Origin: a virus
Virus record (IMG/VR): IMGVR_UViG_3300043399_000529
Coordinates: 1-61,446 of that record
Length of the DNA: 61,446 nucleotides
Strand: one strand, 5' to 3'
Shown in pieces: positions 1-61,446 of the stretch. The notes beneath the pieces were generated by a model. The model was not told the origin of the DNA and made no database searches. It saw only the letters and a list, made by a program, of their open reading frames with translations. How positions within the stretch are numbered: the first letter of the stretch is position 1; every line of letters starts with the position of its first letter. A program made the translations under genes and the position numbers.

Positions 1-72
1 TGCGTCACGCTTTGCGTCATAGGGCAGGCACTTTGCAATATCTTTCTTCTTCTTAGCCATGTAAACGTGCAT
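1..72 (-). CDS. Partial CDS, lysine-rich N-terminus, runs off the window
   Basis: Reading leftwards from ATG at 72 gives MHVYMAKKKKDIAKC and continues open to the window edge. An AGGAG sits just upstream of this ATG, and a sigma70-like promoter lies at 97-124. An internal ATG at 60 (MAKKKK) is an alternative start. Only 24 codons are visible, so no function can be given. Confidence 0.55.
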   Translation of the reverse strand, partial: MHVYMAKKKKDIAKCLPYDAKRDA

Positions 73-96
73 ATGTATCTCCTAAGCAATGTGTGT

Positions 97-124
97 AATA
101 TAACAGAATGTACAAAAAAGTCAA
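97..124 (-). promoter_or_regulatory. Sigma70-like promoter for the gene starting at 72
   Basis: On the minus strand TTGACT (124-119) is followed after 16 bp by TATATT (102-97). The same TTGACN-N16-TATANT layout recurs before 5388, 4998, 13192 and 60421, which makes it credible as the host-type (early) promoter of this phage. Confidence 0.6.
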
Positions 125-173
125 CTCCAGCGCCCAAATTAGGACTGCTAAGTGTTTGATTTTGAACAACAAT

Positions 174-383
174 CTAGTGTCCAAATCTTAGTAAAAACAG
201 TGTTCTTTGATTTGGGTAAACGAAAATCATGTGATCGCTAACAACAGCACCAACACCCTTTCCTTCATTTTGGAACCAATTATGGACTTCATATTTGTTC
301 TCTTGCCACCAAGTCATATTGTTACAAATGGCAAGTTCAGGTGTGTCCAAATCATCACAAAAGGCCCAAAGAGGTTTTTTCAT
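174..383 (-). CDS. Small LRW-family protein, amber (TAG) stop
   Basis: This 69-aa protein ends in TLFLLRFGH, a variant of the xxFxLRWS tail shared by the next five genes upstream. It has WW and several other aromatic residues but no motif I can name. It starts 1 nt after the preceding gene and ends in TAG. After that TAG the frame stays open to the window edge. It is the last member of the tandem array. Function unknown. Confidence 0.7.
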   Translation of the reverse strand: MKKPLWAFCDDLDTPELAICNNMTWWQENKYEVHNWFQNEGKGVGAVVSDHMIFVYPNQRTLFLLRFGH

Positions 384-384
384 G

Positions 385-705
385 TTAGCACCATCTTAGC
401 TTAAACATAGTAGCGTCTGATTCTTTTTCAAAATACCAAAAGTGTCCAAAGCAAGTATAGGAATGTTTCCCAGCTAAATTGTTTTTAAGCCATTCTTCAT
501 CAACATCGGCCCAAGCATCAATTACAACTTGAGTCCAACCTTTCTCAAGTAAGGTTGGACCAACGATAGCATTCATAACTTCGTCGTCGATTGCCTTTTG
601 CAGCTCATTGCCCATTATATGTTCGATTTCTTCGGATAGGTCGATAGTGTATTTTGCTGACAGTTTGCGAGTACTTGAACCAACTTTTTCTTTTTTAATG
701 TGCAT
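385..705 (-). CDS. Small LRW-family protein
   Basis: About 106 aa from ATG at 705 (MHIKKEKVGSS); an upstream in-frame ATG at 729 would add eight residues. The 705 start overlaps the end of the upstream gene by 11 nt, like other junctions here. The C-terminus reads SDATMFKLRWC, so acidic residues, then D-A, then a hydrophobic LRW strand, as in its neighbours. Function unknown. The repeated tail and similar size suggest gene duplication. Confidence 0.75.
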   Translation of the reverse strand: MHIKKEKVGSSTRKLSAKYTIDLSEEIEHIMGNELQKAIDDEVMNAIVGPTLLEKGWTQVVIDAWADVDEEWLKNNLAGKHSYTCFGHFWYFEKESDATMFKLRWC

Positions 706-946
706 CGTTTCCGCCCCATCGTAACGCAATTAGCATACGGTCGTTAACATCACCGCCTCTGACCTCGTAATGATAAAGAATATTTTCAAAATCACGTTCA
801 ACATTGACATCTAGTATATAGCGGTCTGTTAGCGTGTCGAGCAACCAAAATTTAAACTCATCCGCTTCCTTAGTTCCCACAGCAGTGGCATAACATAGCC
901 AACGCTTTTCACCAATGTCACGGAACTTTATTTTCATTATGACCAC
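695..946 (-). CDS. Small LRW-family protein (GTG or ATG start)
   Basis: 83 aa ending in LIALRWGGNDAH. The first possible start is GTG at 946, inside the overlap with the upstream gene; ATG at 937 (MKIKFRD) is the alternative and touches the upstream TAA as TAATG. It keeps the LRW signature but carries six further residues after it. No enzymatic motif is visible. Array neighbours and overlaps suggest co-translation. Confidence 0.72.
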   Translation of the reverse strand: MVIMKIKFRDIGEKRWLCYATAVGTKEADEFKFWLLDTLTDRYILDVNVERDFENILYHYEVRGGDVNDRMLIALRWGGNDAH

Positions 947-1341
947 CGAAGCAGATACATTACTTTATCTTTTTCTTCTGCAAAGAAGATATGATTGTGT
1001 GAACAAATATAACGATAACGCATATGCTCCATCATCCAATCAAAATGCCCTTGCGGCATAATCATTTGTGAAACATCAACATACGGATAACCAGCTGACA
1101 AAAAGTCCTCTGCATTATAAATCTTCTTACGGTTGTTTACACGTAGGAAGTGATTAAAGATTTCTCTCGGCGGTTTAATTCCAGAATGACGATGATAAAT
1201 GTTAGAGAACATTGTAGATTTGCCGTGCCCTCTTCCGCCAATTAGTTGCACACTAAGAATACTCTTAGCAACTTGGCTCGGTAGCACTTTTCTTAATTGT
1301 TCTAACATCTCTTTTAACGGAATATCTTTCTTCATGACCAT
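937..1341 (-). CDS. LRW-family protein, 134 aa, P-loop-like stretch
   Basis: Starts ATG GTC ATG at 1341, overlapping the upstream gene by 10 nt, and ends KVMYLLRWS. It contains QLIGGRGHGKSTMFSN (about residues 32-47), which resembles a Walker A loop (GxxxxGKS/T), but no Walker B is evident and the protein is too short for a normal P-loop NTPase. The rest is unrecognised. It is the longest array member, so it may be an LRW domain joined to another piece. Confidence 0.72.
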   Translation of the reverse strand: MVMKKDIPLKEMLEQLRKVLPSQVAKSILSVQLIGGRGHGKSTMFSNIYHRHSGIKPPREIFNHFLRVNNRKKIYNAEDFLSAGYPYVDVSQMIMPQGHFDWMMEHMRYRYICSHNHIFFAEEKDKVMYLLRWS

Positions 1342-1643
1342 CTCAAGCTTAGTATTGTAGCACCTTCATCGTAGTTTGTAACAATAAAGATTTCATCACC
1401 GCCACCAATAGAATTTGAACACCAACGTTTATTCCAGCAATCATACAGCACACGATCAATAATATAGAAAGCAAAATTGTGAATACAAGATTCCTCGAGT
1501 TCGCTGGTATCTCGCCATACTGTATGTCCATCACCAACGAGTAAGATGTGCTTGTATTGACTGTACGCCCAATCAATTGGTATGTTTAGACGTCGATGTA
1601 TTTCTAATGGTTTCGGTAAACTAAACGGCCAGATCATGACCAT
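1332..1643 (-). CDS. Small LRW-family protein
   Basis: 103 aa, starting ATG GTC ATG and ending GATILSLRWS-TGA. Both ends lie in 10-nt overlaps reading ATGGTCATGA on the minus strand: the same ten bases end one protein (RWS-stop) and start the next (MVM). A 75-aa frame inside it (1349-1576) is a shadow. Function unknown. Confidence 0.75.
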   Translation of the reverse strand: MVMIWPFSLPKPLEIHRRLNIPIDWAYSQYKHILLVGDGHTVWRDTSELEESCIHNFAFYIIDRVLYDCWNKRWCSNSIGGGDEIFIVTNYDEGATILSLRWS

Positions 1644-1891
1644 CTTAACATGAACAGCATAGCGTCTGCTTCTGACGGAAATTCAACAGCCATAATTGGT
1701 CGCATAGTTTCGTTCTCAGGAGGTTCCCCATATATTAGTCTAACGTTAAATTTCTTTTCATATTGAGCATCAACCAAATCAACGTCAGCATATTCAAGTT
1801 CTGGAATAGAACTGTAACTGTTGCTAAACCAAATTGGTTCTTCAACGCTAAACACAGGTCTGCGTAATTTTAAAACGTGGGTCACGACCAC
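1634..1891 (-). CDS. Small LRW-family protein, GTG start
   Basis: 85 aa. The start is GTG GTC GTG at 1891, inside a 10-nt overlap with the upstream gene; no ATG is available there. It ends EADAMLFMLRWS-TGA. The E-A-D-A-M-x-F tail is nearly the same as in the genes at 385 and 1882. No other motif is seen. Confidence 0.75.
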   Translation of the reverse strand: MVVTHVLKLRRPVFSVEEPIWFSNSYSSIPELEYADVDLVDAQYEKKFNVRLIYGEPPENETMRPIMAVEFPSEADAMLFMLRWS

Positions 1892-2169
1892 CTCAACATA
1901 AACATGACTGCTTTGCTTTCGTCATAAAATCTTAAAAAGCGTAATCCATGTCTTTGAACTACAAACGCGCCTTGCTCGTATAACCAATCTTCAAATGCTT
2001 GTGCTTTAGCAGATGAACGATGCACAAATCTGTAATTAGTTTCGTAAATTTGACTTTTCTTCCAAACATCACAGTGCCAACTTCCCCATACACGATCAAG
2101 CAAAGTATGGTCACTGTCAAAGACATCGTCTTCAATAATATATCTAGTTGTTACTTTGCTCATGACCAC
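1882..2169 (-). CDS. Small LRW-family protein
   Basis: 95 aa, starting GTG GTC ATG (2169; ATG at 2163 is the alternative) and ending ESKAVMFMLRWS-TGA. It overlaps both neighbours. The N-terminal part is acidic and aromatic and not recognised. A typical array member. Confidence 0.75.
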   Translation of the reverse strand: MVMSKVTTRYIIEDDVFDSDHTLLDRVWGSWHCDVWKKSQIYETNYRFVHRSSAKAQAFEDWLYEQGAFVVQRHGLRFLRFYDESKAVMFMLRWS

Positions 2170-2578
2170 GCCATAGTGCTAAAAAGGCCACTGCATCTTC
2201 CCACATTAATCGAACTTCGTAACCTTCAATCATATAATCTCGACGAGTTGATTTTCTCCTTTTTGGGGGATTTAAAAAGTTTCTCCCAGCAGCTTCCCCG
2301 CTACCAAACCCTCCCATAACGAGTTGGTGACCATGCTCAATCACTACAATATTTTCTTTAATATTGTCGCGTACAAATACAGCAAGTTCTTTTAATGCCT
2401 CGTCGTAACTAGTGGTTACCCCTTCTTGCAGTTCTAACCAATACGATACTTCAAACATGCCAATGCGAGGGTTAGTGGTTTCATAAAGATCCCATACTCC
2501 TCGCTTATGCGGCTCTTGGCTTTTTACTATAACACCTGATCCAGCAGGACGGGGTGGATCATTTTTATAAGTTGTCAT
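2144..2578 (-). CDS. LRW-array protein with an out-of-register tail, TAG stop
   Basis: 144 aa, MTTYKNDPPRPAG at the start. The tail reads EDAVAFLALWRGHEQSNN. The DNA still holds TGGTCATGA at the junction but one frame off, so the protein misses its RWS-stop and runs 26 nt into the next gene to a TAG. A small insertion or deletion at the junction would explain this. The N-terminal part (EVSYWLELQEG) is not recognised. Confidence 0.7.
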   Translation of the reverse strand: MTTYKNDPPRPAGSGVIVKSQEPHKRGVWDLYETTNPRIGMFEVSYWLELQEGVTTSYDEALKELAVFVRDNIKENIVVIEHGHQLVMGGFGSGEAAGRNFLNPPKRRKSTRRDYMIEGYEVRLMWEDAVAFLALWRGHEQSNN

Positions 2579-2813
2579 TCTTCATACTGTATACAGGAAA
2601 AGTAGCAGCCTTCTTCTTAGGGGTGATGATACCAACAGCATACCCATTATCGAGTTCAACCCAGTAGTGAACATTTTTTTCGGGACCAGGCCATCCTTTA
2701 TTGGAACCGTTGCGCTGCTTAATTTCTACTTCGCTAAACTCCTTAGCAAGGATTTCAACGTTCTTGTACTTTGGCATATCCCACCAAATATCAAAATCTT
2801 CAATAAGCTTCAT
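2565..2813 (-). CDS. Small conserved phage protein
   Basis: 82 aa, MKLIEDFDIWWDMPKY. The middle has NVHYWVELDNGYAVGI followed by a FPV stretch, a pattern I recall from small T4-like phage proteins of unknown function. It overlaps the next gene start by 14 nt and the previous stop by 4 nt (ATGA), so it is in the same transcript as the LRW array. Confidence 0.72.
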   Translation of the reverse strand: MKLIEDFDIWWDMPKYKNVEILAKEFSEVEIKQRNGSNKGWPGPEKNVHYWVELDNGYAVGIITPKKKAATFPVYSMKNDNL

Positions 2814-3004
2814 TTAAATCTCCTAACTCTAAGTAAAATTAACGGAAGGTCTTCATCTGGTATATCAACATCTTGCCATCTACCGTCTGCATCAAGGTTG
2901 ATAACAATATGTTGTGATTTAAACCATTCTTCAATATACGGTTTTGTTGCTTTTGGATCGTGCAAAAACTCCATACCTAAGGAGTAATAAATCTTCTCCC
3001 ACAT
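2810..3004 (-). CDS. Small protein, distant LRW-type tail
   Basis: 64 aa, starting MWEKIYYSLGMEF and ending LILLRVRRFK, a hydrophobic-L-R strand placed like the LRW tail of the array. It overlaps the gene at 2565 by ATGA. Function unknown. Confidence 0.65.
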   Translation of the reverse strand: MWEKIYYSLGMEFLHDPKATKPYIEEWFKSQHIVINLDADGRWQDVDIPDEDLPLILLRVRRFK

Positions 3005-3024
3005 CGGATCATTTAATTGAAGCT

Positions 3025-3396
3025 TTATGGCGTTACTCCTATTCTAAAATTAAGACGGATAAGAATCTCACAATCTTCGTTGAAGTAAAGTTGAGTGTGA
3101 TGCCAATAACTTTTGGAATCGTTTTGATAAACCCAAGGCACGTTATCTAAACTTAGTCCGTTCTTAACGTAGTGTTTAGCCATACCATAGTTCATGCTTG
3201 GGCCAAAATTTTGACTCATCCAATTTACAAACTTAACGGATAGAGCACTACCGCGAATAGTAAAACAGTACTTGTAATATTTGAAGAGTGGATTACGGCC
3301 ATCAAGCTTTTCCATGTAAGCACTTTCTGACATAGAACGACCAAAGTCGACTTCATTGCCTTCTGGATCACTGATCTTTTTGTATCTACCTACCAT
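3025..3396 (-). CDS. Conserved hypothetical protein, 123 aa
   Basis: MVGRYKKISDPEGNEVDFG at the start; ends CEILIRLNFRIGVTP, again a hydrophobic strand near the C-terminus that may be a degenerate LRW tail. It is the first gene after the GC-rich gap behind the AAA+ ATPase, and probably the head of the array operon, though no clear promoter is seen in the gap. Confidence 0.7.
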   Translation of the reverse strand: MVGRYKKISDPEGNEVDFGRSMSESAYMEKLDGRNPLFKYYKYCFTIRGSALSVKFVNWMSQNFGPSMNYGMAKHYVKNGLSLDNVPWVYQNDSKSYWHHTQLYFNEDCEILIRLNFRIGVTP

Positions 3397-3515
3397 GTGT
3401 AACCCTTGTGATGAATAGCCCCAACCAAACGCCTCACCACTGTCGTCCCAAACCTCCCCTGGACAACTTACCAGGAGCGGGGGATTGGGTACCCCGCTCC
3501 AACTATGGTGTGCTA
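3397..3515 (-). other. GC-rich gap with hairpins (possible leader RNA)
   Basis: 119 bp without a gene, much richer in G+C than its surroundings. It holds a perfect 9-bp inverted repeat (3474-3482 with 3492-3500, 9-nt loop) and a second 5-bp hairpin (3458-3462 with 3471-3475) that shares two bases with the first, so the two partly compete. Neither is followed by a T-run, so a simple terminator is unlikely. It could be a regulatory leader for the gene at 3396 or an mRNA 3'-end stabiliser for the ATPase. Confidence 0.4.
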
Positions 3516-4634
3516 TTACTCAGCAGCGGCGAGAATGTACTTGCCGTACTTCTTGTTGAACTCGTCCCAGTTCTTAAGCTTCTGAGCAGCAATAGGCAGA
3601 CGGTAGGTCATTACCGCAGTACGCATACCCATAATAACAAGCTCAGTACCGAGATTGTCCATAATGTAACGAAGCATGTTGTCAACGTTACCGTGCCACT
3701 TCTCGTCAGCCTTCTTGGTGTTGTTCTCGAAGCGTTCCTTAAGTTCGTAGCACAGGTTAATCATCAGTGTATACTGAGCGGAAATTTCCTGTACCTTAAG
3801 GTCCTTAACCTTACCTTCGACAACATCAGTTGCAGACGGAAGCTGACCTGACCACTTGCGGTGACCAATGAACTTGTGAGCAATGCCTTCGCCAACAGTA
3901 CCAGCGATCACATCGGTCACTTCCTTTTCGCTCATCTGTTCCTGCAGAATGTCGCTAACGAACGTCCAGCTACGCGGAGTAGCAAACGAACGGGAAGAGC
4001 TAGTTGGACTAAAGTCAAACAGGTCACCCTTGTGCTGGGAGAGATAGCCAATTACGTCCGAGTGAACGTTATGGGTAACAGCCCACAGGTGCCAGCTATC
4101 AAAATCAACACGCATCTCAAAGTGTACAAAGCGGTTAGCAAGCGGAGCCGGCATACGGTAAGTAACACCCTTGTCAGTCTCGCGGTTACCAGCAGCAATA
4201 ATCACCACGTTGTCGGGCAGCTTATACTGACCAATGCGACGGTTAAGAATAAGCTGGTATGCAGCAGCCTGTACAGCAGGCGGAGCAGAGTTCATTTCGT
4301 CAAGGAAGAGAATGACATGCTTATACTGAGAAGCAAGGTCAGCAGTTGGAAGATCAACTGGAGCAGCCCAGTCCATTGTGTTAGTGTTGGGGTTATAGAA
4401 ACCAATACCACGCAGGTCGGTCGGATCGAGCAGCGCCATACGCAGGTCGATTACAAGTGCACCAATCTCGTCACCAATATCAGCAACAAGCTCGGACTTG
4501 CCAATGCCCGGAGGGCCCCAAAGGAAGATGGGACGCTTGCGCTTTACAGCAGCAATCTTAATGAGGTTACGTGCCTCAGCAGACGTAACAGTACGAACTT
4601 CACTTACAACAGAATTCTTATCAGTCTTAGCCAT
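3516..4634 (-). CDS. MoxR-type AAA+ ATPase
   Basis: 372 aa. Walker A GPPGIGKSE (about residues 40-48), Walker B ILFLDEMN, a sensor-1-like AAGNRE and an arginine-finger-like ANRF are all present in MoxR/RavA order. These ATPases usually remodel protein complexes together with a VWA-domain partner. I see no VWA gene next to it here. It sits alone behind promoter 4674-4701 and is followed by the GC-rich gap. Its codons are richer in G/C than most of the window. The ATPase call is firm; the target is unknown. Confidence 0.85.
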   Translation of the reverse strand: MAKTDKNSVVSEVRTVTSAEARNLIKIAAVKRKRPIFLWGPPGIGKSELVADIGDEIGALVIDLRMALLDPTDLRGIGFYNPNTNTMDWAAPVDLPTADLASQYKHVILFLDEMNSAPPAVQAAAYQLILNRRIGQYKLPDNVVIIAAGNRETDKGVTYRMPAPLANRFVHFEMRVDFDSWHLWAVTHNVHSDVIGYLSQHKGDLFDFSPTSSSRSFATPRSWTFVSDILQEQMSEKEVTDVIAGTVGEGIAHKFIGHRKWSGQLPSATDVVEGKVKDLKVQEISAQYTLMINLCYELKERFENNTKKADEKWHGNVDNMLRYIMDNLGTELVIMGMRTAVMTYRLPIAAQKLKNWDEFNKKYGKYILAAAE

Positions 4635-4673
4635 TTATAAAACTCCCAATCAGTTAGCTAATTAACAATTACA

Positions 4674-4701
4674 CTTTTAGCACATTGACACATAATGTCA
4701 A
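4674..4701 (-). promoter_or_regulatory. Early-type promoter with palindromic -35 (AAA+ ATPase)
   Basis: On the minus strand TTGACA (4701-4696) and TAAAAG (4679-4674) are 16 bp apart. The -35 is one arm of the palindrome TTGACA-TTATG-TGTCAA (4685-4701). The sliding-clamp promoter has an analogous palindrome, so a repressor or activator site is possible. Confidence 0.55.
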
Positions 4702-4716
4702 CGTTTATTTTGGACT

Positions 4717-4998
4717 TTATGCTGCGGAAAGCATTGCAGCAGGAACAGTCCAATTCGTCATGCCCTCGCGGACAATAACACGCTTGCGGTTAATTTTGGT
4801 AACCTTACCAACGTGAACACGACCGGTGCGGCTATTGGTAAACTTTACTTCGGCACCAACAGTAAGCGACCAAACATTGCGCTTGGTAAGCTTTTCGCGG
4901 GCGTACTTAACAGCCTGGTACATGGTCATAAGTTCGTCATTAGTCCAATTCTGGTACATAATGGCGGAATTTACGTCTGAAATAGTGAGGTTGCTCAT
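4717..4998 (-). CDS. Small SH3/KOW-like protein
   Basis: 93 aa. The second half (about residues 46-90) reads VGAEVKFTNSRTGRVHVGKV followed by RKRVIVREG, which has the glycine spacing of a KOW/SH3-like barrel and suggests nucleic-acid or protein binding. From memory similar small proteins occur in many T4-like marine phages. Single gene behind its own promoter (5024-5051). Role unknown. Confidence 0.72.
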   Translation of the reverse strand: MSNLTISDVNSAIMYQNWTNDELMTMYQAVKYAREKLTKRNVWSLTVGAEVKFTNSRTGRVHVGKVTKINRKRVIVREGMTNWTVPAAMLSAA

Positions 4999-5023
4999 TT
5001 GTTTCTCCGTGTTCAGTATGTTG

Positions 5024-5051
5024 TTTATACAGTCTGTGTTTATAATGTCAA
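5024..5051 (-). promoter_or_regulatory. Sigma70-like promoter for the gene at 4998
   Basis: TTGACA (5051-5046), 16-bp spacer, TATAAA (5029-5024) on the minus strand, with TTAT directly after the -35 as in the promoters of the AAA+ ATPase and the clamp. Confidence 0.65.
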
Positions 5052-5058
5052 CTGCTTT

Positions 5059-5388
5059 TTAGCGGACGTCCGAATTAAGTTTAGGCTTAGCCTTCTTAAT
5101 AATTTCACGTTCACGTTCGTGGGCAGCAGCCTTGCCACGCACAACTTCGATCACTTCAAGCTTAATGCTTTCACGATCAATGCGGCGAAGGGCTTCGTAA
5201 ATCTTCCAGCCCCAACGGTCCGCATCGTTTCGCCTAGACCAATGCTTAACAAAGCGGCGCTTAACGCTAAGCTCGGCCTTCTTGCCGCTGTCAACAACGG
5301 TAACGCCAATGTAAAATTCCTTACCCACTACAATTTTGTAAATTGCGTGGTTGCGGTCAGTCCTGCGTTTGCGCTTCTTCGTTTCCAT
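5059..5388 (-). CDS. GIY-YIG-like nuclease-domain protein
   Basis: 109 aa, very basic N-terminus. AIYKI...FYIGVT matches the paired strands of the GIY-YIG fold (here IYK and YIG), followed by a basic helix (VKRRFVKHW) and HEREREII then P-LN near the end, where the family has its metal-binding glutamate and N. The domain stands alone without a DNA-recognition module. It has its own strong promoter. It could be a homing-type or host-DNA nuclease. Confidence 0.65.
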   Translation of the reverse strand: METKKRKRRTDRNHAIYKIVVGKEFYIGVTVVDSGKKAELSVKRRFVKHWSRRNDADRWGWKIYEALRRIDRESIKLEVIEVVRGKAAAHEREREIIKKAKPKLNSDVR

Positions 5389-5394
5389 GTTCTT

Positions 5395-5422
5395 ATAATA
5401 CTCCCATAGTCCAAAACGTCAA
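5395..5422 (-). promoter_or_regulatory. Sigma70-like promoter for the GIY-YIG gene
   Basis: TTGACG (5422-5417), 16-bp spacer, TATTAT (5400-5395) on the minus strand. The start codon at 5388 lies only 6 nt past the -10, so the mRNA would have almost no leader. Confidence 0.6.
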
Positions 5423-5464
5423 CCAAAAAGACACCAAAAAAGCAAAAAAGATTCCTTAATGAAT

Positions 5465-5524
5465 TCAAGCACTTAGAGGGCACATTTCTTAAGGAAAAAT
5501 ACCCGTTTAAAATCAAGCACTTAG
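5465..5524 (+). repeat. Direct repeat TCAAGCACTTAG, two copies
   Basis: TCAAGCACTTAG occurs at 5465-5476 and 5513-5524, 48 bp apart, just before the plus-strand gene at 5543. Near copies (CCAAGCACTTAG, TCAAACACTTAG) lie upstream of the genes starting at 8529 and 72, always in the direction of the gene. It may be a binding site for a phage regulator. Confidence 0.45.
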
Positions 5525-5542
5525 CGGCAACTTAAATACAGC

Positions 5543-6559
5543 ATGTTCAATCCTGTGTTTAACCCCAAGAAATTACAAGGTTTTTTCTGCTCAAGTCCTT
5601 GGAATAGCATCACCATTGAGGACGATGGTTTCGTATACAGTTGCCAATGTGCCCGCTGGACTAACCTAAAATTGGGCAATTTACTGCAAGAAAATTTACT
5701 TGATATATACGCTAGATCTCCGCATTTGCAGTCATTACGTGATACTGTAAAAGATGGAACGTATAGCTGGTGTGTAGAATGGGATTGCAATGAGATATCT
5801 AGATTGCCCACATATAAAGAAAATCCATTTAAAGAATTTAATGTGGATGAAAATCCAAGTTTACCAACTAACATAACACTAGCAATTGATTTGAATTGCA
5901 ATCTAAAATGCCCAAGCTGTCGTTCATTTAAAACATTTAGTAATATACCAAATCCAGTAACGAAGAAAATACTTGATTCACTAGCAGAGGCTTATAAGGA
6001 TTTTAATCAATCTACAATGGTCATGCTTGATGGCGGCGGCGATGTTTTCGTTAGCAAAGCATATGAGGAGTTTCTTTTTACAGGCAAGCTTCCTAAGTGT
6101 TGGAAGCTAATGATATTAACCAACGGCAATTTAATTCCCAAACGAAAAGAAGAAATACAAAAGATCGCACACCAAATAGATATGGTAACAATTAGTCTTG
6201 ATGCCGGTACTGAGGAAACTTATGCCATCACTAGGGGTGGCAGTTTTGAAAACGTTATTAAGGGAATTGAAATATTAAAAGAAATGGGTATATCCCAACA
6301 TCTCCAATTCGTATTGCAAAAAGCAAACTACAAAGAGCTGTTGAAATATAAAGCAATAGCAGACAAATATGATATTAGTTACGGTGTTCAAAAAATTGAT
6401 AATAGAGAACACATGACAAAAGAGTACTGGGCTAACGCTAATTTAGACGATAACCCAGATGTAGATTATGCTTTGCTAAAAGAATACCTTACAGTGCTAA
6501 ACAATGATCCAAAATCTAATTTGGATGGCGGCACACGTTGGTTACTAGCTAAGCTTTAA
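5543..6559 (+). CDS. Radical-SAM protein with N-terminal SPASM-like cysteines
   Basis: 338 aa. The radical-SAM cluster motif CxxxCxxC is C119-C123-C126, followed by a GGGD stretch and TISLDAGTEETY as in SPASM-type radical-SAM enzymes. The extra cysteines (C16, C34, C36, C77, C82, around SPW and the D-G turn) lie before the core instead of after it, so the auxiliary-cluster domain is permuted. Such enzymes often modify peptides or sugars; the substrate is unknown. It is one of few plus-strand genes and converges with the minus gene ending at 6556 (4-nt overlap). The plus-strand repeats at 5465-5524 lie just upstream. Confidence 0.75.
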   Translation: MFNPVFNPKKLQGFFCSSPWNSITIEDDGFVYSCQCARWTNLKLGNLLQENLLDIYARSPHLQSLRDTVKDGTYSWCVEWDCNEISRLPTYKENPFKEFNVDENPSLPTNITLAIDLNCNLKCPSCRSFKTFSNIPNPVTKKILDSLAEAYKDFNQSTMVMLDGGGDVFVSKAYEEFLFTGKLPKCWKLMILTNGNLIPKRKEEIQKIAHQIDMVTISLDAGTEETYAITRGGSFENVIKGIEILKEMGISQHLQFVLQKANYKELLKYKAIADKYDISYGVQKIDNREHMTKEYWANANLDDNPDVDYALLKEYLTVLNNDPKSNLDGGTRWLLAKL

Positions 6560-7041
6560 TCTTCATACAACTCATCTTCCCATGCATCAATGTTAATCTC
6601 ATCTTCATTACGATCATACAAATCGTAGTAAGCTTCATTAGGCATTAGTACACGGACTTCCCCAGGTCTACCTTGCCATGCTAGTAACAACATAGGGTAG
6701 TCGTCTTTATTAAACAAGTCGACCATGTAGAATTCACTACCGCAACTACCATAGAATAGCTTAATCTTTCCATGTCGAATGTTAGCCAAAGCTTGCTTAA
6801 GCTTGATCTTATAAGACGTGATTAATCGAACGCTATTCTTTTTCTTAATGCGTAACAAATCAGATGAGGTTAGTTTTTGAATTGTTGCACAGTTTTCTTC
6901 GTCAATGACAAGCAGACAGTTCTTTACTTTAATACTGCCTTTAGTGTGCGAGTTATCAGGCGTTTCCTTTGTGCTCCACGGAACAGTACATTGTACGTGA
7001 TTAACGTAGTAGCTTTCGCCTTTTGTCTTTACAACCCACAT
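6556..7041 (-). CDS. Conserved phage protein; true start probably upstream through an amber codon
   Basis: 161 aa from ATG at 7041 (MWVVKTKGESYYV). The frame is open and looks coding further upstream (REL-VFHF-NKKHL-EDP), but between 7041 and the TAG at 7113-7111 there is no ATG, GTG or TTG. Two codons before that TAG lies ATG at 7119, with AAGGA 8 nt upstream and the usual overlap with the preceding gene. Reading ATG-GCC-TAG through would give a 187-residue protein. The genome window carries a tRNA with anticodon CUA (10092-10168). An ATT start is the alternative. Family of unknown function (PWSTKETPDN, KGSIKVKN motifs). Confidence 0.75.
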   Translation of the reverse strand: MWVVKTKGESYYVNHVQCTVPWSTKETPDNSHTKGSIKVKNCLLVIDEENCATIQKLTSSDLLRIKKKNSVRLITSYKIKLKQALANIRHGKIKLFYGSCGSEFYMVDLFNKDDYPMLLLAWQGRPGEVRVLMPNEAYYDLYDRNEDEINIDAWEDELYED

Positions 7042-7105
7042 TGGTATTGTAGGATCTTCTAAATGCTTCTTGTTAAAGTGAAATACTAATTCACGACAAA
7101 CAATC

Positions 7106-7279
7106 TCAATCTAGGCCATTTGCTTTTTCCTTTTCAATAGCGGCTTCTTTTTGTAATAATTCAGTCATTTCTTTTAGAACATCGATGCCATGAATAGCCA
7201 TCATGTCCTGTATTAGATCTTCTTCAATTTCAGCATTGATGCCATCGACATTAAGCTTAATCATTTTTGTTTTATTCAT
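7106..7279 (-). CDS. Small acidic protein
   Basis: 57 aa from ATG at 7279 (MNKTKMIKLNVDG), overlapping the upstream stop by 8 nt; ATG at 7291 is an alternative. Ends EKANGLD-TGA inside the start region of the next gene. Mostly helical and charged, no motif recognised. Confidence 0.62.
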   Translation of the reverse strand: MNKTKMIKLNVDGINAEIEEDLIQDMMAIHGIDVLKEMTELLQKEAAIEKEKANGLD

Positions 7280-7640
7280 CTTCATCCTCATATTCTTTAG
7301 TCGTTATCTCGTCAAGTCTTAACAATGCCTGTTCTACTAGTTTGGGAATTTTCTTCCTACAAACTGCACACATCCATCTGAGATACATAACATCTTCTAT
7401 ATCAAAAAGTTTTTCACCTTGATATTTTCCAAACCAAAGAGTATAATCTGGTTTTTTTCCAGATGGTGGAATGCGACATGTTTCAATTTCTGCTTTGATA
7501 ATACTGTAAAACTCTTGTTGTGTGCATTTATATTGATATTCTTTTTCGTATTCTTCTTTAAGAAATTCGGGATAAGAAAATCCAAATTCTACTTTACCAG
7601 CATTGTACCGTTGTAACCTTCTGCTTGCAGTTTTGTACAT
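7272..7640 (-). CDS. DUF3820-like small protein
   Basis: 122 aa. LWFGKYQGEKLFDI followed by YLRWM (about residues 69-90) resembles the (F)GKYKG..L.diP..YL.W pattern of DUF3820, a domain also found fused to exonucleases and thought to bind nucleic acid. A CAVC pair follows. The acidic C-terminus overlaps the next gene. Function inferred only from that resemblance. Confidence 0.6.
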   Translation of the reverse strand: MYKTASRRLQRYNAGKVEFGFSYPEFLKEEYEKEYQYKCTQQEFYSIIKAEIETCRIPPSGKKPDYTLWFGKYQGEKLFDIEDVMYLRWMCAVCRKKIPKLVEQALLRLDEITTKEYEDEDE

Positions 7641-7704
7641 TTTAATGTCTTAATCCTATAGTGTTGGCACTGTATTAAAGCACCAACACTATTTAAATGC
7701 AATA

Positions 7705-8529
7705 TTAAGCGATAACTGTTAGAGCAGTTCCGCATGTTGAACAGAACTTAGCATGTGCCTTGTTCTGTTTCCCGCAAGTAACACACTTTGGTTTACTCTT
7801 AACCGTTACTGGTTTGCGGATTGGTGCATTGTCTGGTGTTTCACCAAGCAACTTAAAGATCATTACGTGCTGCTCTGGTAATGTCTTAAAGCCAGTAACC
7901 TTGCTGAACTTTTGATTGCTTACGCTGCCTGGCACTGTAATGCCAGCATCATTATAACCTTGTTCAACAAAGTCACTACATGCGACACCAGGATGTCCTT
8001 CAAAGCTCTTTGCTGTTGCCCCTGATGCAGTCCAACTCATATTATTTTGTGTAGCATTACGCAATACAGAGCTTGATGCGGATGTATGTGAAATGCTGCT
8101 ACCAATCATAGTGTTACTAATCCAATATGGTTCTGGGTATGTTGGTGCAACATATGTTAATACTGGATGACGATAACGTGTAACGTCTTCAAATTGATAC
8201 TCAACACGGATAATACCATCTTCAAGTTTAACACCGCGATGTTGTTCTACTGCATCACTGCGTTCAATAAACTTAAAGCGATTGCCCTCATTGAGGTTGG
8301 TCTTTACCATACGCTCAAGTTCAATCTCGCTGTTGGCATCTACAATTAGACCACCATCAACGACTTCATTGCCGTCAATGCTAATACGGACAAGTGCTCT
8401 TACTGTATTGAGATTTTTAATGAGTAGGGAATACTCTGCACCAAATGGCAGGAATACTTGATCACCAAATTCACGTAGGACTTTGCGGTTGGATTTCACA
8501 GCTACCGCGAGCTTGTTGCTATACATCAT
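7705..8529 (-). CDS. Conserved phage protein with C-terminal zinc ribbon
   Basis: 274 aa, MMYSNKLAVAVKSN. The first 120 residues are beta-rich (SLLIKNLNTVRALVRISIDG, then RFKFIERS, then RVEYQFED), then a serine/asparagine-rich middle, and a C-terminal zinc ribbon CVTCGK...FCSTCG (about residues 248-268). The ribbon suggests binding to a protein or nucleic-acid partner. It has its own leader of about 80 nt with a CAAGCACTTAG-type box and no overlap upstream. Role unknown. Confidence 0.7.
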   Translation of the reverse strand: MMYSNKLAVAVKSNRKVLREFGDQVFLPFGAEYSLLIKNLNTVRALVRISIDGNEVVDGGLIVDANSEIELERMVKTNLNEGNRFKFIERSDAVEQHRGVKLEDGIIRVEYQFEDVTRYRHPVLTYVAPTYPEPYWISNTMIGSSISHTSASSSVLRNATQNNMSWTASGATAKSFEGHPGVACSDFVEQGYNDAGITVPGSVSNQKFSKVTGFKTLPEQHVMIFKLLGETPDNAPIRKPVTVKSKPKCVTCGKQNKAHAKFCSTCGTALTVIA

Positions 8530-8584
8530 TTTCTTTCCTTTTTAAAGCACACAGACTAAGTGCTTGGGTTTTAAAGTCTGTTGG

Positions 8585-8605
8585 ATGTGAACACCACGTT
8601 CACAT
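8585..8605. repeat. Perfect 8-bp palindrome with 5-nt spacer
   Basis: ATGTGAAC-ACCAC-GTTCACAT lies between the small gene at 8608 and the gene starting at 8529. On neither strand is it followed by a convincing T-run (the plus strand has TTTCTATTT), so it could be an operator or a weak terminator. Confidence 0.45.
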
Positions 8606-8607
8606 TT

Positions 8608-8775
8608 CTATTTAGTAGTCTCCGTTAGAAGCATTTCTTCTGCAAATAACTTTGCAAATAATTTATAATCAAAAAACCTAACATTTCCTCCTTGAGGTGC
8701 AACGCCATCAACTATACTTTTATTATACAGTCTATTCATTATTTCATTATTAGCAATGATTTTTTCATATTTCAT
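8608..8775 (-). CDS. Small ORF, 55 aa, TAG stop; possible gene remnant
   Basis: Reading from ATG at 8775 gives MKYEKIIANNEIMNRL... ending LLTETTK-TAG. The same frame is open without a start codon back to 8850 (including VGEKPTTLLGTEF), so this may be the 3' remnant of a longer gene. Read-through of the TAG would add 21 residues. No family recognised. Confidence 0.4.
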   Translation of the reverse strand: MKYEKIIANNEIMNRLYNKSIVDGVAPQGGNVRFFDYKLFAKLFAEEMLLTETTK

Positions 8776-8821
8776 AGTGTGGTTCCATAATTTTCTAATA
8801 AATTCAGTTCCCAGTAAGGTT

Positions 8822-8942
8822 GTAGGCTTCTCACCTACTTGAGGGTTTGATCACCACCCCTAGTCCTCCGCAGTAGATGCTATCACCACAACGTTACCTA
8901 CCCTCGCGACTGGGCCTGTGGGTATAGGAGGCTGGCGCATCT
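8822..8942 (-). ncRNA. Candidate structured RNA (GC-rich, pseudoknot-like pairings)
   Basis: A GC-rich island in AT-rich DNA, between the stop at 8945 and the small ORF. Complementary segments include 8937-8942 with 8875-8880 (6 bp) and 8927-8931 with 8865-8869 (5 bp), which cross each other like a pseudoknot. There is also a hairpin 8822-8826/8834-8838. No known riboswitch or ribozyme consensus was recognised. It would be transcribed leftwards as the 3' tail of the gene at 8945 or the leader of 8608-8775. Confidence 0.4.
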
Positions 8943-8944
8943 CG

Positions 8945-9361
8945 TTATTCTCCGATAATTATGAACCCATAATCATCAAACGTTGGTTGAGGGAATACAG
9001 CAAACTTACCGTTATATTCAGCTACAATTACAGCAGCATCACTTGCGTGACTACCTTTGTAGTACATAGCATTTTTCCAACGAGTATTTGGCATACCACG
9101 CCTAGATCTTTTTACTATTGCAGCCATGCCACGGTTGATAGGAAAACGATGATCTTCGTATCCAGATACATCTACCTTATGAGTAAAGCTAGAAAATAAC
9201 TTGTCAAGCTCTTCTAAAACTTGTGCTTCAGTTAATTTACACTTTACTTTCTCCTTTAGAATTTCAACTCCAGGCGCATCCGCAATGGTACGAAGGTAGA
9301 ATACTGGAGTATCTGCTGTCTCTAGCTTTTGCCAACCAACTAGTTCTCTCCAATTATCCAT
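8945..9361 (-). CDS. Hypothetical protein, 138 aa
   Basis: MDNWRELVGWQKLET, mixed alpha/beta composition, with a basic middle (VKRSRRGMPNTRW) and a hydrophobic C-terminus ending FIIIGE. It overlaps the next gene by 8 nt. I do not recognise a family. Confidence 0.68.
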   Translation of the reverse strand: MDNWRELVGWQKLETADTPVFYLRTIADAPGVEILKEKVKCKLTEAQVLEELDKLFSSFTHKVDVSGYEDHRFPINRGMAAIVKRSRRGMPNTRWKNAMYYKGSHASDAAVIVAEYNGKFAVFPQPTFDDYGFIIIGE

Positions 9362-9551
9362 TTAAGTTTTTCGCCTTATAATCTTCAAATGCATCAAAGA
9401 AGCTTTTACCAATTAACATGTATTGCTCTTCTTTAGAAAGATCTTCCTTCATCACTTCCAATGGAAGCGAAAGTTTTACAATCATCAAAGGTTGAAATGA
9501 ATCAGAATCCATTGAATTGCGTGTTTCTAAAATTTTCATTTTAGCTGCCAT
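9354..9551 (-). CDS. Small hypothetical protein, 65 aa
   Basis: Starts MAAKMKILETRN at 9551, where the upstream stop and this start share a base (TAATG). No motif seen. The chain 10074 to 8945 of four overlapping genes looks like one operon. Confidence 0.65.
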   Translation of the reverse strand: MAAKMKILETRNSMDSDSFQPLMIVKLSLPLEVMKEDLSKEEQYMLIGKSFFDAFEDYKAKNLNG

Positions 9552-9910
9552 TAGTAGCTCTTGTATGTGCTGTTAGATGTAGTAAAGGCTTGCTTCCACT
9601 GCCACTCATCTTGGACTAACTGATCAAAGTCATGTAGCTCAAGTTCAATCTCATTGTCAACACTTAGTTCAAGCATACGAATAGCACGGGCATAACTTGA
9701 TTCATAACTGACTGGCTTGTTGGGAATAAGCTTGATCTTAGCAATCTCATTTAAATCGCCTGTCTTAGCAAGTGCAAGGTTTTCTTCTGCTACCTTGTTT
9801 ACTGCCTTCTTGTAGTCTTCAACTGCCTCGTTGAATTCCTTAACGTGCTTCTCTTTATTTTGACGAACGATCTCTAATAGTTCGTTGCGTTTAATCTTTA
9901 CACTGTGCAT
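9551..9910 (-). CDS. Conserved small phage protein, 119 aa
   Basis: MHSVKIKRNELLE, a long charged helix (HVKEFNEAVEDYKKAVNKV), then PVSYESSYARAIRML-ELS and DEWQWKQAF. This order of motifs is, from memory, shared by a family of small helical proteins in T4-like phages of unknown role. Overlaps its upstream gene by 13 nt. Confidence 0.72.
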   Translation of the reverse strand: MHSVKIKRNELLEIVRQNKEKHVKEFNEAVEDYKKAVNKVAEENLALAKTGDLNEIAKIKLIPNKPVSYESSYARAIRMLELSVDNEIELELHDFDQLVQDEWQWKQAFTTSNSTYKSY

Positions 9911-10074
9911 TTCTTTAATTCTTCCTGGATTTCTGTATCACGTATTTTAATCATTTCAATACGTGCTTGATCAACTTTTCTATCGTAACTTGACGTTAGT
10001 GACGTTACTTGGCATTTTAACTCAATTTCATTGCCATTGTTGTCTACTAAAAAATACTTTTCAATAATTTTCAT
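9898..10074 (-). CDS. Small ORF, 58 aa, MKIIEKYFLVDNNGNE
   Basis: ATG at 10074 with AAGG upstream; ends ELKKCTV-TAA inside the start of the gene at 9910 (13-nt overlap). A beta hairpin (YFLVDNNGNEIELK) is followed by a charged helix. Too short for routine ORF cut-offs, but the spacing and ribosome-binding site support it. Confidence 0.62.
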   Translation of the reverse strand: MKIIEKYFLVDNNGNEIELKCQVTSLTSSYDRKVDQARIEMIKIRDTEIQEELKKCTV

Positions 10075-10091
10075 TTTTTACCTTAATAAAT

Positions 10092-10168
10092 TGGCGCCCG
10101 GTGTGGGGCTCGAACCCACGCTGGCGAGACTTTAGAGATCTCCGCTCTAACCACTGAGCTAACCAGGC
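10092..10168 (-). tRNA. tRNA with anticodon CUA (amber-decoding)
   Basis: A 77-nt cloverleaf with encoded CCA. Acceptor GCCTGGT/ACCGGGC (one G-T pair), D-arm GCTC/GAGC, anticodon stem GAGAT/GTCTC around loop CTCTAAA, T-arm GTGGG/CCCAC with loop TTCGAGC. U33 and A37 fit only if positions 34-36 (10135-10133) are CUA, which reads UAG. The variable loop of 6 nt is slightly long. It is a suppressor-type tRNA unless the first anticodon base is edited. The amino acid it carries cannot be told from the sequence. Confidence 0.85.
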
Positions 10169-10208
10169 TGTTTATTGTATCAATATAGCAGTTTAAAACT
10201 ACGAAAAC

Positions 10209-10217
10209 AAATAAATA
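10209..10217 (+). promoter_or_regulatory. Late-promoter-like box AAATAAATA
   Basis: AAATAAATA lies 7 nt before the ATG at 10225. It matches the boxes before the late genes at 44693, 48258 and 55686 and resembles the T4 late promoter TATAAATA. The short distance would make the mRNA nearly leaderless. Confidence 0.4.
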
Positions 10218-10224
10218 ATTGGTT

Positions 10225-10842
10225 ATGAAAATAAATGAACTCACTCCATACAAAAGCAATCTAGTCTACAAGAAAGCTAAGAAAGAGTTCCCGCCGGTTG
10301 GATCCGATAACGAATTAGGTACAGAATGGGGAGATCCACGTGCTGATGCATTTAGTATTTTTTCTAAGTATCTAAAGAAAAAAGGGTTTAAAGAGTTAGG
10401 GCAAGGTTCGTTTGGTGCAACATACACGCACAGGAATTATCCATGGGTGTTTAAGCTTTTCTATAATGACCCATCATATTTTAAATTTTTTGAGTTTGTT
10501 AAAGCTAATCAAGGTAACCCATACTTGCCAAAAATTAAAGGCAAGTATATCAAAATAACAAACGGTGTTTATGTTGTGCGTGTAGAAAAACTTGAATCTA
10601 TGAATCAAAACAATCCAAAACATAAAATGTTTAAAGATGCAGTAGAAGACATTTACTCTCCGGCTCATATTAAGAATAGAGCAATACGAATTAAGAAAAT
10701 AGATCCTCTTCTGTATGATACTCTAATGAAAATTAACAAGATTAGAGGAACAGGTGAACAACTTGACTTGCATAATGGTAATTTTATGTTTAGAGGTGAT
10801 ACCGGGGTAATTATAGATCCTATCTACCAAGTAGATTTTTAA
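10225..10842 (+). CDS. Protein-kinase-like protein
   Basis: 205 aa from ATG at 10225 (MKINELTPYK); a TTG at 10219 is less likely. A glycine-rich loop GQGSFGATY (59-67), a lysine strand VFKLF (K77), a catalytic-loop-like LDLHNGNFMF (180-189) and a metal-site-like IIDP (D198) follow the order of kinase/aminoglycoside-phosphotransferase folds, in a very short form. It could phosphorylate a host protein or be a pseudo-kinase. Late-type box upstream; the first residues resemble the short leaders of the late block, which would fit an injected protein. Confidence 0.65.
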   Translation: MKINELTPYKSNLVYKKAKKEFPPVGSDNELGTEWGDPRADAFSIFSKYLKKKGFKELGQGSFGATYTHRNYPWVFKLFYNDPSYFKFFEFVKANQGNPYLPKIKGKYIKITNGVYVVRVEKLESMNQNNPKHKMFKDAVEDIYSPAHIKNRAIRIKKIDPLLYDTLMKINKIRGTGEQLDLHNGNFMFRGDTGVIIDPIYQVDF

Positions 10843-11201
10843 CTGTTAGCGTCAATATATGCTTTGATGTCTCCACCATATAATAAAAGCTGAGTACTGA
10901 TGCTGTCATCAAATATACTCAGCTTTCCATTTTTGAGGAAGTATGGTGCTTTCAAATGTCGATCTAACCCTAGCAAAATGTTTCCAGTAGTAACTTGTGC
11001 TTTGTTATTCTCTTGATCTAACTTGATAGTGTAAGGTTTTAATCCAAGTTCAACTAACCATTCATACCCACGTTCGGTTAATCGATACCCGCCATCTTCA
11101 CGTATGTTTCGCCACATATGTACATAGACAGTATCAAAACTATTCTCGGTTAACCCGAGACTAGAACAAATATCGAACGCTAACTTACGCTTCAGTTCCA
11201 T
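10839..11201 (-). CDS. Hypothetical protein, 120 aa
   Basis: MELKRKLAFDICSSLGL; contains GGYRLTERGYEWLVELG, which looks like a winged-helix recognition piece but is too short to be sure. Converges with the kinase-like gene (4-nt overlap) and overlaps the gene at 11185 by 17 nt. Confidence 0.62.
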   Translation of the reverse strand: MELKRKLAFDICSSLGLTENSFDTVYVHMWRNIREDGGYRLTERGYEWLVELGLKPYTIKLDQENNKAQVTTGNILLGLDRHLKAPYFLKNGKLSIFDDSISTQLLLYGGDIKAYIDANS

Positions 11202-11487
11202 TAGGGAATATTGTTGAACCGGCGTTTAGTAATACAACGGAGAAATCCTCCGTTTTGAAAAGCTTGTTAAGCTTCTTTGCTAGATTAATTGCATGACCAG
11301 GATTGGAGAATGAAACCTTCTTATACTTGGGTCCTGGATACCCAACAAGACTATTAAAGCTTTTTAAGTTGATTGGTTTATTTTGATAATAAACTGCCCA
11401 GATGCCTTCGCTGGCTAGAACTTGTTCGCTTTTGTAAGTGTTCTTGTCTGTAAATTCTAGTAGAACGTTTGGTTTGGGTCTGCTCAT
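11185..11487 (-). CDS. Hypothetical protein, 100 aa
   Basis: MSRPKPNVLLEFTDKN; short strands and a lysine-rich helix (AINLAKKLNKLF). A late-like box lies 29 bp upstream. No family recognised. Confidence 0.65.
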   Translation of the reverse strand: MSRPKPNVLLEFTDKNTYKSEQVLASEGIWAVYYQNKPINLKSFNSLVGYPGPKYKKVSFSNPGHAINLAKKLNKLFKTEDFSVVLLNAGSTIFPNGTEA

Positions 11488-11515
11488 TGAACTGTGCTTT
11501 CTTAATATACACAGT

Positions 11516-11522
11516 TATTTAT
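11516..11522 (-). promoter_or_regulatory. Possible late-promoter box (ATAAATA)
   Basis: GATAAATA in the 41-bp gap upstream of 11487, on the minus strand, resembles the T4 late consensus TATAAATA. Single weak match. Confidence 0.35.
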
Positions 11523-11528
11523 CCCAAA

Positions 11529-11744
11529 TCAAAACTTATTGGATGAAACTTCCACTTGTATTCTGCCCGTTTCGGTTGCGTCCTGTAGTTCAATTAGACG
11601 CGCCATTAATTGTTGAATCTCGTGATTGAGTAGTTTTGCTTCTGCTGCTGAAAGAACAATTTCTTTATTGTTACCTGCTAGCCCACGAATACGATCAGCA
11701 AAGTTACGAATAGCATTAGTCGAAGTCACTGGCATTTTGTGCAA
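11529..11744 (-). CDS. Small helical protein, 71 aa
   Basis: MHKMPVTSTNAIRNFADRIRGLAG, then a second helix rich in E and Q (AKLLNHEIQQLMARLIELQ). Looks like a helical hairpin or coiled coil. Starts inside the end of the upstream gene (29-nt overlap; the second ATG at 11735 is also possible). Confidence 0.6.
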   Translation of the reverse strand: MHKMPVTSTNAIRNFADRIRGLAGNNKEIVLSAAEAKLLNHEIQQLMARLIELQDATETGRIQVEVSSNKF

Positions 11745-12195
11745 TCCTTAATTGTTCGCGCATTTCAAGTTTGTCCTTATAAGGACCTTTATATTCATTG
11801 CTATCGAGAGTAGATACTTTGGGACAAAAGCTTTGAACCCATCCGGTATCAAATTCAATAATGTAATATCCAGCAGCATGTAGTGTCCTGCTTTTTTCTG
11901 TTTTAGTAAAGACAGGTAGCTTACGCTTAATATCCCAAATTGGGTTAAATGCTGCACACTTAATTGGATATCCTAAAACTGATTCTTCCTGTGCAGTAGA
12001 TTGTTCTTCAACTTTGGGAGTTTCTACATTAATAGCTAAATCCCAACATGCTTTATCAAAAGTATCATAAATCTTTTCAACATTGTTAATCATTACTTTA
12101 ACAACATTTGACTGACTCATAGTACCTTGTTTTAGACCTTGAGAATCCTCAAGAATCCAAAACTTATTTGGCATAACTTCTTTAGCCCTTAGCAT
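11716..12195 (-). CDS. Hypothetical protein, 159 aa
   Basis: MLRAKEVMPNKFWILEDSQG. Mixed composition with VEKIYDTFDKACWDLA and a C-terminal helix; not recognised. Overlaps the RNase H homologue by 14 nt, so probably in its operon. Confidence 0.65.
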   Translation of the reverse strand: MLRAKEVMPNKFWILEDSQGLKQGTMSQSNVVKVMINNVEKIYDTFDKACWDLAINVETPKVEEQSTAQEESVLGYPIKCAAFNPIWDIKRKLPVFTKTEKSRTLHAAGYYIIEFDTGWVQSFCPKVSTLDSNEYKGPYKDKLEMREQLRIAQNASDFD

Positions 12196-13192
12196 TTAGC
12201 AAGGTCCCCTGATATTCCTTTTTAAGCCACTCGCTATACTGTGTTGCCTGTTCGCTTAGCTTAACAAGATCATACTTTCCACAGAATTTTAGGAAGTGTG
12301 TACCAATTTGGTTTGGTACATCTACGTTGACAAGATTTTTAATTTCAGCGTCAAACAATTCCTTAACATCATCTGGTTGTGCAGTAAGATCAATTAGCTT
12401 GACGTTACGCTCGTAATCATCAAGTACACGATGCTCAACACCATCAGCATCAGTCCAACGCTGTAGCATGATGTTGTTCCATGCATAGCCCTTTTTACCC
12501 ATATCAGCGTAAGCCTCAGTTAGCCCAACCTTGTTCTTTGTACCTTTTACACGTACACCAGGGTAAGCACTAAACACGTTGTCAGTAGGATCACCGCGCA
12601 TACATTTCTCAAAGAGCACAAACTTGGGATCACCAATGCTCTTTTGTTCACCAGTCTTCTTGTCCTTAACTGGTTTCATCTTATCGTTAAACACACCGTG
12701 TAGATTAGTCCACTCACCAGTTACACCATTAAACTGGGTAACGTTCTCACTAATAAGTTGATGGAAATCTGAGTCGCTAGAAATAATAATGTGTTCATCG
12801 TTTGGATGCAGTGCGATCCAACGTGCAATCATGTCATCTGCTTCACCGCGCGGATGACGTAATACAGTGCAAGCAGTCTTTTCCTTAAAGAACTTATTCA
12901 TGTCATCATACGCTTCATAGAAGAGCTTATCTTCTTCGCTCTCCTCCGCTGTCATTGCTTCGCGAGCGGCACTGCGGTTGCGCTTATAAGGAGTATAAAA
13001 ATCCTTACGCCAACTGCGACCTTCTAAGCAAATAACAACATGGTCACCACCAAGATCACGTACAGCTTTATGAATGCTGCTTAGTGTAATATGAATGGCA
13101 TAACCAAGTTTGGTCCATTGATCTGTTCCACGAGCTGCAACATGACGAGCGCGGAAGAACGTGTTTGATGAGTCAACAAGTAGATATTTCAT
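12182..13192 (-). CDS. rnh: RNase H / 5'-3' exonuclease (FEN family), T4 Rnh-like
   Basis: 336 aa (T4 Rnh is 305). The metal-binding signature of 5'-nucleases is clear: LVDSSNTFFRA at the N-terminus, GEADDMIARW, SSDSDFHQL and MRGDPTDNVFSAYPGV. T4 Rnh removes RNA primers from Okazaki fragments and works with the polymerase and clamp encoded further left in this window. The ATG lies right where transcription from promoter 13199-13226 should begin, so the mRNA may be leaderless. First gene of a transcript running to about 10839. Confidence 0.88.
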   Translation of the reverse strand: MKYLLVDSSNTFFRARHVAARGTDQWTKLGYAIHITLSSIHKAVRDLGGDHVVICLEGRSWRKDFYTPYKRNRSAAREAMTAEESEEDKLFYEAYDDMNKFFKEKTACTVLRHPRGEADDMIARWIALHPNDEHIIISSDSDFHQLISENVTQFNGVTGEWTNLHGVFNDKMKPVKDKKTGEQKSIGDPKFVLFEKCMRGDPTDNVFSAYPGVRVKGTKNKVGLTEAYADMGKKGYAWNNIMLQRWTDADGVEHRVLDDYERNVKLIDLTAQPDDVKELFDAEIKNLVNVDVPNQIGTHFLKFCGKYDLVKLSEQATQYSEWLKKEYQGTLLNAKG

Positions 13193-13198
13193 AGTTCC

Positions 13199-13226
13199 AC
13201 TATACAGTAATATTATTAGTAGTCAA
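13199..13226 (-). promoter_or_regulatory. Sigma70-like promoter for the RNase H gene
   Basis: TTGACT (13226-13221), 16-bp spacer, TATAGT (13204-13199) on the minus strand. The ATG at 13192 begins 7 nt after the -10. The TAG stop of the upstream gene lies inside the -10 box. Confidence 0.65.
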
Positions 13227-13730
13227 GTGTTTAAAAAGGTATCTTGCCCAAAATAAATGGGCATGTGAATTGGCATGTTTGGTATAAGGTTCAAGAAAAT
13301 TAACTCCCCAATCCTTATGGAAATTTTTTGGAACATTTGTGAAAGCATCTGTTTCGTTAAAGAATAGATGAGTTATTTTCTTATTTTTTAAATATTGGTG
13401 TAATTCAAATATTTTTTCATGATCTTGAACATCACGTTTTTCAATTTTTGCCCACCCAATTATTACTACAGTATGTTGTTTAATATCAATATTGTTAATG
13501 TATTCGTATGTAGTATCTAAAATTCGAGTATTGCTTGAATTTGCTTCTGCCCCGCATATTAATGCAAGCTTAAGAAGTTTAGAAAGATGCATCCCATAAC
13601 TAGCAGCTAGATTATCTGGATGTGGTTTTGCTCCTAATGCAACGTATCTAAAATCGTCGTTTGCAAACAAAAACTTATTAACAGCTTTTGCCCCGGCACT
13701 ATAATTACTTCCATTTACGTAAAGTATCAT
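13200..13730 (-). CDS. SGNH-like/DUF6071-type protein, TAG stop
   Basis: 176 aa. ILYVNGSNYSAGA at the start and SSNTRILDTTYEY later, plus VVIIGWAKIEKRD, follow a phage family that I remember as having NGDSxxxG at the first site and resembling SGNH hydrolases. Here the expected D-S reads S-N, so an esterase activity is doubtful. Ends in TAG with a TGA eight codons later. Overlaps the upstream gene by ATGA. Confidence 0.6.
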   Translation of the reverse strand: MILYVNGSNYSAGAKAVNKFLFANDDFRYVALGAKPHPDNLAASYGMHLSKLLKLALICGAEANSSNTRILDTTYEYINNIDIKQHTVVIIGWAKIEKRDVQDHEKIFELHQYLKNKKITHLFFNETDAFTNVPKNFHKDWGVNFLEPYTKHANSHAHLFWARYLFKHLTTNNITV

Positions 13731-14161
13731 GAAACTTCTGTTCGTCCATCTTCGCCAGTCTTACGATTGATATAGCGTACATTATCTGGAGGACTCTTTT
13801 GTGCTACTTCCTGTTCGTATGCTTCTGCAAGTACATTTCGACATACAGATCTAAACCACATATCTACAACATCTTCGTCTGTTTTGCCTGGATAACCAGC
13901 AGCACGAAGTTCCTTAATGAAAGCATCGTTCCAGTCTAATTCAAAGCTACCATTGCCCACGTTTTTTTTATCTAGATCAACAGAAAGTACGCTAACATAT
14001 GGTTCACCTTTTTCAGTAGCAATTTCTTTTGGAGTTTTTTCTACCTTTGGCTTACGTGGTTTTTTAGGCTTAGTTTCTTTTTGAAGTTGTTTAACTTTTT
14101 CTTCCTCGGCAAGTGTATCACCGAGCTTGAAGTTATCTACTATCTTTTTCCACAATGACAT
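13727..14161 (-). CDS. Conserved phage protein, lysine/proline-rich N-terminus
   Basis: 144 aa. A basic linker (KPKKPRKPKVEKTPKE) precedes a compact domain with GEPYVSVLSVDLD, GSFELDWNDAFI, AGYPG and DMWFRSVCRNV. From memory this domain is common in T4-like aquatic phages, function unknown. Operon with the gene ending at 14162. Confidence 0.72.
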   Translation of the reverse strand: MSLWKKIVDNFKLGDTLAEEEKVKQLQKETKPKKPRKPKVEKTPKEIATEKGEPYVSVLSVDLDKKNVGNGSFELDWNDAFIKELRAAGYPGKTDEDVVDMWFRSVCRNVLAEAYEQEVAQKSPPDNVRYINRKTGEDGRTEVS

Positions 14162-14401
14162 TTAATCTTCTTTCAGTTTGAATAATGAAGTATCAATTTT
14201 ACGTACTTCGCTTGCAGGGCCTAGACTTACGGGAGTTCTAAAAGCTCGTGTATTGACTTTTTCTTTTCGAATCTTTTCACTATTTTGATTGCGTTTTTCA
14301 ATAACATCTGGACTAGAAATAATTTTGTTAACTGCTGCTTTTCTTTTACGTTCTAGTTTTCTTTGTTTCTTAAGCTTTAGTCGTTCAGACTTGCGTGACA
14401 T
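14162..14401 (-). CDS. Small basic protein, 79 aa
   Basis: Begins MSRKSERLKLKKQRKLERKR, a long basic helix likely to bind nucleic acid. No motif beyond that. One base separates it from 14161. Confidence 0.66.
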   Translation of the reverse strand: MSRKSERLKLKKQRKLERKRKAAVNKIISSPDVIEKRNQNSEKIRKEKVNTRAFRTPVSLGPASEVRKIDTSLFKLKED

Positions 14402-14402
14402 A

Positions 14403-14606
14403 TTAGTTCCTTTCGTAGGCGTACTTTAACGCAACTATCGTAGCAACACCTGAGTCTTTAAAATTGAAAACTATTTCAGTGTTATTTGAAAACGGTTTCA
14501 TATACCAAGTGTAATCACCTGGCCAATCTATATCGTATTCAGTTTGCAACCAGTGTGTTATCTCAATAGCTTTTTTGTATCCGCCCTTTATAATCATGTT
14601 CCCCAC
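14403..14606 (-). CDS. Small protein with LRW-like tail, 67 aa
   Basis: MGNMIIKGGYKKAIEI; ends SGVATIVALKYAYERN, where VATIVALKY resembles the xAtxFxLRW tail of the 0.2-2.6 kb array. Function unknown. Overlaps the endonuclease gene by 13 nt. Confidence 0.62.
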   Translation of the reverse strand: MGNMIIKGGYKKAIEITHWLQTEYDIDWPGDYTWYMKPFSNNTEIVFNFKDSGVATIVALKYAYERN

Positions 14607-15343
14607 TTTGTTACTAATTTATATCCTGCTTTAGTAATCTTGTTCTCATAAAAAAGGGTTTTTTGATACAGATCTTTCATTGGCAATTTAACAATTGGAT
14701 GAATCATTTCAGGATCAAACGTTTCAGGGCAACCATGCCAAAATTTTCCGTGATACAGATAAACAGTTTTTGTATCGGGATCATACCCATCAACTTTATA
14801 TTTTACATCCTCGAGCCATACTTGTCTTTCTTTAATTCCTAAAGAATCTAACCATTCTGTTTCTTTTTTAGAAACAAAACTTCCACTTTTTTGACTTTCC
14901 CATGCTAATTTTTGAGCTTTTTCAAGTTGCAACAGAGTTCGGAGATTGTTGCAGTCAGGACAAAGACCAATTTTTCCTGCCACATAACTGGAATAATATG
15001 TACCATGAATAGTGCATCGAATATTGTATATTTTTTTATATTTTCCTTCTTCAATGTAACATTCACTTACGTCAATATTCTCCCTAGTTTTTAACGCTTT
15101 GTCTTTAACTTGATCTAAAGTAAGTGTGCGTTTCTCCCACATAGCACCAGAGTTATAATACCCTTTTCGACAACAATGTTTCATAGTTAACAATTGCCAA
15201 GGTAAAGAACTATGTTCACCATGTTCACATTGGTACTTTATTTTAGTATCTGTGTTAATATATTGCTCAAGTAGTTTAATAGTGGGGTGCCTATCCGCTA
15301 TTTCTTTTTCAAATTGATCGTGTGATTTTTTGTTTTTCCGCAT
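14594..15343 (-). CDS. Free-standing Vsr-like (EDxHD-type) endonuclease
   Basis: 249 aa from ATG at 15343 (MRKNKKSHDQ). The N-terminal half has two Cys/His pairs (CEHG...CC and C-IHG...CPDC), like the repeat domains of phage free-standing homing endonucleases. The C-terminal half has KETEWLD, YKVDGYDPDT, VYLYHGKFWHG and KAGYKLV, the Vsr/PD-(D/E)xK order. The usual E before the F/Y-H-G is replaced by L. It sits directly after queE, a typical insertion spot. A hairpin (15352-15385) lies between them. Confidence 0.7.
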   Translation of the reverse strand: MRKNKKSHDQFEKEIADRHPTIKLLEQYINTDTKIKYQCEHGEHSSLPWQLLTMKHCCRKGYYNSGAMWEKRTLTLDQVKDKALKTRENIDVSECYIEEGKYKKIYNIRCTIHGTYYSSYVAGKIGLCPDCNNLRTLLQLEKAQKLAWESQKSGSFVSKKETEWLDSLGIKERQVWLEDVKYKVDGYDPDTKTVYLYHGKFWHGCPETFDPEMIHPIVKLPMKDLYQKTLFYENKITKAGYKLVTKWGT

Positions 15344-15351
15344 TATTGTTC

Positions 15352-15385
15352 CCCAAGTATTTAGCAAAAAACTAAAATACTTGGG
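15352..15385. terminator. Hairpin between queE and the endonuclease gene
   Basis: CCCAAGTATTTAG (15352-15364) pairs with CTAAAATACTTGGG (15372-15385) with one bulged base and a 7-nt loop. On the plus strand it is followed by ATTTTAT; on the minus strand by GGAACAAT. As a minus-strand terminator for queE it lacks the T-run, so it may instead protect the queE mRNA end. Confidence 0.45.
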
Positions 15386-15392
15386 ATTTTAT

Positions 15393-16247
15393 CTATGTAC
15401 CCCAGGCATTTTTGAACAAAGGTACCTGAATACGTGGGCTAAAGCGTAGTCCATTATCCCTACAAAAGTCTGCTACTTGGCGTTCATTGAGTTCATATAC
15501 ATGATTAACACCGCCAACAGGCATAAGATACACAGGAATGTTAATACCGGCATCTTCATATTCCTTTTTTGCTTTCATTGCATCTTCAACATCCTGCTGT
15601 GTACTAACAACGAACTTGAAGTAGCTACGATGATCCTTAATGTTAACGTAACTTTTTACGACATCTGGAAGAATTGCCTCTTCCCACTTTTCACCGCTGC
15701 ATGGTAATTTAGCACTAATTGAAAACGTAACTTCGAGCCCAGGCCACAAAGCTTTACTGTTTAAGAAACCCCACAGATCTCCACTTAGTGGTTGTGTGCC
15801 ATTTGTTTCAAATGTTAGATGTGTTAGTCCAATATCCATACATGCTGCAATAAGCTCTGGATAACTGCGTTGCCAACCAAGCAGTGGTTCACCACCAGTA
15901 ATGATTAAGTGTTTGTCTCGTCCGAACGTTCCCCCCGGGAGGAGGTTCTTAATTTGTGCGACAATGTCGCTAACTTCCATAAGAGGACTGAGATGCTTAA
16001 ATTTAGGATCCCAACTGGCATAGCTATCACAACCGGTTGATACAAGAGGCAGATCACGGTAATCGCTGTAAGCATTAGGATCAATATTACTGCGCTCATT
16101 CGATACTTCTCCTCGAACCATACCGAATCCACTGCAAGTAAAATTACAGCCAAAAGTCCTAAGAAAAATGGAAGGTACTCCCACATATTGTCCCTCTCCT
16201 TGTAAACTATAAAATAATTCTGCTACTTTAATTTTGCTCATCATCAA
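15393..16247 (-). CDS. queE: QueE: 7-carboxy-7-deazaguanine synthase (radical SAM), TAG stop
   Basis: 284 aa (ATG at 16247, 16244 or 16241). FYSLQGEGQYVGVPSIFLR is the QueE signature, then C34-x3-C38 and, after a 34-residue insertion, C73-DSYASW, which corresponds to the usual third cluster cysteine followed by D-T/S. ITGGEPLL is the SAM-binding GGEP. QueE turns 6-carboxy-tetrahydropterin into CDG, the core of 7-deazaguanines. queD is about 350 bp upstream and folE 3 kb upstream. The gene ends in TAG, with another TAG six codons on. Confidence 0.88.
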   Translation of the reverse strand: MMMSKIKVAELFYSLQGEGQYVGVPSIFLRTFGCNFTCSGFGMVRGEVSNERSNIDPNAYSDYRDLPLVSTGCDSYASWDPKFKHLSPLMEVSDIVAQIKNLLPGGTFGRDKHLIITGGEPLLGWQRSYPELIAACMDIGLTHLTFETNGTQPLSGDLWGFLNSKALWPGLEVTFSISAKLPCSGEKWEEAILPDVVKSYVNIKDHRSYFKFVVSTQQDVEDAMKAKKEYEDAGINIPVYLMPVGGVNHVYELNERQVADFCRDNGLRFSPRIQVPLFKNAWGT

Positions 16248-16428
16248 CCTTTGTTGTTAAGAGCCACTTACCATCTTCTTCGGTCCAAATAATTGTATCA
16301 CCAACGTCCCAACCCATTTGATTAAGAGCATCAGGAGGAAGCTCAATGTATAATTCATCAGTTCCCTCCCTGCTTTTAACTTCAATGATCCAGCGATTGG
16401 CCCCTAAATCTTTTGGATAGTTATTCAT
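16228..16428 (-). CDS. AbrB/MazE-like small DNA-binding protein
   Basis: 66 aa from ATG at 16428 (8-nt overlap with the upstream gene); ATG at 16440 is possible. The core ELYIELPPDALNQMGWDVGD, then IIWTEEDGKW, matches swapped-hairpin AbrB/SpoVT domains (LPxxxLxxLGW.xGD). Such proteins are antitoxins or transcription factors. It lies between QueE and QueD and may regulate this set. Confidence 0.68.
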   Translation of the reverse strand: MNNYPKDLGANRWIIEVKSREGTDELYIELPPDALNQMGWDVGDTIIWTEEDGKWLLTTKVDDEQN

Positions 16429-16618
16429 TTGTTGCAACATCTGTTTTTAAACATAGTCCAATTCCATTACCATGCACAATTATACCACCAAGACGTTCGC
16501 ACTCTGTTTTATACCAATTTACTTTTGTTGCAAATTGAAAAGATAAAGCAGTTGTAATAACAATCAAAGCAATGATGCCAACAGTGTATATGTTAATTAA
16601 AACAAATCTTCGTTCCAC
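16421..16618 (-). CDS. Small single-pass membrane protein
   Basis: 65 aa. One transmembrane segment (about residues 9-30, VGIIALIVITTALSFQF) followed by a small domain with two cysteines (CERLGG, GLCLK) that could form a disulphide outside the cytoplasm. Overlaps queD by 22 nt. Function unknown. Confidence 0.65.
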   Translation of the reverse strand: MERRFVLINIYTVGIIALIVITTALSFQFATKVNWYKTECERLGGIIVHGNGIGLCLKTDVATNE

Positions 16619-17097
16619 TCACGATGTCCTTCTCTGTATGCCATGTTGGCTACTGTTTCACGAACCTCAACACGATAACACCACAATCTTGATGCTTCGC
16701 TTGGTCCCCACATATCAGGAATATACACGCCATTTACATATTTGTAAAGCATGTCGGCTAAGCTTTCGCAACCTAGCTTTGGTAAAATAGTTAGTTTGGC
16801 TAATTTCTTTTCTTGTAGCATCTTAAATGTCTCAAGTTCTGGATCATCCTCTGCTACAAGTAATGTATGATCAAACTGATCTTCGAGCATTTTCTTAAGC
16901 TCTTTAAGCCCACCATAATCAGCAGCCCAATTGCGAACGTCTAAATCATTAGTGCCAAAGTAAAACTTTATTGAGAAGCTATAACCATGAATTAGGTTAC
17001 AGTGTGAATCTGCACGCCATTGCCTATATGCACAAGGGAATGCATTAATATATTCTTTAGTTGAAGTATATTTGTAAGATACGGGTGTATTTGCCAT
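16597..17097 (-). CDS. queD: QueD: 6-carboxy-tetrahydropterin synthase, unusual zinc site
   Basis: 166 aa, a T-fold enzyme. SHCNLIHGYSF gives the catalytic Cys (C33) and one zinc His (H37); DYGGLKELKK and FDHTLL (D76, H77) are the conserved D-F/Y and catalytic D-H; VEVRET near the end holds the substrate-binding Glu. By alignment to E. coli QueD from memory, the other two zinc histidines are Y24 (CAYRQ) and Y39 (HGY). It makes CPH4 from dihydroneopterin triphosphate. No strong promoter in the 97-bp gap upstream. Confidence 0.85.
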   Translation of the reverse strand: MANTPVSYKYTSTKEYINAFPCAYRQWRADSHCNLIHGYSFSIKFYFGTNDLDVRNWAADYGGLKELKKMLEDQFDHTLLVAEDDPELETFKMLQEKKLAKLTILPKLGCESLADMLYKYVNGVYIPDMWGPSEASRLWCYRVEVRETVANMAYREGHREWNEDLF

Positions 17098-17194
17098 AAT
17101 CAGTCTTTCCTATCTATGACACGCAGAGTTCTTTTAGAGGGGTGAGTGTCAAGGCCTCTTATAGCTGTATATTAAGCTAACTTAACATTAGCTA

Positions 17195-17569
17195 TCAATA
17201 TTTATTTTTTCTGCTATAATATGCTTTAGTTCCGTTGGAATGAACTTCCCTACATAGATCAGTTTTTGTAAATTCAAGCGCAAAACGTGTTTCATCTGCT
17301 TCTTCCATAAAAACAAAAAAGCACGTTTTGCCATCTGGGGCAACTAAGTCTCCCCAATTGTTAATTGCAGCATTCTTATCTGGTGCCAATAGTCCGTTCC
17401 AAACAAATACTTGCCCAGAACAGTTTTCATCTACCCACTTTCGTATACGCATACGATTTACCCAAGGTATTGAGCACTCGTAAAATCTAAAATCATCAAC
17501 ATTAATTAACCATGTTAATTCATCATAGTCACTAATGTAGCGTAGGTTCTTATTAAGTCTTAAATCCAT
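17195..17569 (-). CDS. LRW-type small protein, 124 aa
   Basis: MDLRLNKNLRYISDYDEL; contains EEADETRFALEF, close to the E-A-D-A-x-x-F-x-L-R-W tail of the first array, here followed by about 25 more residues. It is therefore likely a distant relative placed 15 kb away. Function unknown. An unusual 97-bp AT-rich gap follows to queD. Confidence 0.66.
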   Translation of the reverse strand: MDLRLNKNLRYISDYDELTWLINVDDFRFYECSIPWVNRMRIRKWVDENCSGQVFVWNGLLAPDKNAAINNWGDLVAPDGKTCFFVFMEEADETRFALEFTKTDLCREVHSNGTKAYYSRKNKY

Positions 17570-17766
17570 TCCTCAGCGATGCCCAAAATTTCTGCTAGAC
17601 CTAAACCAATTGCAAGCATCAATACTGCTGGTGATCCACCTTCAATATGTCCAAGAACAATAAGTGTTATAATACAAGACAAACAAGATGCAATTCGTAT
17701 ACCGCTTTTGATAAAACTAATCTTTTGATGCCAGTGCTTATACTTGTGTTCAAAATCATTCGACAA
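17560..17766 (-). CDS. Small two-pass membrane protein
   Basis: 68 aa. A charged N-terminus (HKYKHWHQK) and two hydrophobic segments (about 25-42 and 46-63), the second glycine-rich. Resembles small inner-membrane proteins of phages. Overlaps both neighbours by 10-11 nt. Confidence 0.65.
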   Translation of the reverse strand: MSNDFEHKYKHWHQKISFIKSGIRIASCLSCIITLIVLGHIEGGSPAVLMLAIGLGLAEILGIAEEWI

Positions 17767-18076
17767 TTGGGGGTTCTCCTTGTGTTAAGTTGTACATATT
17801 TAAGTAGTCCTCCCACGCCTTCTTTAATGCAGGATACTTCTCATGCAGTGCCCTTTGCTCATAACTCGTATACACTGTTGGTTGAGCTACTTCGGGAATT
17901 ATTCCAAAACTGTTGTCATAAGATGTACCAGTGTCTACTGCCCATTCGTATGTGTCATCGCTTGTAATGTTAATGATATATTTGCTTAAGTCTATATCAC
18001 TAACATTATATTCCTCTGTTACACTAATATCACCACTTAAGGTAATACTAACGTTCATGTTATCTTCTGGATCCAT
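17756..18076 (-). CDS. Small protein with YPALKxAW motif
   Basis: 106 aa. The first half is beta-like and acidic; the C-terminus has EKYPALKKAWEDYLNMYNL. The same P-A-L/V-K-x-A/S-x-E/Y helix ends the proteins at 18451 and 25524, so the three form a second paralogous family. Function unknown; in T4-like phages such helices often end very small accessory proteins. Confidence 0.68.
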   Translation of the reverse strand: MDPEDNMNVSITLSGDISVTEEYNVSDIDLSKYIINITSDDTYEWAVDTGTSYDNSFGIIPEVAQPTVYTSYEQRALHEKYPALKKAWEDYLNMYNLTQGEPPIVE

Positions 18077-18077
18077 A

Positions 18078-18461
18078 TTAACCTCGCAACATTAGCTGCA
18101 CTAAGATATCATTTATCCTAACACCCATATCTTCGCTGTCAGATACCATAAACAATTCGTGTGCTGGACGATATGAGCTAGAATGTACTGGGCCATCTTC
18201 ATTCTTCCAAGCTTCTACAATGTGTCCACCATTTGCACGATGCAAACGAATATTCCAACCTTCAAAGCTTTTGTTAAACCCATTAGGTCCTTGTGTAGAT
18301 GGTATTGGTTCTGAAACTACTATATTTTCATCTTCTTTTAGATAATCGCGTAGCCACTGCTTAAATGAACGACGCTTTTGTTTTACATCTTCCTGTGACC
18401 ATGAAGGAGCACTTGAACCAATTCCAGCACCTTTACGATATTTGTTTACTTTATATCCCAT
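18078..18461 (-). CDS. Hypothetical protein, 127 aa
   Basis: MGYKVNKYRKGAGIGSSAP; a basic segment (KQKRRSFKQWLRDYLKED), then RLHRANGGHIVEAW. From memory, similar to other small marine-phage proteins encoded beside the YPALK family. Ends LVQLMLRG. Function unknown. Confidence 0.68.
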   Translation of the reverse strand: MGYKVNKYRKGAGIGSSAPSWSQEDVKQKRRSFKQWLRDYLKEDENIVVSEPIPSTQGPNGFNKSFEGWNIRLHRANGGHIVEAWKNEDGPVHSSSYRPAHELFMVSDSEDMGVRINDILVQLMLRG

Positions 18462-18780
18462 CGTTGTTCTCCCAATCGTGTTTTACCATAGCTTCTACAA
18501 TTTTATAATTCTCATAAGCTTCTTTAAGTGCAGGATACTTATCAATCATGTCAAATGCAGGTTGAATAAGACATAGTCTTTCCATTATTGTATCAAACAT
18601 TTCACCTACATGAATATCTGGTTTACCTTCACGGCGAAGAATTATATCGTTACTATAAGCGTTAGTATTAGCATAAATGCTTGATGTTGTGTAATACGAT
18701 GGAGAAGTTGCCCAATAATTTGAACCTGTTGCTCCAATTGTGTAAGAACTACTGTTAAGTGTTACGTTTCCTGTTGCCAT
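18451..18780 (-). CDS. Small protein with YPALKEAYENY motif
   Basis: 109 aa. Serine/threonine/tyrosine/asparagine-rich first half (TTSSIYANTNAYSN), then IHVGEMFDTIMERLCLIQP and KYPALKEAYENYKIVEAMV. The two-part architecture matches the protein at 25524. Overlaps the gene at 18461 by 11 nt. Confidence 0.68.
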   Translation of the reverse strand: MATGNVTLNSSSYTIGATGSNYWATSPSYYTTSSIYANTNAYSNDIILRREGKPDIHVGEMFDTIMERLCLIQPAFDMIDKYPALKEAYENYKIVEAMVKHDWENNDGI

Positions 18781-19214
18781 TATGATTCCTTATTGTTCTT
18801 AGCTATAAGCATTTCTCGAATGCTATTTTGAACATGTTCAGGAACTTGCACTTCACCGTTAAATTTAAATTTTTCTGCATGTGTATCATAGTTTTTACGG
18901 TAAATGCGATCTACTTCAGTTCGAATGTATTCGTTTTTTGCTAACTTTTCTACACACTCATTTAATTTAAATTGTTCGTGTTCAACAATAACATCGGGCA
19001 TTCCTAGTTCTTTTATTTTTTTAACTCGTTGAAGTCGCCACTCAATTCTTTCTTCAAGTTCTTTTTTTGTAAGTTTTGGTTCTTTTGTAAATCTTGCCAT
19101 ATGAGAGTTCCATTGTTTTGTTCTCTCTTCATCGAGTCGTTGTTGTTCTGCTTCGTATGAAGCTTGATCTATATGAAACCAATAATAGTCTGCATCCATA
19201 TTCGGTATTAACAT
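18780..19214 (-). CDS. Coiled-coil protein, 144 aa
   Basis: Long charged helices (YEAEQQRLDEERTKQWNSH, KELEERIEWRLQRVKKIKEL) make a coiled coil likely. Overlaps folE by one base and touches the next gene, so part of the same transcript. No family recognised. Confidence 0.65.
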   Translation of the reverse strand: MLIPNMDADYYWFHIDQASYEAEQQRLDEERTKQWNSHMARFTKEPKLTKKELEERIEWRLQRVKKIKELGMPDVIVEHEQFKLNECVEKLAKNEYIRTEVDRIYRKNYDTHAEKFKFNGEVQVPEHVQNSIREMLIAKNNKES

Positions 19215-19888
19215 TAACCATGTCCTTTCATGCTTAAGCAGATATCGTAGAATTCCTTTTTAAGCGGAGCATGTGTGTCGAATGCACCAAGCATAATTGC
19301 GGTTGTCATATCGCTTTCGTGCTCGCGTACACCACGCATTGTCATGCAGTGATGCTCTGCTTTAACAAGCACTGCGATGTTTTCAGTCTTTGCATACTTC
19401 TTTAGTGCTTCTGCAATTTGTGTTGTCATTTCCTCTTGAATCTGAGGACGTTCGCAAATGTGATGCACAATACGATTGAACTTACTAAGGCCAATTACTT
19501 CATCTTCTGGTACAATACCAACCCAACACTTACCGACAATGTTTTGGAAGTGATGAGCGCAAGTGCTGCGTACACTAATTGGTCCGGTAGTATACAAACT
19601 CTTATATCCCATGTTTGGGAATGCTGTTACTTTTGGTACTGGACGATAACGACCACTAAATGTTTCAAGAATAAACATCTTAGCAACGCGGCGTGCAGTG
19701 TCTTGTGTATTGTGATCGTGCTCGGTATCAATTACTAGAGACTGTAGCACACCTTGGAACTCGGCAGCAACTTCATCTACAAGTGCATCAAGTTCACCTT
19801 CTTGAATATATTGAGCAATGTTATCATTGCTATGAAATCTATCACCTGCTGCTAAAATGCGCTGGCGAATTTGCTCTGAAACTTTCAT
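19214..19888 (-). CDS. folE: FolE: GTP cyclohydrolase I
   Basis: 224 aa. Type I GTP cyclohydrolase: TCAHHFQNIVGKCWVG and EHHCMTMRGV give the zinc Cys and His set, and VIGLSKFNRIV and RPQIQEEMT are conserved family stretches. It converts GTP to dihydroneopterin triphosphate, the first step of the 7-deazaguanine route used by queD and queE. TAGGAG lies 8 nt before the ATG. A short GTAG/CTAC stem-loop with a T-loop precedes it in the gap. Confidence 0.92.
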   Translation of the reverse strand: MKVSEQIRQRILAAGDRFHSNDNIAQYIQEGELDALVDEVAAEFQGVLQSLVIDTEHDHNTQDTARRVAKMFILETFSGRYRPVPKVTAFPNMGYKSLYTTGPISVRSTCAHHFQNIVGKCWVGIVPEDEVIGLSKFNRIVHHICERPQIQEEMTTQIAEALKKYAKTENIAVLVKAEHHCMTMRGVREHESDMTTAIMLGAFDTHAPLKKEFYDICLSMKGHG

Positions 19889-19935
19889 CTAAAACTCCTA
19901 TTGTTTAGTGTAGCAAAAAACTACGATAAATTAAA

Positions 19936-20796
19936 TTAATTCTTTAGCTCGTAGCAGTACTGATCCCAGCACATATCTTCGAGTGTCTTTTCAAGTTTAA
20001 CTAAACTGCTTAAGTTATTAACGATTGCGCTTACTGCATCACCTTCACGTGGCGAACCAACTTTGTACATAAGTTTAATGTTAGTAACTTTCTCCATTGC
20101 ACGGATAACATCAAGTACTGAGTATCCTTTTGCACTACCAATACATTCATATGGTGTATTTTGTGGTCCAGCTTCGATAGCTGTAACGATAGCATTAGCA
20201 ACATCTAACACATGAACATAATCACGTATGCAAGTGCCATCGCGAGTTGGATAATTAGTTCCGTTAATTACAAAGTCGCGCTTACCAATAATTGCCTGTG
20301 CAACAGCTTTGATTAGATGTGGTGTTTTAGCTAACTGATGATTGATTCCATCAGTGCCAGACACATTAAAGAATCGAAAGATAGTGTAATTGCTGCTTTT
20401 CTCTTTAATAATATCTTCTGCTGCCATCTTGCTACGTGCATATGGACTTACCATGCTAAACACTGAGCTTGAACTTGCAAAGATAAAATGATCGTTTTCA
20501 ATACGATCCAACACATTTGCAGTTCCCATTGCATTAACACGGTAGTAATCAGTTGGCTCACGTAAACTAACTGGAACACTACCTCTTGCAGCTAAATGTA
20601 CAATGCAATCAAATGATCCACGCACGTAATGGGTAATATCCCATTCCCTGAAGTCATCAATATAGGGAGTAATGTTGTTATACTCGCCGTGAATATTGAT
20701 ATCCCAACCAGTTACATGGTATCCATGTTGCTTTAAAACTTTGCATACATGACTACCAATGTAACCAGTTGCACCTGTTACAAGTATTTTCTTCAT
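19936..20796 (-). CDS. NAD-dependent nucleotide-sugar epimerase/dehydratase (GalE-like)
   Basis: 286 aa, extended short-chain dehydrogenase. Rossmann GATGYIGSH at the N-terminus, ASSSSVF and the catalytic YxxxK (YARSK), then RDYVHVLDVANAI as in GalE. Somewhat short compared with GalE (about 338). It interconverts UDP-hexoses or makes a precursor for the glycosyltransferase encoded 7 bp upstream, for DNA, capsid or host-surface glycosylation. Confidence 0.82.
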   Translation of the reverse strand: MKKILVTGATGYIGSHVCKVLKQHGYHVTGWDINIHGEYNNITPYIDDFREWDITHYVRGSFDCIVHLAARGSVPVSLREPTDYYRVNAMGTANVLDRIENDHFIFASSSSVFSMVSPYARSKMAAEDIIKEKSSNYTIFRFFNVSGTDGINHQLAKTPHLIKAVAQAIIGKRDFVINGTNYPTRDGTCIRDYVHVLDVANAIVTAIEAGPQNTPYECIGSAKGYSVLDVIRAMEKVTNIKLMYKVGSPREGDAVSAIVNNLSSLVKLEKTLEDMCWDQYCYELKN

Positions 20797-20803
20797 GTTT
20801 TAT

Positions 20804-21868
20804 TTAGATTGCCATTGACTTTTTAATAGTCGAGTATAATTCTTTGCCGTTAAAGAACTTATCACCAGTTTGATTAGCCATTTCTTTAGACTTCTCATAA
20901 AGATCATTGCGTTCCATTGTGTTACGAATGAATTGCATTAGATAACCCTTATTGTCCTGATATGCTTTCCAACTTGTTACCCAACGATTTGGATATTTTT
21001 CTTCCCACATCTCAGTATAGCTTAGTCGATCTGGTACCATTGGATATGTTCCAACTAATGCAGCTTCATATGCGCTAATACCAAGTGTCTCTTGCAAGTT
21101 AGCACTAAACATAACTTTGCTTTCAGCCATATGCTTATGGTATTCATCTTTAGACAAGTTATGTTCTTGTGCAATGAACCATTCATATTCTGGCATACTT
21201 GCAGCAAGGTCTTTAAAGATTTCAACTTGCTTCTCTGGAGCAATGCGGTGAGGGAAGATGATCTTATTCTTCTTTTGCACAGTATCATATGGCTGCATTA
21301 CCTTTGGTAGATACTCCATAGGCCAACCAACAATATGACACTTAGGATCTACAGCATCCTCGAATGGAAAATCGAACAGTGTTTGTAAAAATATGTCTAA
21401 GTGGAATTGTGTCGCAAAAAAGTTATCATCATAGCAATCATACATACTACGCTCTGCGTTACGCACCCATGGTTTGTTACCAATAAGTCGTCCTAGAAAA
21501 TCATGTGGATCATAGCTACCGGCATGCCATAGACCACCAATGCGAATTTTAACACCAAGCAGCTCAGCCATATACTTGAGCTGTATTACAGTTGGGTTCC
21601 ATGCATCGGTGTATAAGAAATAGTCGCCGTCCTTAATGTTGCCAAATGCAAACTCACGGCTAATCTCAATCATTTGTTGTGCTTTATAGTTGTTAGTGCC
21701 AGCAAAGTTTAAAAACGCACCTGGTGTTGTTGCCATTGGAACATCACCACCTGAAATCTTTACAACATCCAACCCTGCTTCACGCATTTGAATTGGTAAG
21801 TGTTCTTTCCATTGTTTTGTGTAACGTGTGTCAACTGCTTCAATGTCAACAATGTAAACTCTATTCAT
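20804..21868 (-). CDS. GT-B type glycosyltransferase
   Basis: 354 aa. The C-terminal half has HRIAPEKQVEIFKDL (the usual GR..eKg...li site) and SANLQETLGISAYEAALVG, the E-x7-E of GT4-like enzymes. The N-terminal half (YIVDIEAVDTRYTKQW, DGDYFLYTDAWNP) is, from memory, typical of phage relatives. The acceptor is unknown. Forms a pair with the epimerase. Confidence 0.78.
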   Translation of the reverse strand: MNRVYIVDIEAVDTRYTKQWKEHLPIQMREAGLDVVKISGGDVPMATTPGAFLNFAGTNNYKAQQMIEISREFAFGNIKDGDYFLYTDAWNPTVIQLKYMAELLGVKIRIGGLWHAGSYDPHDFLGRLIGNKPWVRNAERSMYDCYDDNFFATQFHLDIFLQTLFDFPFEDAVDPKCHIVGWPMEYLPKVMQPYDTVQKKNKIIFPHRIAPEKQVEIFKDLAASMPEYEWFIAQEHNLSKDEYHKHMAESKVMFSANLQETLGISAYEAALVGTYPMVPDRLSYTEMWEEKYPNRWVTSWKAYQDNKGYLMQFIRNTMERNDLYEKSKEMANQTGDKFFNGKELYSTIKKSMAI

Positions 21869-22199
21869 ATTGTTCTCTTAATCCTTCCCATCTTAATACA
21901 ATCCAACTGGCATATTTTTCAGTTTGTGGACTTAGTTTTAATTTAACTGTATTACCATAGTAGTTAGGAACAATTTTAAAGTCTACATTAATCGTAAACT
22001 CTGCTTCACGCATCAATTTTTTAATTTGTTGTAACGTAGTGTTTGGGTAAAACGTTTTTCCAAGTCGACATCTAAAAATAGGCAACTCCAGCAGAAACCA
22101 ATTGGTCTCCACTGGAGTATAATCTTCAATAATGTATTCTATTTCGTTCAAGGTACGATGCGAATAGATGTATGATCCATGCCAACTTCCTTTACCCAA
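21861..22199 (-). CDS. Small LRW-type protein, TAG stop
   Basis: 112 aa, MGKGSWHGSYIYSHRT. The C-terminus reads EKYASWIVLRWEGLREQYE, again a hydrophobic strand with LRW. TAG stop, followed by TGA after four codons. Its start overlaps the transpeptidase gene by 52 nt, the largest overlap here, so the start may lie further in; no better one is obvious. Confidence 0.62.
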   Translation of the reverse strand: MGKGSWHGSYIYSHRTLNEIEYIIEDYTPVETNWFLLELPIFRCRLGKTFYPNTTLQQIKKLMREAEFTINVDFKIVPNYYGNTVKLKLSPQTEKYASWIVLRWEGLREQYE

Positions 22200-22591
22200 T
22201 AGAAAAGTCGTTCAGCATGTTCAGGATGTAGTCGAATACATCCATGGCTTGCAGGTCGTCCAAGTCGCTTAATGTCGTAAGTAGCATGAATTGCATAACC
22301 ACCCTTAAAGAAAATGCTATGCGGCATTGGGGAGTTATTATACTTTTTGCTGTAATGCATCTTTGCAAGGTAGTATGGACTAAAATCACCATAAGGTGTG
22401 CGATAGCCTTTTCGTGCAGTGCTTACAGGATAAACTTCTTGTTCACCAAACCCAGTTTGCACATACATTACTTGATCGCTAACATCAATTGTGATGTCAA
22501 CGTATTCAGCTTTTGCTGGGTTGGAAAGGAGGGCGAAAAACATCGCCCCCATAGCCAGCGAAGCTAGCTTATTCCATGCCATAACGGGCAT
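22148..22591 (-). CDS. Secreted L,D-transpeptidase (YkuD) domain protein
   Basis: 147 aa from ATG at 22591 (22582 also possible). The start is set by a clean signal peptide (MAWNKLASLAMGAMFFALL, then NPAKA-EY). The catalytic motif is present: HATYDIKRLGRPASHGCIRL, with the active Cys in SHGC. L,D-transpeptidases cross-link peptidoglycan. In a phage this may alter the host wall, protect against other phages or modulate lysis. The upstream 35 codons of the open frame belong to the overlapping gene at 22569. Confidence 0.8.
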   Translation of the reverse strand: MPVMAWNKLASLAMGAMFFALLSNPAKAEYVDITIDVSDQVMYVQTGFGEQEVYPVSTARKGYRTPYGDFSPYYLAKMHYSKKYNNSPMPHSIFFKGGYAIHATYDIKRLGRPASHGCIRLHPEHAERLFYWVKEVGMDHTSIRIVP

Positions 22592-22760
22592 CCTTCTTCC
22601 AGTTGTCAACAACGCGGTCACCGCGCCTCCAGCGCGAGTACTGGCCCCATGGTGTATCGCCCTTGTATAGATGTGCCTCATTAAACACATAGCCATACTC
22701 TACGCAAAACTTGCGATAGTTATCGAGATCGTCGAAAATCTTAATCATTTGGTCCTTCAT
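22569..22760 (-). CDS. Small protein, 63 aa
   Basis: MKDQMIKIFDDLDNYRKFCVEYG; ends KDARYGME with a WGQYSRWRRGDRVVDNW stretch. Overlaps the transpeptidase start by 23 nt (or 14) and the T-fold gene by ATGA. The DNA is richer in G+C than around it. Function unknown. Confidence 0.65.
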   Translation of the reverse strand: MKDQMIKIFDDLDNYRKFCVEYGYVFNEAHLYKGDTPWGQYSRWRRGDRVVDNWKKDARYGME

Positions 22761-23173
22761 TGGATATCTTCCTGTGTATAAGAATAAGTTTCAAATTTTA
22801 CAAAAGTGCCGTTCTCGTTATCTTCGCTAACTTCGATCCATACTGTTCTCCCTGGATATTTGGAGTTGATTTTAAGATACAAATCTTCTGCGATCATCTC
22901 GCATGACTTGTAATCCAGTTGCAGTTCCTTCCCAACACCATAGAGGTTATTGAGCCAACGCTTAAATTGGATAAACTCAATATCTCTATCGTCGTGGAAT
23001 ACTTCGATATAAACTTTAAAGTGAAACATATGGCGATGTGGATGCGCTAAAAAGCTTACGTCATATTCATCGCCTGTGGCAAGCTTTGGGTCAGTTGCGG
23101 CTGCAGGATAACGATGAATGCCTTCTCTAGCAAACGTTACCCAAATCATTTTTTCTGTTGTCACTGTGTGCAT
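22757..23173 (-). CDS. QueD/PTPS-like T-fold protein (second copy)
   Basis: 138 aa. HPHRHMFHFKVYIEV, LQLDYKSCEMIAEDLY and VWIEVSEDNENG fall where QueD has HGHxxxV, the P-T/S-E-N-x-A helix and the C-terminal Glu. The catalytic Cys before HGH is missing, as is the D-H pair. So it may be a non-catalytic or differently active T-fold, perhaps partnering QueD or FolE. First gene of a transcript behind promoter 23181-23209. Confidence 0.6.
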   Translation of the reverse strand: MHTVTTEKMIWVTFAREGIHRYPAAATDPKLATGDEYDVSFLAHPHRHMFHFKVYIEVFHDDRDIEFIQFKRWLNNLYGVGKELQLDYKSCEMIAEDLYLKINSKYPGRTVWIEVSEDNENGTFVKFETYSYTQEDIQ

Positions 23174-23180
23174 GTTCTAT

Positions 23181-23209
23181 ATCTTACTGTATGTTGAGGT
23201 ATTTGTCAA
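23181..23209 (-). promoter_or_regulatory. Sigma70-like promoter
   Basis: TTGACA (23209-23204), 17-bp spacer, TAAGAT (23186-23181) on the minus strand, 8 bp before the ATG of the T-fold gene. Confidence 0.5.
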
Positions 23210-23223
23210 AGCTTATTTTGGCA

Positions 23224-24135
23224 TTACCAATAAATGAAAGCGCGGTTAAATCCTTTTGGACGATTTGCGCTATCAATAAATGCTAAACGCCATTCTTCTG
23301 TATTGCGATTATACCCGCGGGTCCAAAAGTTTTCTACGTTAAGCTTACCAGTTTCAATTTGGCTAACTGCTTCAAGCATACAAGCATGAAACCCTGATGT
23401 GCGTGGACTTGGGCATACCATTGTTACAGCATTCCAAAGTAGGTGATCGAAGTTGCTTGAAACATATGGATGCTTACTGCTCGCAAATACTAGCAGCGCA
23501 TTTGGATTGTAGATATCTTGTGTTAGTGAAATATCGTTGGTGCTTAGATCAATTACAACATCATATTTGCCATCTGGTTTGGATTGGACTTCAATACTGT
23601 GTTCTTCCATCCAAAACTCTTTGCTGTAATTGCCAATTACATCGATGCCGCTATAAACGCCACGCAGATTAAGATTAGTACAAACCACATGACTTAGGAA
23701 ACCTGTGCCAATAATAGCAATACGTTGTCCATTAAAGATGTCTGCACGTAGCATTATTTCACGGAATACGTTAATACCACATGCAATTGGCTCTACAATA
23801 TACTTTGGGCTTGGTTGCGGAACTTTTACGTATGATTCAATTGGGGTATTGTAAAAGTCTGCATACGCAGGTTCACCACGTGTAGCAACAAAATCGCCTA
23901 CAACTACATCTCGAACTTGTCCACCAACTTGTGTAACAACACCAAGCCCTTCGTGGCCATGCATATTCATAGGCAGATTAAACTGGCCGTACATCATGTC
24001 GATATCACTACGACAAACCCCAGTCATTAGTGCCTTTACTTCAATCTCATAAGGTTGAATTTCAGGCTTAACCCATTCTACTTCTTTGTAAAAGCCATTA
24101 CCTTCTGTAGTAAGTAACCTTACTTTACGTTCCAT
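23224..24135 (-). CDS. Medium-chain dehydrogenase/reductase (alcohol-dehydrogenase-like)
   Basis: 303 aa. GVCRSDIDMMYGQ, MHGHEGLGVV (GHE motif) and VVVGDFVATRG match the N-terminal catalytic domain, and IAIIGTGFLSHVV the NAD(P) Rossmann loop. The four structural zinc cysteines of long ADHs are missing. It may oxidise a sugar alcohol or sugar nucleotide. Overlaps the Gfo/Idh/MocA gene by 11 nt, suggesting a common pathway. Confidence 0.75.
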   Translation of the reverse strand: MERKVRLLTTEGNGFYKEVEWVKPEIQPYEIEVKALMTGVCRSDIDMMYGQFNLPMNMHGHEGLGVVTQVGGQVRDVVVGDFVATRGEPAYADFYNTPIESYVKVPQPSPKYIVEPIACGINVFREIMLRADIFNGQRIAIIGTGFLSHVVCTNLNLRGVYSGIDVIGNYSKEFWMEEHSIEVQSKPDGKYDVVIDLSTNDISLTQDIYNPNALLVFASSKHPYVSSNFDHLLWNAVTMVCPSPRTSGFHACMLEAVSQIETGKLNVENFWTRGYNRNTEEWRLAFIDSANRPKGFNRAFIYW

Positions 24136-25015
24136 TTAATTCCTCTAACAGCTTGTGAATCCAAATATCCTGTAACTTTTGTTCTTGCCAAAAGTCCTTA
24201 ATGTTGCGACATTCTACAGCAGTTTTAATCATGTTACTATACGCTTCCTCTGGGCATAAACCAAGTGGAATATTGGTTCTATTGCCAAATGTTATACCAA
24301 CATCATCTTCACGCATACTACGCCAATCTGCAATTACTTTAACACGAATATTTGCTAAGTGTAATTCAAAAGAGCAGTAATCATCCACATCATAAATCCC
24401 GTTTGGATTTACGCTACCGTAATCACTTGAAGTTAAGTCCTCTAATCTTGAACGTTGCATAACTTGTTTGTTAACAAGTTTAAAACTTCTATAATCGGAT
24501 GCATAAAACATTGGCATGTAGCTTAACAAGTGAGGCACTAAATCTCTGCTTACTCCACCCCATGCTAAGTGTTTGGTAGTAAACCAACTGCCAGGATTAG
24601 GTACACGATTATAGTTGATCCAATTAAGATTAATGTACTTTGTAATAGCAGACTGCGAAACCAGATCATATATGTTTGGTCGGTATTGATTGTTCTTAAC
24701 CATCATAAGTCTAACATCAGACTCAGTAGCTTTACGCCATGCTGCTGCTGTTTTAAACCCAGGTTTCTCTACAAACACAATGCTATTAGGTGTATGGTTA
24801 GACTTTACATATTCATAAAACAAATCTTCATGCGTGAAGTTTGGAGTACAAATATGTACAGTGTCGAACTTAGCACTAGCACATGCTTCTGCAAAAGAAG
24901 TAAACGTTGGGTTCTTAGTTGCATCCATATCAACAGTTACAACATCGGCCCCCAATTGTGTTAAGACATCAACATATAACTTGCCAATACCAAGTCCAAC
25001 AACTAAGCTTTTCAT
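24125..25015 (-). CDS. Gfo/Idh/MocA-type oxidoreductase
   Basis: 296 aa. N-terminal Rossmann LVVGLGIGKLYVDVL, then VHICTPNFTH and FVEKPGF (the family EKP). The C-terminal domain is shorter than usual. These enzymes oxidise or reduce sugars or inositols. Overlaps its neighbours on both sides, with an MDR dehydrogenase next to it and an unknown protein upstream. Confidence 0.8.
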   Translation of the reverse strand: MKSLVVGLGIGKLYVDVLTQLGADVVTVDMDATKNPTFTSFAEACASAKFDTVHICTPNFTHEDLFYEYVKSNHTPNSIVFVEKPGFKTAAAWRKATESDVRLMMVKNNQYRPNIYDLVSQSAITKYINLNWINYNRVPNPGSWFTTKHLAWGGVSRDLVPHLLSYMPMFYASDYRSFKLVNKQVMQRSRLEDLTSSDYGSVNPNGIYDVDDYCSFELHLANIRVKVIADWRSMREDDVGITFGNRTNIPLGLCPEEAYSNMIKTAVECRNIKDFWQEQKLQDIWIHKLLEELNGT

Positions 25016-25527
25016 TTATCGTCCTTATAGGCTGACCAATCTGTATAAACTTCCTTACCAAGTAGTGACTGTAAGCGATGAGTCCATACACCAGGATTAC
25101 TGTAGCCCCATTGTGTATCATCAATTTTAAGTGTAGTATGATAGTTAAGCAATTTAATGTATGGCATCTTCACACTTACCATTGGGATAAACTTCATACG
25201 TTGACAGTACCCAGCTTCATGTACACGATTGATATCTGCTACATCAAAATCTAATGTAACCCAATAATCTGTGTTATCAAGAAAATGATGTATTAGTTTC
25301 TCAAACGCTTTTGCAGTCTTCATATCTACATTGCGATATGTTTGGCTTGTGCCAAAATACAAATGCTCAACATTGTATCCATCTTCTGCAAGATCCTTAA
25401 TCTCTGTAGTGATCTCATCAATAGATGGTGTGCCTACGATAAACAATGTTTTGCTACCGTAGGCAACCGTATGCTCTACTTCTGTACCAGTAAAGAAAGT
25501 GCGTGTTTGTCTATCTGCTAAACTCAT
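25012..25527 (-). CDS. Conserved phage protein, 171 aa
   Basis: MSLADRQTRTFFTGTEVEHT; contains GSKTLFIVGTPSIDEI, VEHLYFGTSQTYR and DYWVTLDFDVADI, perhaps a barrel-like alpha/beta fold. It lies between DpdA's small neighbour and the oxidoreductases, so it may belong to the modification pathway, but no homology was recognised. Confidence 0.68.
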   Translation of the reverse strand: MSLADRQTRTFFTGTEVEHTVAYGSKTLFIVGTPSIDEITTEIKDLAEDGYNVEHLYFGTSQTYRNVDMKTAKAFEKLIHHFLDNTDYWVTLDFDVADINRVHEAGYCQRMKFIPMVSVKMPYIKLLNYHTTLKIDDTQWGYSNPGVWTHRLQSLLGKEVYTDWSAYKDDK

Positions 25528-25769
25528 ACTGCTTCCTTTGCAAGTCTCACCATCTGTTGGAACTGCTCATAACTTGCTTTAACAGCAGGGTTAGAGTAAA
25601 TGAGTGCTTGTTGTTCTCGCCACTCACGTTCCATATTCTCTAGTCTTTCAATAAGACTACGGAATGATGGTGAAACTCCAACAGTAAACTTTAATGCAGG
25701 TTGCCCGTTGCTATAATCCTGCATTGTGTTTGTTTGAATATACTGATAATCGCCTTCAATTTTAATCAT
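25524..25769 (-). CDS. Small protein with NPAVKASYEQF motif
   Basis: 81 aa from ATG at 25769 (8-nt overlap with dpdA); ATG at 25787 is possible. ALKFTVGVSPSFRSLIERLE, then SNPAVKASYEQFQQMVRLAK. The C-terminal helix matches the proteins at 17756 and 18451. Confidence 0.68.
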   Translation of the reverse strand: MIKIEGDYQYIQTNTMQDYSNGQPALKFTVGVSPSFRSLIERLENMEREWREQQALIYSNPAVKASYEQFQQMVRLAKEAV

Positions 25770-27510
25770 TTGATTCGTCCAAATCATCCATCTTTGTTTG
25801 ATCTAATTCGTATTCATCTTCAATGCTAACGCTATCATCTACTAATACTTCTGGAGTATCAAACATTGCATTAAAACCAGTCTTACTGTTAAGTGTTTTC
25901 TTACCAACAGCACCACGTTGTCCAATGATGCGTAGATAGAACTTATCCCACTTCTCAATTTCTGCCTCTGCTTCTGCACGATTAGTTTTTGAGAAAATGC
26001 TATCAATAATATCTCTAAACACTACACGTTCAAAGCGTTCATCAATAAGCATTGCAGGGAACATGCCCTTATTATAATAAGCATCGTTAGCACGTTGTAC
26101 AGCTAGAATGTGTAACCAAGTATTGTGACCCATTTGAAGGGCATAACTGAAAGTATCCCAACTTGTTTTAGATACAACACCCATCTTGTTTGCTTTGTTT
26201 GGGGGATATACACAAACGTCTTTAACTTCTAGTAGTTCTGATACTGGGCTATCTTCAAACTCTAGAACAATCTTTTCTTGCAGTAACCCATCCCGCAATG
26301 AACGTGTATCGCTGCTATACTTGCGGTTATCAATGCTGGGCTCCATTTTGTAAATCCACTTCTCTCTATCCTCTAAGCGAATAGTGGTGTAGATCAAACC
26401 ATTAGCATTGGCGAGGAATGGGCTTGCACAATCAAAACTAATTGTGAAGTTTGGATTATAATACTTGCGTACAGCATTTTGTAGATCAGTAAGCAATACA
26501 GCCCACTCCATCTTTGATGTACCCAAGAAGTGCATCCAATCATGTACACCTTCTTGTAGTAATCCATCAAAGTGTAATGCTACAAGTCGCTTTAGGATAA
26601 GATGGATGTCGCACATATTTTGACCACCCATAGCCCACCCATTAAAGTGCTTCTCATACTTCTTTGGATCACAAAAATCCTTCATTTGCTGATACCAATC
26701 TTCTGCATCAGCGTGTGTTTCACCCTGTAGTACGTTTAGGAACTTACAAGCACCAGTTCTATTTTCAATAAAGAATTGATTATTATATTTGGTTGCGTTA
26801 ACTGCTTCTTGATAACTGGTAATACAAGTTGCAGCAATACCTGCTGGGCTGCGACTTACCCATGCTGGAATATCAAGGATGATTCCATAATCCATGTAAG
26901 CATCCATCCAGTTAAGAACTTGCTTACGTTTTGCTTGTGCTGCATCAAGTTTAGCTTGATACACTTTTGCGTGATCAACTTTCCTATACTTTGGATTGCC
27001 ATTGCGATCAAGTTTTGGATTACCAGATTGATCAATGAGTGGGATCATATCAACACCTCTAGCAACTTGCCGCGCCATTTCTGCTGCTACTTCTGGCCCA
27101 GTTGGATCTCTCCACTCACCTTCCCACTTACCTTTACCAATTTGGAAGCCCCCAGAGTCACCAAGCATAAAGCTGCTCCCATCACGGGGACGATCACGGA
27201 TCATGCTTTCCTTTGGAATTACTTGTGTAATATCCAATTGTGCGTGACCTGCCGAATGCAAGCCCCATGGATAATAGAAGATGCTTTTTTGAGGATCTAA
27301 AAAGTTTAGACCCTCAACTCCTTGTGTCATCTTCTTTGGGATACGTTCTTTAGGAACGTAGTTTGCGTTATGTCGCTGCCTGCTTACTGCTGTATTGTAG
27401 AAAGTAGAAATGGCAGGCAAGAACACTGCATGTTTGGGGCGAAGAAGGTCATCGCCCTTTTGGAACTCATATAACTCATGATTCGATTGTTTGTTAGATT
27501 GCTCTGCCAA
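25762..27510 (-). CDS. dpdA: DpdA-like 7-deazaguanine DNA transglycosylase (TGT fold)
   Basis: 582 aa. The TGT core is complete: GDSGGFQIGKG (D118), NVLQGE (260-264), GWAMGG (291-296), HFLGTSKME and SFDCASPF (D360), the expected catalytic aspartates. I see no CxCxxC zinc site. DpdA enzymes exchange guanine in DNA for a 7-deazaguanine, unlike tRNA TGT. FolE, QueD and QueE in the same window support this. The long C-terminal part (residues 430-582, acidic tail) is not recognised. It is 10 bp from the sliding clamp gene. Confidence 0.85.
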   Translation of the reverse strand: MAEQSNKQSNHELYEFQKGDDLLRPKHAVFLPAISTFYNTAVSRQRHNANYVPKERIPKKMTQGVEGLNFLDPQKSIFYYPWGLHSAGHAQLDITQVIPKESMIRDRPRDGSSFMLGDSGGFQIGKGKWEGEWRDPTGPEVAAEMARQVARGVDMIPLIDQSGNPKLDRNGNPKYRKVDHAKVYQAKLDAAQAKRKQVLNWMDAYMDYGIILDIPAWVSRSPAGIAATCITSYQEAVNATKYNNQFFIENRTGACKFLNVLQGETHADAEDWYQQMKDFCDPKKYEKHFNGWAMGGQNMCDIHLILKRLVALHFDGLLQEGVHDWMHFLGTSKMEWAVLLTDLQNAVRKYYNPNFTISFDCASPFLANANGLIYTTIRLEDREKWIYKMEPSIDNRKYSSDTRSLRDGLLQEKIVLEFEDSPVSELLEVKDVCVYPPNKANKMGVVSKTSWDTFSYALQMGHNTWLHILAVQRANDAYYNKGMFPAMLIDERFERVVFRDIIDSIFSKTNRAEAEAEIEKWDKFYLRIIGQRGAVGKKTLNSKTGFNAMFDTPEVLVDDSVSIEDEYELDQTKMDDLDESND

Positions 27511-27520
27511 AATTTACCCC

Positions 27521-28252
27521 TTACTTTGAAAGCATTGGAATGATGTAGTCATAATTAGCAAGACCTGAATCAACGCTAATCATCATTCCTGGTCCACCCA
27601 TCTGGATTGTCTTGTTGCCAGCGAGTGTTAGTACACTATTTACCACGAGAACTGGCACTACAATAGTTTCCTTAACCTTCTTATCAACACCAGTGTGGAA
27701 TACGAAGCTACCATTGTGTGAAGAACCATCACCAATGTTTGCACGTACATCACCGTTTTCAATACGGAATGTAACTGCCTTCTCTTCTGGGTGTGCAGAT
27801 GTTTGATACTTTAGACGCTGCTGTGCAGCAACAGTTGGCTCAAACGTGCAAGGCCAGCTTGTAACGTTGAACTTTAGTAGTGGTTCAATGTTTTCAATAA
27901 TGTTTGAAGCCATCAAGCGGAATTCATTCTTGAAGTCCCCTGTTGCGTTTTCAAACTTAATATTAACTGGCTGTTCAACATTGTTTACAGCTCTGCGATC
28001 AACAGTTAGCGTTGCACCGTCATCCTGATATTCAGGAATGTTTAGTAGTGTGCTGAGTAGTGGAAGATTGGGGATACCAAATAGTCCTTCAAACTCAGGA
28101 ATAACACCGTGAAGCTTAGCACGAAGAACTACAGTACGTTCCTTTTCAGTTGAACTTAGCTTAGTTTCCTTGTCAGTACCGTCAACACGGAGGTTGTCGA
28201 AACAACCAAGGCTAACAGTATGCTTAACGATATCGATTAGATAGTCTTTCAT
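27521..28252 (-). CDS. DNA polymerase sliding clamp (gp45-like)
   Basis: 243 aa, close to T4 gp45 (228 aa). Beta-rich throughout, with FRLMASNIIENIEPLL, NGSFVFHTGV and a C-terminal YDYIIPMLSK that resembles the end of PCNA-type subunits. It is between dpdA and the polymerase region. Promoter 28278-28306 directly upstream. Sequence identity to gp45 is low by eye; the call rests on length, fold-like pattern and place. Confidence 0.7.
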   Translation of the reverse strand: MKDYLIDIVKHTVSLGCFDNLRVDGTDKETKLSSTEKERTVVLRAKLHGVIPEFEGLFGIPNLPLLSTLLNIPEYQDDGATLTVDRRAVNNVEQPVNIKFENATGDFKNEFRLMASNIIENIEPLLKFNVTSWPCTFEPTVAAQQRLKYQTSAHPEEKAVTFRIENGDVRANIGDGSSHNGSFVFHTGVDKKVKETIVVPVLVVNSVLTLAGNKTIQMGGPGMMISVDSGLANYDYIIPMLSK

Positions 28253-28277
28253 CTTTCATCCTATGTTTAATGTATGT

Positions 28278-28306
28278 AGAATAGCGTGTTGACCGTATAA
28301 GGTCAA
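28278..28306 (-). promoter_or_regulatory. Promoter with palindrome over -35 (sliding clamp)
   Basis: TTGACC (28306-28301), 17-bp spacer, TATTCT (28283-28278) on the minus strand. The -35 is one arm of TTGACC-TTATAC-GGTCAA (28289-28306), matching the arrangement before the AAA+ ATPase. Confidence 0.55.
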
Positions 28307-28316
28307 ATTATATAAT

Positions 28317-29315
28317 TTACTTGCCGTTCACTAATTTACGAATTAATTCAATTCGCTTTTTATGATGTAACTCGTGATTTTTAAAGGAAGGTTGTTGTTT
28401 TATATATCCAACGCTAGGATATTTCTTTATTAGTTTTCTGTTTCCATTTTTTTGGAATATCATGTAACTGAATGTTTCTTTACCAGAAATAACATTTTCG
28501 AGTACAGATAAATCTTGTCTACATAAAAAGTTAATGTACATATGTGGGGTAGTGTAAGTCATATTTCCATCTTCAAACATTTTAAAACCACGAACTGTTG
28601 CACAATTATTATAATTAAAAATTAATATGCCTCCCGGCATCAATTTTTCTATAAATTTTTGTAGTATAATTTGAATTGTATTCCAAGGTAAAAACGGAAA
28701 CTCGTTAAACGCAACAATTAATCCAATATCATTGTTGGGTAATAAATTAATATCGTTAAGATGGTAAAATTTTAATTTTCTAATGAAATCTAAATGAAAC
28801 TTGTCCTTTTGTAAAGGAAAATATTCTTTATGCTGTTCCATTATGTACATTGGTTCACAGCTTTTAACAGCCTCTAATAAATCTGTATTTTTAGCACCAT
28901 ATATTAACCCTGGATGTAACCAATTTGAATAATTAAGAACTTTTGCTGCAAAGGCATCAAATTCTTCTTTATTTGGGGGCCAAAGTTTTATCCATTCAAG
29001 TTGCTCGTGAAATAACATTTTTTCAGAATTCTTCCTCCAAATATCTTCACTAGCAGTCATGTATTGATCAGAATCACCATATACGATTTTTTTAAGATTT
29101 TTACTAATTGATAAAGCATTATTATGATATTTTTCTAAAAGTAGTTTTATCTCTTTAGCTAATTCTTTTTGTTCAGCAGTGCTAACATATGTTAAATCTG
29201 CCAAGTTAGATTCTACATCTGCAATGTATTTGTTTATTACCTCAGTTGTAGATGCAAAATCTAACTTTTCTAACTCAATTGATTTCTTTAATAAATCGCT
29301 TAATTTAAGGCCCAT
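28317..29315 (-). CDS. Methyltransferase-like protein
   Basis: 332 aa from ATG at 29315 (MGLKLSDLLKK); an upstream ATG at 29345 lies inside the polymerase end. Long helical N-terminus, then LLEAVKSCEPMYIMEQ, IGLIVAFNEFPFLP and EKLMPGGILIFNYNN, which resemble motifs I to VI of class I SAM methyltransferases (motif I is poor). The substrate is unknown. Downstream of the polymerase. Confidence 0.6.
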   Translation of the reverse strand: MGLKLSDLLKKSIELEKLDFASTTEVINKYIADVESNLADLTYVSTAEQKELAKEIKLLLEKYHNNALSISKNLKKIVYGDSDQYMTASEDIWRKNSEKMLFHEQLEWIKLWPPNKEEFDAFAAKVLNYSNWLHPGLIYGAKNTDLLEAVKSCEPMYIMEQHKEYFPLQKDKFHLDFIRKLKFYHLNDINLLPNNDIGLIVAFNEFPFLPWNTIQIILQKFIEKLMPGGILIFNYNNCATVRGFKMFEDGNMTYTTPHMYINFLCRQDLSVLENVISGKETFSYMIFQKNGNRKLIKKYPSVGYIKQQPSFKNHELHHKKRIELIRKLVNGK

Positions 29316-29328
29316 GGATATATTTAAT

Positions 29329-31989
29329 TTATCCAAACATTGCATTAAACGAATTGTTATTACCTACAGTGCTGCTTAGATTCCAGTTTAGAACGCCAAG
29401 CAAGTTCTCAACCTTGCCATCAACGATAGTCGATTCCATTGCGCTGTGATCAAAAGGTAAATCTAAGAACCATTCTGGCAAGTGATTTTCGTCAATTGGA
29501 TACGCCACGCTCGTATAACCAATGGGATTATCCTTAAGTTTACATACAATGACTTTCTGACCATCAGTAATTTTAATACTGTAATTGTCGCTGTACATCT
29601 TCTTAAGTGTATTCCAATTTAGTGCAGCTCTTACGTGTCCTGGCATATTGAACTTGCCGTTCTTCTTTTCCATGTCACCATAATATGTAAGCTTGTTAAC
29701 ACGCTTTGGTGTACCCTTTTCCCATGCTGGTCGTTTAGTAAACTCCTCACGGAATGCAACAATCTTATCAAGTATGTCATGTTCTTCTGCGCCGCAAAGT
29801 ACGTCTAGTAGGATCTTGCTTAAGAAGTCCTGCACTACTTTTGGAGTATCTGAACGCTTAAGATCAAGCCCCATAGCTTTTACTTTGCCTGGTTTACCAT
29901 CAACATCTTGGCGCTTGCCTTCCTTATCATAAATGAGAACTGCATAACGCTTCTTTGTAATGTACAGTCCACGACTTGCCACAAGTTCGCGACCACCTTT
30001 GATGATAGCACCAAGGTCACGTGGACAATGGAATGCTTGTTCCATAAATGCTGGGAAACTTTGGTTAACTTGTTCAGCAATGCTGTCATATAGCTGTACA
30101 CAAATCTCTCTGTTCCATTCCATACGACCAGCTTCAACATCGTCCTTAATAATAGGCCATGCACTAAAGTATACGGAGTCTGTATCACCGTAGATGATCG
30201 AATCACCAACGTGGTCATACTTTCCAGTAATACATTCGTTCACATAACTGTCCATGTGCTTAGCAATGCTACGCCCAGTTAGTGTAGTGGACTGTCCAAT
30301 ACGCTTATCGAAGAAACGACATCCTGGATTTAAGATTGCGCCGTAAAGTGAGTTAAGGTTAATCTTCTTAACTAACTGGCGTTTGTCCCAAAACTCTATC
30401 TGTTCCTTGTCTCCTGCTGCAATAGCTTCCTTCAACTTAGCTTGCATTACTTTACGCTCTGCATACCAACGTTCAAGTAATCCTGGAACAACTCCCTTGC
30501 GCTCATAACTAAAGATCGTGCCGTTAGCACTCATAATCCACGGTTGATTGCTTTTAAAGATCATATTGTAGACTTCGTGACCAGTAAACACATCCTCAGT
30601 GCCATCTGCCCAATCAATAGTAATCTCTACGCCGCGCTTTTGTTCCATAACAGCGGTGTACTCAAGTGTGCCAAACAGACCTTCCCATGCTTCTGCGAAA
30701 CTACACTTTTCTTTTTCCATCTTATTATTGATGTACTGATCAGTCATAATTGATCTTAGCTGACCGACAATAGTTTCTGGAGCCATGTTAAGCGCACGAA
30801 TGGCTGAAGGATACAGTGAGTTAATGTCGATTGCACCAATCCATTCATGCAGTCCTTTTTTAGGATATGCAACGTATGCACCAGCAGCTTGTGTATTTTC
30901 TCCATGATTTTTACGATCAGGCACAACCAAACCAAAGCTGTGTGCTTCGTTAATAATAGCTTGTTCAGTTAGTGCAACTGCGCCCATAGTTGTTTGAATT
31001 AGCACAGTGTTTTCATGTGCTAGTACGTTAGATAAATCCATAAATTTAAGTTTTGCATCAAGCTTGCCAAGTAGTGCAACGTCTTGCCTGTTATACGCAA
31101 TAAACTTTTCAAAGTCTTGATTGTAAAGTTTATCCAAGCTGCCTTCATAAATTACCTTACGTTCACCAAGCTCGTAGTCACCAATAGCATCAAGCGAATA
31201 ACTATGGCGTTCTTCGTAAGTGTACTTGCGATACAAGTTCATGTAATCAACGTGTATACGGCCTACTAGATCGAATGTTTGACGAACTGCGCCAAACTTT
31301 TCATATTCGCGACCTTTTGGCATTTGCTGCCACAAACAAAAACGTCGTGTATCATCTTTGCTTAATATACGTGCAGTGCGGTTAATGCAGTATGGGATAT
31401 CATAACCTTCACTGTTCCATCCACTAAGCACATCAGCATCCTCAATTAAATCGAGGAACGTTTTCATCATGTCTGTTTCTTCTTCAAACATGAATGTGTT
31501 GTCAAACTTAGCGCCAATCTCATTTGCGCTTTCCATGCTCATTCCATTTGGCGGAATTGCAAGTGTGACAAGCTGATCTAGCCACTGCAAATAAACTGTA
31601 ATTGCTGTAATCTTAGTAAACGGATCTTCGGGTGTACTAAATCCCTTTTCAGGATCGAAATCTGTTTCGATGTCGAAGAATGCTACGTGTAGCTTGGGTG
31701 CGTCCTTCCCTAAATAGTTTTCTGCAAGACAACGGAACACAGGATTCATATCACTTTCCCATGTTGTCTTGCCCTTACGCATAGCAAGTTCTTTACGGAA
31801 CTCTTTATTGTTGCGTGTACTAAACCTGCTTACAGGTGTATCATAAATTGTTTTGAATTTACCCTTGGGATCATCATAGTAAAAGATGTACTGGGCTGGA
31901 TAATCTGTATAACGGCGCTCGCCATTTACTCGCTCCACAATGTGGATACGATCTCGTTCTCTGTCAAACAGGGCATCTACATAACTCAT
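29329..31989 (-). CDS. Family B DNA polymerase (T4 gp43-like)
   Basis: 886 aa (T4 gp43 is 898). Exonuclease motifs FFDIETDF, GWNSEGYDIPY and YNRQDVALL; polymerase motifs SLYPSAIRALN (A), KKINLNSLYGA (B) and YGDTDSVYF (C, catalytic DTD). Both activities look intact. It replicates the phage genome with the clamp and RNase H homologue. Its start overlaps the stop of a small cysteine-rich gene (ATGA). Confidence 0.95.
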   Translation of the reverse strand: MSYVDALFDRERDRIHIVERVNGERRYTDYPAQYIFYYDDPKGKFKTIYDTPVSRFSTRNNKEFRKELAMRKGKTTWESDMNPVFRCLAENYLGKDAPKLHVAFFDIETDFDPEKGFSTPEDPFTKITAITVYLQWLDQLVTLAIPPNGMSMESANEIGAKFDNTFMFEEETDMMKTFLDLIEDADVLSGWNSEGYDIPYCINRTARILSKDDTRRFCLWQQMPKGREYEKFGAVRQTFDLVGRIHVDYMNLYRKYTYEERHSYSLDAIGDYELGERKVIYEGSLDKLYNQDFEKFIAYNRQDVALLGKLDAKLKFMDLSNVLAHENTVLIQTTMGAVALTEQAIINEAHSFGLVVPDRKNHGENTQAAGAYVAYPKKGLHEWIGAIDINSLYPSAIRALNMAPETIVGQLRSIMTDQYINNKMEKEKCSFAEAWEGLFGTLEYTAVMEQKRGVEITIDWADGTEDVFTGHEVYNMIFKSNQPWIMSANGTIFSYERKGVVPGLLERWYAERKVMQAKLKEAIAAGDKEQIEFWDKRQLVKKINLNSLYGAILNPGCRFFDKRIGQSTTLTGRSIAKHMDSYVNECITGKYDHVGDSIIYGDTDSVYFSAWPIIKDDVEAGRMEWNREICVQLYDSIAEQVNQSFPAFMEQAFHCPRDLGAIIKGGRELVASRGLYITKKRYAVLIYDKEGKRQDVDGKPGKVKAMGLDLKRSDTPKVVQDFLSKILLDVLCGAEEHDILDKIVAFREEFTKRPAWEKGTPKRVNKLTYYGDMEKKNGKFNMPGHVRAALNWNTLKKMYSDNYSIKITDGQKVIVCKLKDNPIGYTSVAYPIDENHLPEWFLDLPFDHSAMESTIVDGKVENLLGVLNWNLSSTVGNNNSFNAMFG

Positions 31990-32153
31990 TGTGGTTGCTC
32001 CTCGTCTCTAATCTTAGCAACATCTTCGTCTTTGTATTTTTCAAGTATGCATTCTCGTATGCAACCATTTGGATGAGGACAATCATCACAGCGAGGAACT
32101 TCATTATCGGCTTCTAGCCAATAGGATTCTATCCAATGTTCGTTTTTATACAT
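31986..32153 (-). CDS. Small cysteine-rich (possible zinc) protein, 55 aa
   Basis: ATG at 32153 gives MYKNEHWIESYW... with C22-x2-C25-x5-C31-x3-C35, a possible zinc site, and stop TGA overlapping the polymerase ATG. Short but well placed; translational coupling to the polymerase is likely. Function unknown. Confidence 0.62.
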   Translation of the reverse strand: MYKNEHWIESYWLEADNEVPRCDDCPHPNGCIRECILEKYKDEDVAKIRDEEQPQ

Positions 32154-32242
32154 TCACTTCTCCTAGTCACTTACGGCTGACCTACCTCTACATGCAACTA
32201 TGTTGCGTTTTAATTTATAACAAATCTGTTGGGGATTAACAA

Positions 32243-32818
32243 TTAACTTTTCCATATAGCATACAAGCTATAGCGGTTAAAGTTTTCCGGCAATGGTGTT
32301 GTCATCCAATGGGTAACCTTAAAGTCATTGTTCATTATGTAACCAGAATTACTATTATATGGCAAGGATATATTTTCTCCTTCATATGAAAAATTGGTAG
32401 CTAAGTTAGCATTGCAATTATTTAGATATATTTGCAAACTAGTACCAATAACTGGGTTATCCGTATGCGCCTCAATTTTATATGGACTAACATCTTTCCA
32501 AATGTTTAATCCAAGGAACTTACTGTGATTAGTTGATAATAGTGTGTTGACTTCTCCAGTAATAGATTCCATGCAAATATGGACTTCTTCAACTACAGTA
32601 TCAAACTCCCAATTAAGTAATTGTCTGCCTAGTAGCGGCGGATCAGCAGCTTTCCAATTTTCATAACTATCTAAATATTTTAAAAACTTATCTAATAATG
32701 GTTGATATATAAAATCACTCACAGCATAGATGTGAGGACAAGCGGTTTTTGTAGCAGCAGACGTTTTTTCTTTTGAATAAGCAATGCTGTCGTCTATTAG
32801 GGGTTGATCAATTGGCAT
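32243..32818 (-). CDS. 2-oxoglutarate/Fe(II) oxygenase-like protein
   Basis: 191 aa. IEAHTDNPVIGTSLQIYLN gives the H-x-D iron site, and VTHWMTTPL followed by FNRYSLYAIW gives the distal H and the R-x-S that binds 2-oxoglutarate. A double-stranded beta-helix dioxygenase. It follows the amidinotransferase-like gene by 1 bp. Likely hydroxylates a small molecule or a residue. Last gene of the 35.2-32.2 kb operon. Confidence 0.72.
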   Translation of the reverse strand: MPIDQPLIDDSIAYSKEKTSAATKTACPHIYAVSDFIYQPLLDKFLKYLDSYENWKAADPPLLGRQLLNWEFDTVVEEVHICMESITGEVNTLLSTNHSKFLGLNIWKDVSPYKIEAHTDNPVIGTSLQIYLNNCNANLATNFSYEGENISLPYNSNSGYIMNNDFKVTHWMTTPLPENFNRYSLYAIWKS

Positions 32819-32819
32819 T

Positions 32820-33899
32820 TTAATTTCCTCTGTCTATGTCCGCTGTTAAGCAATGTAGCCCTGAATCCCAAAAATTGATATGGCGAAATGGAAATACGTG
32901 GGGAGTAATTCCATGCTTTTCAAGTATCTTAAAGTTGTTTTCGTTTTCTGTTACACACCCAATATTGTTTTCGTCTAGGAATAGCATGTTAACGTCAAAG
33001 GTAGATTCAGTAATATCACCAGTCCATGTGCTAAAATACTGATCGATAAAGTTGCAAAATTCTTTATCATGCTGGGCATCTTTTAAAATCCATTTGCCAT
33101 TATTAAGAGACTTGTATTTAGAACTGTTTGAACTAATAGATGGATTATTGTAAATTATTTGCCACCCTGGAAATGCTTTATGATAAACGGAAACGTCAAT
33201 GTCTCTACTTGAGAAAATTAATCCTTCACATGCAATAAACATTACACCATCTAAATGCCCTTCACTTGGTAACACAACGCATTCATATTCAGGAAAGAAC
33301 TCATTTGCTTTACGTTGTACTTCATTAATATTATCTCCTGGCCATGTTCCAACATAAATTTTATTATTGAACAAACGATACATAGCTGAATCAATTTTTT
33401 GATCATATACTATGCGTTGACCACTCATCATACTTTCTAAGGATTTAAAGCAACTAAAATCGTAATCGAACAAATCCTCAATACATTTAACTCCAAACAT
33501 ATTCAATTCTTGTTTGATAGTTTCATCTAAATCGTCAATGTTATTTGGAGGATTTACAGGCCAAGATTCACCTCTTAGTGCATCCCATTTAGTGTTTAAG
33601 CTAGGTGTTGGCATATAAAATGTATTACCAATCATAGCAAGATGATCTCTCGGAGTTAACATACTAGGTAATACTTTGTTACCAACTTTAAAAGTAGTAT
33701 CAGATGGTCGTAAAACTTTTATGTTGTGTGATAATAAAGATTTTTCTATTTGATTTAAATCTTCTTCTGTTTCTATCACTAAAGTTTCGAGTATATTTCT
33801 AATCCTACTATCATCGATGTAGGAAAAAACGTTAGGATTATATGTTTTGCCTAACATACAAACGTTAAGTTTGTCTCTGCTATTTTTGATTTTATACAT
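32820..33899 (-). CDS. Amidinotransferase-like enzyme (GATM/deiminase fold)
   Basis: 359 aa. TPRDHLAMIGNTFYMP, EGHLDGVMFIACEGLIFSS and, at the end, NFWDSGLHCLTADIDRG place the D, H and catalytic Cys in the order of glycine amidinotransferase and related guanidino-modifying enzymes. It would move an amidino group from arginine to an amine, or hydrolyse one. Overlaps the aminotransferase-like gene by 8 nt. Confidence 0.72.
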   Translation of the reverse strand: MYKIKNSRDKLNVCMLGKTYNPNVFSYIDDSRIRNILETLVIETEEDLNQIEKSLLSHNIKVLRPSDTTFKVGNKVLPSMLTPRDHLAMIGNTFYMPTPSLNTKWDALRGESWPVNPPNNIDDLDETIKQELNMFGVKCIEDLFDYDFSCFKSLESMMSGQRIVYDQKIDSAMYRLFNNKIYVGTWPGDNINEVQRKANEFFPEYECVVLPSEGHLDGVMFIACEGLIFSSRDIDVSVYHKAFPGWQIIYNNPSISSNSSKYKSLNNGKWILKDAQHDKEFCNFIDQYFSTWTGDITESTFDVNMLFLDENNIGCVTENENNFKILEKHGITPHVFPFRHINFWDSGLHCLTADIDRGN

Positions 33900-34719
33900 T
33901 TAAATTTGTTAATATACTTCCACAATCATACGAAATAGGATCACCATCAAAACGTATAATTGTTAATAGATTAGTTGGATTTGTATTCAATGATCTGCAA
34001 AGGTCATTATAATATGTTCCATATTTGTTCCACAAATGATCACGAGTAAATGTATTAAGCATGTGCATACCGCATGAAAACTTGTTTGAGTTAATTGGAC
34101 CATAGTAGTGATTCATTATAGTAATTGAATCCATTGTGCGTTGACGAGACCAACGTAATCCAACTTTGTTCCAAGTCATTGCAAACTTAGATAAACTCAT
34201 TGCAAATGATTGTATGCGAGGATGCGACAAATCAATATTTAATCCACTTGCAAGTGGTAACCACGCAAAGTCAATATGTATGTCGATGTTTCGTTCTTCA
34301 CAAACTCTTAATAGTTGATTCCACTCTGGACGCATACCACCATAGCCATAGTGTGGTAATGTGATTATTAACGGCATGTTAGGTTTAAGATCTTCAACTT
34401 TAACACCATACTTGCCCATTAAGCCATAATAAGCATATTCGTTTTCAATTATTTGAAAGTTGTCTTTACCATAGCGTATGAAAAAAGATTCAATATATTG
34501 TGTATTACCAGTTGTTATGTCAATTTGATCAAATTGTTCCCACCCGTATAATGTATTAAGTTTAGATGATTTAAACCAAGCATCAGCAGTTGATTTAAAC
34601 TCTTCTCTTGAAACTTCAACTTGTGGATTTTTAAACCAATTTTCTTTGAATTGTGAAAATTCTTTATCCCTGATAATATTAAGGGCAGGTGAAAGTTGTC
34701 CTTTAGTAAATTGAAACAT
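33892..34719 (-). CDS. PLP-dependent aminotransferase-like protein (fold type I)
   Basis: 275 aa, shorter than usual (about 380). LIITLPHYGYGGMRPEWNQLL, DIHIDFAWLPL (Asp for the PLP nitrogen) and SLSKFAMTWNKVGLRW (the PLP Lys) follow the class I aminotransferase order. The N-terminal and C-terminal parts are reduced, so the enzyme may be specialised. Start overlaps the upstream gene by 17 nt. Confidence 0.7.
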   Translation of the reverse strand: MFQFTKGQLSPALNIIRDKEFSQFKENWFKNPQVEVSREEFKSTADAWFKSSKLNTLYGWEQFDQIDITTGNTQYIESFFIRYGKDNFQIIENEYAYYGLMGKYGVKVEDLKPNMPLIITLPHYGYGGMRPEWNQLLRVCEERNIDIHIDFAWLPLASGLNIDLSHPRIQSFAMSLSKFAMTWNKVGLRWSRQRTMDSITIMNHYYGPINSNKFSCGMHMLNTFTRDHLWNKYGTYYNDLCRSLNTNPTNLLTIIRFDGDPISYDCGSILTNLNV

Positions 34720-35176
34720 TATTCATCCTTCCAGCAACACAATTCATTACAAACATATAAAATGGACTAGTAAAGTTTAATCTCCAAACACCATTAAAAC
34801 CAAAGTGTGTTTCTGCAATAATAGTTTTTTGAAGATCTGGATTTTGTTTTGCCCAATGCTCAGGATAATCTGGTTCGTTATAGCTTCTGCTATAGATAAT
34901 GTTTTGTATATCAACCCCATCAATAACAATTTTATCGAGTATAAGTGTTTGATGAATGTTGTTGACTGGGCGACTTTTTTCTTTGTTATAACGATGAATA
35001 CGCAATTGTTGTTGCTGGTTAAAATATAACATATGATTAAATTTTATAACAGTATCGCTATCGATTAATCCATCATACTTGCATTCATCGTTGATGAATA
35101 TTTGAGCACCAGGAGGAACATCTGCATAAACAGGTTTTAGATAAATTTCAAAAGTAATATCTTCACGGTCTTTCAT
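34703..35176 (-). CDS. Virion-type carbohydrate-binding-like beta protein
   Basis: 157 aa from ATG at 35176 (AGGA upstream). Pattern: FEIYLKPVYADVPPGAQIFI, then L-R-I-H strands, LILDKIVIDGVDI and FGFNGVWRLNFTSPFYMFV. The proteins at 55725 and 45945 share the same strand order, with G-x-N/Y-G-x-W-x-x-x-F-x-x-P in 55725. They look like CBM-like domains on virions. It heads the enzyme operon. Confidence 0.62.
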   Translation of the reverse strand: MKDREDITFEIYLKPVYADVPPGAQIFINDECKYDGLIDSDTVIKFNHMLYFNQQQQLRIHRYNKEKSRPVNNIHQTLILDKIVIDGVDIQNIIYSRSYNEPDYPEHWAKQNPDLQKTIIAETHFGFNGVWRLNFTSPFYMFVMNCVAGRMNNVSIY

Positions 35177-35189
35177 CAGTGATCCTAAA

Positions 35190-35225
35190 AATCTAGACAG
35201 CAATAGAATTACTGCTGTCTAGATT
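35190..35225 (-). terminator. Rho-independent terminator after the DsbA-like gene
   Basis: A perfect 13-bp stem (35225-35213 with 35202-35190) and 10-nt loop, followed on the minus strand by TTTTTAGG. It lies 14 bp past the DsbA-like stop and directly before the AGGA of the next gene. Confidence 0.75.
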
Positions 35226-35238
35226 AATTTTAAAAGTT

Positions 35239-35502
35239 TTATTCTGTTTTGCCAACTGCGGCAAGGACGTCTTCAAGCATACTAAAGTCCTCAGCATGGC
35301 GTTGATATTCGCCCTTGTGTGCAATATTAATTGCCTTCTTTAGAATACCCGGTTTAATCTGTAGCTCTTCGGCTACAGCCTTAATGGTATCGCTTAAGCT
35401 ACCATTAAGATCCTCAACTTCCTGAAGGATAGTAGAACCCTCACGGATAATTTGAGTAAGCTTTGCCTTTTCCTCAGCATTAAAATTACGTGTTGTTGTC
35501 AT
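35239..35502 (-). CDS. DsbA-like small double-stranded DNA-binding protein
   Basis: 87 aa, helical; NGSLSDTIKAVAEELQIKPGILKKAINIAHKG, then DVLAA at the end. Size and pattern resemble T4 DsbA (89 aa), a DNA-binding protein linked to late transcription. The similarity is judged from memory and is moderate. Followed by a strong terminator. Confidence 0.65.
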   Translation of the reverse strand: MTTTRNFNAEEKAKLTQIIREGSTILQEVEDLNGSLSDTIKAVAEELQIKPGILKKAINIAHKGEYQRHAEDFSMLEDVLAAVGKTE

Positions 35503-35554
35503 TGTATTTCCTTTGCTGAGAACAAGCTAACATTGTTTTTGTTTAAATGCAAAA

Positions 35555-35716
35555 TTAAACTCTGCCCTGGCCGCGATAAGCTTTGGTTGAAAGCTTTGCA
35601 CTGCGACTCTTTGGACGACTGTTATTGCTGCTTCCAATTGAAGTCTTCTTACCACTGCTGCTGCGACCAAGAACATTCTTTGCGGCGCCTTGTGCACCGA
35701 TCTTTGCTTTTGACAT
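35555..35716 (-). CDS. Small basic serine-rich protein, 53 aa
   Basis: ATG at 35716 gives MSKAKIGAQGAAKNVLGRSS... and ends KAYRGQGRV-TAA. Ser/Arg/Lys-rich, so likely to bind nucleic acid or be packaged with DNA. It fills the gap between the structural gene at 35737 and the DsbA-like gene, and has a Shine-Dalgarno-like AAGGAAA upstream. Below usual length cut-offs. Confidence 0.6.
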   Translation of the reverse strand: MSKAKIGAQGAAKNVLGRSSSGKKTSIGSSNNSRPKSRSAKLSTKAYRGQGRV

Positions 35717-35736
35717 GTTTGATTTCCTTTAATTGA

Positions 35737-37095
35737 TTAAATGAGTTCTATCCACTCAGCTTTACTTAGCACTTTATTATTGTTGGTTGTACCAATAGCG
35801 GTCAATAATACAGTTGGTCTAGTGTTATCATTCCAATATTGTAATTGATAATTTAAGTTATCGATGTTACCAGTTCCGGCAATAATTGCGCCGCCACCTG
35901 TAACGAATCCGCCTTGTACTAAATCTGCGTTTGTGTATGTTGCACTGGTTACACCAACATTGAATTCTACTGAACTATATGTTGGACGAGATTCCCAAGT
36001 GCCACCTGTAACATCGGCACCAATCCAAACACGATAACTTATAGTAGCGTTACTATCTACGTATACTCTAAAAGCTTCTGGAATTACTACTGAATTAGTT
36101 CTGTCTTCTTTTAATCTAAAAGCAATTAGAGGAACCTCTGTTCCAGCAGAACCAAGATCAAGTGCAGTAGCGGTAGTAAATCCTCTGCCACATCCATGAA
36201 TAACACCTTGTAAATTGTAACCGCCTTCAGACACAACGCTTGCACAAATTTGTTTCATAGTTGAACTCGATGTTTGTGCAGTTACGTTTTTGATTTCATA
36301 ACGTAACGGTAAACATGCAGTAGTCATATAAACGCTTGTGTTTCTATTATCGTTGTGGAAAATGTGTGCGACCATTGGGGCACCATCAACTACAAAGCCA
36401 ACCCTGACGTCACCTACACCTAACCATTCAACGTCCATCCACATGATGTTTGTTTTGGTAACATCTAATGTTGGGGTATTTGCAGTACGATCAGTAGCGT
36501 TGGCACTTAACCCGGTGCCATCAAATTTATCTACATTCCAATCTGATTGTGCAATTCTACGCTCAACAACAGCACCAGTTGTATAACTTCTTAATACAAT
36601 GTAATTAGTTACACCATCATTTTCTAAGTAAATTCCGTTACGAGCACTAAAATAACCAATGCGCTGCCTTAATCCAGGTTTTGGTGTGTTGAATACAAAT
36701 GTGTTAAAAATAAGTAAACTTTTGCCTGGTTGATAAGGCATTACTCGTTTTGTTTGACGTATTACTTCATCATTAATTGCAGTGCCTACAGTCATCGCAA
36801 CTGAGCTTTCATTTACTAGATAAGTTTTGGTTGCACCACCAAATAATTCTGTTGTAAACTGATTGCTTTCTACATGTATTTGTTGACTATCAAAAATAGT
36901 AGCAGGATTGCTTACACGTAAACGATTAAATGCATCAACGGATGCTCCGCTAAACTGTCCATTTACACGTAGTAAAGGTTGCCCAGCAGCATTATAATCC
37001 ATTGCTTTGTGTAAGTCCCAAAGATTTTCCTCATTTGGGTGTACATAGTTTGTACTATTATAATCGCTACGGTAGGGACCTTGTCTTCCAGCCAT
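35737..37095 (-). CDS. Virion structural protein, 452 aa
   Basis: Beta-rich protein with N-terminal RVNGQFSGASVDAFNRLRVS and long stretches typical of tail or head decoration proteins (IVLRSYTTGAVVERRIAQSD, WLGVGDVRVGFVVDG). From memory a common structural protein in T4-like aquatic phages. The exact position in the virion is unknown. Runs with two small genes behind a late promoter (37642-37649). Confidence 0.68.
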   Translation of the reverse strand: MAGRQGPYRSDYNSTNYVHPNEENLWDLHKAMDYNAAGQPLLRVNGQFSGASVDAFNRLRVSNPATIFDSQQIHVESNQFTTELFGGATKTYLVNESSVAMTVGTAINDEVIRQTKRVMPYQPGKSLLIFNTFVFNTPKPGLRQRIGYFSARNGIYLENDGVTNYIVLRSYTTGAVVERRIAQSDWNVDKFDGTGLSANATDRTANTPTLDVTKTNIMWMDVEWLGVGDVRVGFVVDGAPMVAHIFHNDNRNTSVYMTTACLPLRYEIKNVTAQTSSSTMKQICASVVSEGGYNLQGVIHGCGRGFTTATALDLGSAGTEVPLIAFRLKEDRTNSVVIPEAFRVYVDSNATISYRVWIGADVTGGTWESRPTYSSVEFNVGVTSATYTNADLVQGGFVTGGGAIIAGTGNIDNLNYQLQYWNDNTRPTVLLTAIGTTNNNKVLSKAEWIELI

Positions 37096-37098
37096 CTA

Positions 37099-37302
37099 TT
37101 AACTCCAAGGACGACCTTCTATTAATGTAGATGCGCCGTCGTCGGGGTCAACATCGTTGCCATTGTATGGGTTTGGTAGCTTGTTAATATCGTATGTGCT
37201 ACGCGGGTTTCCACGAGCTGCTCTATCTTGTGCAGCTTTATCTAGTTTAGCTTTTTGTCTAGCTTCTCGAGTTGGTAAATGAGCTATTCCGTTAGATGAC
37301 AT
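37099..37302 (-). CDS. Small basic protein, 67 aa
   Basis: MSSNGIAHLPTREARQKAK, then a proline/asparagine-rich tail (NKLPNPYNGNDVDPDDG) ending RPWS. Shares a base with the next gene. Probably a small structural or linker protein. Confidence 0.62.
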   Translation of the reverse strand: MSSNGIAHLPTREARQKAKLDKAAQDRAARGNPRSTYDINKLPNPYNGNDVDPDDGASTLIEGRPWS

Positions 37303-37616
37303 TAGTTGCCTCCATATAATCTAGGATGTTCGCCTCTTATATCTGCTGGATGTTTTGGGCCATTTACTCCTCCACCAGCATCTGTTGTAACTGCTTCAAT
37401 TCCAGCAATTCGTTCTTGAGGTTGATTACTATACTCAGTATCATTTGCGCCCATTAGACCTGCAATTTGCTTCATACGAGCTAATTCATCATCTGTGCCT
37501 GCTTCAATTTCAACGCTAATTTCGTTAGGTTCCTCATGTGGTGAACCTTGTGCAGCATTGGTATCGATTGCATCAATCATATTTAAAACTTGTCTAATAA
37601 TGTCCGTTGCTCGCAT
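37302..37616 (-). CDS. Small acidic protein, 104 aa
   Basis: MRATDIIRQVLNMIDAIDTN, an acidic middle and a tail ending EHPRLYGGN. First gene behind the late promoter at 37642-37649. The pattern resembles small phage scaffold or internal proteins. Function unknown. Confidence 0.62.
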   Translation of the reverse strand: MRATDIIRQVLNMIDAIDTNAAQGSPHEEPNEISVEIEAGTDDELARMKQIAGLMGANDTEYSNQPQERIAGIEAVTTDAGGGVNGPKHPADIRGEHPRLYGGN

Positions 37617-37641
37617 AATTTATGCCCCTAATAACTATATG

Positions 37642-37649
37642 TATTTATA
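37642..37649 (-). promoter_or_regulatory. T4-like late promoter box TATAAATA
   Basis: On the minus strand TATAAATA at 37649-37642, exactly the T4 late consensus, 25 bp before the ATG at 37616. A plus-strand AAATAAATA (37659-37667) lies just before the opposite gene at 37673, so the gap holds two divergent late boxes. Confidence 0.65.
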
Positions 37650-37672
37650 GGTAGTTTCAAATAAATATTCAT

Positions 37673-40600
37673 ATGCAAACTATATACGCCTTCAGTTATA
37701 ACCCTGTAATCGCAACTGGTACAAATACAACTGGTACCAACTGGCGCATGGCTTACCAACAGCCTATTATGCTTTACAAAGGAACAACTAATCAAGTTAG
37801 GTTAGTTGTTTTCACTGTAAAACAAAAAGTAGTTGATCTAACAAATTATACTGTTCAAGTTCAACTTGTTGATCGTGAAACAGAGGAGCATTTTGTTACT
37901 AAAACAGCAAGTATTACTGCTCCAACTTCTGGTGTAGCTACAATTACATTTACTGAAGAAGATTTGCGTAATTTACAGAATAGATTTTATCATTTAATTG
38001 CAAAATTAATAGGACCAAGTGACGGCAGTTCAGTTGTAGCTGGTGAAATACTTTACTTAGACGATAATTACGGGGCATTTACGCCAATTACAGTTGAAAA
38101 TGCATGGAACTATAATCCAACAAGCATTTCAACTGTAGACGGAATTCCTGAAATTAGTTTTACAAATATTAGAGAAACACCTGATAGTTTAGACGGTCAA
38201 GCAGGTAAATTTTTAAGAGTTAACTCTGCTAGCAATGCTATCGAATTTGCAGACTTTTTAAGTTTTGATAGAAGCATTATTCCAAATATAAACGAAACAT
38301 TTAATCTTGGTGACATTGGACGTCGATGGGGTATGGTATTCGCTAACAGAGTAAATGTTGGAAATATTTGTATATACGGCACACAACTTGGTTGCGAAAA
38401 CAGTCCTCAACTTGACTTTAGAGTATTAAGTCAAACTGTTAGAGTAACTGATAATTCTACTGATCCTGCACATCTTGTTGGTGATGGTGTATTTGTTGAG
38501 TTTAATGATACAACACACGACAATGATGGTCCACGTTTAGAAGTATGGTACGGCGAACAAGATAATCCAAATGATCCCCCAGGGCAACACAGTTTAGATA
38601 TTAGAGCGGCAGCAAATAGTTATGTTGAATTAGCAAGTCACGATCTTAATAGCTTTATCGGCATTGATGATATTGGGCCATTTATACAAACACAATGGCA
38701 AGCTGATCAAAGCAAATCATGGCGATTCCTAGGTGACGGCGAGCTTCGTTTACCAAGCATCGGCAGTAGAATAACTAGCGAAAATAGTAAGTTACAAATT
38801 GTTATGACATTTGACGATATAAGATTAACAACTACCAGTGCCGATAATGTAACTACATATCAAACTATTTTTGATTCATCTGGAAAAACTTTTTTCCCTG
38901 GTGATTTATTGCCAGGAACTACAAATTTTCCTGATCCTGATCCAACAATACAATTTAATTTAGGTTCACCTGAACGTCCTTGGAAAGATTTATATCTAAG
39001 TAACAGCACCATTTATTTAGGTAATGTTCCGATAAGCGTAGATAACACTGGCACATTAACAGTTAATGGCAATGCTATTACTGGTGGTGAAGTTGTAACT
39101 TCGCCGGTTCAACCATATATTGAACTTACAAATGATCCATTTATATTCAACCCTTATGCAGGTAACTTAGTAACGTTTACTAAAGATGATTATGGTAATC
39201 AAGTTGATCAAATTGATGTTAACGTAGCTATTACTCGTGCTAACAACAAGGGAATATACAATCCAAAACTTGAAGCAGATTGGGATGACACAACTAGTGA
39301 TGGGTTAAGTCCTGTTGGTACATTATGGAATAAAGATGGTTGGTCTGTTCTTACTAACTTAAATCAAAGAACTTATCTTAGCTTTTATGAAACATTCTTA
39401 CGTTTTGGTAATAACGTTCTTACAGCCGAAGCAGTAATGTATGATACTGCAAATGACAAATATTATACATTTGATTTTACACAATGGGGTAATTCCAACA
39501 TAGGTGCACCATTAACTTATGTTAGAACGCAAATAGATCCAGTTACTGGTACTCAAATTGGTAGTGCAGTAACGTTTATTAAACCTGGTTATGCCGATCC
39601 AACTCAAATTAATGATCCAATTGATACAAACTTAACTATTGCAAGAGGCAACAATCAAAGTATATACAATATTGCACTTGAGCAGGGTTATAGTACAGCA
39701 GGTGATGGTCGCGACAGTCCAGAAGGTACTGAATGGAATGCTGATGGTTGGGGACAACTAAGAGATGTTACACAAAGAACTTATGATACTTTCTATAGCG
39801 TATTAAACCAAGCAATTGGAGATAATGTTATAGGAAAAGAATTAATCATGCACGACATGATTAATGACAAGTATTATGCAGTTAAGTTTAGTAGTTGGAC
39901 TCAAAACGGAGAAGGCGGCGGATTTAGTTATACTAGGCAATTACTAAACACAAATAATCTTTTTGTAAAACCAGACAATAATAATTCTGTTATCGATATA
40001 TTCGTTGAAGATGTTGGTGAAGCTTCCGGTATTGGTATTACTAGAGATAATAATAATGGCATCTATAACCCATATAGAGAAGAAGGTTGGAATAACAATC
40101 TAAGCCCAGTTGGAACATTATGGAATGTTGATGGATGGGATGATTTAAGTAATATTACTACTAGATCATACACTAACTTCTATGCAGCATACGGAAATGG
40201 ACAATTAGGTAATCGTGTCCCTGGATCACGAGCAATAGTGTATATTCCAGAAACCAACAAATATTACGCAATACAATGGTTATCGTGGACACAAGGTGGC
40301 GGTGGTGGTTTCAGTTATTTGCGTTACGAATTGGATATAACTAAATTACAAGAAGGTGTTAAATTTGCCGACGGTACAGTATTAAAATCCGCAACAGGAT
40401 TAGGTCGTGTCAAATCATCTACTTCAGGTAATCGTAGAATTGAGGAAGTTGTAGGTAGTAAAACTGTTTCAGTAACACAAGTAACAACTCAAACTATAAC
40501 TGCTACAGCTTCAAGAAGCGTAGTTGATGACAATAGATTCTGGGTATCAAATACTGCAACAGATATCGCAGCAATTATGAACAATTTCAATGCATTTGGT

Positions 40601-41077
40601 ATCCAAGATCAGTCTACTATACAGTTCAGTTTAGACAACAGCACATGGTACACTTATAGTAGTAGCTATAGCGGCACATCAACTGAAATAGGAGTATATT
40701 GCTCCGGGGGGCCATTCACTTACAACGAAGGCGATACTATCTACTTTAGATACGACACTGGTGCTGCTCCGGTAGTATGGTGGACTACAGCAGACCTACC
40801 GGGTGGCAGTGCAGGTTTCCGCGGAGCAGTAATTGATTATCATGCTTATACTGGCGATGGAACTATCATTGGCACAATTCACATCGTGGATGACAGCGGG
40901 AACGAGAGTATCAGCCACACTGAAGTATCTAGCGGCAGCTCAGACAGCGAGAACGATGATTTGTGGTTAGTACAGAACGAAGGTACTATCAGCTATCGCC
41001 GCATAGATGGTGAAGCAAAGACGCTAAAGATACACTGGACTGCCAAAGTGTTTTACGGCAGTGAGTTTTATGATTGA
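37673..41077 (+). CDS. Large tail-fibre/adsorption protein with three 135-residue repeats
   Basis: 1134 aa. N-terminal domain (PIMLYKGTTNQVRLVVF, VDLTNYTVQVQLV) resembles BppU-type or baseplate attachment modules. Residues about 517-893 hold three copies, 135 residues apart, of a unit with R-x-N-N-x-x-I-Y-N, SPVGTLWN-DGW, a R-x-Y-x-x-F-Y helix, and NDKYY plus W; the second and third also share GGGFSY. C-terminal part is beta-rich (SSYSGTSTEIGVYCSGGPF). Long tail fibres usually bind the host, so this probably sets host range. Plus-strand, opposite to most genes. Confidence 0.75.
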   Translation: MQTIYAFSYNPVIATGTNTTGTNWRMAYQQPIMLYKGTTNQVRLVVFTVKQKVVDLTNYTVQVQLVDRETEEHFVTKTASITAPTSGVATITFTEEDLRNLQNRFYHLIAKLIGPSDGSSVVAGEILYLDDNYGAFTPITVENAWNYNPTSISTVDGIPEISFTNIRETPDSLDGQAGKFLRVNSASNAIEFADFLSFDRSIIPNINETFNLGDIGRRWGMVFANRVNVGNICIYGTQLGCENSPQLDFRVLSQTVRVTDNSTDPAHLVGDGVFVEFNDTTHDNDGPRLEVWYGEQDNPNDPPGQHSLDIRAAANSYVELASHDLNSFIGIDDIGPFIQTQWQADQSKSWRFLGDGELRLPSIGSRITSENSKLQIVMTFDDIRLTTTSADNVTTYQTIFDSSGKTFFPGDLLPGTTNFPDPDPTIQFNLGSPERPWKDLYLSNSTIYLGNVPISVDNTGTLTVNGNAITGGEVVTSPVQPYIELTNDPFIFNPYAGNLVTFTKDDYGNQVDQIDVNVAITRANNKGIYNPKLEADWDDTTSDGLSPVGTLWNKDGWSVLTNLNQRTYLSFYETFLRFGNNVLTAEAVMYDTANDKYYTFDFTQWGNSNIGAPLTYVRTQIDPVTGTQIGSAVTFIKPGYADPTQINDPIDTNLTIARGNNQSIYNIALEQGYSTAGDGRDSPEGTEWNADGWGQLRDVTQRTYDTFYSVLNQAIGDNVIGKELIMHDMINDKYYAVKFSSWTQNGEGGGFSYTRQLLNTNNLFVKPDNNNSVIDIFVEDVGEASGIGITRDNNNGIYNPYREEGWNNNLSPVGTLWNVDGWDDLSNITTRSYTNFYAAYGNGQLGNRVPGSRAIVYIPETNKYYAIQWLSWTQGGGGGFSYLRYELDITKLQEGVKFADGTVLKSATGLGRVKSSTSGNRRIEEVVGSKTVSVTQVTTQTITATASRSVVDDNRFWVSNTATDIAAIMNNFNAFGIQDQSTIQFSLDNSTWYTYSSSYSGTSTEIGVYCSGGPFTYNEGDTIYFRYDTGAAPVVWWTTADLPGGSAGFRGAVIDYHAYTGDGTIIGTIHIVDDSGNESISHTEVSSGSSDSENDDLWLVQNEGTISYRRIDGEAKTLKIHWTAKVFYGSEFYD

Positions 41078-41092
41078 TAGGAACAGACCAAC

Positions 41093-42004
41093 ATGGCAAA
41101 AATTAGAAAATTCGTAACAAGTCAAGTAGTAGGTAATAATGCTGATGAAAGCATTATAAATGAAATTCGCCCTTACGGTGAAATTGGTTTGTATCAAGGT
41201 AATTACATCGAGAGCATCGGCGAAGGCCGCTTAGAATTATTAATATTTGACGGTAAGAGAACTCACATACAAAGCAAAGTTCTAAGTCCAGGTATATTCT
41301 ATGGTTACGGCAACGACAGTGGTGATGGTTTTGGATTTGATACCATTAAATTAATACCGGATTCTACACTGTATTATAACAATAGTAACTATGGAAATGA
41401 TCAATATCTTGTAGTTGATCCAACTGCTCCTAACCACATACATATTCGTGCTGGTGGAACAATTGATCAATCCAATGCTGATTTATTCTTAGGTGGCGAG
41501 CAAACCCATGTTAAGATTAGTGATGGTTACGACACTGTTACAATAAGAACTAGTCAAGAAGGTGAAGGGGTCATCAACCGTGATTGGGTCTTTGACAACA
41601 ACGGAGACTTAACTTTCCCAATGGGTGGTGCTATAGAATCTGCTGGTATGGGTTGGACTGGATTTACTAACGGTGTAACTGGACAACCTCTCAGCATAGT
41701 TCATAAAAGCGCAAACATAAACTATGTAGGTCAATCTCTTTCAGAAATTTTTCTCTTAAGCGAAAATGAAAATTCAGCAGGCAGTGTTTGGATAGCTGTA
41801 CAAGACCTAGCAGCAGAATCGTATAAACAATGGTCGTTTAGTTATGATGGGTCTGTAACTTTCCCAGATGCCACTGTACAGACAACAGCATGGACAGGTA
41901 TACCTGGGCCTTATGCAGATGATGCGGCTGCTGCTACTGCTGGAGTTGCGGTTGGTAAACCGTACTATCAAGTAAGTGGACAGGTATTTGTTAGACTAAC
42001 TTAA
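41093..42004 (+). CDS. Tail-fibre-like structural protein
   Basis: 303 aa. EYG-type beta repeats; WVFDNNGDLTFPMGG and WSFSYDGSVTFPDATVQTTAW are repeats typical of phage fibre proteins (DGSxxFPDxTxQTTA). Ends YYQVSGQVFVRLT. Follows the large fibre by 15 bp and is probably its partner. Converges with the minus gene ending at 42001 (4-nt overlap). Confidence 0.7.
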   Translation: MAKIRKFVTSQVVGNNADESIINEIRPYGEIGLYQGNYIESIGEGRLELLIFDGKRTHIQSKVLSPGIFYGYGNDSGDGFGFDTIKLIPDSTLYYNNSNYGNDQYLVVDPTAPNHIHIRAGGTIDQSNADLFLGGEQTHVKISDGYDTVTIRTSQEGEGVINRDWVFDNNGDLTFPMGGAIESAGMGWTGFTNGVTGQPLSIVHKSANINYVGQSLSEIFLLSENENSAGSVWIAVQDLAAESYKQWSFSYDGSVTFPDATVQTTAWTGIPGPYADDAAAATAGVAVGKPYYQVSGQVFVRLT

Positions 42005-42429
42005 TCTATCTGATAGGTTTGTGCGAAGATATCTTTCTTAACTACGCCATAGTCATTCTCACCATGGCGCACAATATAATCATTGCCAGCAGTGTAATTA
42101 AGTGTTTCGCCCCAGCTAGTCTTAACAGCGCCATCGTGGTCAGCTAATTTCGCCATCTTAATAATCTTTTTTGGTGTAGCGGAACCGTTGCCATGATCGT
42201 CATATAGGTTAGCAAACTTTTCTGGAGGAACAGGATACTTTTCACCTTTAGGACCAGTAATGATCTTATATCCAGCTTTATACGCAACCGGGCCTTCTAG
42301 TGTTTGAATACTGCCATCTGCTTGGGCAGTTTCATAATTAATTGGATTAGCTCGCTTATATACTTTTTGTGCGCCTTTTGCAAACCAAGCATCGTTAATG
42401 TCTTCAAATAGATTAATCCAGTCTCTCAT
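42001..42429 (-). CDS. Late protein with two small beta modules and leader MRDWINLFE
   Basis: 142 aa from ATG at 42429 (ATGA overlap with upstream stop). Leader MRDWINLFED. The body holds two modules of the pattern TGPKGEKYPVPPEKFANLY and YIVRHGENDYGVVKKDIF, like SH3-type repeats. A late, leader-bearing protein of unknown role. Confidence 0.68.
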   Translation of the reverse strand: MRDWINLFEDINDAWFAKGAQKVYKRANPINYETAQADGSIQTLEGPVAYKAGYKIITGPKGEKYPVPPEKFANLYDDHGNGSATPKKIIKMAKLADHDGAVKTSWGETLNYTAGNDYIVRHGENDYGVVKKDIFAQTYQID

Positions 42430-42617
42430 TTCTTTTTCCCACTTTTCATATTTGCACACCAATGTGCCATACGTTGTTTCTCACCGCTACTATTTTTAGC
42501 AACTTGTCTTAATTTTGTCACGCTTTGTTTACAATTAACACCACTTCTTTTGGCAAGACCTTTACGACCTGGTTTCTTCCCATCAGCAAAGTTTTCTGTT
42601 AATTCTTTGATAAGCAT
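42426..42617 (-). CDS. Small basic leader-bearing protein, 63 aa
   Basis: Starts MLIKELTENFADGKKPGRKG; the first eight residues are identical to the next gene's start. The rest (SGEKQRMAHWCANMKSGKKK) is basic and Lys-rich. From memory the body is common in T4-like aquatic phages. Likely a packaged, DNA-binding protein. Confidence 0.7.
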   Translation of the reverse strand: MLIKELTENFADGKKPGRKGLAKRSGVNCKQSVTKLRQVAKNSSGEKQRMAHWCANMKSGKKK

Positions 42618-42619
42618 TT

Positions 42620-43531
42620 TTATTCCAATTTTAGTTTTTGTAGATAGTAATGAAAGTTCATATCTCTATCGCCGAGTCCATTCATACTTGGGTTAACTTT
42701 TGCAGTAACTCCAATTGTATCGCTATAATCTTCTACCTCTGGCTTTACTCTGTTTTTCCAATACCATACAGCAACTTTAGCAGCAATCTTAGGATCACTT
42801 GCCCACTTTGGATTATTTTCTAAATCGATGTTCAATGCTTTTCCTACACGACGATAGTTATCTCTTCCTGTAATTTGTATAAATCCACGACCTTTATATT
42901 TTAAGCCATCACCAGGGTTAACATTTCCAAGTATTTTTGCTTTTTCTGGTTTGTATTTTGGATCATATCTATTAAAATATTCTTTGTTTCCAACTTCAAC
43001 CAATCTTTGAAACCCTAACGTTTCATGTGCAACTTGTGCCATAAATTGTGCTAATTCTACACCCTTAATACCTGATTTGTATGCAGTAGATAATACTAAT
43101 TTTTCCATTTCTTTATTAGCATTAGTTGCAGTACTTGATGTAAGTTTTGTAGGTTCTTTTTTAGCTACTGGTTCTTGTTGTATATCACCGCCTGGTATAG
43201 TAATTTCTAATGGCGGTTTATCGACTGGAACTTCACGCGGTGCATCTCTTAGTTGACCAGTTAAGGCACCATATCCTAATGCGCCTGCCATTGCCCCTGC
43301 TGCGGCAGTGTTCTTGACTTTGTCCCAAATAGGACCTTCATCAATAACCTCACCTTTATACTTGCTTAAAAAATATCTTCCAGATTTGCCAAACTTAACT
43401 AAATTATCTAAAACCCAATCATTAGCAATCTTCTCTGCTTCTTCATATGAAGGGGCAGAGAAAGCGTAAAGAGATTTATATTGATTACGCACTACCCATT
43501 GCTTTGATTCTGTTAGTTCTTTGATAAGCAT
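42620..43531 (-). CDS. GH19-type lysozyme/chitinase-like protein with leader
   Basis: 303 aa from ATG at 43531 (TAATG overlap). Leader MLIKELTE, then a W-x-V small domain (QWVVRNQYKSLYAFSAPS), a hydrophobic linker, and a C-terminal GH19 domain: FMAQVAHETLGF (catalytic E), LKYKGRGFIQITGRDNY and NPSMNG. It cuts peptidoglycan or chitin. The leader and lack of a signal peptide point to a virion-carried enzyme, perhaps used at entry. Confidence 0.78.
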   Translation of the reverse strand: MLIKELTESKQWVVRNQYKSLYAFSAPSYEEAEKIANDWVLDNLVKFGKSGRYFLSKYKGEVIDEGPIWDKVKNTAAAGAMAGALGYGALTGQLRDAPREVPVDKPPLEITIPGGDIQQEPVAKKEPTKLTSSTATNANKEMEKLVLSTAYKSGIKGVELAQFMAQVAHETLGFQRLVEVGNKEYFNRYDPKYKPEKAKILGNVNPGDGLKYKGRGFIQITGRDNYRRVGKALNIDLENNPKWASDPKIAAKVAVWYWKNRVKPEVEDYSDTIGVTAKVNPSMNGLGDRDMNFHYYLQKLKLE

Positions 43532-44262
43532 TATGAACCTTTTTTGCCAGGAACGCAATTAGGTACTTCGCGGCCATTCTTCATTTTCTTACCAACCATA
43601 TGATAACCTTTCCAGCAAGGATCATCTTTTGCCTTCATTTTTTTAGCTTCACTCATAATATTGACTACATGATAGTGATTAGGTCTGCCTTCAACTCTTT
43701 GAATTTTAACTTTATCACCGCTGTTAAATGAAGTAAACCCTTTACCGCGCTTAGACTTAATAGTTACACCATCATTATTGGCACTAACAATTTGTCCCAT
43801 GCGACCAGCAGCATTACTAAAAACAGTTGCGCCGTTCTTTAATAACTGAAATATTTCTTGGTTAATATTTGAACTGTTATCATCACCATACTTTGCAGTG
43901 TCTTTAAATTCTTCAACTGGTTTTTCTCCGCCGGTTGCTTGTCCACCAACTAAATCTTTATAATTGTCCATGCATAGATATTCATGTTCTTTCATCAATG
44001 CAATTGCACGCTCAGTTACATCATGTAAATCCATGTCTGTCTTTGCGTCTTCTTTGGCATATTCCATGATACGCAAGAATAACGGAATATCCATAGTAAC
44101 TTTATCTGTTGGATTTTCAGCTTCTTTGTTTACGCTTTCACCCCCAACCATCTTTTTACCTGGAGTACCAGCATCTTTAGCTTTCCAATAACCTGTAAAT
44201 TTAGGACCAGTAGACTTGTCCATTGCTTCGTCAAGTTGCTTCATCAAATCATTTAATAACAT
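43531..44262 (-). CDS. Late leader-bearing protein, 243 aa
   Basis: Starts MLLNDLMKQLDEAMDKS. Middle: MDIPLFLRIMEYAKEDAKTD (helical), then an SH3-like TVFSNAAGRMGQIVSAN...SGDKVKIQRVEG, and a short end with CWKGYHMVGKKMKNGREVPNC, a small Cys/Lys module I have seen in related phages. Contains IMSE before that module. Unknown role. Confidence 0.68.
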   Translation of the reverse strand: MLLNDLMKQLDEAMDKSTGPKFTGYWKAKDAGTPGKKMVGGESVNKEAENPTDKVTMDIPLFLRIMEYAKEDAKTDMDLHDVTERAIALMKEHEYLCMDNYKDLVGGQATGGEKPVEEFKDTAKYGDDNSSNINQEIFQLLKNGATVFSNAAGRMGQIVSANNDGVTIKSKRGKGFTSFNSGDKVKIQRVEGRPNHYHVVNIMSEAKKMKAKDDPCWKGYHMVGKKMKNGREVPNCVPGKKGS

Positions 44263-44693
44263 TATATTTCTTCCCCAGATCCTAAATTAATAAATCCAAC
44301 AGTATCTACTATCAATGCTTGTTTTCCAGCAATAACAATAATATCACCAACGTCCATACTTGTATGATCTACACCTAAACGGTCAATCATTTCACTTGCT
44401 TGATTTTGTGGGCTCCAATTTTCAGCCTGCATCATATTCCATATTTTTTCTGGATTTGTTTCTGCTAAAGTTCCAAGTAATACGTGTGTACGACTTAAAT
44501 TTTTTAAGTCGGGTAATTTACCAGCAGATTGTAAACTTTTAAAGCCAAGTTTCATATCGTGACTAAATTCTTCTTTCCAATACCAAATTTGAGTATTACC
44601 TGGGGAATAGTTATCTCCAGCGTCCTGTAAACTATTAAAACTAATAGCTTCCATTAGAATATCTAAATATTTCCTCATAAGCGCATTCGCCAT
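44262..44693 (-). CDS. Late leader-bearing protein, 143 aa
   Basis: GGAG 7 nt before ATG at 44693; starts MANALMRKYLDILMEAISFN. The end (VGDIIVIAGKQALIVDTVGF) is a beta module found, from memory, in other T4-like late proteins. AAATAAATA box at 44714-44722. Function unknown. Confidence 0.68.
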   Translation of the reverse strand: MANALMRKYLDILMEAISFNSLQDAGDNYSPGNTQIWYWKEEFSHDMKLGFKSLQSAGKLPDLKNLSRTHVLLGTLAETNPEKIWNMMQAENWSPQNQASEMIDRLGVDHTSMDVGDIIVIAGKQALIVDTVGFINLGSGEEI

Positions 44694-44713
44694 AACGAGT
44701 CTCCAATACAGTT

Positions 44714-44722
44714 TATTTATTT
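44714..44722 (-). promoter_or_regulatory. Late-promoter-like box AAATAAATA
   Basis: Minus-strand AAATAAATA 20 bp before the ATG at 44693, with the same placement as those at 48278 and 55713. Confidence 0.55.
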
Positions 44723-44740
44723 GATTTTAGCTTTAGTGTT

Positions 44741-45448
44741 ATGCTAAAAATAGCTATGAAACCTTCATATGTATTTGATGTAGATGGCACTTTAACCCCC
44801 AGCAGGAGTAAGATGGATCCTGCGTTTCAAACTTGGTTTTCTAACTGGCAAAAAACACATGATACTTACCTTGTAACAGGCAGTGATTATCCTAAAACTG
44901 TAGAACAAGTTGGGGAAGAAATAATCAACAATAGCAAAATGCTGTTTAATTGTTGCGGCAATGAAGTACGTATTGGTAAATTGATTACTCATCAATCAGA
45001 TTGGCAACCTCCACATGCTCTCATTGATGCTTTAGATGAAGAACTTACTAAAAGCGAGTTTCCTGTAAAAACAGGTAAACATATTGAAATTAGAACTGGA
45101 TTAGTTAACTTTAGTATTGTTGGACGTAATGCTAATAAAGAGCAGCGTGAACAGTATATAAAGTGGGATAACGAAACAGCAGAAAGATTAAAAATAGCTG
45201 TAAGGTTAGGAAGTAAGTTTGAAGATATTGATTTTATGCTTGGAGGCGATACAGGAATTGATATTTACCCAACGGGTAAGGATAAGCGTCAGGTACTAGA
45301 CTTTATTAAAAGCGAAAACCCTGTTATATTCTTTGGGGATAAAACATTACCGGGGGGAAATGATTACTCCCTGGCTGTTAGTGTTGATATTGCTCACCGT
45401 GTTGAAAATTGGGAGCATACTTGGGAAATTTTAAGACTTACTTCTTAA
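44741..45448 (+). CDS. Eukaryotic-type phosphomannomutase-like HAD enzyme
   Basis: 235 aa (ATG at 44741; 44756 also possible). FDVDGTLTPSR (nucleophile D13, D15), CCGNEVR, KHIEIRTGLVNFSIVGR, GGDTGIDIYPTGKDKR and FFGDKTLPGGND match the alpha-PMM (PMM2) family from end to end, near its full length of about 246. These enzymes interconvert mannose-6- and mannose-1-phosphate for GDP-mannose. A sugar supply for glycosylation is likely, fitting the glycosyltransferases here. Unusual in a phage. Confidence 0.82.
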   Translation: MLKIAMKPSYVFDVDGTLTPSRSKMDPAFQTWFSNWQKTHDTYLVTGSDYPKTVEQVGEEIINNSKMLFNCCGNEVRIGKLITHQSDWQPPHALIDALDEELTKSEFPVKTGKHIEIRTGLVNFSIVGRNANKEQREQYIKWDNETAERLKIAVRLGSKFEDIDFMLGGDTGIDIYPTGKDKRQVLDFIKSENPVIFFGDKTLPGGNDYSLAVSVDIAHRVENWEHTWEILRLTS

Positions 45449-45533
45449 AGTACTTGCTAATCCATTCTGGTTGTGGCAAAAAGTTCCAACCAACGATTAG
45501 TCCAACTGCACATCCAAGTATAAAACTTACCAT
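45438..45533 (-). CDS. Tiny membrane protein, 31 aa
   Basis: ATG at 45533 gives MVSFILGCAVGLIVGWNFLP and ends WISKYFKK-TAA. One transmembrane segment with a glycine pattern and a basic end. From memory similar tiny proteins are common in T4-like cyanophages. It overlaps the end of the convergent PMM gene by 11 nt and starts 2 bp before the next gene's stop. Confidence 0.65.
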   Translation of the reverse strand: MVSFILGCAVGLIVGWNFLPQPEWISKYFKK

Positions 45534-45535
45534 TT

Positions 45536-45919
45536 TTATCTCCTTACCAATGGTTTCTTAACAAGTGGCTTAGCAACAGTAGCTACTGAACCTGCTCCCA
45601 TACCACCTGCACTTACGCTTTCTGGCATACCAGCAGTTGGCATCATTGCAGTTGTATCTGGCATTGCAGGAGCACCTAGCTTATCGTATTCGAGATAATC
45701 TGCTGTTGACTTTATGTAGTCAGCAGCAAGTGTAATCTTGCTTTGCATCCAACCTTCAATGCCTTCTTCTTCGCTAACGTTCTTAAGTAACTTGTGTAGT
45801 CTAATAGCATCATTTGCTAAATGATATAGCTGAGCACGGGCCATTTGAACTTCATGGTCACGATCAATGTTCATTGCCTCATCGCTGAGATTTTCTTTAA
45901 TTTGCTTCTTCTTAGTCAT
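45536..45919 (-). CDS. Conserved late protein, 127 aa
   Basis: ATG at 45919 (MTKKKQIKENLSDEA). A helical core (EVQMARAQLYHLANDAIRLHKLL, then WMQSKITLAADYIKS) and a low-complexity tail rich in Ala/Met/Pro. From memory a well-conserved small protein in T4-like phages, function unknown. Late box at 45942-45949. Confidence 0.72.
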   Translation of the reverse strand: MTKKKQIKENLSDEAMNIDRDHEVQMARAQLYHLANDAIRLHKLLKNVSEEEGIEGWMQSKITLAADYIKSTADYLEYDKLGAPAMPDTTAMMPTAGMPESVSAGGMGAGSVATVAKPLVKKPLVRR

Positions 45920-45941
45920 AACTGACATCTCCAATATAGTG

Positions 45942-45949
45942 TATTTATT
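45942..45949 (-). promoter_or_regulatory. Late-promoter-like box AATAAATA
   Basis: Minus-strand AATAAATA, 22 bp before ATG 45919. Confidence 0.5.
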
Positions 45950-46259
45950 CAATTTTAAATTTAATTATTTGCTTATCTTCTGGGTGAATAGGAAAATTTA
46001 TCTCTTTTGTAGTTTCGTTATACGCAAGAACTATTTTTTCTATCCAAATTTTAGCATACGTAGCTGGTTTTACTTTTTGAATAGTTAATGTGTGTTCCCC
46101 AGAATCAAGCTCTGCAAACATTTCTTCTTCGATATAGTTTGTATTACAATCAGCCCAAAATTCTCTTTCGTTATAGAGATTATCATTTATCCAAAAACGA
46201 TAAACTGGACATTCGTATTCATAATACGCATAAACGTGAGCGTTAATTTGTACTATCAT
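45945..46259 (-). CDS. Small CBM-like beta protein, 104 aa
   Basis: MIVQINAHVYAYYEYECPVY; RFWINDNLYNEREFW, HTLTIQKVKP, KIWIEKIVL: the same order of strands as the start of the proteins at 34703 and 55725. Probably a virion surface domain. Confidence 0.6.
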   Translation of the reverse strand: MIVQINAHVYAYYEYECPVYRFWINDNLYNEREFWADCNTNYIEEEMFAELDSGEHTLTIQKVKPATYAKIWIEKIVLAYNETTKEINFPIHPEDKQIIKFKIE

Positions 46260-46501
46260 TATTCTATATCTTTAATTAAATCAACTTGTTTAACTAACTG
46301 ATGGCTACAATGTCTATCAGCTTTAATGGTTGATTTTTTAATCTTTTTAGCTTTTGCTTCTACTTGTCTAACTTCTTGTTTGGTGAGACTTTGTCCAATT
46401 ATTTTACCCAAATATTGAGCTGCTTTTCTCTTGATGGTTCCTGGACGAGATAGAGGTCTGAATGGAGCAGTTAATGCTTCCAAAGTATCTTCTATTTTCA
46501 T
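46259..46501 (-). CDS. Small basic leader-bearing protein, 80 aa
   Basis: MKIEDTLEALTAPFRPLSRP, then AAQYLGKIIGQSLTKQEVRQ and a lysine-rich segment. Start resembles the late leader family (TLE-A). Function unknown. Follows the 580-aa gene by 14 bp. Confidence 0.62.
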   Translation of the reverse strand: MKIEDTLEALTAPFRPLSRPGTIKRKAAQYLGKIIGQSLTKQEVRQVEAKAKKIKKSTIKADRHCSHQLVKQVDLIKDIE

Positions 46502-46515
46502 AATAGTCTCCCATA

Positions 46516-48258
46516 TTAATCCCTTTTACCACGACCAATACCTTTTGTTGCTGCTTTAAGTTTTGGTTTTCTTGCAGTAAGAGGAGAAGGTTTTCTTTTT
46601 GGTAATTCTTTATCAGTTGAAATCTCATCTGGAGTTTCATCTGGTATTTCATTCCCTGTTGGAACCGGAGCTGATGCAGATTGTAATCTAAAACCCATTC
46701 TTCCTTTTTGACCTGTAGCAAAATAGGTTTTATTAAAAAGAACTGGTTTTCCAGAAAATTCAGTAGGGAACTTTCCGTAGTAATCAAGTGTCATTGAATC
46801 ACCACTGACAGTAGTTTTTGTAACTAGCTGTAAGTAGTTGTTATTGTTCAATGCTTTTAACATTGCAGCAGAAAAATCTGGGTCATTATTTGCTGCGGTT
46901 AATACTTTATTAGCAACGGCTGCAAGCGCATGATAATATATTCTGTAATCATCTCTTGCAGCCGCATCTGGTCTAATTCCTTGAGATTTAATCAAATCTC
47001 TTAATTTTGCATCTTTAACATCTTTAATGCTTCTGCTCTTGCGTGAAATAGTTAAAACAGCTTGTGCAGTTGCTTCATCTATGATCTTGTACTCAATAGC
47101 TGCTTTGAGTATACCAGCGTCAGCTTTGTCCTTTGCTAGGTATCTCATTATGCGTACAGCTCGTGGATGTTCTTTTTCAAGTTCAGGTGTAACTTGAGCG
47201 TACACGCCAGCTAATGAACTAGCAGCGCCGCCGCCTGTATGCATTTTTGTGCTGATTTGTAATTGCTTACCATCAGCGGTTTTAATTAAACTATCCCAAA
47301 GTTCTTGTCGTGTATTAGCACTGAATCTAACTTGTCCACCTACAAAGCTACCAATGCCTACAGCATTCATAGCTTTTTTAATATCGCCGCCAGTAAACTT
47401 ACCGCTTAGTAATGCTAATGGTCCTAAGTATTCTGCACCATACTTACTAATAACAGTAGCATAATGTGTTCCGTTATTGATTGGTGCAATTTTACCAGAC
47501 GCAGCAAGATCAACAGCTTGGTCCATGACGTCTGCTAGCTCTTCATCTGGTGTACCATGTGTAACTGATCTAATTCCGTTTTTAACAGTTTTTGCTAATT
47601 CGTTCTTGTTCCTAAAAGTTTCATCCATAATGATGTCACTAGGTTTAATAGCAATAGATTCGCTGCTTGATCTCTCAGATTTATATTTGTAACCGTTAAG
47701 TGTTAACCACTTTCCGTGTATAGTAGTATCTGGAACTTTATCAATATATCTTACCCAATATTGACTTTTATTATGCGGATCTAATACATGTGCAATAATT
47801 GCAGCTCTTGATCTAGCAGTTGGGTTATTATCTAGTTTCTTAACAGCGGCTTTTGGAATAGCAGCAGCAATAGCTTTTTCTAACTCTTCTGGTGAGTTAA
47901 ACGCATTCTTATTCTTTGGGCTTATTACGCTAATTTCTTGTACAGTTAGTACGTCTTTTAAGTTTTGTGGATTAACGTATTGATCACCCTGTACACGAGC
48001 AGTAACGCCTCTAGACTCATCTACAATAGACTCGGTTAGTCCAAGGTTCATTAACTTGTTTGGGGTTGAATTCTTAGCAGCAGAGCTGTGTAGTAATGGG
48101 GGAGGAAACTTATTTCCAAACTTCTTTGCTTGACGCTCTACTTCGCCAGGCTTAATATCTTTTGTAACACTCATTGAAAAACGAGGGTCATTCGCTTCTT
48201 TTTTATTCTTAGCGATATACCCAACAGCAGCAGTTTCAAATAAATCTTTGATTTTCAT
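46516..48258 (-). CDS. Large late leader-bearing protein, 580 aa
   Basis: Leader MKIKDLFE then TAAVGYIAK. Next a segment (PRFSMSVTKDIKPGE) I remember from other T4-like late proteins. The middle (FVGGQVRFSANTRQELWDS, D322, then QLQISTKMHTGGGAA, K338) looks like a nuclease-type strand order, but the acid-x-K pair is atypical, so that idea is weak. The tail is Lys/Pro/Arg-rich. Own late box at 48278-48286. Probably packaged in the virion. Confidence 0.65.
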   Translation of the reverse strand: MKIKDLFETAAVGYIAKNKKEANDPRFSMSVTKDIKPGEVERQAKKFGNKFPPPLLHSSAAKNSTPNKLMNLGLTESIVDESRGVTARVQGDQYVNPQNLKDVLTVQEISVISPKNKNAFNSPEELEKAIAAAIPKAAVKKLDNNPTARSRAAIIAHVLDPHNKSQYWVRYIDKVPDTTIHGKWLTLNGYKYKSERSSSESIAIKPSDIIMDETFRNKNELAKTVKNGIRSVTHGTPDEELADVMDQAVDLAASGKIAPINNGTHYATVISKYGAEYLGPLALLSGKFTGGDIKKAMNAVGIGSFVGGQVRFSANTRQELWDSLIKTADGKQLQISTKMHTGGGAASSLAGVYAQVTPELEKEHPRAVRIMRYLAKDKADAGILKAAIEYKIIDEATAQAVLTISRKSRSIKDVKDAKLRDLIKSQGIRPDAAARDDYRIYYHALAAVANKVLTAANNDPDFSAAMLKALNNNNYLQLVTKTTVSGDSMTLDYYGKFPTEFSGKPVLFNKTYFATGQKGRMGFRLQSASAPVPTGNEIPDETPDEISTDKELPKRKPSPLTARKPKLKAATKGIGRGKRD

Positions 48259-48277
48259 TACATAAGTTCCTATGTAA

Positions 48278-48286
48278 TATTTATTT
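48278..48286 (-). promoter_or_regulatory. Late-promoter-like box AAATAAATA
   Basis: Minus-strand AAATAAATA 19 bp before ATG 48258, inside the end of the HAD nucleotidase gene. Confidence 0.5.
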
Positions 48287-48799
48287 CAAAGCAACGGCTA
48301 ACTGTTTTGCTAGTTCCTCTAAACTGTTTTCATCTGCTTGATATTTGATACCAATTCCACCAGCGTTATTCCAAGCTGTAATATTTTTGCGGAAATCATC
48401 AATTAGAATATTAGGAATACCGTTGGATACAGCATATTTGTACTTTTCATGTTCAAATATAATGCCATCTGGTTGAACAGTAATATGCTTATTTAACCAT
48501 TCGCGTTTGCCTTTAATGCTACCTGCACGATCAAAGTTTAATGGGCTAGATAATATCTTATATCCACCAGCCATTCCTTTTACCATACGCAATAAACGAT
48601 TAGCAGTTTTAAATGGGGGTAAATCTCTAAACAAATGATATGCATCTGTATTTTGGAAAAAAATTTCCCATTGCTGATCAGACATATCATTGTAATGTTC
48701 TACGTCGTGAATAGCCCCAACGTGATTAAACAAGTCTGCTAATACACCATCCATGTCAACATATACAGTAGGTTTGGTAGTTATTTCAAATATCTTCAT
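48281..48799 (-). CDS. HAD-family 5'(3')-deoxyribonucleotidase-like protein
   Basis: 172 aa. VYVDMDGVLADL (nucleophile D and acid D), ILSSPL, and ILIDDFRKNI (motif IV) match small deoxyribonucleotidases, which remove phosphate from dNMPs. The start MKIFEITT resembles the late leader family. Overlaps the methyltransferase gene by 14 nt. Confidence 0.78.
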   Translation of the reverse strand: MKIFEITTKPTVYVDMDGVLADLFNHVGAIHDVEHYNDMSDQQWEIFFQNTDAYHLFRDLPPFKTANRLLRMVKGMAGGYKILSSPLNFDRAGSIKGKREWLNKHITVQPDGIIFEHEKYKYAVSNGIPNILIDDFRKNITAWNNAGGIGIKYQADENSLEELAKQLAVALK

Positions 48800-49322
48800 T
48801 TAAATCTTTCTTACAAAGTTCAAGATCAATGTAGTATTCAGACATGGAAGAAGCGAGTATTCTAAATCTTTTTTCAAAGATCTCTTTCCATTCCTCAGCT
48901 TTTTTAAGACAAATATGTGCGTTCCACCCATTGTTTAAAACTCTAGTTGCTGGTACTGTTGAAATTGATATGAAAGCATATTTCTCAATAACTCTTTCTA
49001 AATCATCTAAAACATTATTGAGACAATCTGGTTCAACATGTTCAATTACATCAATACAAGCAACCATTTTGCACGGTTTAGGACTAGTGCTCCATTGCGG
49101 AATACCTGGTTCATATTTATGAACCACAATATTGGGATTTAATTTTTTTAATACCTTTTCTAAATTACCAACTCCTGATCCGTAATCTAATAATTCATTT
49201 AAATTATATTTAGATAATATATCAAAGATACGAGGGGCGTAGTAAACGGAAGCAACACCCCATTGACTAATTGAGTGTTCTTTTTCTAAAACAGATCTAT
49301 AATAATCTGTTACTAACGTCAT
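48786..49322 (-). CDS. Class I SAM-dependent methyltransferase
   Basis: 178 aa. LLDYGSGVGNLEKVL (motif I), MVACIDVIEHVEPD (motif II/post-I) and NGWNAHICLKKAEEWKEIF. The substrate is unknown; a small-molecule or sugar methyltransferase is as likely as a DNA one. Overlaps neighbours on both sides. Confidence 0.78.
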   Translation of the reverse strand: MTLVTDYYRSVLEKEHSISQWGVASVYYAPRIFDILSKYNLNELLDYGSGVGNLEKVLKKLNPNIVVHKYEPGIPQWSTSPKPCKMVACIDVIEHVEPDCLNNVLDDLERVIEKYAFISISTVPATRVLNNGWNAHICLKKAEEWKEIFEKRFRILASSMSEYYIDLELCKKDLNEDI

Positions 49323-49465
49323 TGCTCACTTTCCATAGCGCGATGCCAATATCGTTTAACAATTTCTTCTTTATCTTTATCTGTATAGCTATCTGGAATA
49401 TCTTTTCCTTTTAGCTTATTCCAAATAACTTTAGCTGTTTCATCGTTAAACTTTTTGTCTGACAT
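49319..49465 (-). CDS. Small protein, 48 aa
   Basis: ATG at 49465 (MSDKKFNDETAKVIW) shares a base with the stop of the giant gene (TAATG). Ends WHRAMESEQ-TGA. The longer open frame up to 49555 is a shadow of the giant gene's end. Helical, no motif. Confidence 0.62.
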   Translation of the reverse strand: MSDKKFNDETAKVIWNKLKGKDIPDSYTDKDKEEIVKRYWHRAMESEQ

Positions 49466-52400
49466 TAGTCTATCTCCCCGGTATACTCCTGCCCACCTAG
49501 TATACACGCTTTTTGCATTTCTGTTAACTCTTTTTTTGGCTCTTCTTTTTGCCAAACAAATGGTTTATCTGCTGCTTCGATGTATTCTTTTACTGTAGTT
49601 GGCTTTTTGATTCTTTCAAATGTATAGGCTACAATGCCTCTATCAACTTTCCTGTTTTTAAATTTAAAAGTAGGAATAATTTTTGGTAACATTTTTGTAG
49701 ATGCATCGTAGAGTTTAACTCGACTTAATTCATTTGCATAAGAAGCAAAATCAATTTTAGTAATATTTTCGTATTTGCTTAAGTATGTTTTAATTACAAG
49801 CATCACAGTAGTTAAGACTTTAAATGCATCTCCAGTGTTAGTTACTTTAATGGTTCCATCTTCATCATTTTCGGTAAAAGCAGAGAAAGAAATACTAGCC
49901 ATATTTGGTTTATTTTTATCGTTTACACTAATTAATACTATATATTCAACTCCAGCATCTGTAACAAAGTCAGCAGTATATTCTCTCATGTCTCCTTCTG
50001 CTGTAAAAGGATATGGTTTGTTAGCAAGTTCAGTTACAACTTCTTTTGATTCTGCGCTTGGTATTCTAACAGTGCCATCATCTTGATCAACGGCTGCAAC
50101 AACACGATTATTTTCCCTTCCCCATCGTAGCGCAAGTTGAGTTGCTTCCTGACGACTACGGGCAGAAACATATGTTAAAACATTATTATCGTGATCATAG
50201 ACTGTCCAACGACTCCATTGACCTTCGTTTCTACTAGCTACAGCTTTTATATCGTCTGGTGTTGCTACTCTTGCTCCTCGAGGACCACCATAAACTGGAT
50301 TATTATTTTCCCACTCAAACCCTTTGCTTAATGCCTCTTTAGAAGAAATTGCTTTTACAATAGTAAAAGGATTGCCGTTTCTATCAAGTATTGCCCAATC
50401 AATTGGTCCTCTTTTCTTTGCTAATCTAAGTTCTTGCTTTGCTTTTAGTTTCATTACAAGTTCTGCTTTTGATATACTACCACTTGCAAACATACTAAAC
50501 AATTTAACTACATTATCTTCATTTTCATTATTTTTTGCAGAATACAATAACTTATAAAGTTTCTTAGCATACTCTTGCTTTGCTTCATTTGGATCAGCAG
50601 CAAGAGCCATTACACGGACATAACGCAATAATGTATTCTTAATCTTTTCAATTGCTTCTAGATAGTTACCGCCTGCACTGCGGAACTCAATATAACCTTT
50701 CTTAATGTTAACGCTAACGTACTTGTCTCCTCTTGGAACAAGTGCATCATCAACCATCTTTAATGCTGCTTTATTAAGTCCACTACGTAATGTTTCAAAT
50801 ATAGTTGGCATGTTACGCATTACATATGGGCCAGTTTGTGTTTGCATCTTGTCAAGTGAGCTACGTGCATAGCCATTACCTAAACGACCAAACTGATCTA
50901 GTACGTACTTGTCACCAAGGAACAATATTAGCTTAATGTAATCAACGTTTTCCATTTGTGGAATGCTTACACCCATATGGAAACCAGTCGAGCTATCAGT
51001 ATATGCACCGTGATTATTCATCCAAGTTAGTACTACATCTAGCTTTTGTAGTGCTTGTTCTAATGGTAGTGGAGGACTTACTAATTCTAATCCGCCTTCC
51101 CCTGCACTTTCATCAGCATCGATACTGCTATCAGTTTCTAAATACCAAACACCACCTTCTCTGTTGCTCTTAAATGCATGATAGTCCGCGGCAAACTTAA
51201 CAGGCATACCTACAGCGTTTTTAATTTCATCTGCTACTTCACTCATTGCTTGTTCGTCAACTTCGCCGCTGCTAGTTTCTGTCCAGTGTGGCCAATCCCA
51301 CCCAAATCTCTCTGCCCATTCGCTCATCATTGACAAACTGTTATACTCTAAGAAACCTCTTAGATCATCCCACTCAGACATGTAATCATCCCTTAGTGAT
51401 TGTACAACGTCATCGTAAGTGCTATCTTGGTCTTTAATACTCTTTTCAATTTCTTCTTCGTCGTAAGTAGTATCTTCTTTATATTTTCTTCTTAATTCTT
51501 CTTGCCAATAATCAGATTCGAGTTCATTGTCAAAATCCATCATAATGTATTCGTTTAGTTCGTCTGATACTTCTTCAACAGCTCGTTCAATAGTTCTTCT
51601 TGCTTCGCTATCCCTAAAGAATGATATTAAGTCATCTTGCATAGCACCCATTGTTGAGCTTGTTACACGCTCGTCCATGTCATAATCTGGTTCGCTATCC
51701 CCGCCATTCTCATCTGCCATGTTAGGAACAATCATTTCAAACTCGAACCCAACAGTAGTTGATTTTGCAATGTCACTTGCGCTAAACTTTTGTAGCGCAC
51801 CTGGACTCATATCAATTTCAGTTAGACGTTGTTCGTGATTTTCTAAACTGAACTCTTTGTCCTTCATGTCGTTAAGCATATCGTAGAGTTTGGCAATAAG
51901 TCCATTGCTACGTAATGCTTTCCAAGCTAGATTTTCTGCACCAAATTCACCAGTGCTATGTAATCCAACTTGACGATACTTCTTAAGTGTATGACGTAAC
52001 TTTACAGCAAGATTATAATCCTGTGCTTTTAGTGCTTTTAAGATCAAAGCTTTTAGTACATCATACTTTTCACGAACGTTTGATTCATCAACTTCAACGG
52101 TAGTTTGTTCTGGACGCTTAACCCAATCATTGTTCATAATGCTGTAAATGCCATTGCTTACATGATCTTCGTTTGCATTTTGTACGTATAACTCTACATC
52201 AAACCCTTTGATCTTGTAGTCATGCTGTTCATTATACTGGAACTTCTTTGCATCAAATAGTTCACGATAAATTGCGTCATCATCTACTTTTGGAAGATCA
52301 ACAATTAAGTGTAAGTCAATGTCACTGTTTGGTGTGTAGTTGTATGCGGCATTAGATCCACTAATTGTAATGTCCTTCAAGTTAGGAAGTTCAATTCCTA

Positions 52401-55400
52401 TGAAGTTTTTAAAGTCCTCTGCAATATCCAACAACTTTTGTCTTACAACAGGAGACATCCTACCTGCGCTATTAAACAATTGTGGATTTAGTTCATCGTT
52501 AATAGTTGGCATAAAGTCATCTGCAGGTGTACCGCCTTCAACAAAGTATCGTGTTTGATATTTGCCGTAATTCTTTTCGTCGTGAGCAGTTGCGATGACA
52601 TACTTGTAACTGTCATCCATCATTAGTATTTTCTTAATACCGTAACCAAGACCATCACGTTTACGTTTAATTACAAAGTCAACGTTTTCTAAGTTTGAAA
52701 TTTTATCACCAAATTGCTTTTTTGCATTTGATAAAATATCAAGCATATCTTTTTGTGACAATGTACGTTCTGCTAATCTTTCAAGCAAGTGTCCTGAAAT
52801 ATATACTGGTCCATCAGCAAAATCAAAGTTGATGTAATACTTGTCTTTTTTAGGATTTGCTTTTTCAGTAATCTTAGTTGGATTTTCCTTAGCAAGTATT
52901 GCCTCATATTCTGCATTTGCTTGTCTAATAGCAGCAAGTGCTTCTTGTGCTCTTTTTTCACTATCTGCTAACCCTGGCACCGCTTTAGTCATCTTGTCCC
53001 AAGGAGACTTAGCTTCACCTAATTTAACTCCCATACCCTTTGCAGTAAGCATCATGAGTTTCTTAATCCAATCTTCGTCTAACTTACCACCAAAACCTTT
53101 CATCCAAGTATCTAGTTTTTGTTGTAATGATAGATTGGGATCTTTTAGTGTGTTACGCAATGCTGTAAAACTAGCATCAATGCCACCTAAAGCAGCACCG
53201 CGTGGAATAGCAATAACATCATAATCAACTTGATCTTGTGTTCCACCAAACTTTGCAAGTGCAGCAGGATCCTTCATACGCTTTTCTAAAGTATCCATCC
53301 ACTTCTTAAAACCTTCGTAACGGTCAGTGCCAACCATCAACACAATTTTCTTGTAAGTACTATCAGAAGGTAATACTAATTCTTTTTCAATTTTCTTAAC
53401 TGGACTTGGTACAGTTACACCATCTGGACTTACAATAAGTTGGAAGATGTTTGCGTACTCGGGATACATTTTCTTCCAAGTAGCCAACTTTACTTCTGGT
53501 GGAATTGGATCATCTGGTCCAGTCTTGCTGCTAATGTAAACGTATGGGTCACCGCCAAGTTTCTTAGCAGCGGCAATAACAGTATCAATTACCTTTTGAT
53601 GACCAATGTGACCAACAAAACTACCAGCAGTAACAACGGCAGCTTTGGTTCTATTGCTCCCAGTTGTTGGTGCTTTTTTAATCTTTGCAGCCATTGCACC
53701 TTTCATTTCAGTGCTAGTAACTTTTGCAAGCTGACCATTTGGCATAGCGATAACTAAACCTTCAATAGTGCTGCCAAGCTTGTCTTTACCTTTAATGTTA
53801 GGACTGTTAATGATAGCATCGCTAATTGCTTTTCGAGCTGCTGTTAATATTTCTTTTGCTTTTGCTTTTGCAGGATCATTTTTCTTTTTGCTTGACAGTG
53901 CTGTACGTAATGTATCATCCATCCTAGCAATTGGTTCTACAATGCTTTTAACATCAATATCACTGTGCTGTAATTCAGTTCCAATTATTTTAATATTTGG
54001 TGTACTTTTAGTAATAAGTTTTTCTATGATTGTATCTGGTAATCTTTCACCAGTAGAATATGTACTTGCAATAATAGGAACAAGTGTCATTTGCTTGCCA
54101 AGTTTTTTAGAATCATACGGTATGTTTACAAACTTAAGTCCAGTATTAGTCTTTTCAGCCATTGGGTTGTACATCATTTCTGCTTGTACAATTGTATCCT
54201 TAGGTAATTCTTTTATAAAATCACTGTTTACAATTAAGTTAAGTGCTTGATCGTATTTTTCAGCACGAGCAATTTGTTCTTCACTGCCGTTATTATCTCT
54301 AGCATATTTTTCAAACATGCCAATATTATCAGCATAAATTGGATTTGTAACACGACTTGTCATAAAGAATGGTTTACCGCTTTGATCTTTACCAAAACGT
54401 ATACCAGCACCATCTACTTTAAGTGTGATTGGAATGTTATCGAGCGTGCCTCCATTCTTAGCAATTGCATCAACAAATGCCAGGAAGTCTAAATCCTTCA
54501 TTTCAACAGTTGAACCAGGATTATAAATGTGCTTAATACCTTGACGCTTATAATCTGGGGCATCTGCTTCTGTAATTGATTCTGCTTTATACTTAGAATA
54601 ATAATCAGCTAAGGTTTTTGCTAATTCATTTTTGTTAATTGAAACTTTTAGTGTATCTATAAGTTTATTGATAGCGATTTCTTTTTCACGTTTGTCAGTT
54701 GCTGGGTCACCTTTGTATAGTTGCTGAGCAGCAGGGCCAAACAACAAAGCCATAAATGCTTGTGTAATTTTGTTTTTATCTTCTGGTGTAAAATATTTGT
54801 TAATTAATGCTAATACGCCAACAAAACTGCCTAAATACTTTTCTTCACCTTTAGTTGGTTTACGACCAATTAAAAGTGTAAACATGCCTGAAATATCTGT
54901 TACATATTCGCTTTCACTTGCTGGAACTTCTTTATAAATTCCAAGTCCATCATCGGCTACTGCTGGTTTCTTTGTTTTGGGATCAATTACTGGTTCAAAC
55001 TTTTGTCGAACACCGCCAGTTACAGCAAAGGCCAAATCACTTGCTGTTACTTTCTTTAGCTTAGTCTTCATTTGAATGTAACGTTCTTTAGCATCTTTGT
55101 GTGTTAAAGAACGTAGTAAGTACTTGTGGAACACGCCTTTAATGCCTGCGCTTAAGTCTTCCCAAGCACTGCTATGACTAAACTTGCTCCACTCAGTTGG
55201 ACTACCTTTATCATAGTCTACAAGTTCCATATCAATCTGTACGTTTACAGCAGGATCTTTAAATTGCCACAAGCTAATAAATGTATCCTGTCCTGGGTTT
55301 GGTTTAAAACCAATTAACTTTGCTGGACCAAATTGTTTACCTGTTGCCCTAGTTAAAAAGTCCTTAGCTTTATCGGCTAGGTTCTTATCAACCATAGTGT

Positions 55401-55686
55401 CAATATCACCAACACTTGACTTTACTTTAGTAAACTGATCATCTGGAATTTTTACATTGAAAAAGTGGAAGGCGCTACCACTTAAAAACTCTTTGTTTTT
55501 AATTAATTCTGGGCTCCAAAGAGGAACACCGTATGCTTTATTAAATGCACTGTTAATGATTTGCAGTGCTTTATCTATCTCAGCAACTACTGCGCTACGG
55601 GAAATCTTGTTTAAGTCTAGACGTTGAGCGGCAATGCCGTCTATCTCAACATTGCCGCCTTCGTTAAGTATTGTTTTATTGATCAT
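49465..55686 (-). CDS. 2073-aa multidomain late protein (ligase, NTases, amidoligase)
   Basis: Domains in order: N-terminal region (1-370) unrecognised; ATP-dependent ligase-like domain (about 395-660) with LKVDG (K423), AEMMY (E503), EGLVIAMPNGQLAKV (E642, K655); nucleotidylyltransferase (about 680-840) with VGHIGHQKV and VGTDR; unrecognised 941-1060; polymerase-beta-like NTase (1108-1130) with ISGSNAAYNYTPNSDIDLH; amidoligase-type domain (about 1309-1700) with GFEFEMIVP and GGLELVSPPL and STGFHMGV; two W-x-x-x-D modules (1763-1855); C-terminal domain. Sites of form (I/L)xE lie at or near most domain borders (373, 891, 941, 1290, 2056; also VTE at 1886). Own late box. One uninterrupted frame. 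Confidence 0.75.
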   Translation of the reverse strand: MINKTILNEGGNVEIDGIAAQRLDLNKISRSAVVAEIDKALQIINSAFNKAYGVPLWSPELIKNKEFLSGSAFHFFNVKIPDDQFTKVKSSVGDIDTMVDKNLADKAKDFLTRATGKQFGPAKLIGFKPNPGQDTFISLWQFKDPAVNVQIDMELVDYDKGSPTEWSKFSHSSAWEDLSAGIKGVFHKYLLRSLTHKDAKERYIQMKTKLKKVTASDLAFAVTGGVRQKFEPVIDPKTKKPAVADDGLGIYKEVPASESEYVTDISGMFTLLIGRKPTKGEEKYLGSFVGVLALINKYFTPEDKNKITQAFMALLFGPAAQQLYKGDPATDKREKEIAINKLIDTLKVSINKNELAKTLADYYSKYKAESITEADAPDYKRQGIKHIYNPGSTVEMKDLDFLAFVDAIAKNGGTLDNIPITLKVDGAGIRFGKDQSGKPFFMTSRVTNPIYADNIGMFEKYARDNNGSEEQIARAEKYDQALNLIVNSDFIKELPKDTIVQAEMMYNPMAEKTNTGLKFVNIPYDSKKLGKQMTLVPIIASTYSTGERLPDTIIEKLITKSTPNIKIIGTELQHSDIDVKSIVEPIARMDDTLRTALSSKKKNDPAKAKAKEILTAARKAISDAIINSPNIKGKDKLGSTIEGLVIAMPNGQLAKVTSTEMKGAMAAKIKKAPTTGSNRTKAAVVTAGSFVGHIGHQKVIDTVIAAAKKLGGDPYVYISSKTGPDDPIPPEVKLATWKKMYPEYANIFQLIVSPDGVTVPSPVKKIEKELVLPSDSTYKKIVLMVGTDRYEGFKKWMDTLEKRMKDPAALAKFGGTQDQVDYDVIAIPRGAALGGIDASFTALRNTLKDPNLSLQQKLDTWMKGFGGKLDEDWIKKLMMLTAKGMGVKLGEAKSPWDKMTKAVPGLADSEKRAQEALAAIRQANAEYEAILAKENPTKITEKANPKKDKYYINFDFADGPVYISGHLLERLAERTLSQKDMLDILSNAKKQFGDKISNLENVDFVIKRKRDGLGYGIKKILMMDDSYKYVIATAHDEKNYGKYQTRYFVEGGTPADDFMPTINDELNPQLFNSAGRMSPVVRQKLLDIAEDFKNFIGIELPNLKDITISGSNAAYNYTPNSDIDLHLIVDLPKVDDDAIYRELFDAKKFQYNEQHDYKIKGFDVELYVQNANEDHVSNGIYSIMNNDWVKRPEQTTVEVDESNVREKYDVLKALILKALKAQDYNLAVKLRHTLKKYRQVGLHSTGEFGAENLAWKALRSNGLIAKLYDMLNDMKDKEFSLENHEQRLTEIDMSPGALQKFSASDIAKSTTVGFEFEMIVPNMADENGGDSEPDYDMDERVTSSTMGAMQDDLISFFRDSEARRTIERAVEEVSDELNEYIMMDFDNELESDYWQEELRRKYKEDTTYDEEEIEKSIKDQDSTYDDVVQSLRDDYMSEWDDLRGFLEYNSLSMMSEWAERFGWDWPHWTETSSGEVDEQAMSEVADEIKNAVGMPVKFAADYHAFKSNREGGVWYLETDSSIDADESAGEGGLELVSPPLPLEQALQKLDVVLTWMNNHGAYTDSSTGFHMGVSIPQMENVDYIKLILFLGDKYVLDQFGRLGNGYARSSLDKMQTQTGPYVMRNMPTIFETLRSGLNKAALKMVDDALVPRGDKYVSVNIKKGYIEFRSAGGNYLEAIEKIKNTLLRYVRVMALAADPNEAKQEYAKKLYKLLYSAKNNENEDNVVKLFSMFASGSISKAELVMKLKAKQELRLAKKRGPIDWAILDRNGNPFTIVKAISSKEALSKGFEWENNNPVYGGPRGARVATPDDIKAVASRNEGQWSRWTVYDHDNNVLTYVSARSRQEATQLALRWGRENNRVVAAVDQDDGTVRIPSAESKEVVTELANKPYPFTAEGDMREYTADFVTDAGVEYIVLISVNDKNKPNMASISFSAFTENDEDGTIKVTNTGDAFKVLTTVMLVIKTYLSKYENITKIDFASYANELSRVKLYDASTKMLPKIIPTFKFKNRKVDRGIVAYTFERIKKPTTVKEYIEAADKPFVWQKEEPKKELTEMQKACILGGQEYTGEID

Positions 55687-55712
55687 TTAATAGCCCATTA
55701 ATGTATATAGAC

Positions 55713-55721
55713 TATTTATTT
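55713..55721 (-). promoter_or_regulatory. Late-promoter-like box AAATAAATA
   Basis: Minus-strand AAATAAATA 26 bp before the ATG of the giant gene. Confidence 0.55.
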
Positions 55722-55724
55722 GTG

Positions 55725-56168
55725 TTAAATGTTTTCAAGTAACCAAATGTAAATTGGTGTGCTGAACTTAATTTCCCAGCGACCGTTATATCCTAAATTA
55801 ATACAGTTTTTAACTAACTCTGGAGCACTATCTCCGTAAATGTCTTTACGGGGATAATAATTTGAATGTGTATGCTTTAAATATCCAATATTAATCTCAT
55901 CAAATGAGATTTCGTCAATGTTGAGAAGCTGATCTTTAACAATTTTATCATTTTCAACAACAGTTTGATATTTGTCCTTATCGTAAAGTTCAATAGCTAA
56001 TGTATGGGAATCTTCTGTTAGTTCTCCACTCCATTTAATTTCTTTTTGATCAGCAATTTCACCGTCAAAAATTAATTGTGCATCTACATAAACTTTTGCT
56101 TTCGGTGCATTTTTCCAAAAGTTGCTGGATAAAGTTACTACAATATCAACTGTTTCAAGATTTGACAT
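55725..56168 (-). CDS. Virion-type CBM-like beta protein
   Basis: 147 aa. AKVYVDAQLIFDGEI, HTLAIELYDKD, IDEISFDEINIG and NLGYNGRWEIKFSTPIYIWL: a CBM-like strand order also seen at 34703 and 45945. Such proteins in T4-like phages probably sit on the virion. Overlaps the glycosyltransferase gene by 14 nt. Confidence 0.66.
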   Translation of the reverse strand: MSNLETVDIVVTLSSNFWKNAPKAKVYVDAQLIFDGEIADQKEIKWSGELTEDSHTLAIELYDKDKYQTVVENDKIVKDQLLNIDEISFDEINIGYLKHTHSNYYPRKDIYGDSAPELVKNCINLGYNGRWEIKFSTPIYIWLLENI

Positions 56169-56988
56169 CTGAGTTGCTTTCTAATTCAATTTTTTCGTAA
56201 GCTTTAAGTTGCTCACTATTGTCTTTTAGATTAGCTGTCCACTCATCTGCAAGTTTCTTAATAACATTAACGTCACCTTGGAATGTGTATGTACCACAAT
56301 GATCTAATTTAATCTCAGTATCGACCCAAACTGGGATATTAAGTTTTTCACGCACACGTTTACAGAACGTCCAATCCTCAGATAGATAATGACCGTTTTC
56401 ATCAATCATTGTATCAAACAATGCATACATATGTGGTTCATACTGAGGTCCAAGATTGAGACTGTCTTTATATTTTAACTCAGGCATTGCCTCAATGAGC
56501 TTTTCAATTACATCACGCTTAATAAGCATAAAACCTGTACCTGATGTAGAAACTTCAAGTAACGATCCTACGCGCCTTCCCCCTGGCAATGAGTTAATGA
56601 CATAACGAATTGGTAACCCTTTCATAGGGTAAAGTCCACACACAACACCGGCTTCATATAATACCATACGCAGAACTGATTCAGCATCCCATTTAATATC
56701 TGCATCAATCCACATAAGGTGTGTTGCTTTTGAATTAGCTAAGAATTTAGAAACAAGATTGTTTCGTCCACGAGGAATGAGGCTTTCATTAACCATAGTA
56801 TCTACACTAAAGTTAATGCCATATTTCATAGCAAGCATAGCAAATCTCATATAGCTACCAAAGCATGGTTCCATAATGTTTCCACCATAGCAGGGTGTAC
56901 AAAAATGAATATGAACTTTTTGTAGTTTTTCGAGGGCTTGCTTTTGTGCTTCCTCGGCTGTTAAATTATTAGTTGCTTCTTCTGCCAT
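56155..56988 (-). CDS. GT-A type glycosyltransferase-like protein
   Basis: 277 aa. ESLIPRGRNNLVSKFL, then HLMWIDADIKWDAESVLRM with the D-x-D metal site, and SEDWTFCKRV near the end, as in phage GT-A enzymes (family 2-like). The substrate could be DNA, a virion protein or a host glycan. Begins a small downstream operon with the beta protein. Confidence 0.75.
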   Translation of the reverse strand: MAEEATNNLTAEEAQKQALEKLQKVHIHFCTPCYGGNIMEPCFGSYMRFAMLAMKYGINFSVDTMVNESLIPRGRNNLVSKFLANSKATHLMWIDADIKWDAESVLRMVLYEAGVVCGLYPMKGLPIRYVINSLPGGRRVGSLLEVSTSGTGFMLIKRDVIEKLIEAMPELKYKDSLNLGPQYEPHMYALFDTMIDENGHYLSEDWTFCKRVREKLNIPVWVDTEIKLDHCGTYTFQGDVNVIKKLADEWTANLKDNSEQLKAYEKIELESNSDVKS

Positions 56989-56998
56989 ATTTTACCTG

Positions 56999-57157
56999 TT
57001 ATTCAATCTCAATTAGTGTATCGTTGCCAATCATTTCTTGAATAACTGCTACTAGCGTAGCAAGCATTTCATCGTGCATGATTGGATAATTTTCTTCGCT
57101 ATCACGTACTAACTTACTAAGTGTTATAGTTATCTTCTGTTCGTTTATCTTCGCCAT
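56999..57157 (-). CDS. Small acidic protein, 52 aa
   Basis: ATG at 57157 with a strong GGAGG seven to eleven bases upstream gives MAKINEQKITITLSK... ending LIEIE-TAA. It overlaps the 3' end of the gene at 57117 by 41 nt in another frame. Helical, function unknown. Confidence 0.6.
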   Translation of the reverse strand: MAKINEQKITITLSKLVRDSEENYPIMHDEMLATLVAVIQEMIGNDTLIEIE

Positions 57158-57515
57158 GGATTTCTCCCTCCACGGTATTTAGCGTAGTTAACTGCTCTGT
57201 TTTTACTTTAGGCTTACGTCCACGCTTTTTACCTGCAACCTTCTTGCCGCCATCTGCTTTAATATCAAAGACGCTGGCAAGTCTAATTGGATCCATGCCA
57301 TCAACTTCCTTAACATCATTAATATGCATGGTAAACTTCTTACCTAGCCTATCTCTACACTTAAAAATTACACCATCGAAATCTTCCATCATTAGCTCTA
57401 GTGGAAGAGTTTGTAGTGTTTGGCCAAGACCCGACGTTTCTGTATAACCATACAGCAGCGTACCAGGTTTCATAATGCCACGATTAATTAGAGCTTCAGC
57501 TAGTTGTCTTTTCAT
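57117..57515 (-). CDS. Hypothetical protein with AT-hook-like tail, TAG-TAA stop
   Basis: 132 aa, MKRQLAEALINRGIMKPG. An SH3-like stretch (TLLYGYTETSG, VIFKCRDRLGKKFTMH) and a basic KKRGRKPK, the AT-hook type core, near the end. The stop is TAG followed at once by TAA. Overlaps the upstream gene by 20 nt. Confidence 0.66.
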   Translation of the reverse strand: MKRQLAEALINRGIMKPGTLLYGYTETSGLGQTLQTLPLELMMEDFDGVIFKCRDRLGKKFTMHINDVKEVDGMDPIRLASVFDIKADGGKKVAGKKRGRKPKVKTEQLTTLNTVEGEIHGEDKRTEDNYNT

Positions 57516-58191
57516 TTAGTTCCTCTAAGGTTGTAAACTTTTCAATTCTTTTTATGAATAGAGGGTTGATTAATGCGATAATGCACAGCACGTCCTCACT
57601 ATTGGTGTAAAAGTATGGTGTACCCCAATAGTTGCCTCTCTTAATTCGTTCAGTAGTTCTATCATCAAATGTAGAAGTATTTGGATCATTATTAATTTGA
57701 TCCACAATAGCACCTACTGCGTCTAGACCTATCTTTTGAATTGTTCTGTAATTGGTTGCCCAGTGTATACGATAACGCCACTTTTTGTGGGGTAAACGCT
57801 TAACAACAGAAGTAACTGCTCTAGGTAATTCTGGTTTAATAGCCGATTCCTCTAAAACAGTTTCTTCCATTTTGCCAACCTCAATATTGTTCCACTCTTT
57901 TAAGGAAGCAACTGAGATCTTCTCTAATACTGTAACAATGTCGTGACAGTAAATGGCTAAGGTATCGTACTCGGCACGTGTTCTAAACAAAGATGAGTCG
58001 AGGTTGTTATACAATGGCATTGTAACTTTTCGACTCATATTACGAAGGCGCGCCCAGTCCCTCACACGTTGATTATTTTCTAATCTAATAATGTGAGGGA
58101 ATTCACTGTAATACTTTTTGTAGTTAGGCTTGAGGGAGATTTTAACTCCCTCAGAGCGCAACTGATCCATTAACGCGGATAATTCCATCAT
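57496..58191 (-). CDS. Conserved phage protein, 231 aa
   Basis: [16 protein letters not shown]; contains HKKWRYRIHWATNYRTIQKIG and PYFYTNSEDVLCIIALINP, a strand/helix order I recall from T4-like phages without a function. Overlaps clpA by 41 nt, so it is translated in the same transcript. Confidence 0.7.
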   Translation of the reverse strand: MMELSALMDQLRSEGVKISLKPNYKKYYSEFPHIIRLENNQRVRDWARLRNMSRKVTMPLYNNLDSSLFRTRAEYDTLAIYCHDIVTVLEKISVASLKEWNNIEVGKMEETVLEESAIKPELPRAVTSVVKRLPHKKWRYRIHWATNYRTIQKIGLDAVGAIVDQINNDPNTSTFDDRTTERIKRGNYWGTPYFYTNSEDVLCIIALINPLFIKRIEKFTTLEELNEKTTS

Positions 58192-60421
58192 CTCCTACCA
58201 CTTGATTATCGTCATGTTGTACAAATTCAATTTTGCCATCCACGAGCTTCGCTACAAGTGTAGCACCTGCAGGGATTTTGTCAAATAGTATTTTGCGGGA
58301 AAGTGGAACCTTTACCAATTCATTAATCTTACGACTAATAGGACGGGCACCCATCTTTGCATCGTAGCCCTTCTCAATAATGAGATCGACAACTGGCTCT
58401 TCCAAACGTAGCTTAATGCCACGATCACCAAGTAGTTCGTTAATCTCAACAATGAACTTAGCTACAATCTTGCGTAGGCTCATTTGATCTAGCTTACCAA
58501 ACTTAACAATCCCATCAAGACGGTTGCGGAATTCTGGGCGGAAGTACTGTTGCACCGCTTTATCATCCTCTCCCTTTTTCTCAGGAGATCCAAAACCGAT
58601 GCTGTTTCTTTCGCCTTCCTGAGCACCCAGATTGCTTGTCATAATAACAAGACAATTACGTGCATCAGCCTTCTTACCGTTTGAGCCAGTTACCATACCT
58701 TCGTCCATGAGTGCAAGTAATGCAGTCATAACGTCGGGGTGTGCCTTTTCAACTTCATCAAATAGGATGATTGCATTTGGATTCTTAGTAATATCACTAA
58801 TAAGCAGGCCGCCGCCTAGGTTACCATCATCGTAGCCAACATATCCTGGAGGTGCACCAATTAGACGTGCAACTGAGTGCTTTTCTTGGTATTCGCCCAT
58901 GTCATAGCGTAGGAGCTTCATGCCCATATTCTCACCAAGCAGCTTGGCAAGTTCAGTCTTACCAGTACCAGTTGGACCTAGGAAGAGGAACACGCCCATT
59001 GGCTTGTTAATGCTCTTAAGTCCTGCCTTAGCAACGTATACCTTTTCAAGTACATTGTCAACAGCATTGTCCTGGCCAAACAGTTTAGACTTAATTGCGC
59101 TTTCAAGATCAACAGCAACTTCATCGTTCTTAGCATCAATTTGGCTAATTGGAATCTTAGTTGCAGTGCTAATCTCGTCAACAATCATGCCGCGTGTAAC
59201 AGCAAAGTTCTTGTGATCTTTTACTTTTTGCCTTGCACAAGCAGAGTCAATTAGATCAAGTGCCTTATCTGGAAGCTTCTTATCGCTTTGATAACGAACG
59301 GAAAGATCAACTGCTGCCTCAACTGCATCATCAGTAATAGTTGCAGTGTGGAACTTCTCAAAGTAAGGACGTAGCCCCTTTAGAATTTCCTTAGCATGTG
59401 AAGGGGTTGGTTCATCAACAGTAAGCCTGTGGAAACGACGCATTAGCGCACGATCCTTTTCAAAGCTTGTGCTGTATTCTTCCCATGTAGTTGAAGCAAT
59501 TACCTTGATCTTGCCCTTAGCAAGTGCAGGCTTAATCATGTTAGAGAAGTCTACATCACTGTGACCGCCTGAGCCAGCACCGCGCATCTGATGTGCTTCG
59601 TCTACGAAGAGGATTGCCTTACCCTTTTTAGATAGTGCATTAATTACTTCACGTAGCTTTTCTTCAAACTCGCCACGGAACTTTGAACCAGCAAGTAATG
59701 TACCAATGTCGAGATTGTATACACGCCAGTCCTTAAGGAACTCTGGCACGTTGCCGTTTACAATGTTAAGTGCAAGCCCTTCGGCAATTGCAGTCTTACC
59801 AACACCCGGGTCACCAACCATTAGTACGTTATTCTTATTACGGCGCGCAAGAATCTGAGCAATTTCAATTAACTCTACCTCACGACCAATAACTGGATCA
59901 ATTTCACCTTCTTCTGCCTTTTCATTAAGGTCAGTACAGTACTCTTCAAGTACTGCATCCGCGGCAGACATGTCAGATCCACTGCCTTTGGCATTGCGGT
60001 TATTGTGTGCTGTTACGATTTTAGCTTTATCCATACCATACTTGGTAAAATAATATGCTGCCCAACTATCTGTTTCATTGCTGAGACTTAGATAAATGTC
60101 TACTGGCTGCATTACTTGGCGATTGCTAAAAAGAACCTGTGTAAATGCACGATTGAATACACGCTCTAGCGCATGTGTTTTATTAGGCTGCTCGACGCTA
60201 TCACCTGATAAGTATGTTTGTTCTGACAAATGACGGGTAATTTCTTCAACCAGTTCAGGCTGATCAACTCCAGCATCTATGAGAATGTTTTTAAATCCAT
60301 CATTGACAACAAGTGCCAACGCTAAGTGTTCGGTTGTAACCAATTTATGATTAGCAGCTTTGGCGATTTCAATTGCATGTGCAACGATACGGTCAATTTC
60401 TGGATTATTTTGAAGTGCCAA
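58151..60421 (-). CDS. clpA: ClpA-type AAA+ unfoldase
   Basis: 756 aa (E. coli ClpA 758). N-terminal Clp repeat ([14 protein letters not shown]), first AAA module ([23 protein letters not shown]), second ([26 protein letters not shown]) and [15 protein letters not shown] before that has the I-G-(L/F) loop that lets ClpA dock on ClpP. I see no ClpP in the window, so it may use the host protease. Strong promoter 60452-60479. Confidence 0.92.
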
Positions 60422-60451
60422 CTGTTTTCTCCATTTAGTTGCTTACAGTAT

Positions 60452-60479
60452 AATATAGTGCAGATTCTGTAAGTGTCAA
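60452..60479 (-). promoter_or_regulatory. Sigma70-like promoter for clpA
   Basis: TTGACA (60479-60474), 16-bp spacer, TATATT (60457-60452) on the minus strand, about 30 bp before ATG 60421. Confidence 0.68.
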
Positions 60480-60495
60480 GTGTTATATTGCACTA

Positions 60496-61362
60496 TTAGG
60501 TATTTAAACCGTTTTGAATTGAAACAATCTGTTTTACCAATTCAATTTGCTCGTTGGTTAGGTTGGTTGGTATAGATACGTTGATGTGCAAGTATTGAGA
60601 ACCAACAAACTTATTACGGTTCATACTTGGCAATCCTTCGCTTGGTAAACGTAACTGTGTTCCGTTTTGACTTCCTGCTGGTATGTTTACTTTTACTCTC
60701 TTGCCTCGAATGGTAACGAATTCAATTGTTGAACCAAGCGTTGCTTTAAAACAATCTACAGTAATGTTTGAATGTAAGTCTTCATTCATACGAGTAAATC
60801 GTTCATGCGGGGCTACAGTAATTTCTACCATCAAATCACCTGCAGGTTGATCAGCAAATGTATTTTGTCCCATTCCTCTATACGTTATAACAGCACCATC
60901 ATGTATACCAGCGGGTATTTTGATTTCTACTTGTTTGTTGCCGTTTCCTGTATTAAGATCGATAGTTTTAACTTGCTCTTGTAATACAGATTCTAAAGGA
61001 ATAGTCATACGAATGCGAATATTGCTATTCTTTGGTTTGCGTCTTGCTCCAGGAAATCCTGCTGCTTGGGCAAAGATATTCATAAAATCTTCGTTTGAGA
61101 ATATATCTTCAAAGTGGAAATGTGTACCACCACGATAAGCATTAGCTCTTGGATCAAAACCTTGATTAAAGCCACCCATATCATACTGCGCTTTCTTACT
61201 AGGATCACTTAGTATGTCGTTTGCTTGATTTATTTCTTTAAACTTTTCTGGATCGCCCCCAAGATCAGGGTGATGCTTTTTAGCAAGTTTACGATAGGCC
61301 GACTTAATTTCGTCAGCAGTTGAAGTACGGCTTACGCCAAGTGTTTCATAAGGATCACGCAT
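60496..61362 (-). CDS. DnaJ/CbpA-type co-chaperone
   Basis: 288 aa. J domain at residues 1-65 with the HPD motif (H31-P32-D33), a short G/F region, then the two beta-sandwich substrate-binding domains (IRMTIPLESVLQE, VEIKIPAGIHDGAVI, VNIPAGSQNGTQLRL). There is no zinc finger, so it is the CbpA (type B) kind. It would stimulate host DnaK. The start codon sits inside a perfect 14-bp inverted repeat (61353-61393). Upstream of clpA. Confidence 0.9.
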   Translation of the reverse strand: MRDPYETLGVSRTSTADEIKSAYRKLAKKHHPDLGGDPEKFKEINQANDILSDPSKKAQYDMGGFNQGFDPRANAYRGGTHFHFEDIFSNEDFMNIFAQAAGFPGARRKPKNSNIRIRMTIPLESVLQEQVKTIDLNTGNGNKQVEIKIPAGIHDGAVITYRGMGQNTFADQPAGDLMVEITVAPHERFTRMNEDLHSNITVDCFKATLGSTIEFVTIRGKRVKVNIPAGSQNGTQLRLPSEGLPSMNRNKFVGSQYLHINVSIPTNLTNEQIELVKQIVSIQNGLNT

Positions 61363-61393
61363 GATATACTAATTTATGCTATCATGCGTGATC
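61353..61393 (-). promoter_or_regulatory. Perfect 14-bp hairpin over the dnaJ start codon
   Basis: GATCACGCATGATA (61353-61366) is the exact reverse complement of TATCATGCGTGATC (61380-61393) with a 13-nt AT-rich spacer. In the minus-strand mRNA the 3' arm holds the AUG of dnaJ. No clear ribosome-binding site lies in the loop. Candidate RNA thermometer or translational switch. Confidence 0.5.
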
Positions 61394-61404
61394 TATCAAG
61401 TAAA

Positions 61405-61446
61405 TTATTTGTCTCTGCCAGTGCCAACTGGGCGCTTTTTAACAAC
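61405..61446 (-). CDS. Partial CDS, C-terminal end
   Basis: The last 13 codons of a minus-strand gene entering from the right, reading VVKKRPVGTGRDK-TAA. It lies 42 bp upstream of dnaJ. Frame is inferred from the lack of stops over a short stretch, so tentative. Confidence 0.4.
   Translation of the reverse strand, partial: VVKKRPVGTGRDK

Follow-up and report, generated by a model that had tools for sequence, protein, structure and literature searches.

What unites a run of small genes whose proteins all end alike is a question that reaches beyond one locus, as jumbo phage genomes are mostly made up of unannotated small genes. In the viral DNA analysed here (the window, 61,446 nucleotides), seven consecutive minus-strand small ORFs at 174–2169 terminate in LRW (six) or LRF (one; Table 1). 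This upholds the run noticed in an earlier sequence-only reading, although the 'strand' that it ascribed to the tail is a helix in the structure models. [LIVM]RW followed by at most one residue terminates 5 of 414 window ORFs versus 0.125 expected when the terminal 30 residues are shuffled ORF by ORF. The tail profile of the family recovers the genes at 385, 937, 1634 and 1882 at E ≤ 1e-5 and those at 174, 695 and 1332 at E 0.22–0.68, with full-length blastp backing 174 and 1332. The upstream neighbour at 2144–2578, which the range given in that reading takes in, lacks the motif in frame, its joint retaining TGG-TCA-TGA in another frame. Among the more distant relatives once proposed, 14403 is plausible, 21861–22199 is marginal (tail profile E 0.08), 17195–17569 finds no support from tail profile or blastp, and 2810 has no LRW tail though it is array-related: the arrays of both loci with similar ORFs (L039, L055) hold one of the segment-B chimeras described below.

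Table 1. Genes and gene joints of the window that bear on the LRW array
Feature	Coordinates	Strand	Description	Basis
P0001	174..383	-	Diverged LRW-family gene, 69 aa, C-terminus FLLRFGH	blastp E 2e-5 to L048 ORF, 5e-4 to L050 tail ORF; tail profile E 0.22
P0002	385..705	-	gp23 segment B + LRW domain, C-terminus MFKLRWC	Pfam, blastp, structure model
P0003	695..937	-	Weak LRW-family gene, C-terminus IALRWGGNDAH	Tail profile E 0.28; best blastp E 0.10
P0004	937..1341	-	Diverged gp23 segment A + LRW domain, C-terminus YLLRWS	blastp, alignment A4, tail profile E 2e-6
P0005	1332..1643	-	LRW-family gene, NxIGGGD subfamily, C-terminus LSLRWS	blastp E 1.8e-9 to L108 tail ORF
P0006	1634..1891	-	LRW-family gene, GTG start, C-terminus FMLRWS	Tail profile E 1.4e-6; blastp E 7e-6
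P0007	1882..2169	-	LRW-family gene, GTG start, C-terminus FMLRWS	Tail profile E 9e-6; blastp E 2.5e-10 to L092 4531–4806
P0008	2144..2578	-	Upstream neighbour without in-frame LRW end (..FLALWRGHEQSNN)	Sequence
P0010	2810..3004	-	Lies next to the array, lacks an LRW tail	blastp E 5e-7 to ORFs in L039 and L055
	7106..7291	-	61-aa ORF, gp23 segment-B-like stretch (..EEDLIQDMMAIHGIDVLKEM..), without LRW tail	PF07068
	14403..14606	-	Probably an LRW-family gene, diverged and located away from the array	blastp E 0.003 to L084 tail ORF
Joint	1332..1341	-	ATGGTCATGA, R-W-S-stop + M-V-M, codons TTG AGA TGG TCA TGA	
Joint	1634..1643	-	ATGGTCATGA, codons TTA AGA TGG TCA TGA	
Joint	1882..1891	-	GTGGTCGTGA, codons TTG AGG TGG TCG TGA, GAGG Shine-Dalgarno form	

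The profile search with the tail that the earlier reading had proposed returned 785 tail ORFs (E ≤ 0.01) in 146 of 147 large phage sequences, with up to 55 in one 416-kb contig; a strict tail-spacing regular expression gave 48 ORFs versus 0 in shuffles, and the profile counts are preferred because the expression is too narrow. Whole-genome profile searches of isolated phages found 38 tail ORFs in Sinorhizobium phage Phosso and 3 in PA5oct, and none in T4, Vibrio 2.275.O or Erwinia SNUABM_47. A scan of genome contigs gave three matches, of which only one (L183, a 6.4-kb contig from a Bacteroidetes MAG) carries an array, with 15 tail-like ORFs; the other two (L182, L184) show no array and are therefore taken as chance matches. 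Pfam, PHROGs, NCBIfam and PADLOC hold no description of the family: among 145 + 143 members, gp23 was the one Pfam or PHROG family to recur, and PADLOC, whose library is described as covering defence systems and which therefore says little on anti-defence proteins, gave no recurrent match and two single weak ones for 145 members. In tblastn against named phages, P0002 had no LRW relatives (only a Campylobacter phage gp23, E 0.2) and the tail peptide and a member from L100 had no match at all; an IMG/VR protein scan with P0002 confirmed no relative, megablast of window positions 1–6000 against phages gave no match, and literature searches returned no paper on the LRW tail, its arrays or gp23-fragment proteins. 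The LRW genes are thus a large undescribed family of small proteins in large tailed phages that have a C-terminal domain in common.

Members of the family form tandem operons where, judged by sequence, each gene's final codons double as the ribosome-binding site and start of its successor. At family joints, L-R-W-(S/A)-stop is written YTG-AGG-TGG-NCA-TGA, so that the tail codons would provide a Shine-Dalgarno (SD) site, GAGG, 5 nt ahead, together with the ATGA start of the following gene. The gap is -10 in 249 of 364 tail-to-tail pairs, and GAGG is present at 206 of 304 overlapping joints versus 18 of 59 non-overlapping ones (p 1.4e-7). Codon choice is biased in the same places: Leu is YTG in 296 of 363 LRW motifs versus 895 of 2734 in the background, and the LRW Arg before an overlapping ORF is AGG in 260 of 365 cases versus 294 of 3606 (from the 785 tail ORFs, this comparison omitted 177 matching the scan patterns, 167 whose final 14 residues contain no LRW and 12 located at the end of a contig). 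SD motifs also precede other genes of the same contigs (192 of 520, peaking at -11/-10, versus 55 in shuffles). The 10-base overlap arises because the upstream in-frame ATG or GTG sits inside the R-W codons; the core of the link is the SD site that the L-R codons spell, together with a usual ATGA overlap of 4 bases. In the window, 10-base overlaps occur at three joints, and the shared bases that had been read as encoding both R-W-S-stop and the next M-V-M are exact at two of them; the third reads GTGGTCGTGA and the rest differ (TAATG at 937, an 11-base overlap at 695–705, no overlap at 383–385), with GAGG at one window joint only and AGA, CGG or CGA elsewhere. Tail and overlap are linked, as had been proposed, through SD site and ATGA; the LRW protein motif also occurs without overlaps, as in Phosso, so that overlapping genes do not account for the tail.

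These codon biases raise the alternative that LRW is kept only as DNA, with the L-R-W codons as ribosome-binding site and the protein end a by-product. The AGG excess and the GAGG enrichment at overlaps are what it would lead one to expect, as is the retention of GAGGTATTCATGA in L183 although W there became Y. However, LRW is also kept where no overlap exists and where CGC or other codons are used (in Phosso and in the 59 non-overlapping cases), and conservation extends 13–15 residues upstream of LRW (F, D, A, F) and includes W, N/E and G elsewhere in the domain, whose C-terminus reads ..F.F..E.DA..F.LRW(S/A). A nucleotide signal was rejected as the sole cause of LRW on this upstream conservation and on LRW without overlaps, and, since the models also place LRW in a helix, we consider the DNA-only explanation very improbable. 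Structure models of two members show the same C-terminal strand-helix-strand-strand-helix with LRW at the end of the last helix, preceded in P0002 by a helix at 23–54. The two models, from different members, agree, and therefore the unrelated folds that would have spoken against the earlier reading did not occur; the tail holds up as a conserved fold element in many paralogues. The domain is predicted to be beta-alpha-beta-beta-alpha, ferredoxin-like minus one strand. For the model from alignment A1 (140 of 167 ORFs from selected loci plus five window proteins; alignment A2 took in all 143 selected long ORFs), the best structural match was an RRM (Z 6.0, rmsd 1.7 over 52 residues), and Foldseek against PDB gave no match at E ≤ 0.001, only generic ferredoxin-like ones. 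The A1 profile found two matches among PDB sequences, both at E above 1, and Foldseek and VIA with P0002 gave nothing useful, with no capsid protein among the matches listed.

N-terminal parts vary between members, with one recurrent class in which the LRW domain is fused to one of two fixed segments (A or B) of the T4-type major capsid protein gp23. This gp23 content went unnoticed in the sequence-only reading. The window holds such a pair, segment B at 385–705 and segment A at 937–1341. P0002 matches Pfam PF07068 (E 7e-5) through the E-loop return strand and spine-helix region of gp23, and is 42% identical (E 1.9e-25) to L092 4214–4534, itself matching gp23 at E 1e-7. P0004 is without GVQPM, and its gp23 assignment rests on relatives (blastp E 4e-12 to L095 10535–10954, E 9e-10 to L092 5277–5717); its GGRGHGKST stretch, which resembles a P-loop, aligns with gp23 GVQPMTGPTG; a P-loop NTPase reading of that stretch was rejected (NB-ARC 14.2 bits versus a cut-off of 23.5; best PHROG 0.045). 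The ORF at 7106–7291 matches PF07068 at E 2.6e-5, and at 9.6e-4 with 19.1 bits. Both window proteins remain under the PF07068 cut-off (22.8 and 19.1 versus 24.4 bits) and cover 37–89 of 376 model positions, and even a chimera scoring 34.2 bits (L144) covers just 77. Across the family, PF07068 matches 14 of 143 long members (best 9e-12; PHROG 138 E 1e-13), and a profile from five gp23s matches 18 of 10,876 ORFs at E < 0.05 versus 0 of 54,380 shuffled ORFs, always within profile positions 49–100 or 154–218. A separate search for gp23 in whole records took in 29 of the 147. These matches argue that the chimera segments descend from gp23, as fragments and not as members of the gp23 family; many segment-B members retain just a short helix motif.

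Such captured pieces could also mean that the arrays are recombination debris, random fragments caught behind a mobile tail without selected function. Extreme sequence diversity, the weak window members (2144–2578, 695–937) and one member fused to HREDGPA repeats would suit this explanation. It is disfavoured because dN/dS is well below 1 (0.11–0.45 in six chimera pairs); moreover, subfamilies recur over contigs (NxIGGGD in 20 loci, WQYNG in 12) and the captured pieces are non-random, gp23 being the only recurrent family and only two of its segments being used. We judge debris to be quite unlikely.

Segments A and B tend to occur together, with B in 10 of 14 A-loci versus 33 of 132 others (p 8e-4), an association that is weaker once array size is controlled (p 0.03 and 0.02), and in L115 and L093 the two lie side by side, sharing 10 bases. 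The gp23 segments might act on capsid assembly, joining or poisoning capsomers as modulators of the phage's own capsid or as inhibitors of co-infecting T4-type phages. The use of two fixed segments, both from the N-terminal half of gp23, their frequent sharing of an array, the intact gp23 found alongside chimeras in two contigs (G014, G023) and the purifying selection on chimeras are all in keeping with this role, which we nevertheless regard as possible but doubtful: the chimeras are without the remainder of the capsid fold, and the same evidence equally fits defence decoys.

A second line of explanation comes from the exclusion system of T4 and E. coli e14, in which EF-Tu-bound Gol triggers Lit. 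Across nine gp23s, conservation of 29-residue windows peaks at segment A (T4 100–128), in the first quarter of the protein. This fits the published description of Gol as the most conserved 29 residues in the first quarter of gp23 and as binding EF-Tu domains II/III (PMC3014915). By analogy, segment-A proteins might act mainly via EF-Tu, as free Gol-like peptides tuning host translation or shielding EF-Tu from Lit-type proteases. We think this unlikely as the main role, because parts of the segment are gone from several chimeras (P0004 of the window, L076) and segment B and the other heads are left unexplained.

The explanation that we favour, at about even confidence, sees in the arrays coupled accessory proteins whose heads can be exchanged and some of which mimic the capsid, the functions being those that the sequences suggest. 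Accessory proteins with the shared LRW domain would be made together through translational coupling; the domain, to guess from its predicted fold, may serve as a common scaffold for dimerisation or docking. Heads would be exchanged or would diversify, and the cassette of tail plus start would hold each recombinant in frame and secure its expression. Members with a gp23 segment would be partial capsid mimics, binding whatever binds those segments without building a capsid, with EF-Tu, Lit-type or other capsid-sensing defence and capsid subunits as candidate binders, and their most likely purpose would be to blunt defence set off by the phage's own capsid protein. A stronger version, which we hold to be rather improbable, combines a self-propagating protein-diversification cassette with paired capsid mimics (free Gol-like and spine-helix gp23 segments) as decoys for capsid-sensing defence. 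In it, the tail codons would supply the ribosome-binding site, the stop codon and the start of the following gene, so that whatever head is recombined onto the domain would be read in frame, be expressed and hand expression on to the gene behind it.

One domain, now recognisable by profile, explains up to about 50 small genes per jumbo phage genome, and the design of its joints shows how small-gene arrays can remain in frame and expressed as heads change. Should binding of the gp23-bearing members to immune sensors or to EF-Tu be borne out, phage-encoded decoys of the capsid trigger would, as far as known, be seen in them for the first time, literature searches having returned no report of any, and the EF-Tu/Gol question could be put to a direct test with these small natural proteins.

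CapRel and Thoeris are set off by capsid proteins, according to two reports (PMC9712102, PMC11312562). The major capsid protein is thus a common immune trigger, which a phage could want masked; mimicry of it by the LRW chimeras is what we infer. As in the Gol/Lit/EF-Tu system, segment A would sit where Gol is described, but here it is the head of a free small protein. The chimeras resemble gp23 (PF07068) in a subset of LRW proteins with segments around T4 89–130 and a later E-loop/spine-helix stretch, whereas they hold 25–60 of its 360–520 residues, in separate small genes with an unrelated C-terminal domain. The predicted arrangement of helices and strands is like that of ferredoxin-like domains (RRM, ACT, DCoH), although the LRW domain is one strand short, without sequence relation and with Z under the level of kinship. 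Finally, the LRW joints are of the standard bacterial and phage type of translational coupling, in which an ATGA overlap goes with a Shine-Dalgarno site that lies within the preceding gene; what sets them apart is that one fixed protein motif spells out the entire joint and recurs at most junctions of the long arrays of paralogues.

The proteins ending in L-R-W (the LRW tail) are a genuine family without an earlier name. A run of up to seven such genes had been proposed from the window alone; seven small genes do stand in a row on the minus strand of this 61,446-base viral record, with LRW or LRF as their ends. Of the window's 414 ORFs with 35 or more residues, 5 end in [LIVM]RW, either directly or with a single residue after it, versus a mean of 0.125 and a maximum of 1 when the last 30 residues were shuffled. 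Scanning IMG/VR for codons of DAxMFKLRW yielded 30 loci, and scanning for the tail plus the joint between consecutive array genes yielded at least 120 stretches, with a few chance matches expected by a rough estimate. A profile covering the 22 C-terminal residues was run on the window and 146 loci, which together hold 10,876 ORFs in 1.36 Mb; it found 785 tail ORFs at E<=0.01, spread over 146 of 147 sequences and reaching 23 per locus; a single residue follows the W in 611, and F, (D/N), E, D, A, F and L are conserved before the LRW end, as are W[CL], a G and another W farther upstream. Among 28 whole records, 23 of them chosen for having the tail, a profile search counted up to 55 copies, the maximum being in a contig of 416 kb, and 42 in another of 608 kb. 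Sinorhizobium phage Phosso, an isolate, has 38 and Pseudomonas phage PA5oct has 3; T4, Vibrio 2.275.O and Erwinia SNUABM_47 have none. In the stretches inspected, the tail genes of Phosso and PA5oct are annotated as hypothetical proteins. No family recurred among 145 short members searched against Pfam, PHROG and PADLOC or 143 long members searched against NCBIfam, and the sole recurrent name in library scans was major capsid protein.

The sequence-only reading had placed LRW in a hydrophobic strand, which the AlphaFold2 models contradict: LRW is predicted to end the last helix in a typical member (145 aligned sequences, pLDDT 79.7; strands 13-16 and 18-21, helix 30-40, strands 44-47 and 50-53, helix 56-66) and in the window protein P0002 alike (19 sequences, pLDDT 77.8; long helix 23-54, then strand-helix-strand-strand and helix 95-105). 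The best PDB match was an RRM (Z 6.0), a level rated unremarkable by the tool, and Foldseek matches to viral models were uncharacterised phage proteins, including one from Agrobacterium phage Atu_ph07 (E 0.02, probability 1.00).

Features of the window and of compared loci (L-numbers)
Feature	Location	Strand	Basis or remark
Seven consecutive small ORFs ending LRW or LRF	window 1882-2169 (P0007), 1634-1891, 1332-1643, 937-1341 (P0004), 695-937, 385-705 (P0002), 174-383	-	six end in LRW, one in LRF
Third gp23-like stretch, without tail	window 7106-7291		E 2.6e-5 and 9.6e-4
Radical SAM protein with SPASM domain	window 5543-6559	+	among few plus-strand genes of that part
tRNA, anticodon CTA (named tRNA-Pyl)	window 10092-10168	-	ARAGORN; possibly a phage suppressor tRNA
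Radical-SAM protein, PTPS/QueD-like protein, GTP cyclohydrolase I	window 15393-19888	-	proximity suggests 7-deazaguanine DNA modification
L,D-transpeptidase (YkuD, E 6e-18)	window 22148-22696	-	N-terminal hydrophobic stretch; unusual phage cargo
ClpA/ClpB-type AAA+ protein adjoining DnaJ (J and C-terminal domains)	window 58151-61362	-	
LRW-tail protein, head of HREDGPA-type repeats	L095:10074-10565	-	further sign of exchangeable heads
49-residue ORF, barely more than segment-B helix and tail	L013:10537-10686	-	perhaps a minimal member or remnant
tRNA-Arg, anticodon CCT (reads AGG, the codon favoured at LRW joints)	L178:1822-1896 (Phosso)	+	directly before an LRW-tail gene

The joint design is real. 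A gap of -10 separates 249 of 364 tail-to-tail pairs, and the usual form, YTG AGG TGG (T/G)CA TGA, sets GAGG five bases ahead of the ATG in a four-base ATGA overlap, the six further 'overlap' bases being an in-frame ATG or GTG that arises within the R and W codons. The single shared joint sequence proposed for the window holds in part: two joints, 1332-1341 and 1634-1643, carry ATGGTCATGA exactly (chance expectation for the window 0.18), but 1882-1891 reads GTGGTCGTGA and the remaining joints are built unlike these three. The loci were selected by the tail, yet the scans matched only part of the ORFs; with 177 scan-matching ORFs dropped, the Arg codon is AGG in 180/250 joints leading to a tail ORF and 80/115 leading to another ORF, versus 11/38 tails without a following ORF (p 5e-7 against the first group), on a background of 294/3606 other Arg codons in the same genes. 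GAGG occurs in 206/304 overlapping versus 18/59 non-overlapping cases (p 1.4e-7), and the tail Leu codon is YTG in 296/363 versus 895/2734 elsewhere. In these loci, 192 of 520 long ORFs without LRW have a Shine-Dalgarno 4-mer before the start (shuffles: 55), most often 10-11 bases upstream; the joint GAGG, beginning at -9, sits on the short side of this spread. Phosso writes the tail in other codons, the genes inspected there having no such joints, and locus L183 keeps GAGG in members where Y replaces W; the protein motif is therefore primary, and codon choice suggests that the array joint employs it as a ribosome-binding site.

The surprising part is the fusion of LRW domains to segments of gp23, the T4-type major capsid protein. 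Among the 143 long members, 14 match PF07068 (gp23; best 9.3e-12) and 12 match PHROG 138 (major head protein; best 1.2e-13). A gp23 profile made from five array-bearing contigs matched 18 of the 10,876 ORFs at E<0.05, exclusively in profile positions 49-100 (segment A) or 154-218 (segment B), and nothing in five shuffled copies of all ORFs; the tail is recognised by profile in 13 of these, ends in a diverged form (KW or TW) in four and is absent from one. We take segment B to be the return strand of the E-loop plus the spine helix of the HK97 fold. Segment profiles, built from 13 of the 14 A and 19 of the 45 B proteins that they find at E<=0.01, place both segments together in 10/14 A-loci versus 33/132 others (p 8e-4; p 0.03 and 0.02 among loci with at least four or six tails only), and in L093 and L115 the A and B genes adjoin, overlapping by 10 bases. 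In two contigs, G014 and G023, chimeras occur alongside an intact gp23. Six related chimera pairs gave dN/dS of 0.11, 0.15, 0.43, 0.45, 0.29 and 0.20, a seventh being too close for the estimate.

The window has the same pair. P0002 matches PF07068 at E 7e-5, under the curated cut-off, and is segment B by 42% identity (E 1.9e-25) to L092 4214-4534. P0004, at first sight a P-loop protein, is instead segment A by similarity to L095 (E 4e-12) and L092 (9e-10) and by alignment with PMIRKVxPxxIAxxIxGVQPM, in which P, A and Q are kept. The best relative of P0007 likewise lies in L092; the window phage and the L092 phage therefore share at least three array genes.

We infer the function of the chimeras and of the family. 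Two readings fit the sequence alike: pieces of gp23 could disturb the capsid assembly of rival phages, or, in the favoured reading of capsid mimicry, free trigger pieces made by the phage could saturate capsid-sensing defence sensors. Across nine gp23s, conservation over 29 residues is highest at T4 gp23 100-128, inside segment A, and Gol, the gp23 peptide that triggers Lit, presumably spans about 93-121. The literature describes capsid proteins as common triggers of defence (PMC9712102, PMC11312562), and Gol as a 29-residue region that lies in the first quarter of gp23, is the most conserved part of that protein, binds EF-Tu and lets Lit cleave it (PMC3014915).

What the first reader, a model, noticed from the sequence alone, without database searches (positions are those of the whole stretch)
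6556..7119. Gene whose natural start is followed by in-frame TAG at codon 3
The ORF from 7041 lacks its N-terminal part: 24 upstream codons look coding and lack any ATG/GTG/TTG, but ATG at 7119 (with AAGGA at 8 nt and the usual gene overlap) is in frame if TAG at 7113-7111 is read through. With the CUA tRNA in the same phage this is a direct candidate for regulated amber suppression.
Basis: partly seen in the sequence, partly recalled or inferred. Interest (0 to 1): 0.8.

Follow-up and report, generated by a model that had tools for sequence, protein, structure and literature searches.

The report
Phage gene gated by amber-suppressor tRNA
A large group of phages starts one gene with ATG, one or a few codons and then a UAG stop codon, and almost always carries a tRNA that can read UAG; a second, unrelated gene (peptidyl-tRNA hydrolase) is built the same way in other cultured phages, which gives a likely answer to why phages with the ordinary genetic code carry stop-suppressing tRNAs.

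Summary
On the minus strand, ATG(7119)-GCC-TAG(7113-7111) is followed by a 184-codon open frame with no start codon for 23 codons. Among 138 distinct loci carrying this domain, 121 have ATG, 0-8 codons, TAG and then the conserved frame. The stop is always TAG, never TAA or TGA. The codons after TAG are under protein-level selection (pN/pS 0.17). A CUA (amber-suppressor) tRNA was found in the 4-8 kb fetched for 104 of the 121; ochre and opal versions in 1 and 3.

One genome lost this TAG. Its amber start sits instead on the gene directly upstream, a PTH2 peptidyl-tRNA hydrolase. PTH2 in jumbo phages CBB, GAP32, XbC2, BF, pEa_SNUABM_19, ME3, XacN1, RAS14, Arash and LR756511 also starts ATG-x-TAG, and all ten genomes carry a CUA tRNA. 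K64-1, with a plain ATG, does not. TAG still terminates other genes, so the code is not reassigned.

Best reading: a dedicated suppressor tRNA gates expression of one gene per phage by amber suppression within the first codons. Readthrough itself, the inserted amino acid and the function of the window protein are not shown.

The parts
7127..7132 (-). Shine-Dalgarno AAGGAA in front of ATG 7119
   Evidence: Sequence; an SD lies 4-16 nt before the equivalent ATG in 119 of 121 homologous loci
7117..7119 (-). start codon ATG
   Evidence: ATG 0-8 codons before the TAG in 121 of 138 distinct loci
7111..7113 (-). in-frame amber codon TAG, third codon of the gene
   Evidence: invariant TAG (never TAA/TGA) in homologues, next base always a purine, A 111 and G 10
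6556..7110 (-). conserved open frame after the TAG, 184 codons: N-terminal beta domain (about 1-80, FHFNKKHLED...PMWV...PWSTKETPDN..TKGSIK) and C-terminal ferredoxin-like domain (about 91-165)
   Evidence: Translation; alignments A2/A3; AlphaFold2 models, mean pLDDT 88 and 95; pN/pS 0.17 from the TAG to M24
10092..10168 (-). tRNA with anticodon CUA, discriminator G73, same strand and upstream of the gene
   Evidence: ARAGORN and Rfam
7106..7291 (-). overlapping upstream ORF (61 aa) whose TGA ends just after the TAG; not conserved as a partner
   Evidence: in the other loci examined the region before the ATG is intergenic, a tRNA or another ORF

Best explanation
The gene's real start is ATG 7119. 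Ribosomes that initiate there meet UAG at codon 3. Release factor 1 ends most rounds after a dipeptide. When the phage-encoded tRNA-CUA is present and charged, it decodes the UAG and the full protein (M-A-X-IEIVCRELVFHFNKK...) is made. The tRNA gene usually lies on the same strand upstream of its target, often within a few hundred bases. Expression would then need both transcription of the gene and accumulation of the tRNA: a natural coherent feed-forward (AND) gate, which would delay and tighten expression of one gene without recoding the genome. Shown from sequence: the conserved ATG-x-TAG start, protein-level selection directly after the TAG, the amber-specific tRNA, TAG still used as terminator elsewhere, and an independent second target family (PTH2). 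Inferred: readthrough itself, its efficiency, the amino acid inserted, and the timing role. The target function is probably translation-related: in one genome the amber start sits on the adjacent, overlapping PTH2 gene instead, and tmRNA genes lie next to several copies.
For: (1) 79 of 80 first homologues and 121 of 138 distinct loci have ATG-(0-8 codons)-TAG-frame; never TAA/TGA although synonymous sites are near saturation (pS about 0.8). (2) pN/pS 0.17 between TAG and M24, against 1.39 in the +1 frame; residues 2-12 form beta-strand 1 of a confident model. (3) CUA tRNA in the fetched stretch for 104 of 121 loci, against UUA 1 and UCA 3; upstream on the same strand in 40 of the 41 measured. 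(4) The base after UAG is always a purine. (5) These tRNAs have weakened anticodon stems: pair 31-39 non-canonical in 69%, against 2% of 256 other phage tRNAs; 4-bp anticodon stems aid stop readthrough (PMC13092985). (6) TAG ends 3-9% of long ORFs in six genomes, so the code is standard. (7) Genome G022 lost the TAG here and has its only ATG-x-TAG candidate on PTH2 directly upstream, 1.5 kb from its CUA tRNA. (8) PTH2 in ten other phages has ATG-x-TAG, and all ten carry CUA tRNAs; K64-1 with a plain ATG has seven tRNAs and no CUA.
Against: No proteomic or ribosome-profiling evidence. In 17 of 121 loci no CUA tRNA was found in the fetched stretch; for some it lies farther away, as in G018, and others are unresolved. 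Some TAG-less homologues keep a CUA tRNA (L258, L268, L305, L275), so the pairing is not perfect. After allowing for relatedness, too few independent gains or losses remain to test TAG-tRNA co-occurrence within the window's family. The tRNA isotype could not be determined.
Confidence: 0.85

Rival explanations
1. ATG-x-TAG is a tiny leader ORF. Ribosomes terminate at UAG and re-initiate on the next codon (often AUU), so no readthrough is needed.
For: The codon after TAG is ATT in about two thirds or more of loci, and AUU can act as a weak start.
Against: The remainder have ATC, GTA, GTT, GTC, ACT, AAC, AAA or ATA; PTH2 has AAT, GTT or ACC there in most phages. Re-initiation does not need UAG in particular, yet TAA and TGA never occur. 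It does not explain the CUA tRNAs.
Confidence: 0.07
2. The early UAG is a sensor of release factor 1, like the UGA in prfB (RF2): readthrough by any near-cognate tRNA rises when the phage or host lowers RF1 activity.
For: UAG is the codon read only by RF1; it is invariant.
Against: Does not explain the CUA tRNAs (104 of 121; 10 of 10 for PTH2). The product is not a release factor by Pfam, NCBIfam or PHROGs.
Confidence: 0.06
3. Pseudogene or sequencing error, or a true start at MWVV (7041), with the upstream codons not translated.
For: An automatic gene caller would choose 7041 or skip the gene, as in the RHph_I1_18 record.
Against: 121 distinct loci and a cultured phage share the TAG; residues 1-23 are among the most conserved of the protein.
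Confidence: 0.01
4. UAG is reassigned genome-wide (code 15 or similar), and this is one of many in-frame TAG codons.
For: A CUA tRNA is present.
Against: TAG still ends 3-9% of long ORFs in six genomes. A cross-genome search found no second conserved start or clear internal TAG; hits spanning a TAG looked like antisense or out-of-frame shadows.
Confidence: 0.02

Closest known systems
Phages with reassigned stop codons (code 15, UAG=Gln; crAss-like, Lak, phAss-1)
   Same: Phage-encoded suppressor tRNA reads in-frame UAG in a standard-code host
   Different: There UAG is reassigned in many genes (41 ORFs in phAss-1, PMC10607447). Here one conserved UAG within the first codons of one gene, while TAG still terminates others
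Orphan amber-suppressor tRNAs of standard-code phages (XacN1, Summit)
   Same: CUA tRNA without genome recoding
   Different: Their authors could not find the target (PMC5852040, PMC9022506). For XacN1 the HD-PTH2-like gene with ATG-AAG-TAG is proposed here; for Summit the same scan found none
prfB (RF2) autoregulatory recoding
   Same: In-frame stop early in a gene controls expression by competition with a release factor
   Different: prfB uses UGA and +1 frameshifting and encodes the release factor; here UAG, no frameshift, with a dedicated suppressor tRNA
Engineered suppressor-tRNA circuits (PMC7969014, PMC13276491)
   Same: Amber codon in the gene plus a separately made suppressor tRNA as a second control
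   Different: Engineered; here apparently natural and conserved
4-bp anticodon-stem tRNAs (PMC13092985)
   Same: Shortened anticodon stem linked to stop-codon readthrough
   Different: There tRNA-Trp-CCA reading UGA; here CUA tRNAs with the mismatch mostly at 31-39

Membership tests
Programmed stop-codon readthrough gene | Stop codon conserved in homologues with protein-level selection downstream in frame | tested here: met
   TAG in 121 of 138 loci, pN/pS 0.17
Programmed stop-codon readthrough gene | Protein product spanning the stop codon | not testable with these tools
   Needs mass spectrometry or a reporter
tRNA-mediated amber suppression | tRNA with anticodon CUA encoded in the same genome | tested here: met
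   Window tRNA; 104 of 121 loci; 10 of 10 PTH2 phages
tRNA-mediated amber suppression | tRNA is aminoacylated and active | not testable with these tools
   Isotype not assignable from sequence
Genetic code 15 phage (UAG reassigned) | UAG inside many conserved genes and not used as terminator | tested here: not met
   TAG ends 3-9% of long ORFs; no other conserved in-frame TAG found
prfB-type release-factor autoregulation | Gene product is a release factor | tested here: not met
   No such match in Pfam, NCBIfam or PHROGs
PTH2 peptidyl-tRNA hydrolase (second amber gene, in G022 and others) | PF01981 match | tested here: inconclusive
   G022 protein E=0.0011, 19.6 bits, below the 23-bit cut-off; 44% identical to the CBB protein, which was not scanned itself
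WW domain (window protein residues 29-46) | WW fold or sequence family | tested here: inconclusive
   Only an 18-residue sequence resemblance, E 1.6e-4 to 0.05 with the A3 profile; no WW chain appeared in the fold comparison

The most novel reading that the evidence does not exclude
A widespread natural regulatory device in standard-code phages: a dedicated, fast-evolving amber-suppressor tRNA with a weakened anticodon stem gates one translation-related gene (the FHFNKK-domain protein or PTH2 peptidyl-tRNA hydrolase) by a UAG within its first codons. It has arisen on, or moved between, at least two unrelated genes, and accounts for many orphan suppressor tRNAs in phage genomes.
Probability: 0.6. 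Interest if true: 0.92.

Novelty: new variant of a known kind. Interest (0 to 1): 0.86.

Why it matters
Papers on phages with a CUA tRNA but a normal code report that its target could not be found (XacN1, PMC5852040; Summit, PMC9022506). Here is a precise, conserved target with cultured examples (RHph_I1_18, ME3, BF, CBB, GAP32, XacN1), so the question becomes testable with one reporter and one deletion. It also shows a class of genes that annotation misses or truncates: the RHph_I1_18, BF and SNUABM_19 copies are not annotated, and those of CBB, GAP32, ME3 and Arash are annotated short. And it would be a natural counterpart of suppressor-tRNA circuits built in synthetic biology.

Tried and rejected
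Re-initiation at AUU, RF1 sensing without the tRNA, pseudogene/error and genome-wide recoding were considered and ranked low (see rivals). RNA structure around the TAG: none beyond shuffles (z 0.27). Function of the window protein: no Pfam, PHROGs, NCBIfam or PADLOC family at a meaningful score. Fold searches gave no solved structure with E<=0.001. VIA-align best Z was 5.6 for the C-terminal domain (rmsd 2.4, 64 residues; a common ferredoxin-like arrangement) and 3.3 for the N-terminal domain (rmsd 4.8, 67 residues), neither informative. No relative was found in the genome or plasmid collections. Cellular relatives of the PTH2 were not searched. tRNA isotype by nearest relative: scattered. Neighbourhood clustering gave no constant partner gene. 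Phylogeny-corrected test of TAG-tRNA co-occurrence: too few pairs. Profile search with PTH2 alignment A4 was not possible.

Full report
WHAT WAS CLAIMED AND WHAT IS THERE. The minus strand reads AAGGAAAAAGCAA ATG GCC TAG ATT GAG ATT GTT TGT CGT GAA TTA GTA TTT CAC TTT AAC AAG AAG .... ATG is 7119-7117, TAG 7113-7111, and the frame stays open for 184 codons to the TAA at 6558-6556. The annotatable ORF begins only at ATG 7041; the 23 codons before it hold no ATG, GTG or TTG. One tRNA is present, anticodon CUA, 10092-10168 minus. The record is a 61 kb virus record.

HOMOLOGUES. tblastn against cultured phages gave four records. In Rhizobium phage RHph_I1_18 the homologue is not annotated and reads ATG AGT GAG TTC ATG TAG AAC GAA TCG TGC AGG GAA GTT ATC TTC CAT TTC AAT, with a CUA tRNA starting some 15 bp after the frame ends. 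IMG/VR gave 80 relatives. Read codon by codon, 79 have SD-ATG-one to three codons-TAG-frame and one (L032) has a plain ATG. Further scans brought the set to 138 distinct loci: 121 with ATG-(0-8 codons)-TAG, 9 with a direct ATG, and 8 in which the domain is the C-terminal part of a longer protein without TAG. The last group includes Sinorhizobium phage Phosso and Agrobacterium phage Atu_ph07. The number and identity of codons between ATG and TAG vary (MS, MA, MK, MQ, MTQQ, MSQA ...). Only the TAG is fixed.

IS THE REGION AFTER THE TAG TRANSLATED? From the TAG to M24, pN/pS is 0.17, with synonymous sites near saturation (pS 0.82), against 1.39 in the +1 frame. FHFN and PMW are invariant. In the AlphaFold2 model of the N-terminal domain (mean pLDDT 94.6) residues 2-12 are the first strand. 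A protein beginning at M24 would lack it. Under the re-initiation model the codon after TAG should be a start codon, but GTA, GTT, GTC, ACT, AAC and AAA occur.

WHY AMBER SUPPRESSION. TAA or TGA would serve any termination-based scheme equally, and with saturated synonymous change they should have appeared; they never do. The base after UAG is A in 111 and G in 10 of 121 (background A 32%); from general knowledge, a following purine favours suppression. A scan for cloverleaf tRNAs, with thresholds I set on known examples, found CUA in the fetched 4-8 kb of 104 of 121 TAG loci, against UUA in 1 and UCA in 3. Loci without TAG had CUA in 5 of 17 (Fisher p 2.7e-6). Relatedness is not corrected in that test, and an independent-pairs test had too few pairs. 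ARAGORN missed or miscalled several of these tRNAs, for example 'Arg(tct)' in L038 and L055.

THE tRNAs. The 99 distinct CUA tRNAs differ strongly in sequence, but 73 keep GCG...CGC at the acceptor and 84 have A73. The window's tRNA has G73. Their anticodon stems are unusual: pair 31-39 is non-canonical in 69% (mostly C-A or A-C) and 27-43 in 41%, against 2% and 14% of 256 other tRNAs from the same loci. Only 16 of 99 have five pairs, against 206 of 256. The window's tRNA has all five, with a T-G wobble at 31-39. Shortened anticodon stems raise stop-codon readthrough in bacteria (PMC13092985), so this fits selection for competing with RF1; that step is inference. The amino acid is unknown.

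NOT A RECODED GENOME. TAG ends 3-9% of long ORFs in the window and five other genomes, below its trinucleotide share of 18-30%. Cross-genome searches found no other conserved ATG-x-TAG start in these genomes; alignments spanning an internal TAG looked like antisense or out-of-frame shadows of real genes, though the printed list was cut.

A NATURAL SWITCH OF TARGET. The genome of L032 (G022, 134 kb) keeps a CUA tRNA although its FHFNKK gene starts at a plain ATG. A scan for SD-ATG-few codons-TAG-long frame gave one TAG hit in that genome: ATG AAA TAG ATA GAC GGC AAA .... It encodes a PTH2-like peptidyl-tRNA hydrolase (Pfam E 0.0011, below the curated cut-off), lies directly upstream of the FHFNKK gene and overlaps its ribosome-binding site, 1.5 kb from the CUA tRNA. 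So the amber gate has moved to the first gene of the pair.

SECOND TARGET FAMILY IN CULTURED PHAGES. tblastn with that protein found PTH2 genes in jumbo phages, several unannotated or annotated short. Reading their starts: CBB and GAP32 ATG GCA CAA TAG; XbC2 ATG GCT CAC TAG; pEa_SNUABM_19 and BF ATG ACG CAC TAG; LR756511 ATG ACT CAC TAG; ME3 ATG ACT TAG; Arash ATG CTG TAG; XacN1 and RAS14 ATG AAG TAG at the head of a longer protein whose C-terminal part is PTH2. All ten genomes carry a CUA tRNA; in ME3 it is about 0.4 kb upstream. K64-1 has a plain ATG and seven tRNAs, none CUA. In IMG/VR, nine PTH2 records (some of them the same phages) have the amber start, eight with CUA within 6 kb; L442 and Hallingskeid have neither. 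The XacN1 authors reported two CUA tRNAs and no identifiable target (PMC5852040); the Summit authors likewise (PMC9022506). In Summit my scan also found none.

WHAT THE WINDOW PROTEIN DOES. Unknown. It has a beta domain shared by all members and a ferredoxin-like C-terminal domain that RHph_I1_18 lacks. No family or solved structure matched meaningfully. Context points to translation: PTH2 adjacent in G022, and two genes upstream in Phosso; a permuted tmRNA next to the gene in several loci. From general knowledge, SsrA/tmRNA helps bacteria cope with readthrough caused by suppressor tRNAs. My guess of a translation or ribosome-rescue role is at about 40%.

MECHANISM. Shown by sequence: start, amber, tRNA, selection, second family. 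Inferred: competition between RF1 and the phage tRNA sets the output; placing UAG in the first codons means failed rounds release only a short peptide; having the tRNA in the same region makes an AND gate that delays expression until the tRNA is made and charged by the host.

SCOPE. Literature was searched only in an open-access library (ten searches); I found no report of this arrangement there, which does not exclude one elsewhere.

Noticed in passing
L038 2884-2958, L055 2625-2699, L009 2834-2908, L063 2884-2958 and others: Highly divergent CUA tRNAs with odd T-loops (CTCGATA, ATCGTTA) that ARAGORN misses or calls Arg(tct); anticodon pair 31-39 is systematically mismatched across the set.
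   Followed up: partly
L036, L053, L054, L066, L080 about 3520-3960; L064 1712-2101: Permuted tmRNA (Rfam RF04321/RF01850) directly beside the amber gene in several phages; XacN1 also has a tmRNA about 1 kb from its CUA tRNAs (L403).
   Followed up: partly
L404 2252-2326 (Stenotrophomonas phage RAS14): ARAGORN calls a tRNA with anticodon UUA (ochre) in a phage that also has a CUA tRNA.
   Followed up: no
L442 around 5960-6010: A PTH2 relative in a 165 kb contig with no TAG; the nearest SD-ATG overlaps a TGA in another frame (CC ATG A), so its start may be frameshifted or misassembled; no CUA tRNA within 6 kb.
   Followed up: no
L377-L380 (RHph_I1_18, MN988519.1): Annotated with a GatB-like fragment, a CCA-adding enzyme, tRNA-His guanylyltransferase, an aminoacyl-tRNA hydrolase and a tmRNA note: a large translation toolkit in a T4-like rhizobial phage.
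   Followed up: no
window 5543-6559 +: Radical SAM protein with SPASM domain, convergent with and touching the 3' end of the amber gene.
   Followed up: no
window 7705-8529 -: Protein with a C-terminal zinc ribbon whose relatives lie near the amber gene in 45 of the loci clustered.
   Followed up: partly
window 6973-7026 - (residues 29-46 of the protein): Short WW-domain-like motif (GxTYYVNHVxxxxPW) in the conserved N-terminal domain; sequence resemblance only.
   Followed up: partly

Follow-up and report, generated by a model that had tools for sequence, protein, structure and literature searches.

Short N-terminal leaders ending in (L/I)xE point to a probable head-packaged cargo set with polyprotein-like members in a giant phage related to Atu_ph07

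A gene block at positions 42001-55686 of a genome fragment from an uncultured virus probably encodes the cargo of a T4-type head-packaging system, the proteins of which would carry short leaders cut by a gp21-type protease, with several of the cargoes being polyprotein-like. As part of the same explanation, the phage itself would be a giant phage related to the cultured phage Atu_ph07. The core of this reading, putative leaders of the T4 capsid-targeting kind that a gp21-type protease would cut after (L/I)xE, finds good support in the relatives, because leaders were found grafted at native starts, an LxE is conserved in the capsid protein, the protease is encoded by relatives and the leader motif is concentrated in a virion-protein cluster of Atu_ph07.

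The window, i.e. the whole stretch of DNA analysed, comprises 61,446 bases and is a complete IMG/VR virus record. Its B-family DNA polymerase (29329-31989, minus strand) has the Agrobacterium jumbo phage Atu_ph07 as nearest cultured phage, at 46% identity. Many relatives in IMG/VR have polymerases 69-98% identical to it, and four of these relatives lie in contigs of 316-353 kb; a megablast search with the window revealed no close phage relative. An overlapping contig of 67,257 bases was identical over the compared 21.7 kb and adds approximately 19.5 kb past the window end. The relevant features of the block are as follows (slashes mark candidate cut positions; G and L numbers are our own handles).

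42001..42429, minus strand: PGDYG-family protein, 142 aa (Pfam PF14083, E=5e-9), leader MRDWINLFE (42403-42429)
42426..42617, minus strand: 63-aa protein, leader MLIKELTE (42594-42617) and NFADGKKPG...HWCANMK module
42620..43531, minus strand: GH19 (chitinase/lysozyme-type) protein (Pfam PF00182, E=2.4e-13), leader MLIKELTE (43508-43531)
43337-43345, minus strand: internal site IDE/GPIWDKV of the GH19 protein
43531..44262, minus strand: protein of unassigned family, leader MLLNDLMKQLDE (44227-44262), C-terminal CWKGY...VPNCVP module
44262..44693, minus strand: protein of unassigned family, leader-like MANALMRKYLDILME (44649-44693); relative, MSRGLMKKYIDILME
44741-45448, strand opposite to that of the block's minus-strand genes: HAD-like gene without leader
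45536..45919, minus strand: protein of unassigned family, weak leader candidate MTKKKQIKE, C-end MPE/SVSAGGMGAGSVATV; relative, MTKKRIKEGLSDE
46259..46501, minus strand: 80-aa protein, leader-like MKIEDTLE (46478-46501); relative, MKIKNTLE
46516..48258, minus strand: 580-aa protein, leader MKIKDLFE (48235-48258) and GYIAKNKKEANDPRFSM module
48281..48799, minus strand: 5'(3')-deoxyribonucleotidase, NT5C (Pfam PF06941, E=2e-9)
49465..55686, minus strand: 2073-aa multidomain ("giant") protein (PHROG/Pfam hits), leader MINKTILNE (55660-55686); domains NTase-like 10-360 and KVDG ligase-like 385-660 (NTase-like and ligase-like assignments from motifs read by eye), HxGH cytidylyltransferase 680-890, NTase 1062-1281, amidoligase (Amidoligase_2) about 1300-1700
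54568..54576, minus strand: internal site ITE373 of the giant protein, at the NTase/ligase-like junction
53014..53022, minus strand: internal site LGE891, after the cytidylyltransferase (L041 homology ends at 895)
52864..52872, minus strand: internal site ITE941, close to where a segment missing from L039 (about 935-1055) begins
51817..51825, minus strand: internal site LTE1290, ahead of the amidoligase module (IDMSPGAL)

Eight of the 13 minus-strand genes of the block have an (L/I)xE among their first 16 residues (MRDWINLFE, MLIKELTE twice, MLLNDLMKQLDE, MANALMRKYLDILME, the weak MTKKKQIKE, MKIKDLFE and MINKTILNE). The preliminary description had seen such leaders recur in the block; five of the 13 genes lack one. 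All starts that it had listed as recurring (MLIKELTE in two genes, MKIKDLFE, MRDWINLFE, and those ending in DILME, LDE and TLE) are present, although MKIEDTLE has T at -3 and hence is not a strict (L/I)xE leader. The GH19 lysozyme and the giant protein rightly belong to the leader set. The HAD nucleotidase had also been counted among the leader proteins; the gene is there, but NT5C starts MKIFEITT and its relative MKIYELAG, neither with a cleavable E. Upstream of the block starts, clear GGAG-type ribosome sites were seen at some genes and weak ones at others.

The same leader type precedes unrelated mature proteins: GH19, the 63-aa module, the 580-aa protein, the giant protein, a cytidylyltransferase and ART-like proteins. 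In relatives, the leader of the PGDYG-family protein is kept as MRDLLNLFE and MRQWINLFE, the protein at 43531..44262 has a counterpart with MLLESLLKEFDE, and the 580-aa protein, which had no match in the phage collection, has relatives beginning MRFKEIAE/AVGYIPKNKKEAND and MKIKELLE/GVGRITPYN. The CWKGY...VPNCVP module sits directly behind leaders in L076, L091 and L116. In G010, the GH19 orthologue begins with MLIKDLLQ and lacks the E.

Compared statistically with other genes, as the preliminary description had suggested, the leaders stood out. With E at position 6-12, (L/I)xE was found in 7 of 13 block genes and in 7 of 78 genes from the remainder of the window (p=4.6e-4 by Fisher's test), a value that is descriptive only because the block had been picked for this very feature. 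Independent tests drew on 2754 non-redundant gene starts, taken from the window, from Atu_ph07 and from relatives. At 46 of these 2754 starts the motif M-x-[hydrophobic]-x-[EDQN]-[LIVFM]-x-E was present, versus 17 of 10940 internal Met positions, which makes it 11 times commoner at starts (p=1.7e-19). Permutation of residue columns, which keeps the N-terminal composition, yielded 5 expected cases against the 46 observed (maximum 14 in 1000 permutations), and when Atu_ph07 was left out 22 were observed against 2.8 expected (maximum 9). At protein starts (L/I)xE peaks with E at position 8 (2.5-fold), 9 (2.0) and 10 (1.6). A separate 3-fold excess, of [LI] at position 3 with E at 5, indicates that N-termini carry some bias of another kind as well. 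The T4-type ten-residue pattern (hydrophobic at 4 and 7, I/L8, E10) showed no significant excess (4 of 2754 starts versus 6 of 10822 internal positions, p=0.13). Only 1 of 434 genes in G009 has the 8-residue motif, and none in G012; consequently, the leader form differs among relatives.

The position at which the leaders end was revealed by proteins that exist both with and without one. The first domain of the giant protein is encoded by a gene of its own, with no leader, in Vibrio phages pv27 and SRILMA (MGGNVSV), Stenotrophomonas phage Marzo (MGGNVVI) and Xanthomonas phage X1 (MGGNAVF), and with a leader in the window (MINKTILNE/GGNVEI), in L041 (MQLFDLIRNKKPLLE/GGNVSS) and in Campylobacter CP220 (MKLSELMFILE/GGNTTT). 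These leaders vary in sequence and length, and all of them end in [LI]xE exactly at the start Met of the leaderless form. Thus, GGN would again be the native terminus once the chain is cut after E. No leader is present on the cytidylyltransferase of K64-1, CBB and Atu_ph07; the enzyme is preceded by MFLTEIFE in G003, MFLTQLFE in L006, MKSFSQFLTE in Prochlorococcus phage P-SSM2 and MKKFSAFLNE in Syn19, the two cyanophage leaders following the T4 ten-residue register.

A look for a gp21 homologue elsewhere in the genome had been suggested. The S77 (gp21) protease family was found neither on the 61 kb fragment nor on the 95 kb relative G010, but is encoded by Atu_ph07 and four large relatives; the PF04586 protease family was likewise not found in the window. 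One of the four, G012, encodes both the S77 protease and a homologue of the giant protein, and its protease aligns to the solved T4 gp21 with the SRG motif kept. In the related major capsid proteins examined, LxE stands directly before [SA]A[TS]AGxT without exception (71/71). This LxE, near the T4 gp23 maturation site, is the predicted capsid cut site in the relatives; the [SA]A[TS]AG segment aligns to residue 13 of mature T4 gp23, and the predicted cut would therefore lie about a dozen residues from that of T4. The C-end MPE/SVSAGGMGAGSVATV of the protein at 45536..45919 resembles the N-arm of the capsid protein, and arm-like modules are also present in relatives. The gp22-like scaffolds contain 17, 16 and 25 [LI]xE, compared to 7.2, 6.1 and 10.4 in shuffles (2.4-2.6 times more), a richness that resembles that of a scaffold cut to pieces.

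Virion data are available for Atu_ph07, in which mass spectrometry identified 131 virion proteins, most of them in three gene clusters, CDS 31-76 accounting for 29 (PMC6102473). The 8-residue motif was found in 11 of 48 genes of this first cluster and in 13 of 798 genes elsewhere (p=9e-9), a signal that stems mostly from one paralogous family. The virion support holds at cluster level. The family consists of tandem ART-like (YRGM) proteins starting M(K/R)WxQL(T/N)E, the ART label being our reading of the YRG motif; a Pfam search with one plain member gave no hit. Among ten of these paralogues the leaders are 75% identical, the next stretch 21% and the domain from YRG on 40%. Hence, the leader is more strongly constrained than the enzyme. 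A stand-alone amidoligase of Atu_ph07 with leader MRWQDISSKKLTE is encoded at 155929-157431 of its record, approximately 15 kb from the capsid gene gp215 and, by our count of features, falls inside the second virion cluster. The Atu_ph07 paper is apparently silent on leaders, the terms "prohead" and "N-terminal" being absent from its main text (PMC6102473).

Sites of the form [L/I/V]xE not only end the leaders but also lie at the junctions of fused proteins, which is new here. The NFADGK...HWCANMK module (55 residues) lies directly behind one of them in each of 15 contexts, including the window's gene; the contexts are other leaders or the C-ends of unrelated proteins, with mostly unrelated upstream sequence. 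In G010, the NFADGK module is fused with the GH19 part in a single ORF at LNE/NFADGK (LNLNE/NFADGK), and the GH19 site reads IEE/GPVWDKV in G010 and IDE/GPIWDKV in the window, a common site behind unrelated upstream regions. In the giant protein, the position of LTE1290 corresponds to where the leader stops in stand-alone amidoligases (IIDE/VSMSP in G003, KLTE/LKMNS in Atu_ph07), and other fusions carry LEE/VAMSP (L055) or LFE/VKMTS (L052) at the amidoligase junction. ITE373 is identical in L039, and stand-alone NTase genes stop near this point. An all-against-all junction scan gave shared sites in 19% of cases with leader proteins involved versus 5.5%; its rows are not independent and include DNA polymerase start-calling artefacts, and only clean module cases were used. 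The giant protein overall contains fewer [LI]xE than its shuffles (15 versus 20), and a scheme in which every [LI]xE of it is a cut site was rejected since the total lies below the shuffle mean. Domain borders from AlphaFold were also rejected, the models of residues 1-945 and 1056-2073 being poor (mean pLDDT 49 and 40), and comparison of the giant protein by sequence with solved structures gave no match. Together, internal processing of the fused proteins is likely, less certain than leader removal.

The junction sites could alternatively be old leader ends left by gene fusion, the leaders being true capsid-targeting tags of which only the first is cut. Fusion alone would leave junction sites that match the leader ends of stand-alone genes, as they do here, and some sites of the giant protein are not conserved (L039 has LTD at LTE2056, and L041 has VAE at 373). 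However, the site is kept in all NFADGK contexts despite differing upstream proteins and differing -2/-3 residues (LNE, LDE, IAE, LQE, IKE, VEE and VSE), and LTE1290 is replaced by LLE in an 83% relative, a change between close relatives that is expected if the site is selected. We regard this explanation as possible and somewhat doubtful. That the leaders are uncleaved docking tags, for the head or another structure, is quite unlikely. In T4 IPIII an Asp at position 10 stops processing while targeting still works (PMC9026906), and NT5C of the window has a leader-like start without E; yet the leader ends coincide exactly with native N-termini, and the feature that varies least is E together with [LIV] at -3, the same as at the capsid-protein site. 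A mere N-terminal composition bias or chance, the block consisting of ordinary accessory genes, could draw on the shortness of the motif, on the frequent MK- and I-richness of AT-rich N-termini and on some position-5 bias, but is most improbable in view of the internal-Met and column-permutation controls and the graft and junction tests.

According to the preferred reading, packaging with proteolytic release, a leader of 8-15 residues would dock each cargo onto the prohead scaffold. A gp21-type (S77) protease would cut after [L/I]xE, with V tolerated at -3 as the conserved junctions suggest, and the cut would free the cargo within the head and give back its native N-terminus. In fusion cargoes the same sites between modules would allow the protease to release several proteins per chain. 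The freed enzymes (GH19, nucleotidyl- and cytidylyltransferases, ligase-like domain, amidoligase) may accompany the DNA into the host, where nucleotidyl transfer, ligation and amide ligation might serve nucleic-acid repair or host modification; the muralytic GH19 part would suit wall entry. In a more specific version, for which we consider the chances evenly poised, enzyme polyproteins are packaged, modules are shuffled from gene to gene together with their cut sites, the protease both admits the polyproteins and dissects them within the head, and some modules copy the capsid arm. The copied arm, the post-cleavage N-terminus of the capsid protein (xxE/xx[ST]AGxTSxGxIATV), may anchor cargo modules to the inner shell.

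If this is right, [L/I/V]xE at leader ends and junctions would allow the packaged, probably injected, proteins of uncultured giant phages to be read from genomes, and many genes now called hypothetical would become candidate first-contact effectors. A testable prediction also follows for very long phage proteins, which could exit the head as cut pieces and not as one chain. In the literature searched, with subscription journals thinly covered, no report came to light that describes leaders of this kind in cyanophages or in giant phages, or polyproteins that are packaged.

The closest known system is that of T4. The first ten residues of IPIII are enough for head entry and are removed by gp21, and Alt enters the host by ejection, as do the internal proteins (PMC9026906); the T-even internal proteins are a diverse set with the tag as sole common feature (PMC3012670). 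The present system resembles it in the short N-terminal leader ending in (L/I)xE on unrelated proteins, in the S77 protease, gp22-like scaffold and gp23 capsid protein of the relatives, and in the ART-like cargo of Atu_ph07, which is akin to Alt. It differs in having far more cargo types, in the tolerance of V at -3 and in the recurrence of sites at module junctions of fused proteins. The T4-like targeting tag proposed in the preliminary description stands as regards the cut-site logic, which the grafts and the capsid-protein site of relatives support, but the leaders here are mostly 8-9 residues long and in a register other than that of the T4 ten-mer. Polyvalent proteins, i.e. large multidomain virion-embedded effectors (PMC9503650), share with the giant protein one very long chain with many enzyme domains and a predicted action early after entry. 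Here, in contrast, there is a readable entry and cut signal with candidate cleavage sites between modules, and virion embedding is deduced from the leader. The ejection proteins of SPN3US and phiKZ are also giant-phage head proteins that lose a propeptide to a prohead protease; several of these propeptides are longer than 100 residues, whereas the leaders here are short and T4-like, and no confirmed gp22 counterpart is known there, whereas a gp22-like protein was found in the relatives here (PMC5694885). Finally, the Atu_ph07 cluster CDS 31-76 (PMC6102473) has an array of ART-like proteins with leaders of the MRWEQLTE type, its cargo content being other than that of the window's block.

The GYIPKNKKEANDPRYSM module is mobile, occurring in unrelated proteins at N-ends, in mid-chain and at C-ends, and in most cases it is immediately preceded by [LIV]xE, the candidate cut site of leader ends and module junctions. 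CWKGYxxVGxKxKxGRxVPNCVP, likewise a mobile module, is positioned at C-ends and directly behind leaders. A segment of the form E|xx[ST]AGxTSxGxIATV (bar, predicted cut), resembling the mature N-terminal arm of the capsid protein, was observed in small leader proteins and at the C-ends of some putatively head-packaged cargo proteins. Runs of small minus-strand genes carry a recurring xxFxLRWS-like C-terminal tail.

Locations of the modules, segment and tails (G and L numbers, relatives' sequences)
Window 46516-48258, N-part: GYIPKNKKEANDPRYSM module
L002, L003 and C-end of the G003 cytidylyltransferase: GYIPKNKKEANDPRYSM module
Window 43531-44262, C-end: CWKGY module; also L076, L091, L116
Window 45536-45919, C-end: capsid-arm-like segment
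G009 74429-74599: capsid-arm-like segment
Atu_ph07 39484-41820, C-end: capsid-arm-like segment
L069, L091, L106: capsid-arm-like segment
Window 1-3400 and L031, minus strand: small genes with xxFxLRWS-like tails

Elsewhere in the window, ARAGORN labeled a tRNA with a CTA anticodon (10092-10168) as tRNA-Pyl, possibly an amber suppressor. QueE-, QueD- and FolE-like genes, read by eye at 15393-17097 and 19214-19888, suggest deazaguanine DNA modification.

In the cultured Agrobacterium jumbo phage Atu_ph07, about 10 ART-like genes (record 39484-50592) lie in tandem inside a virion-protein cluster. Their leaders are nearly identical, and the first gene additionally matches the Zeta toxin/kinase family.
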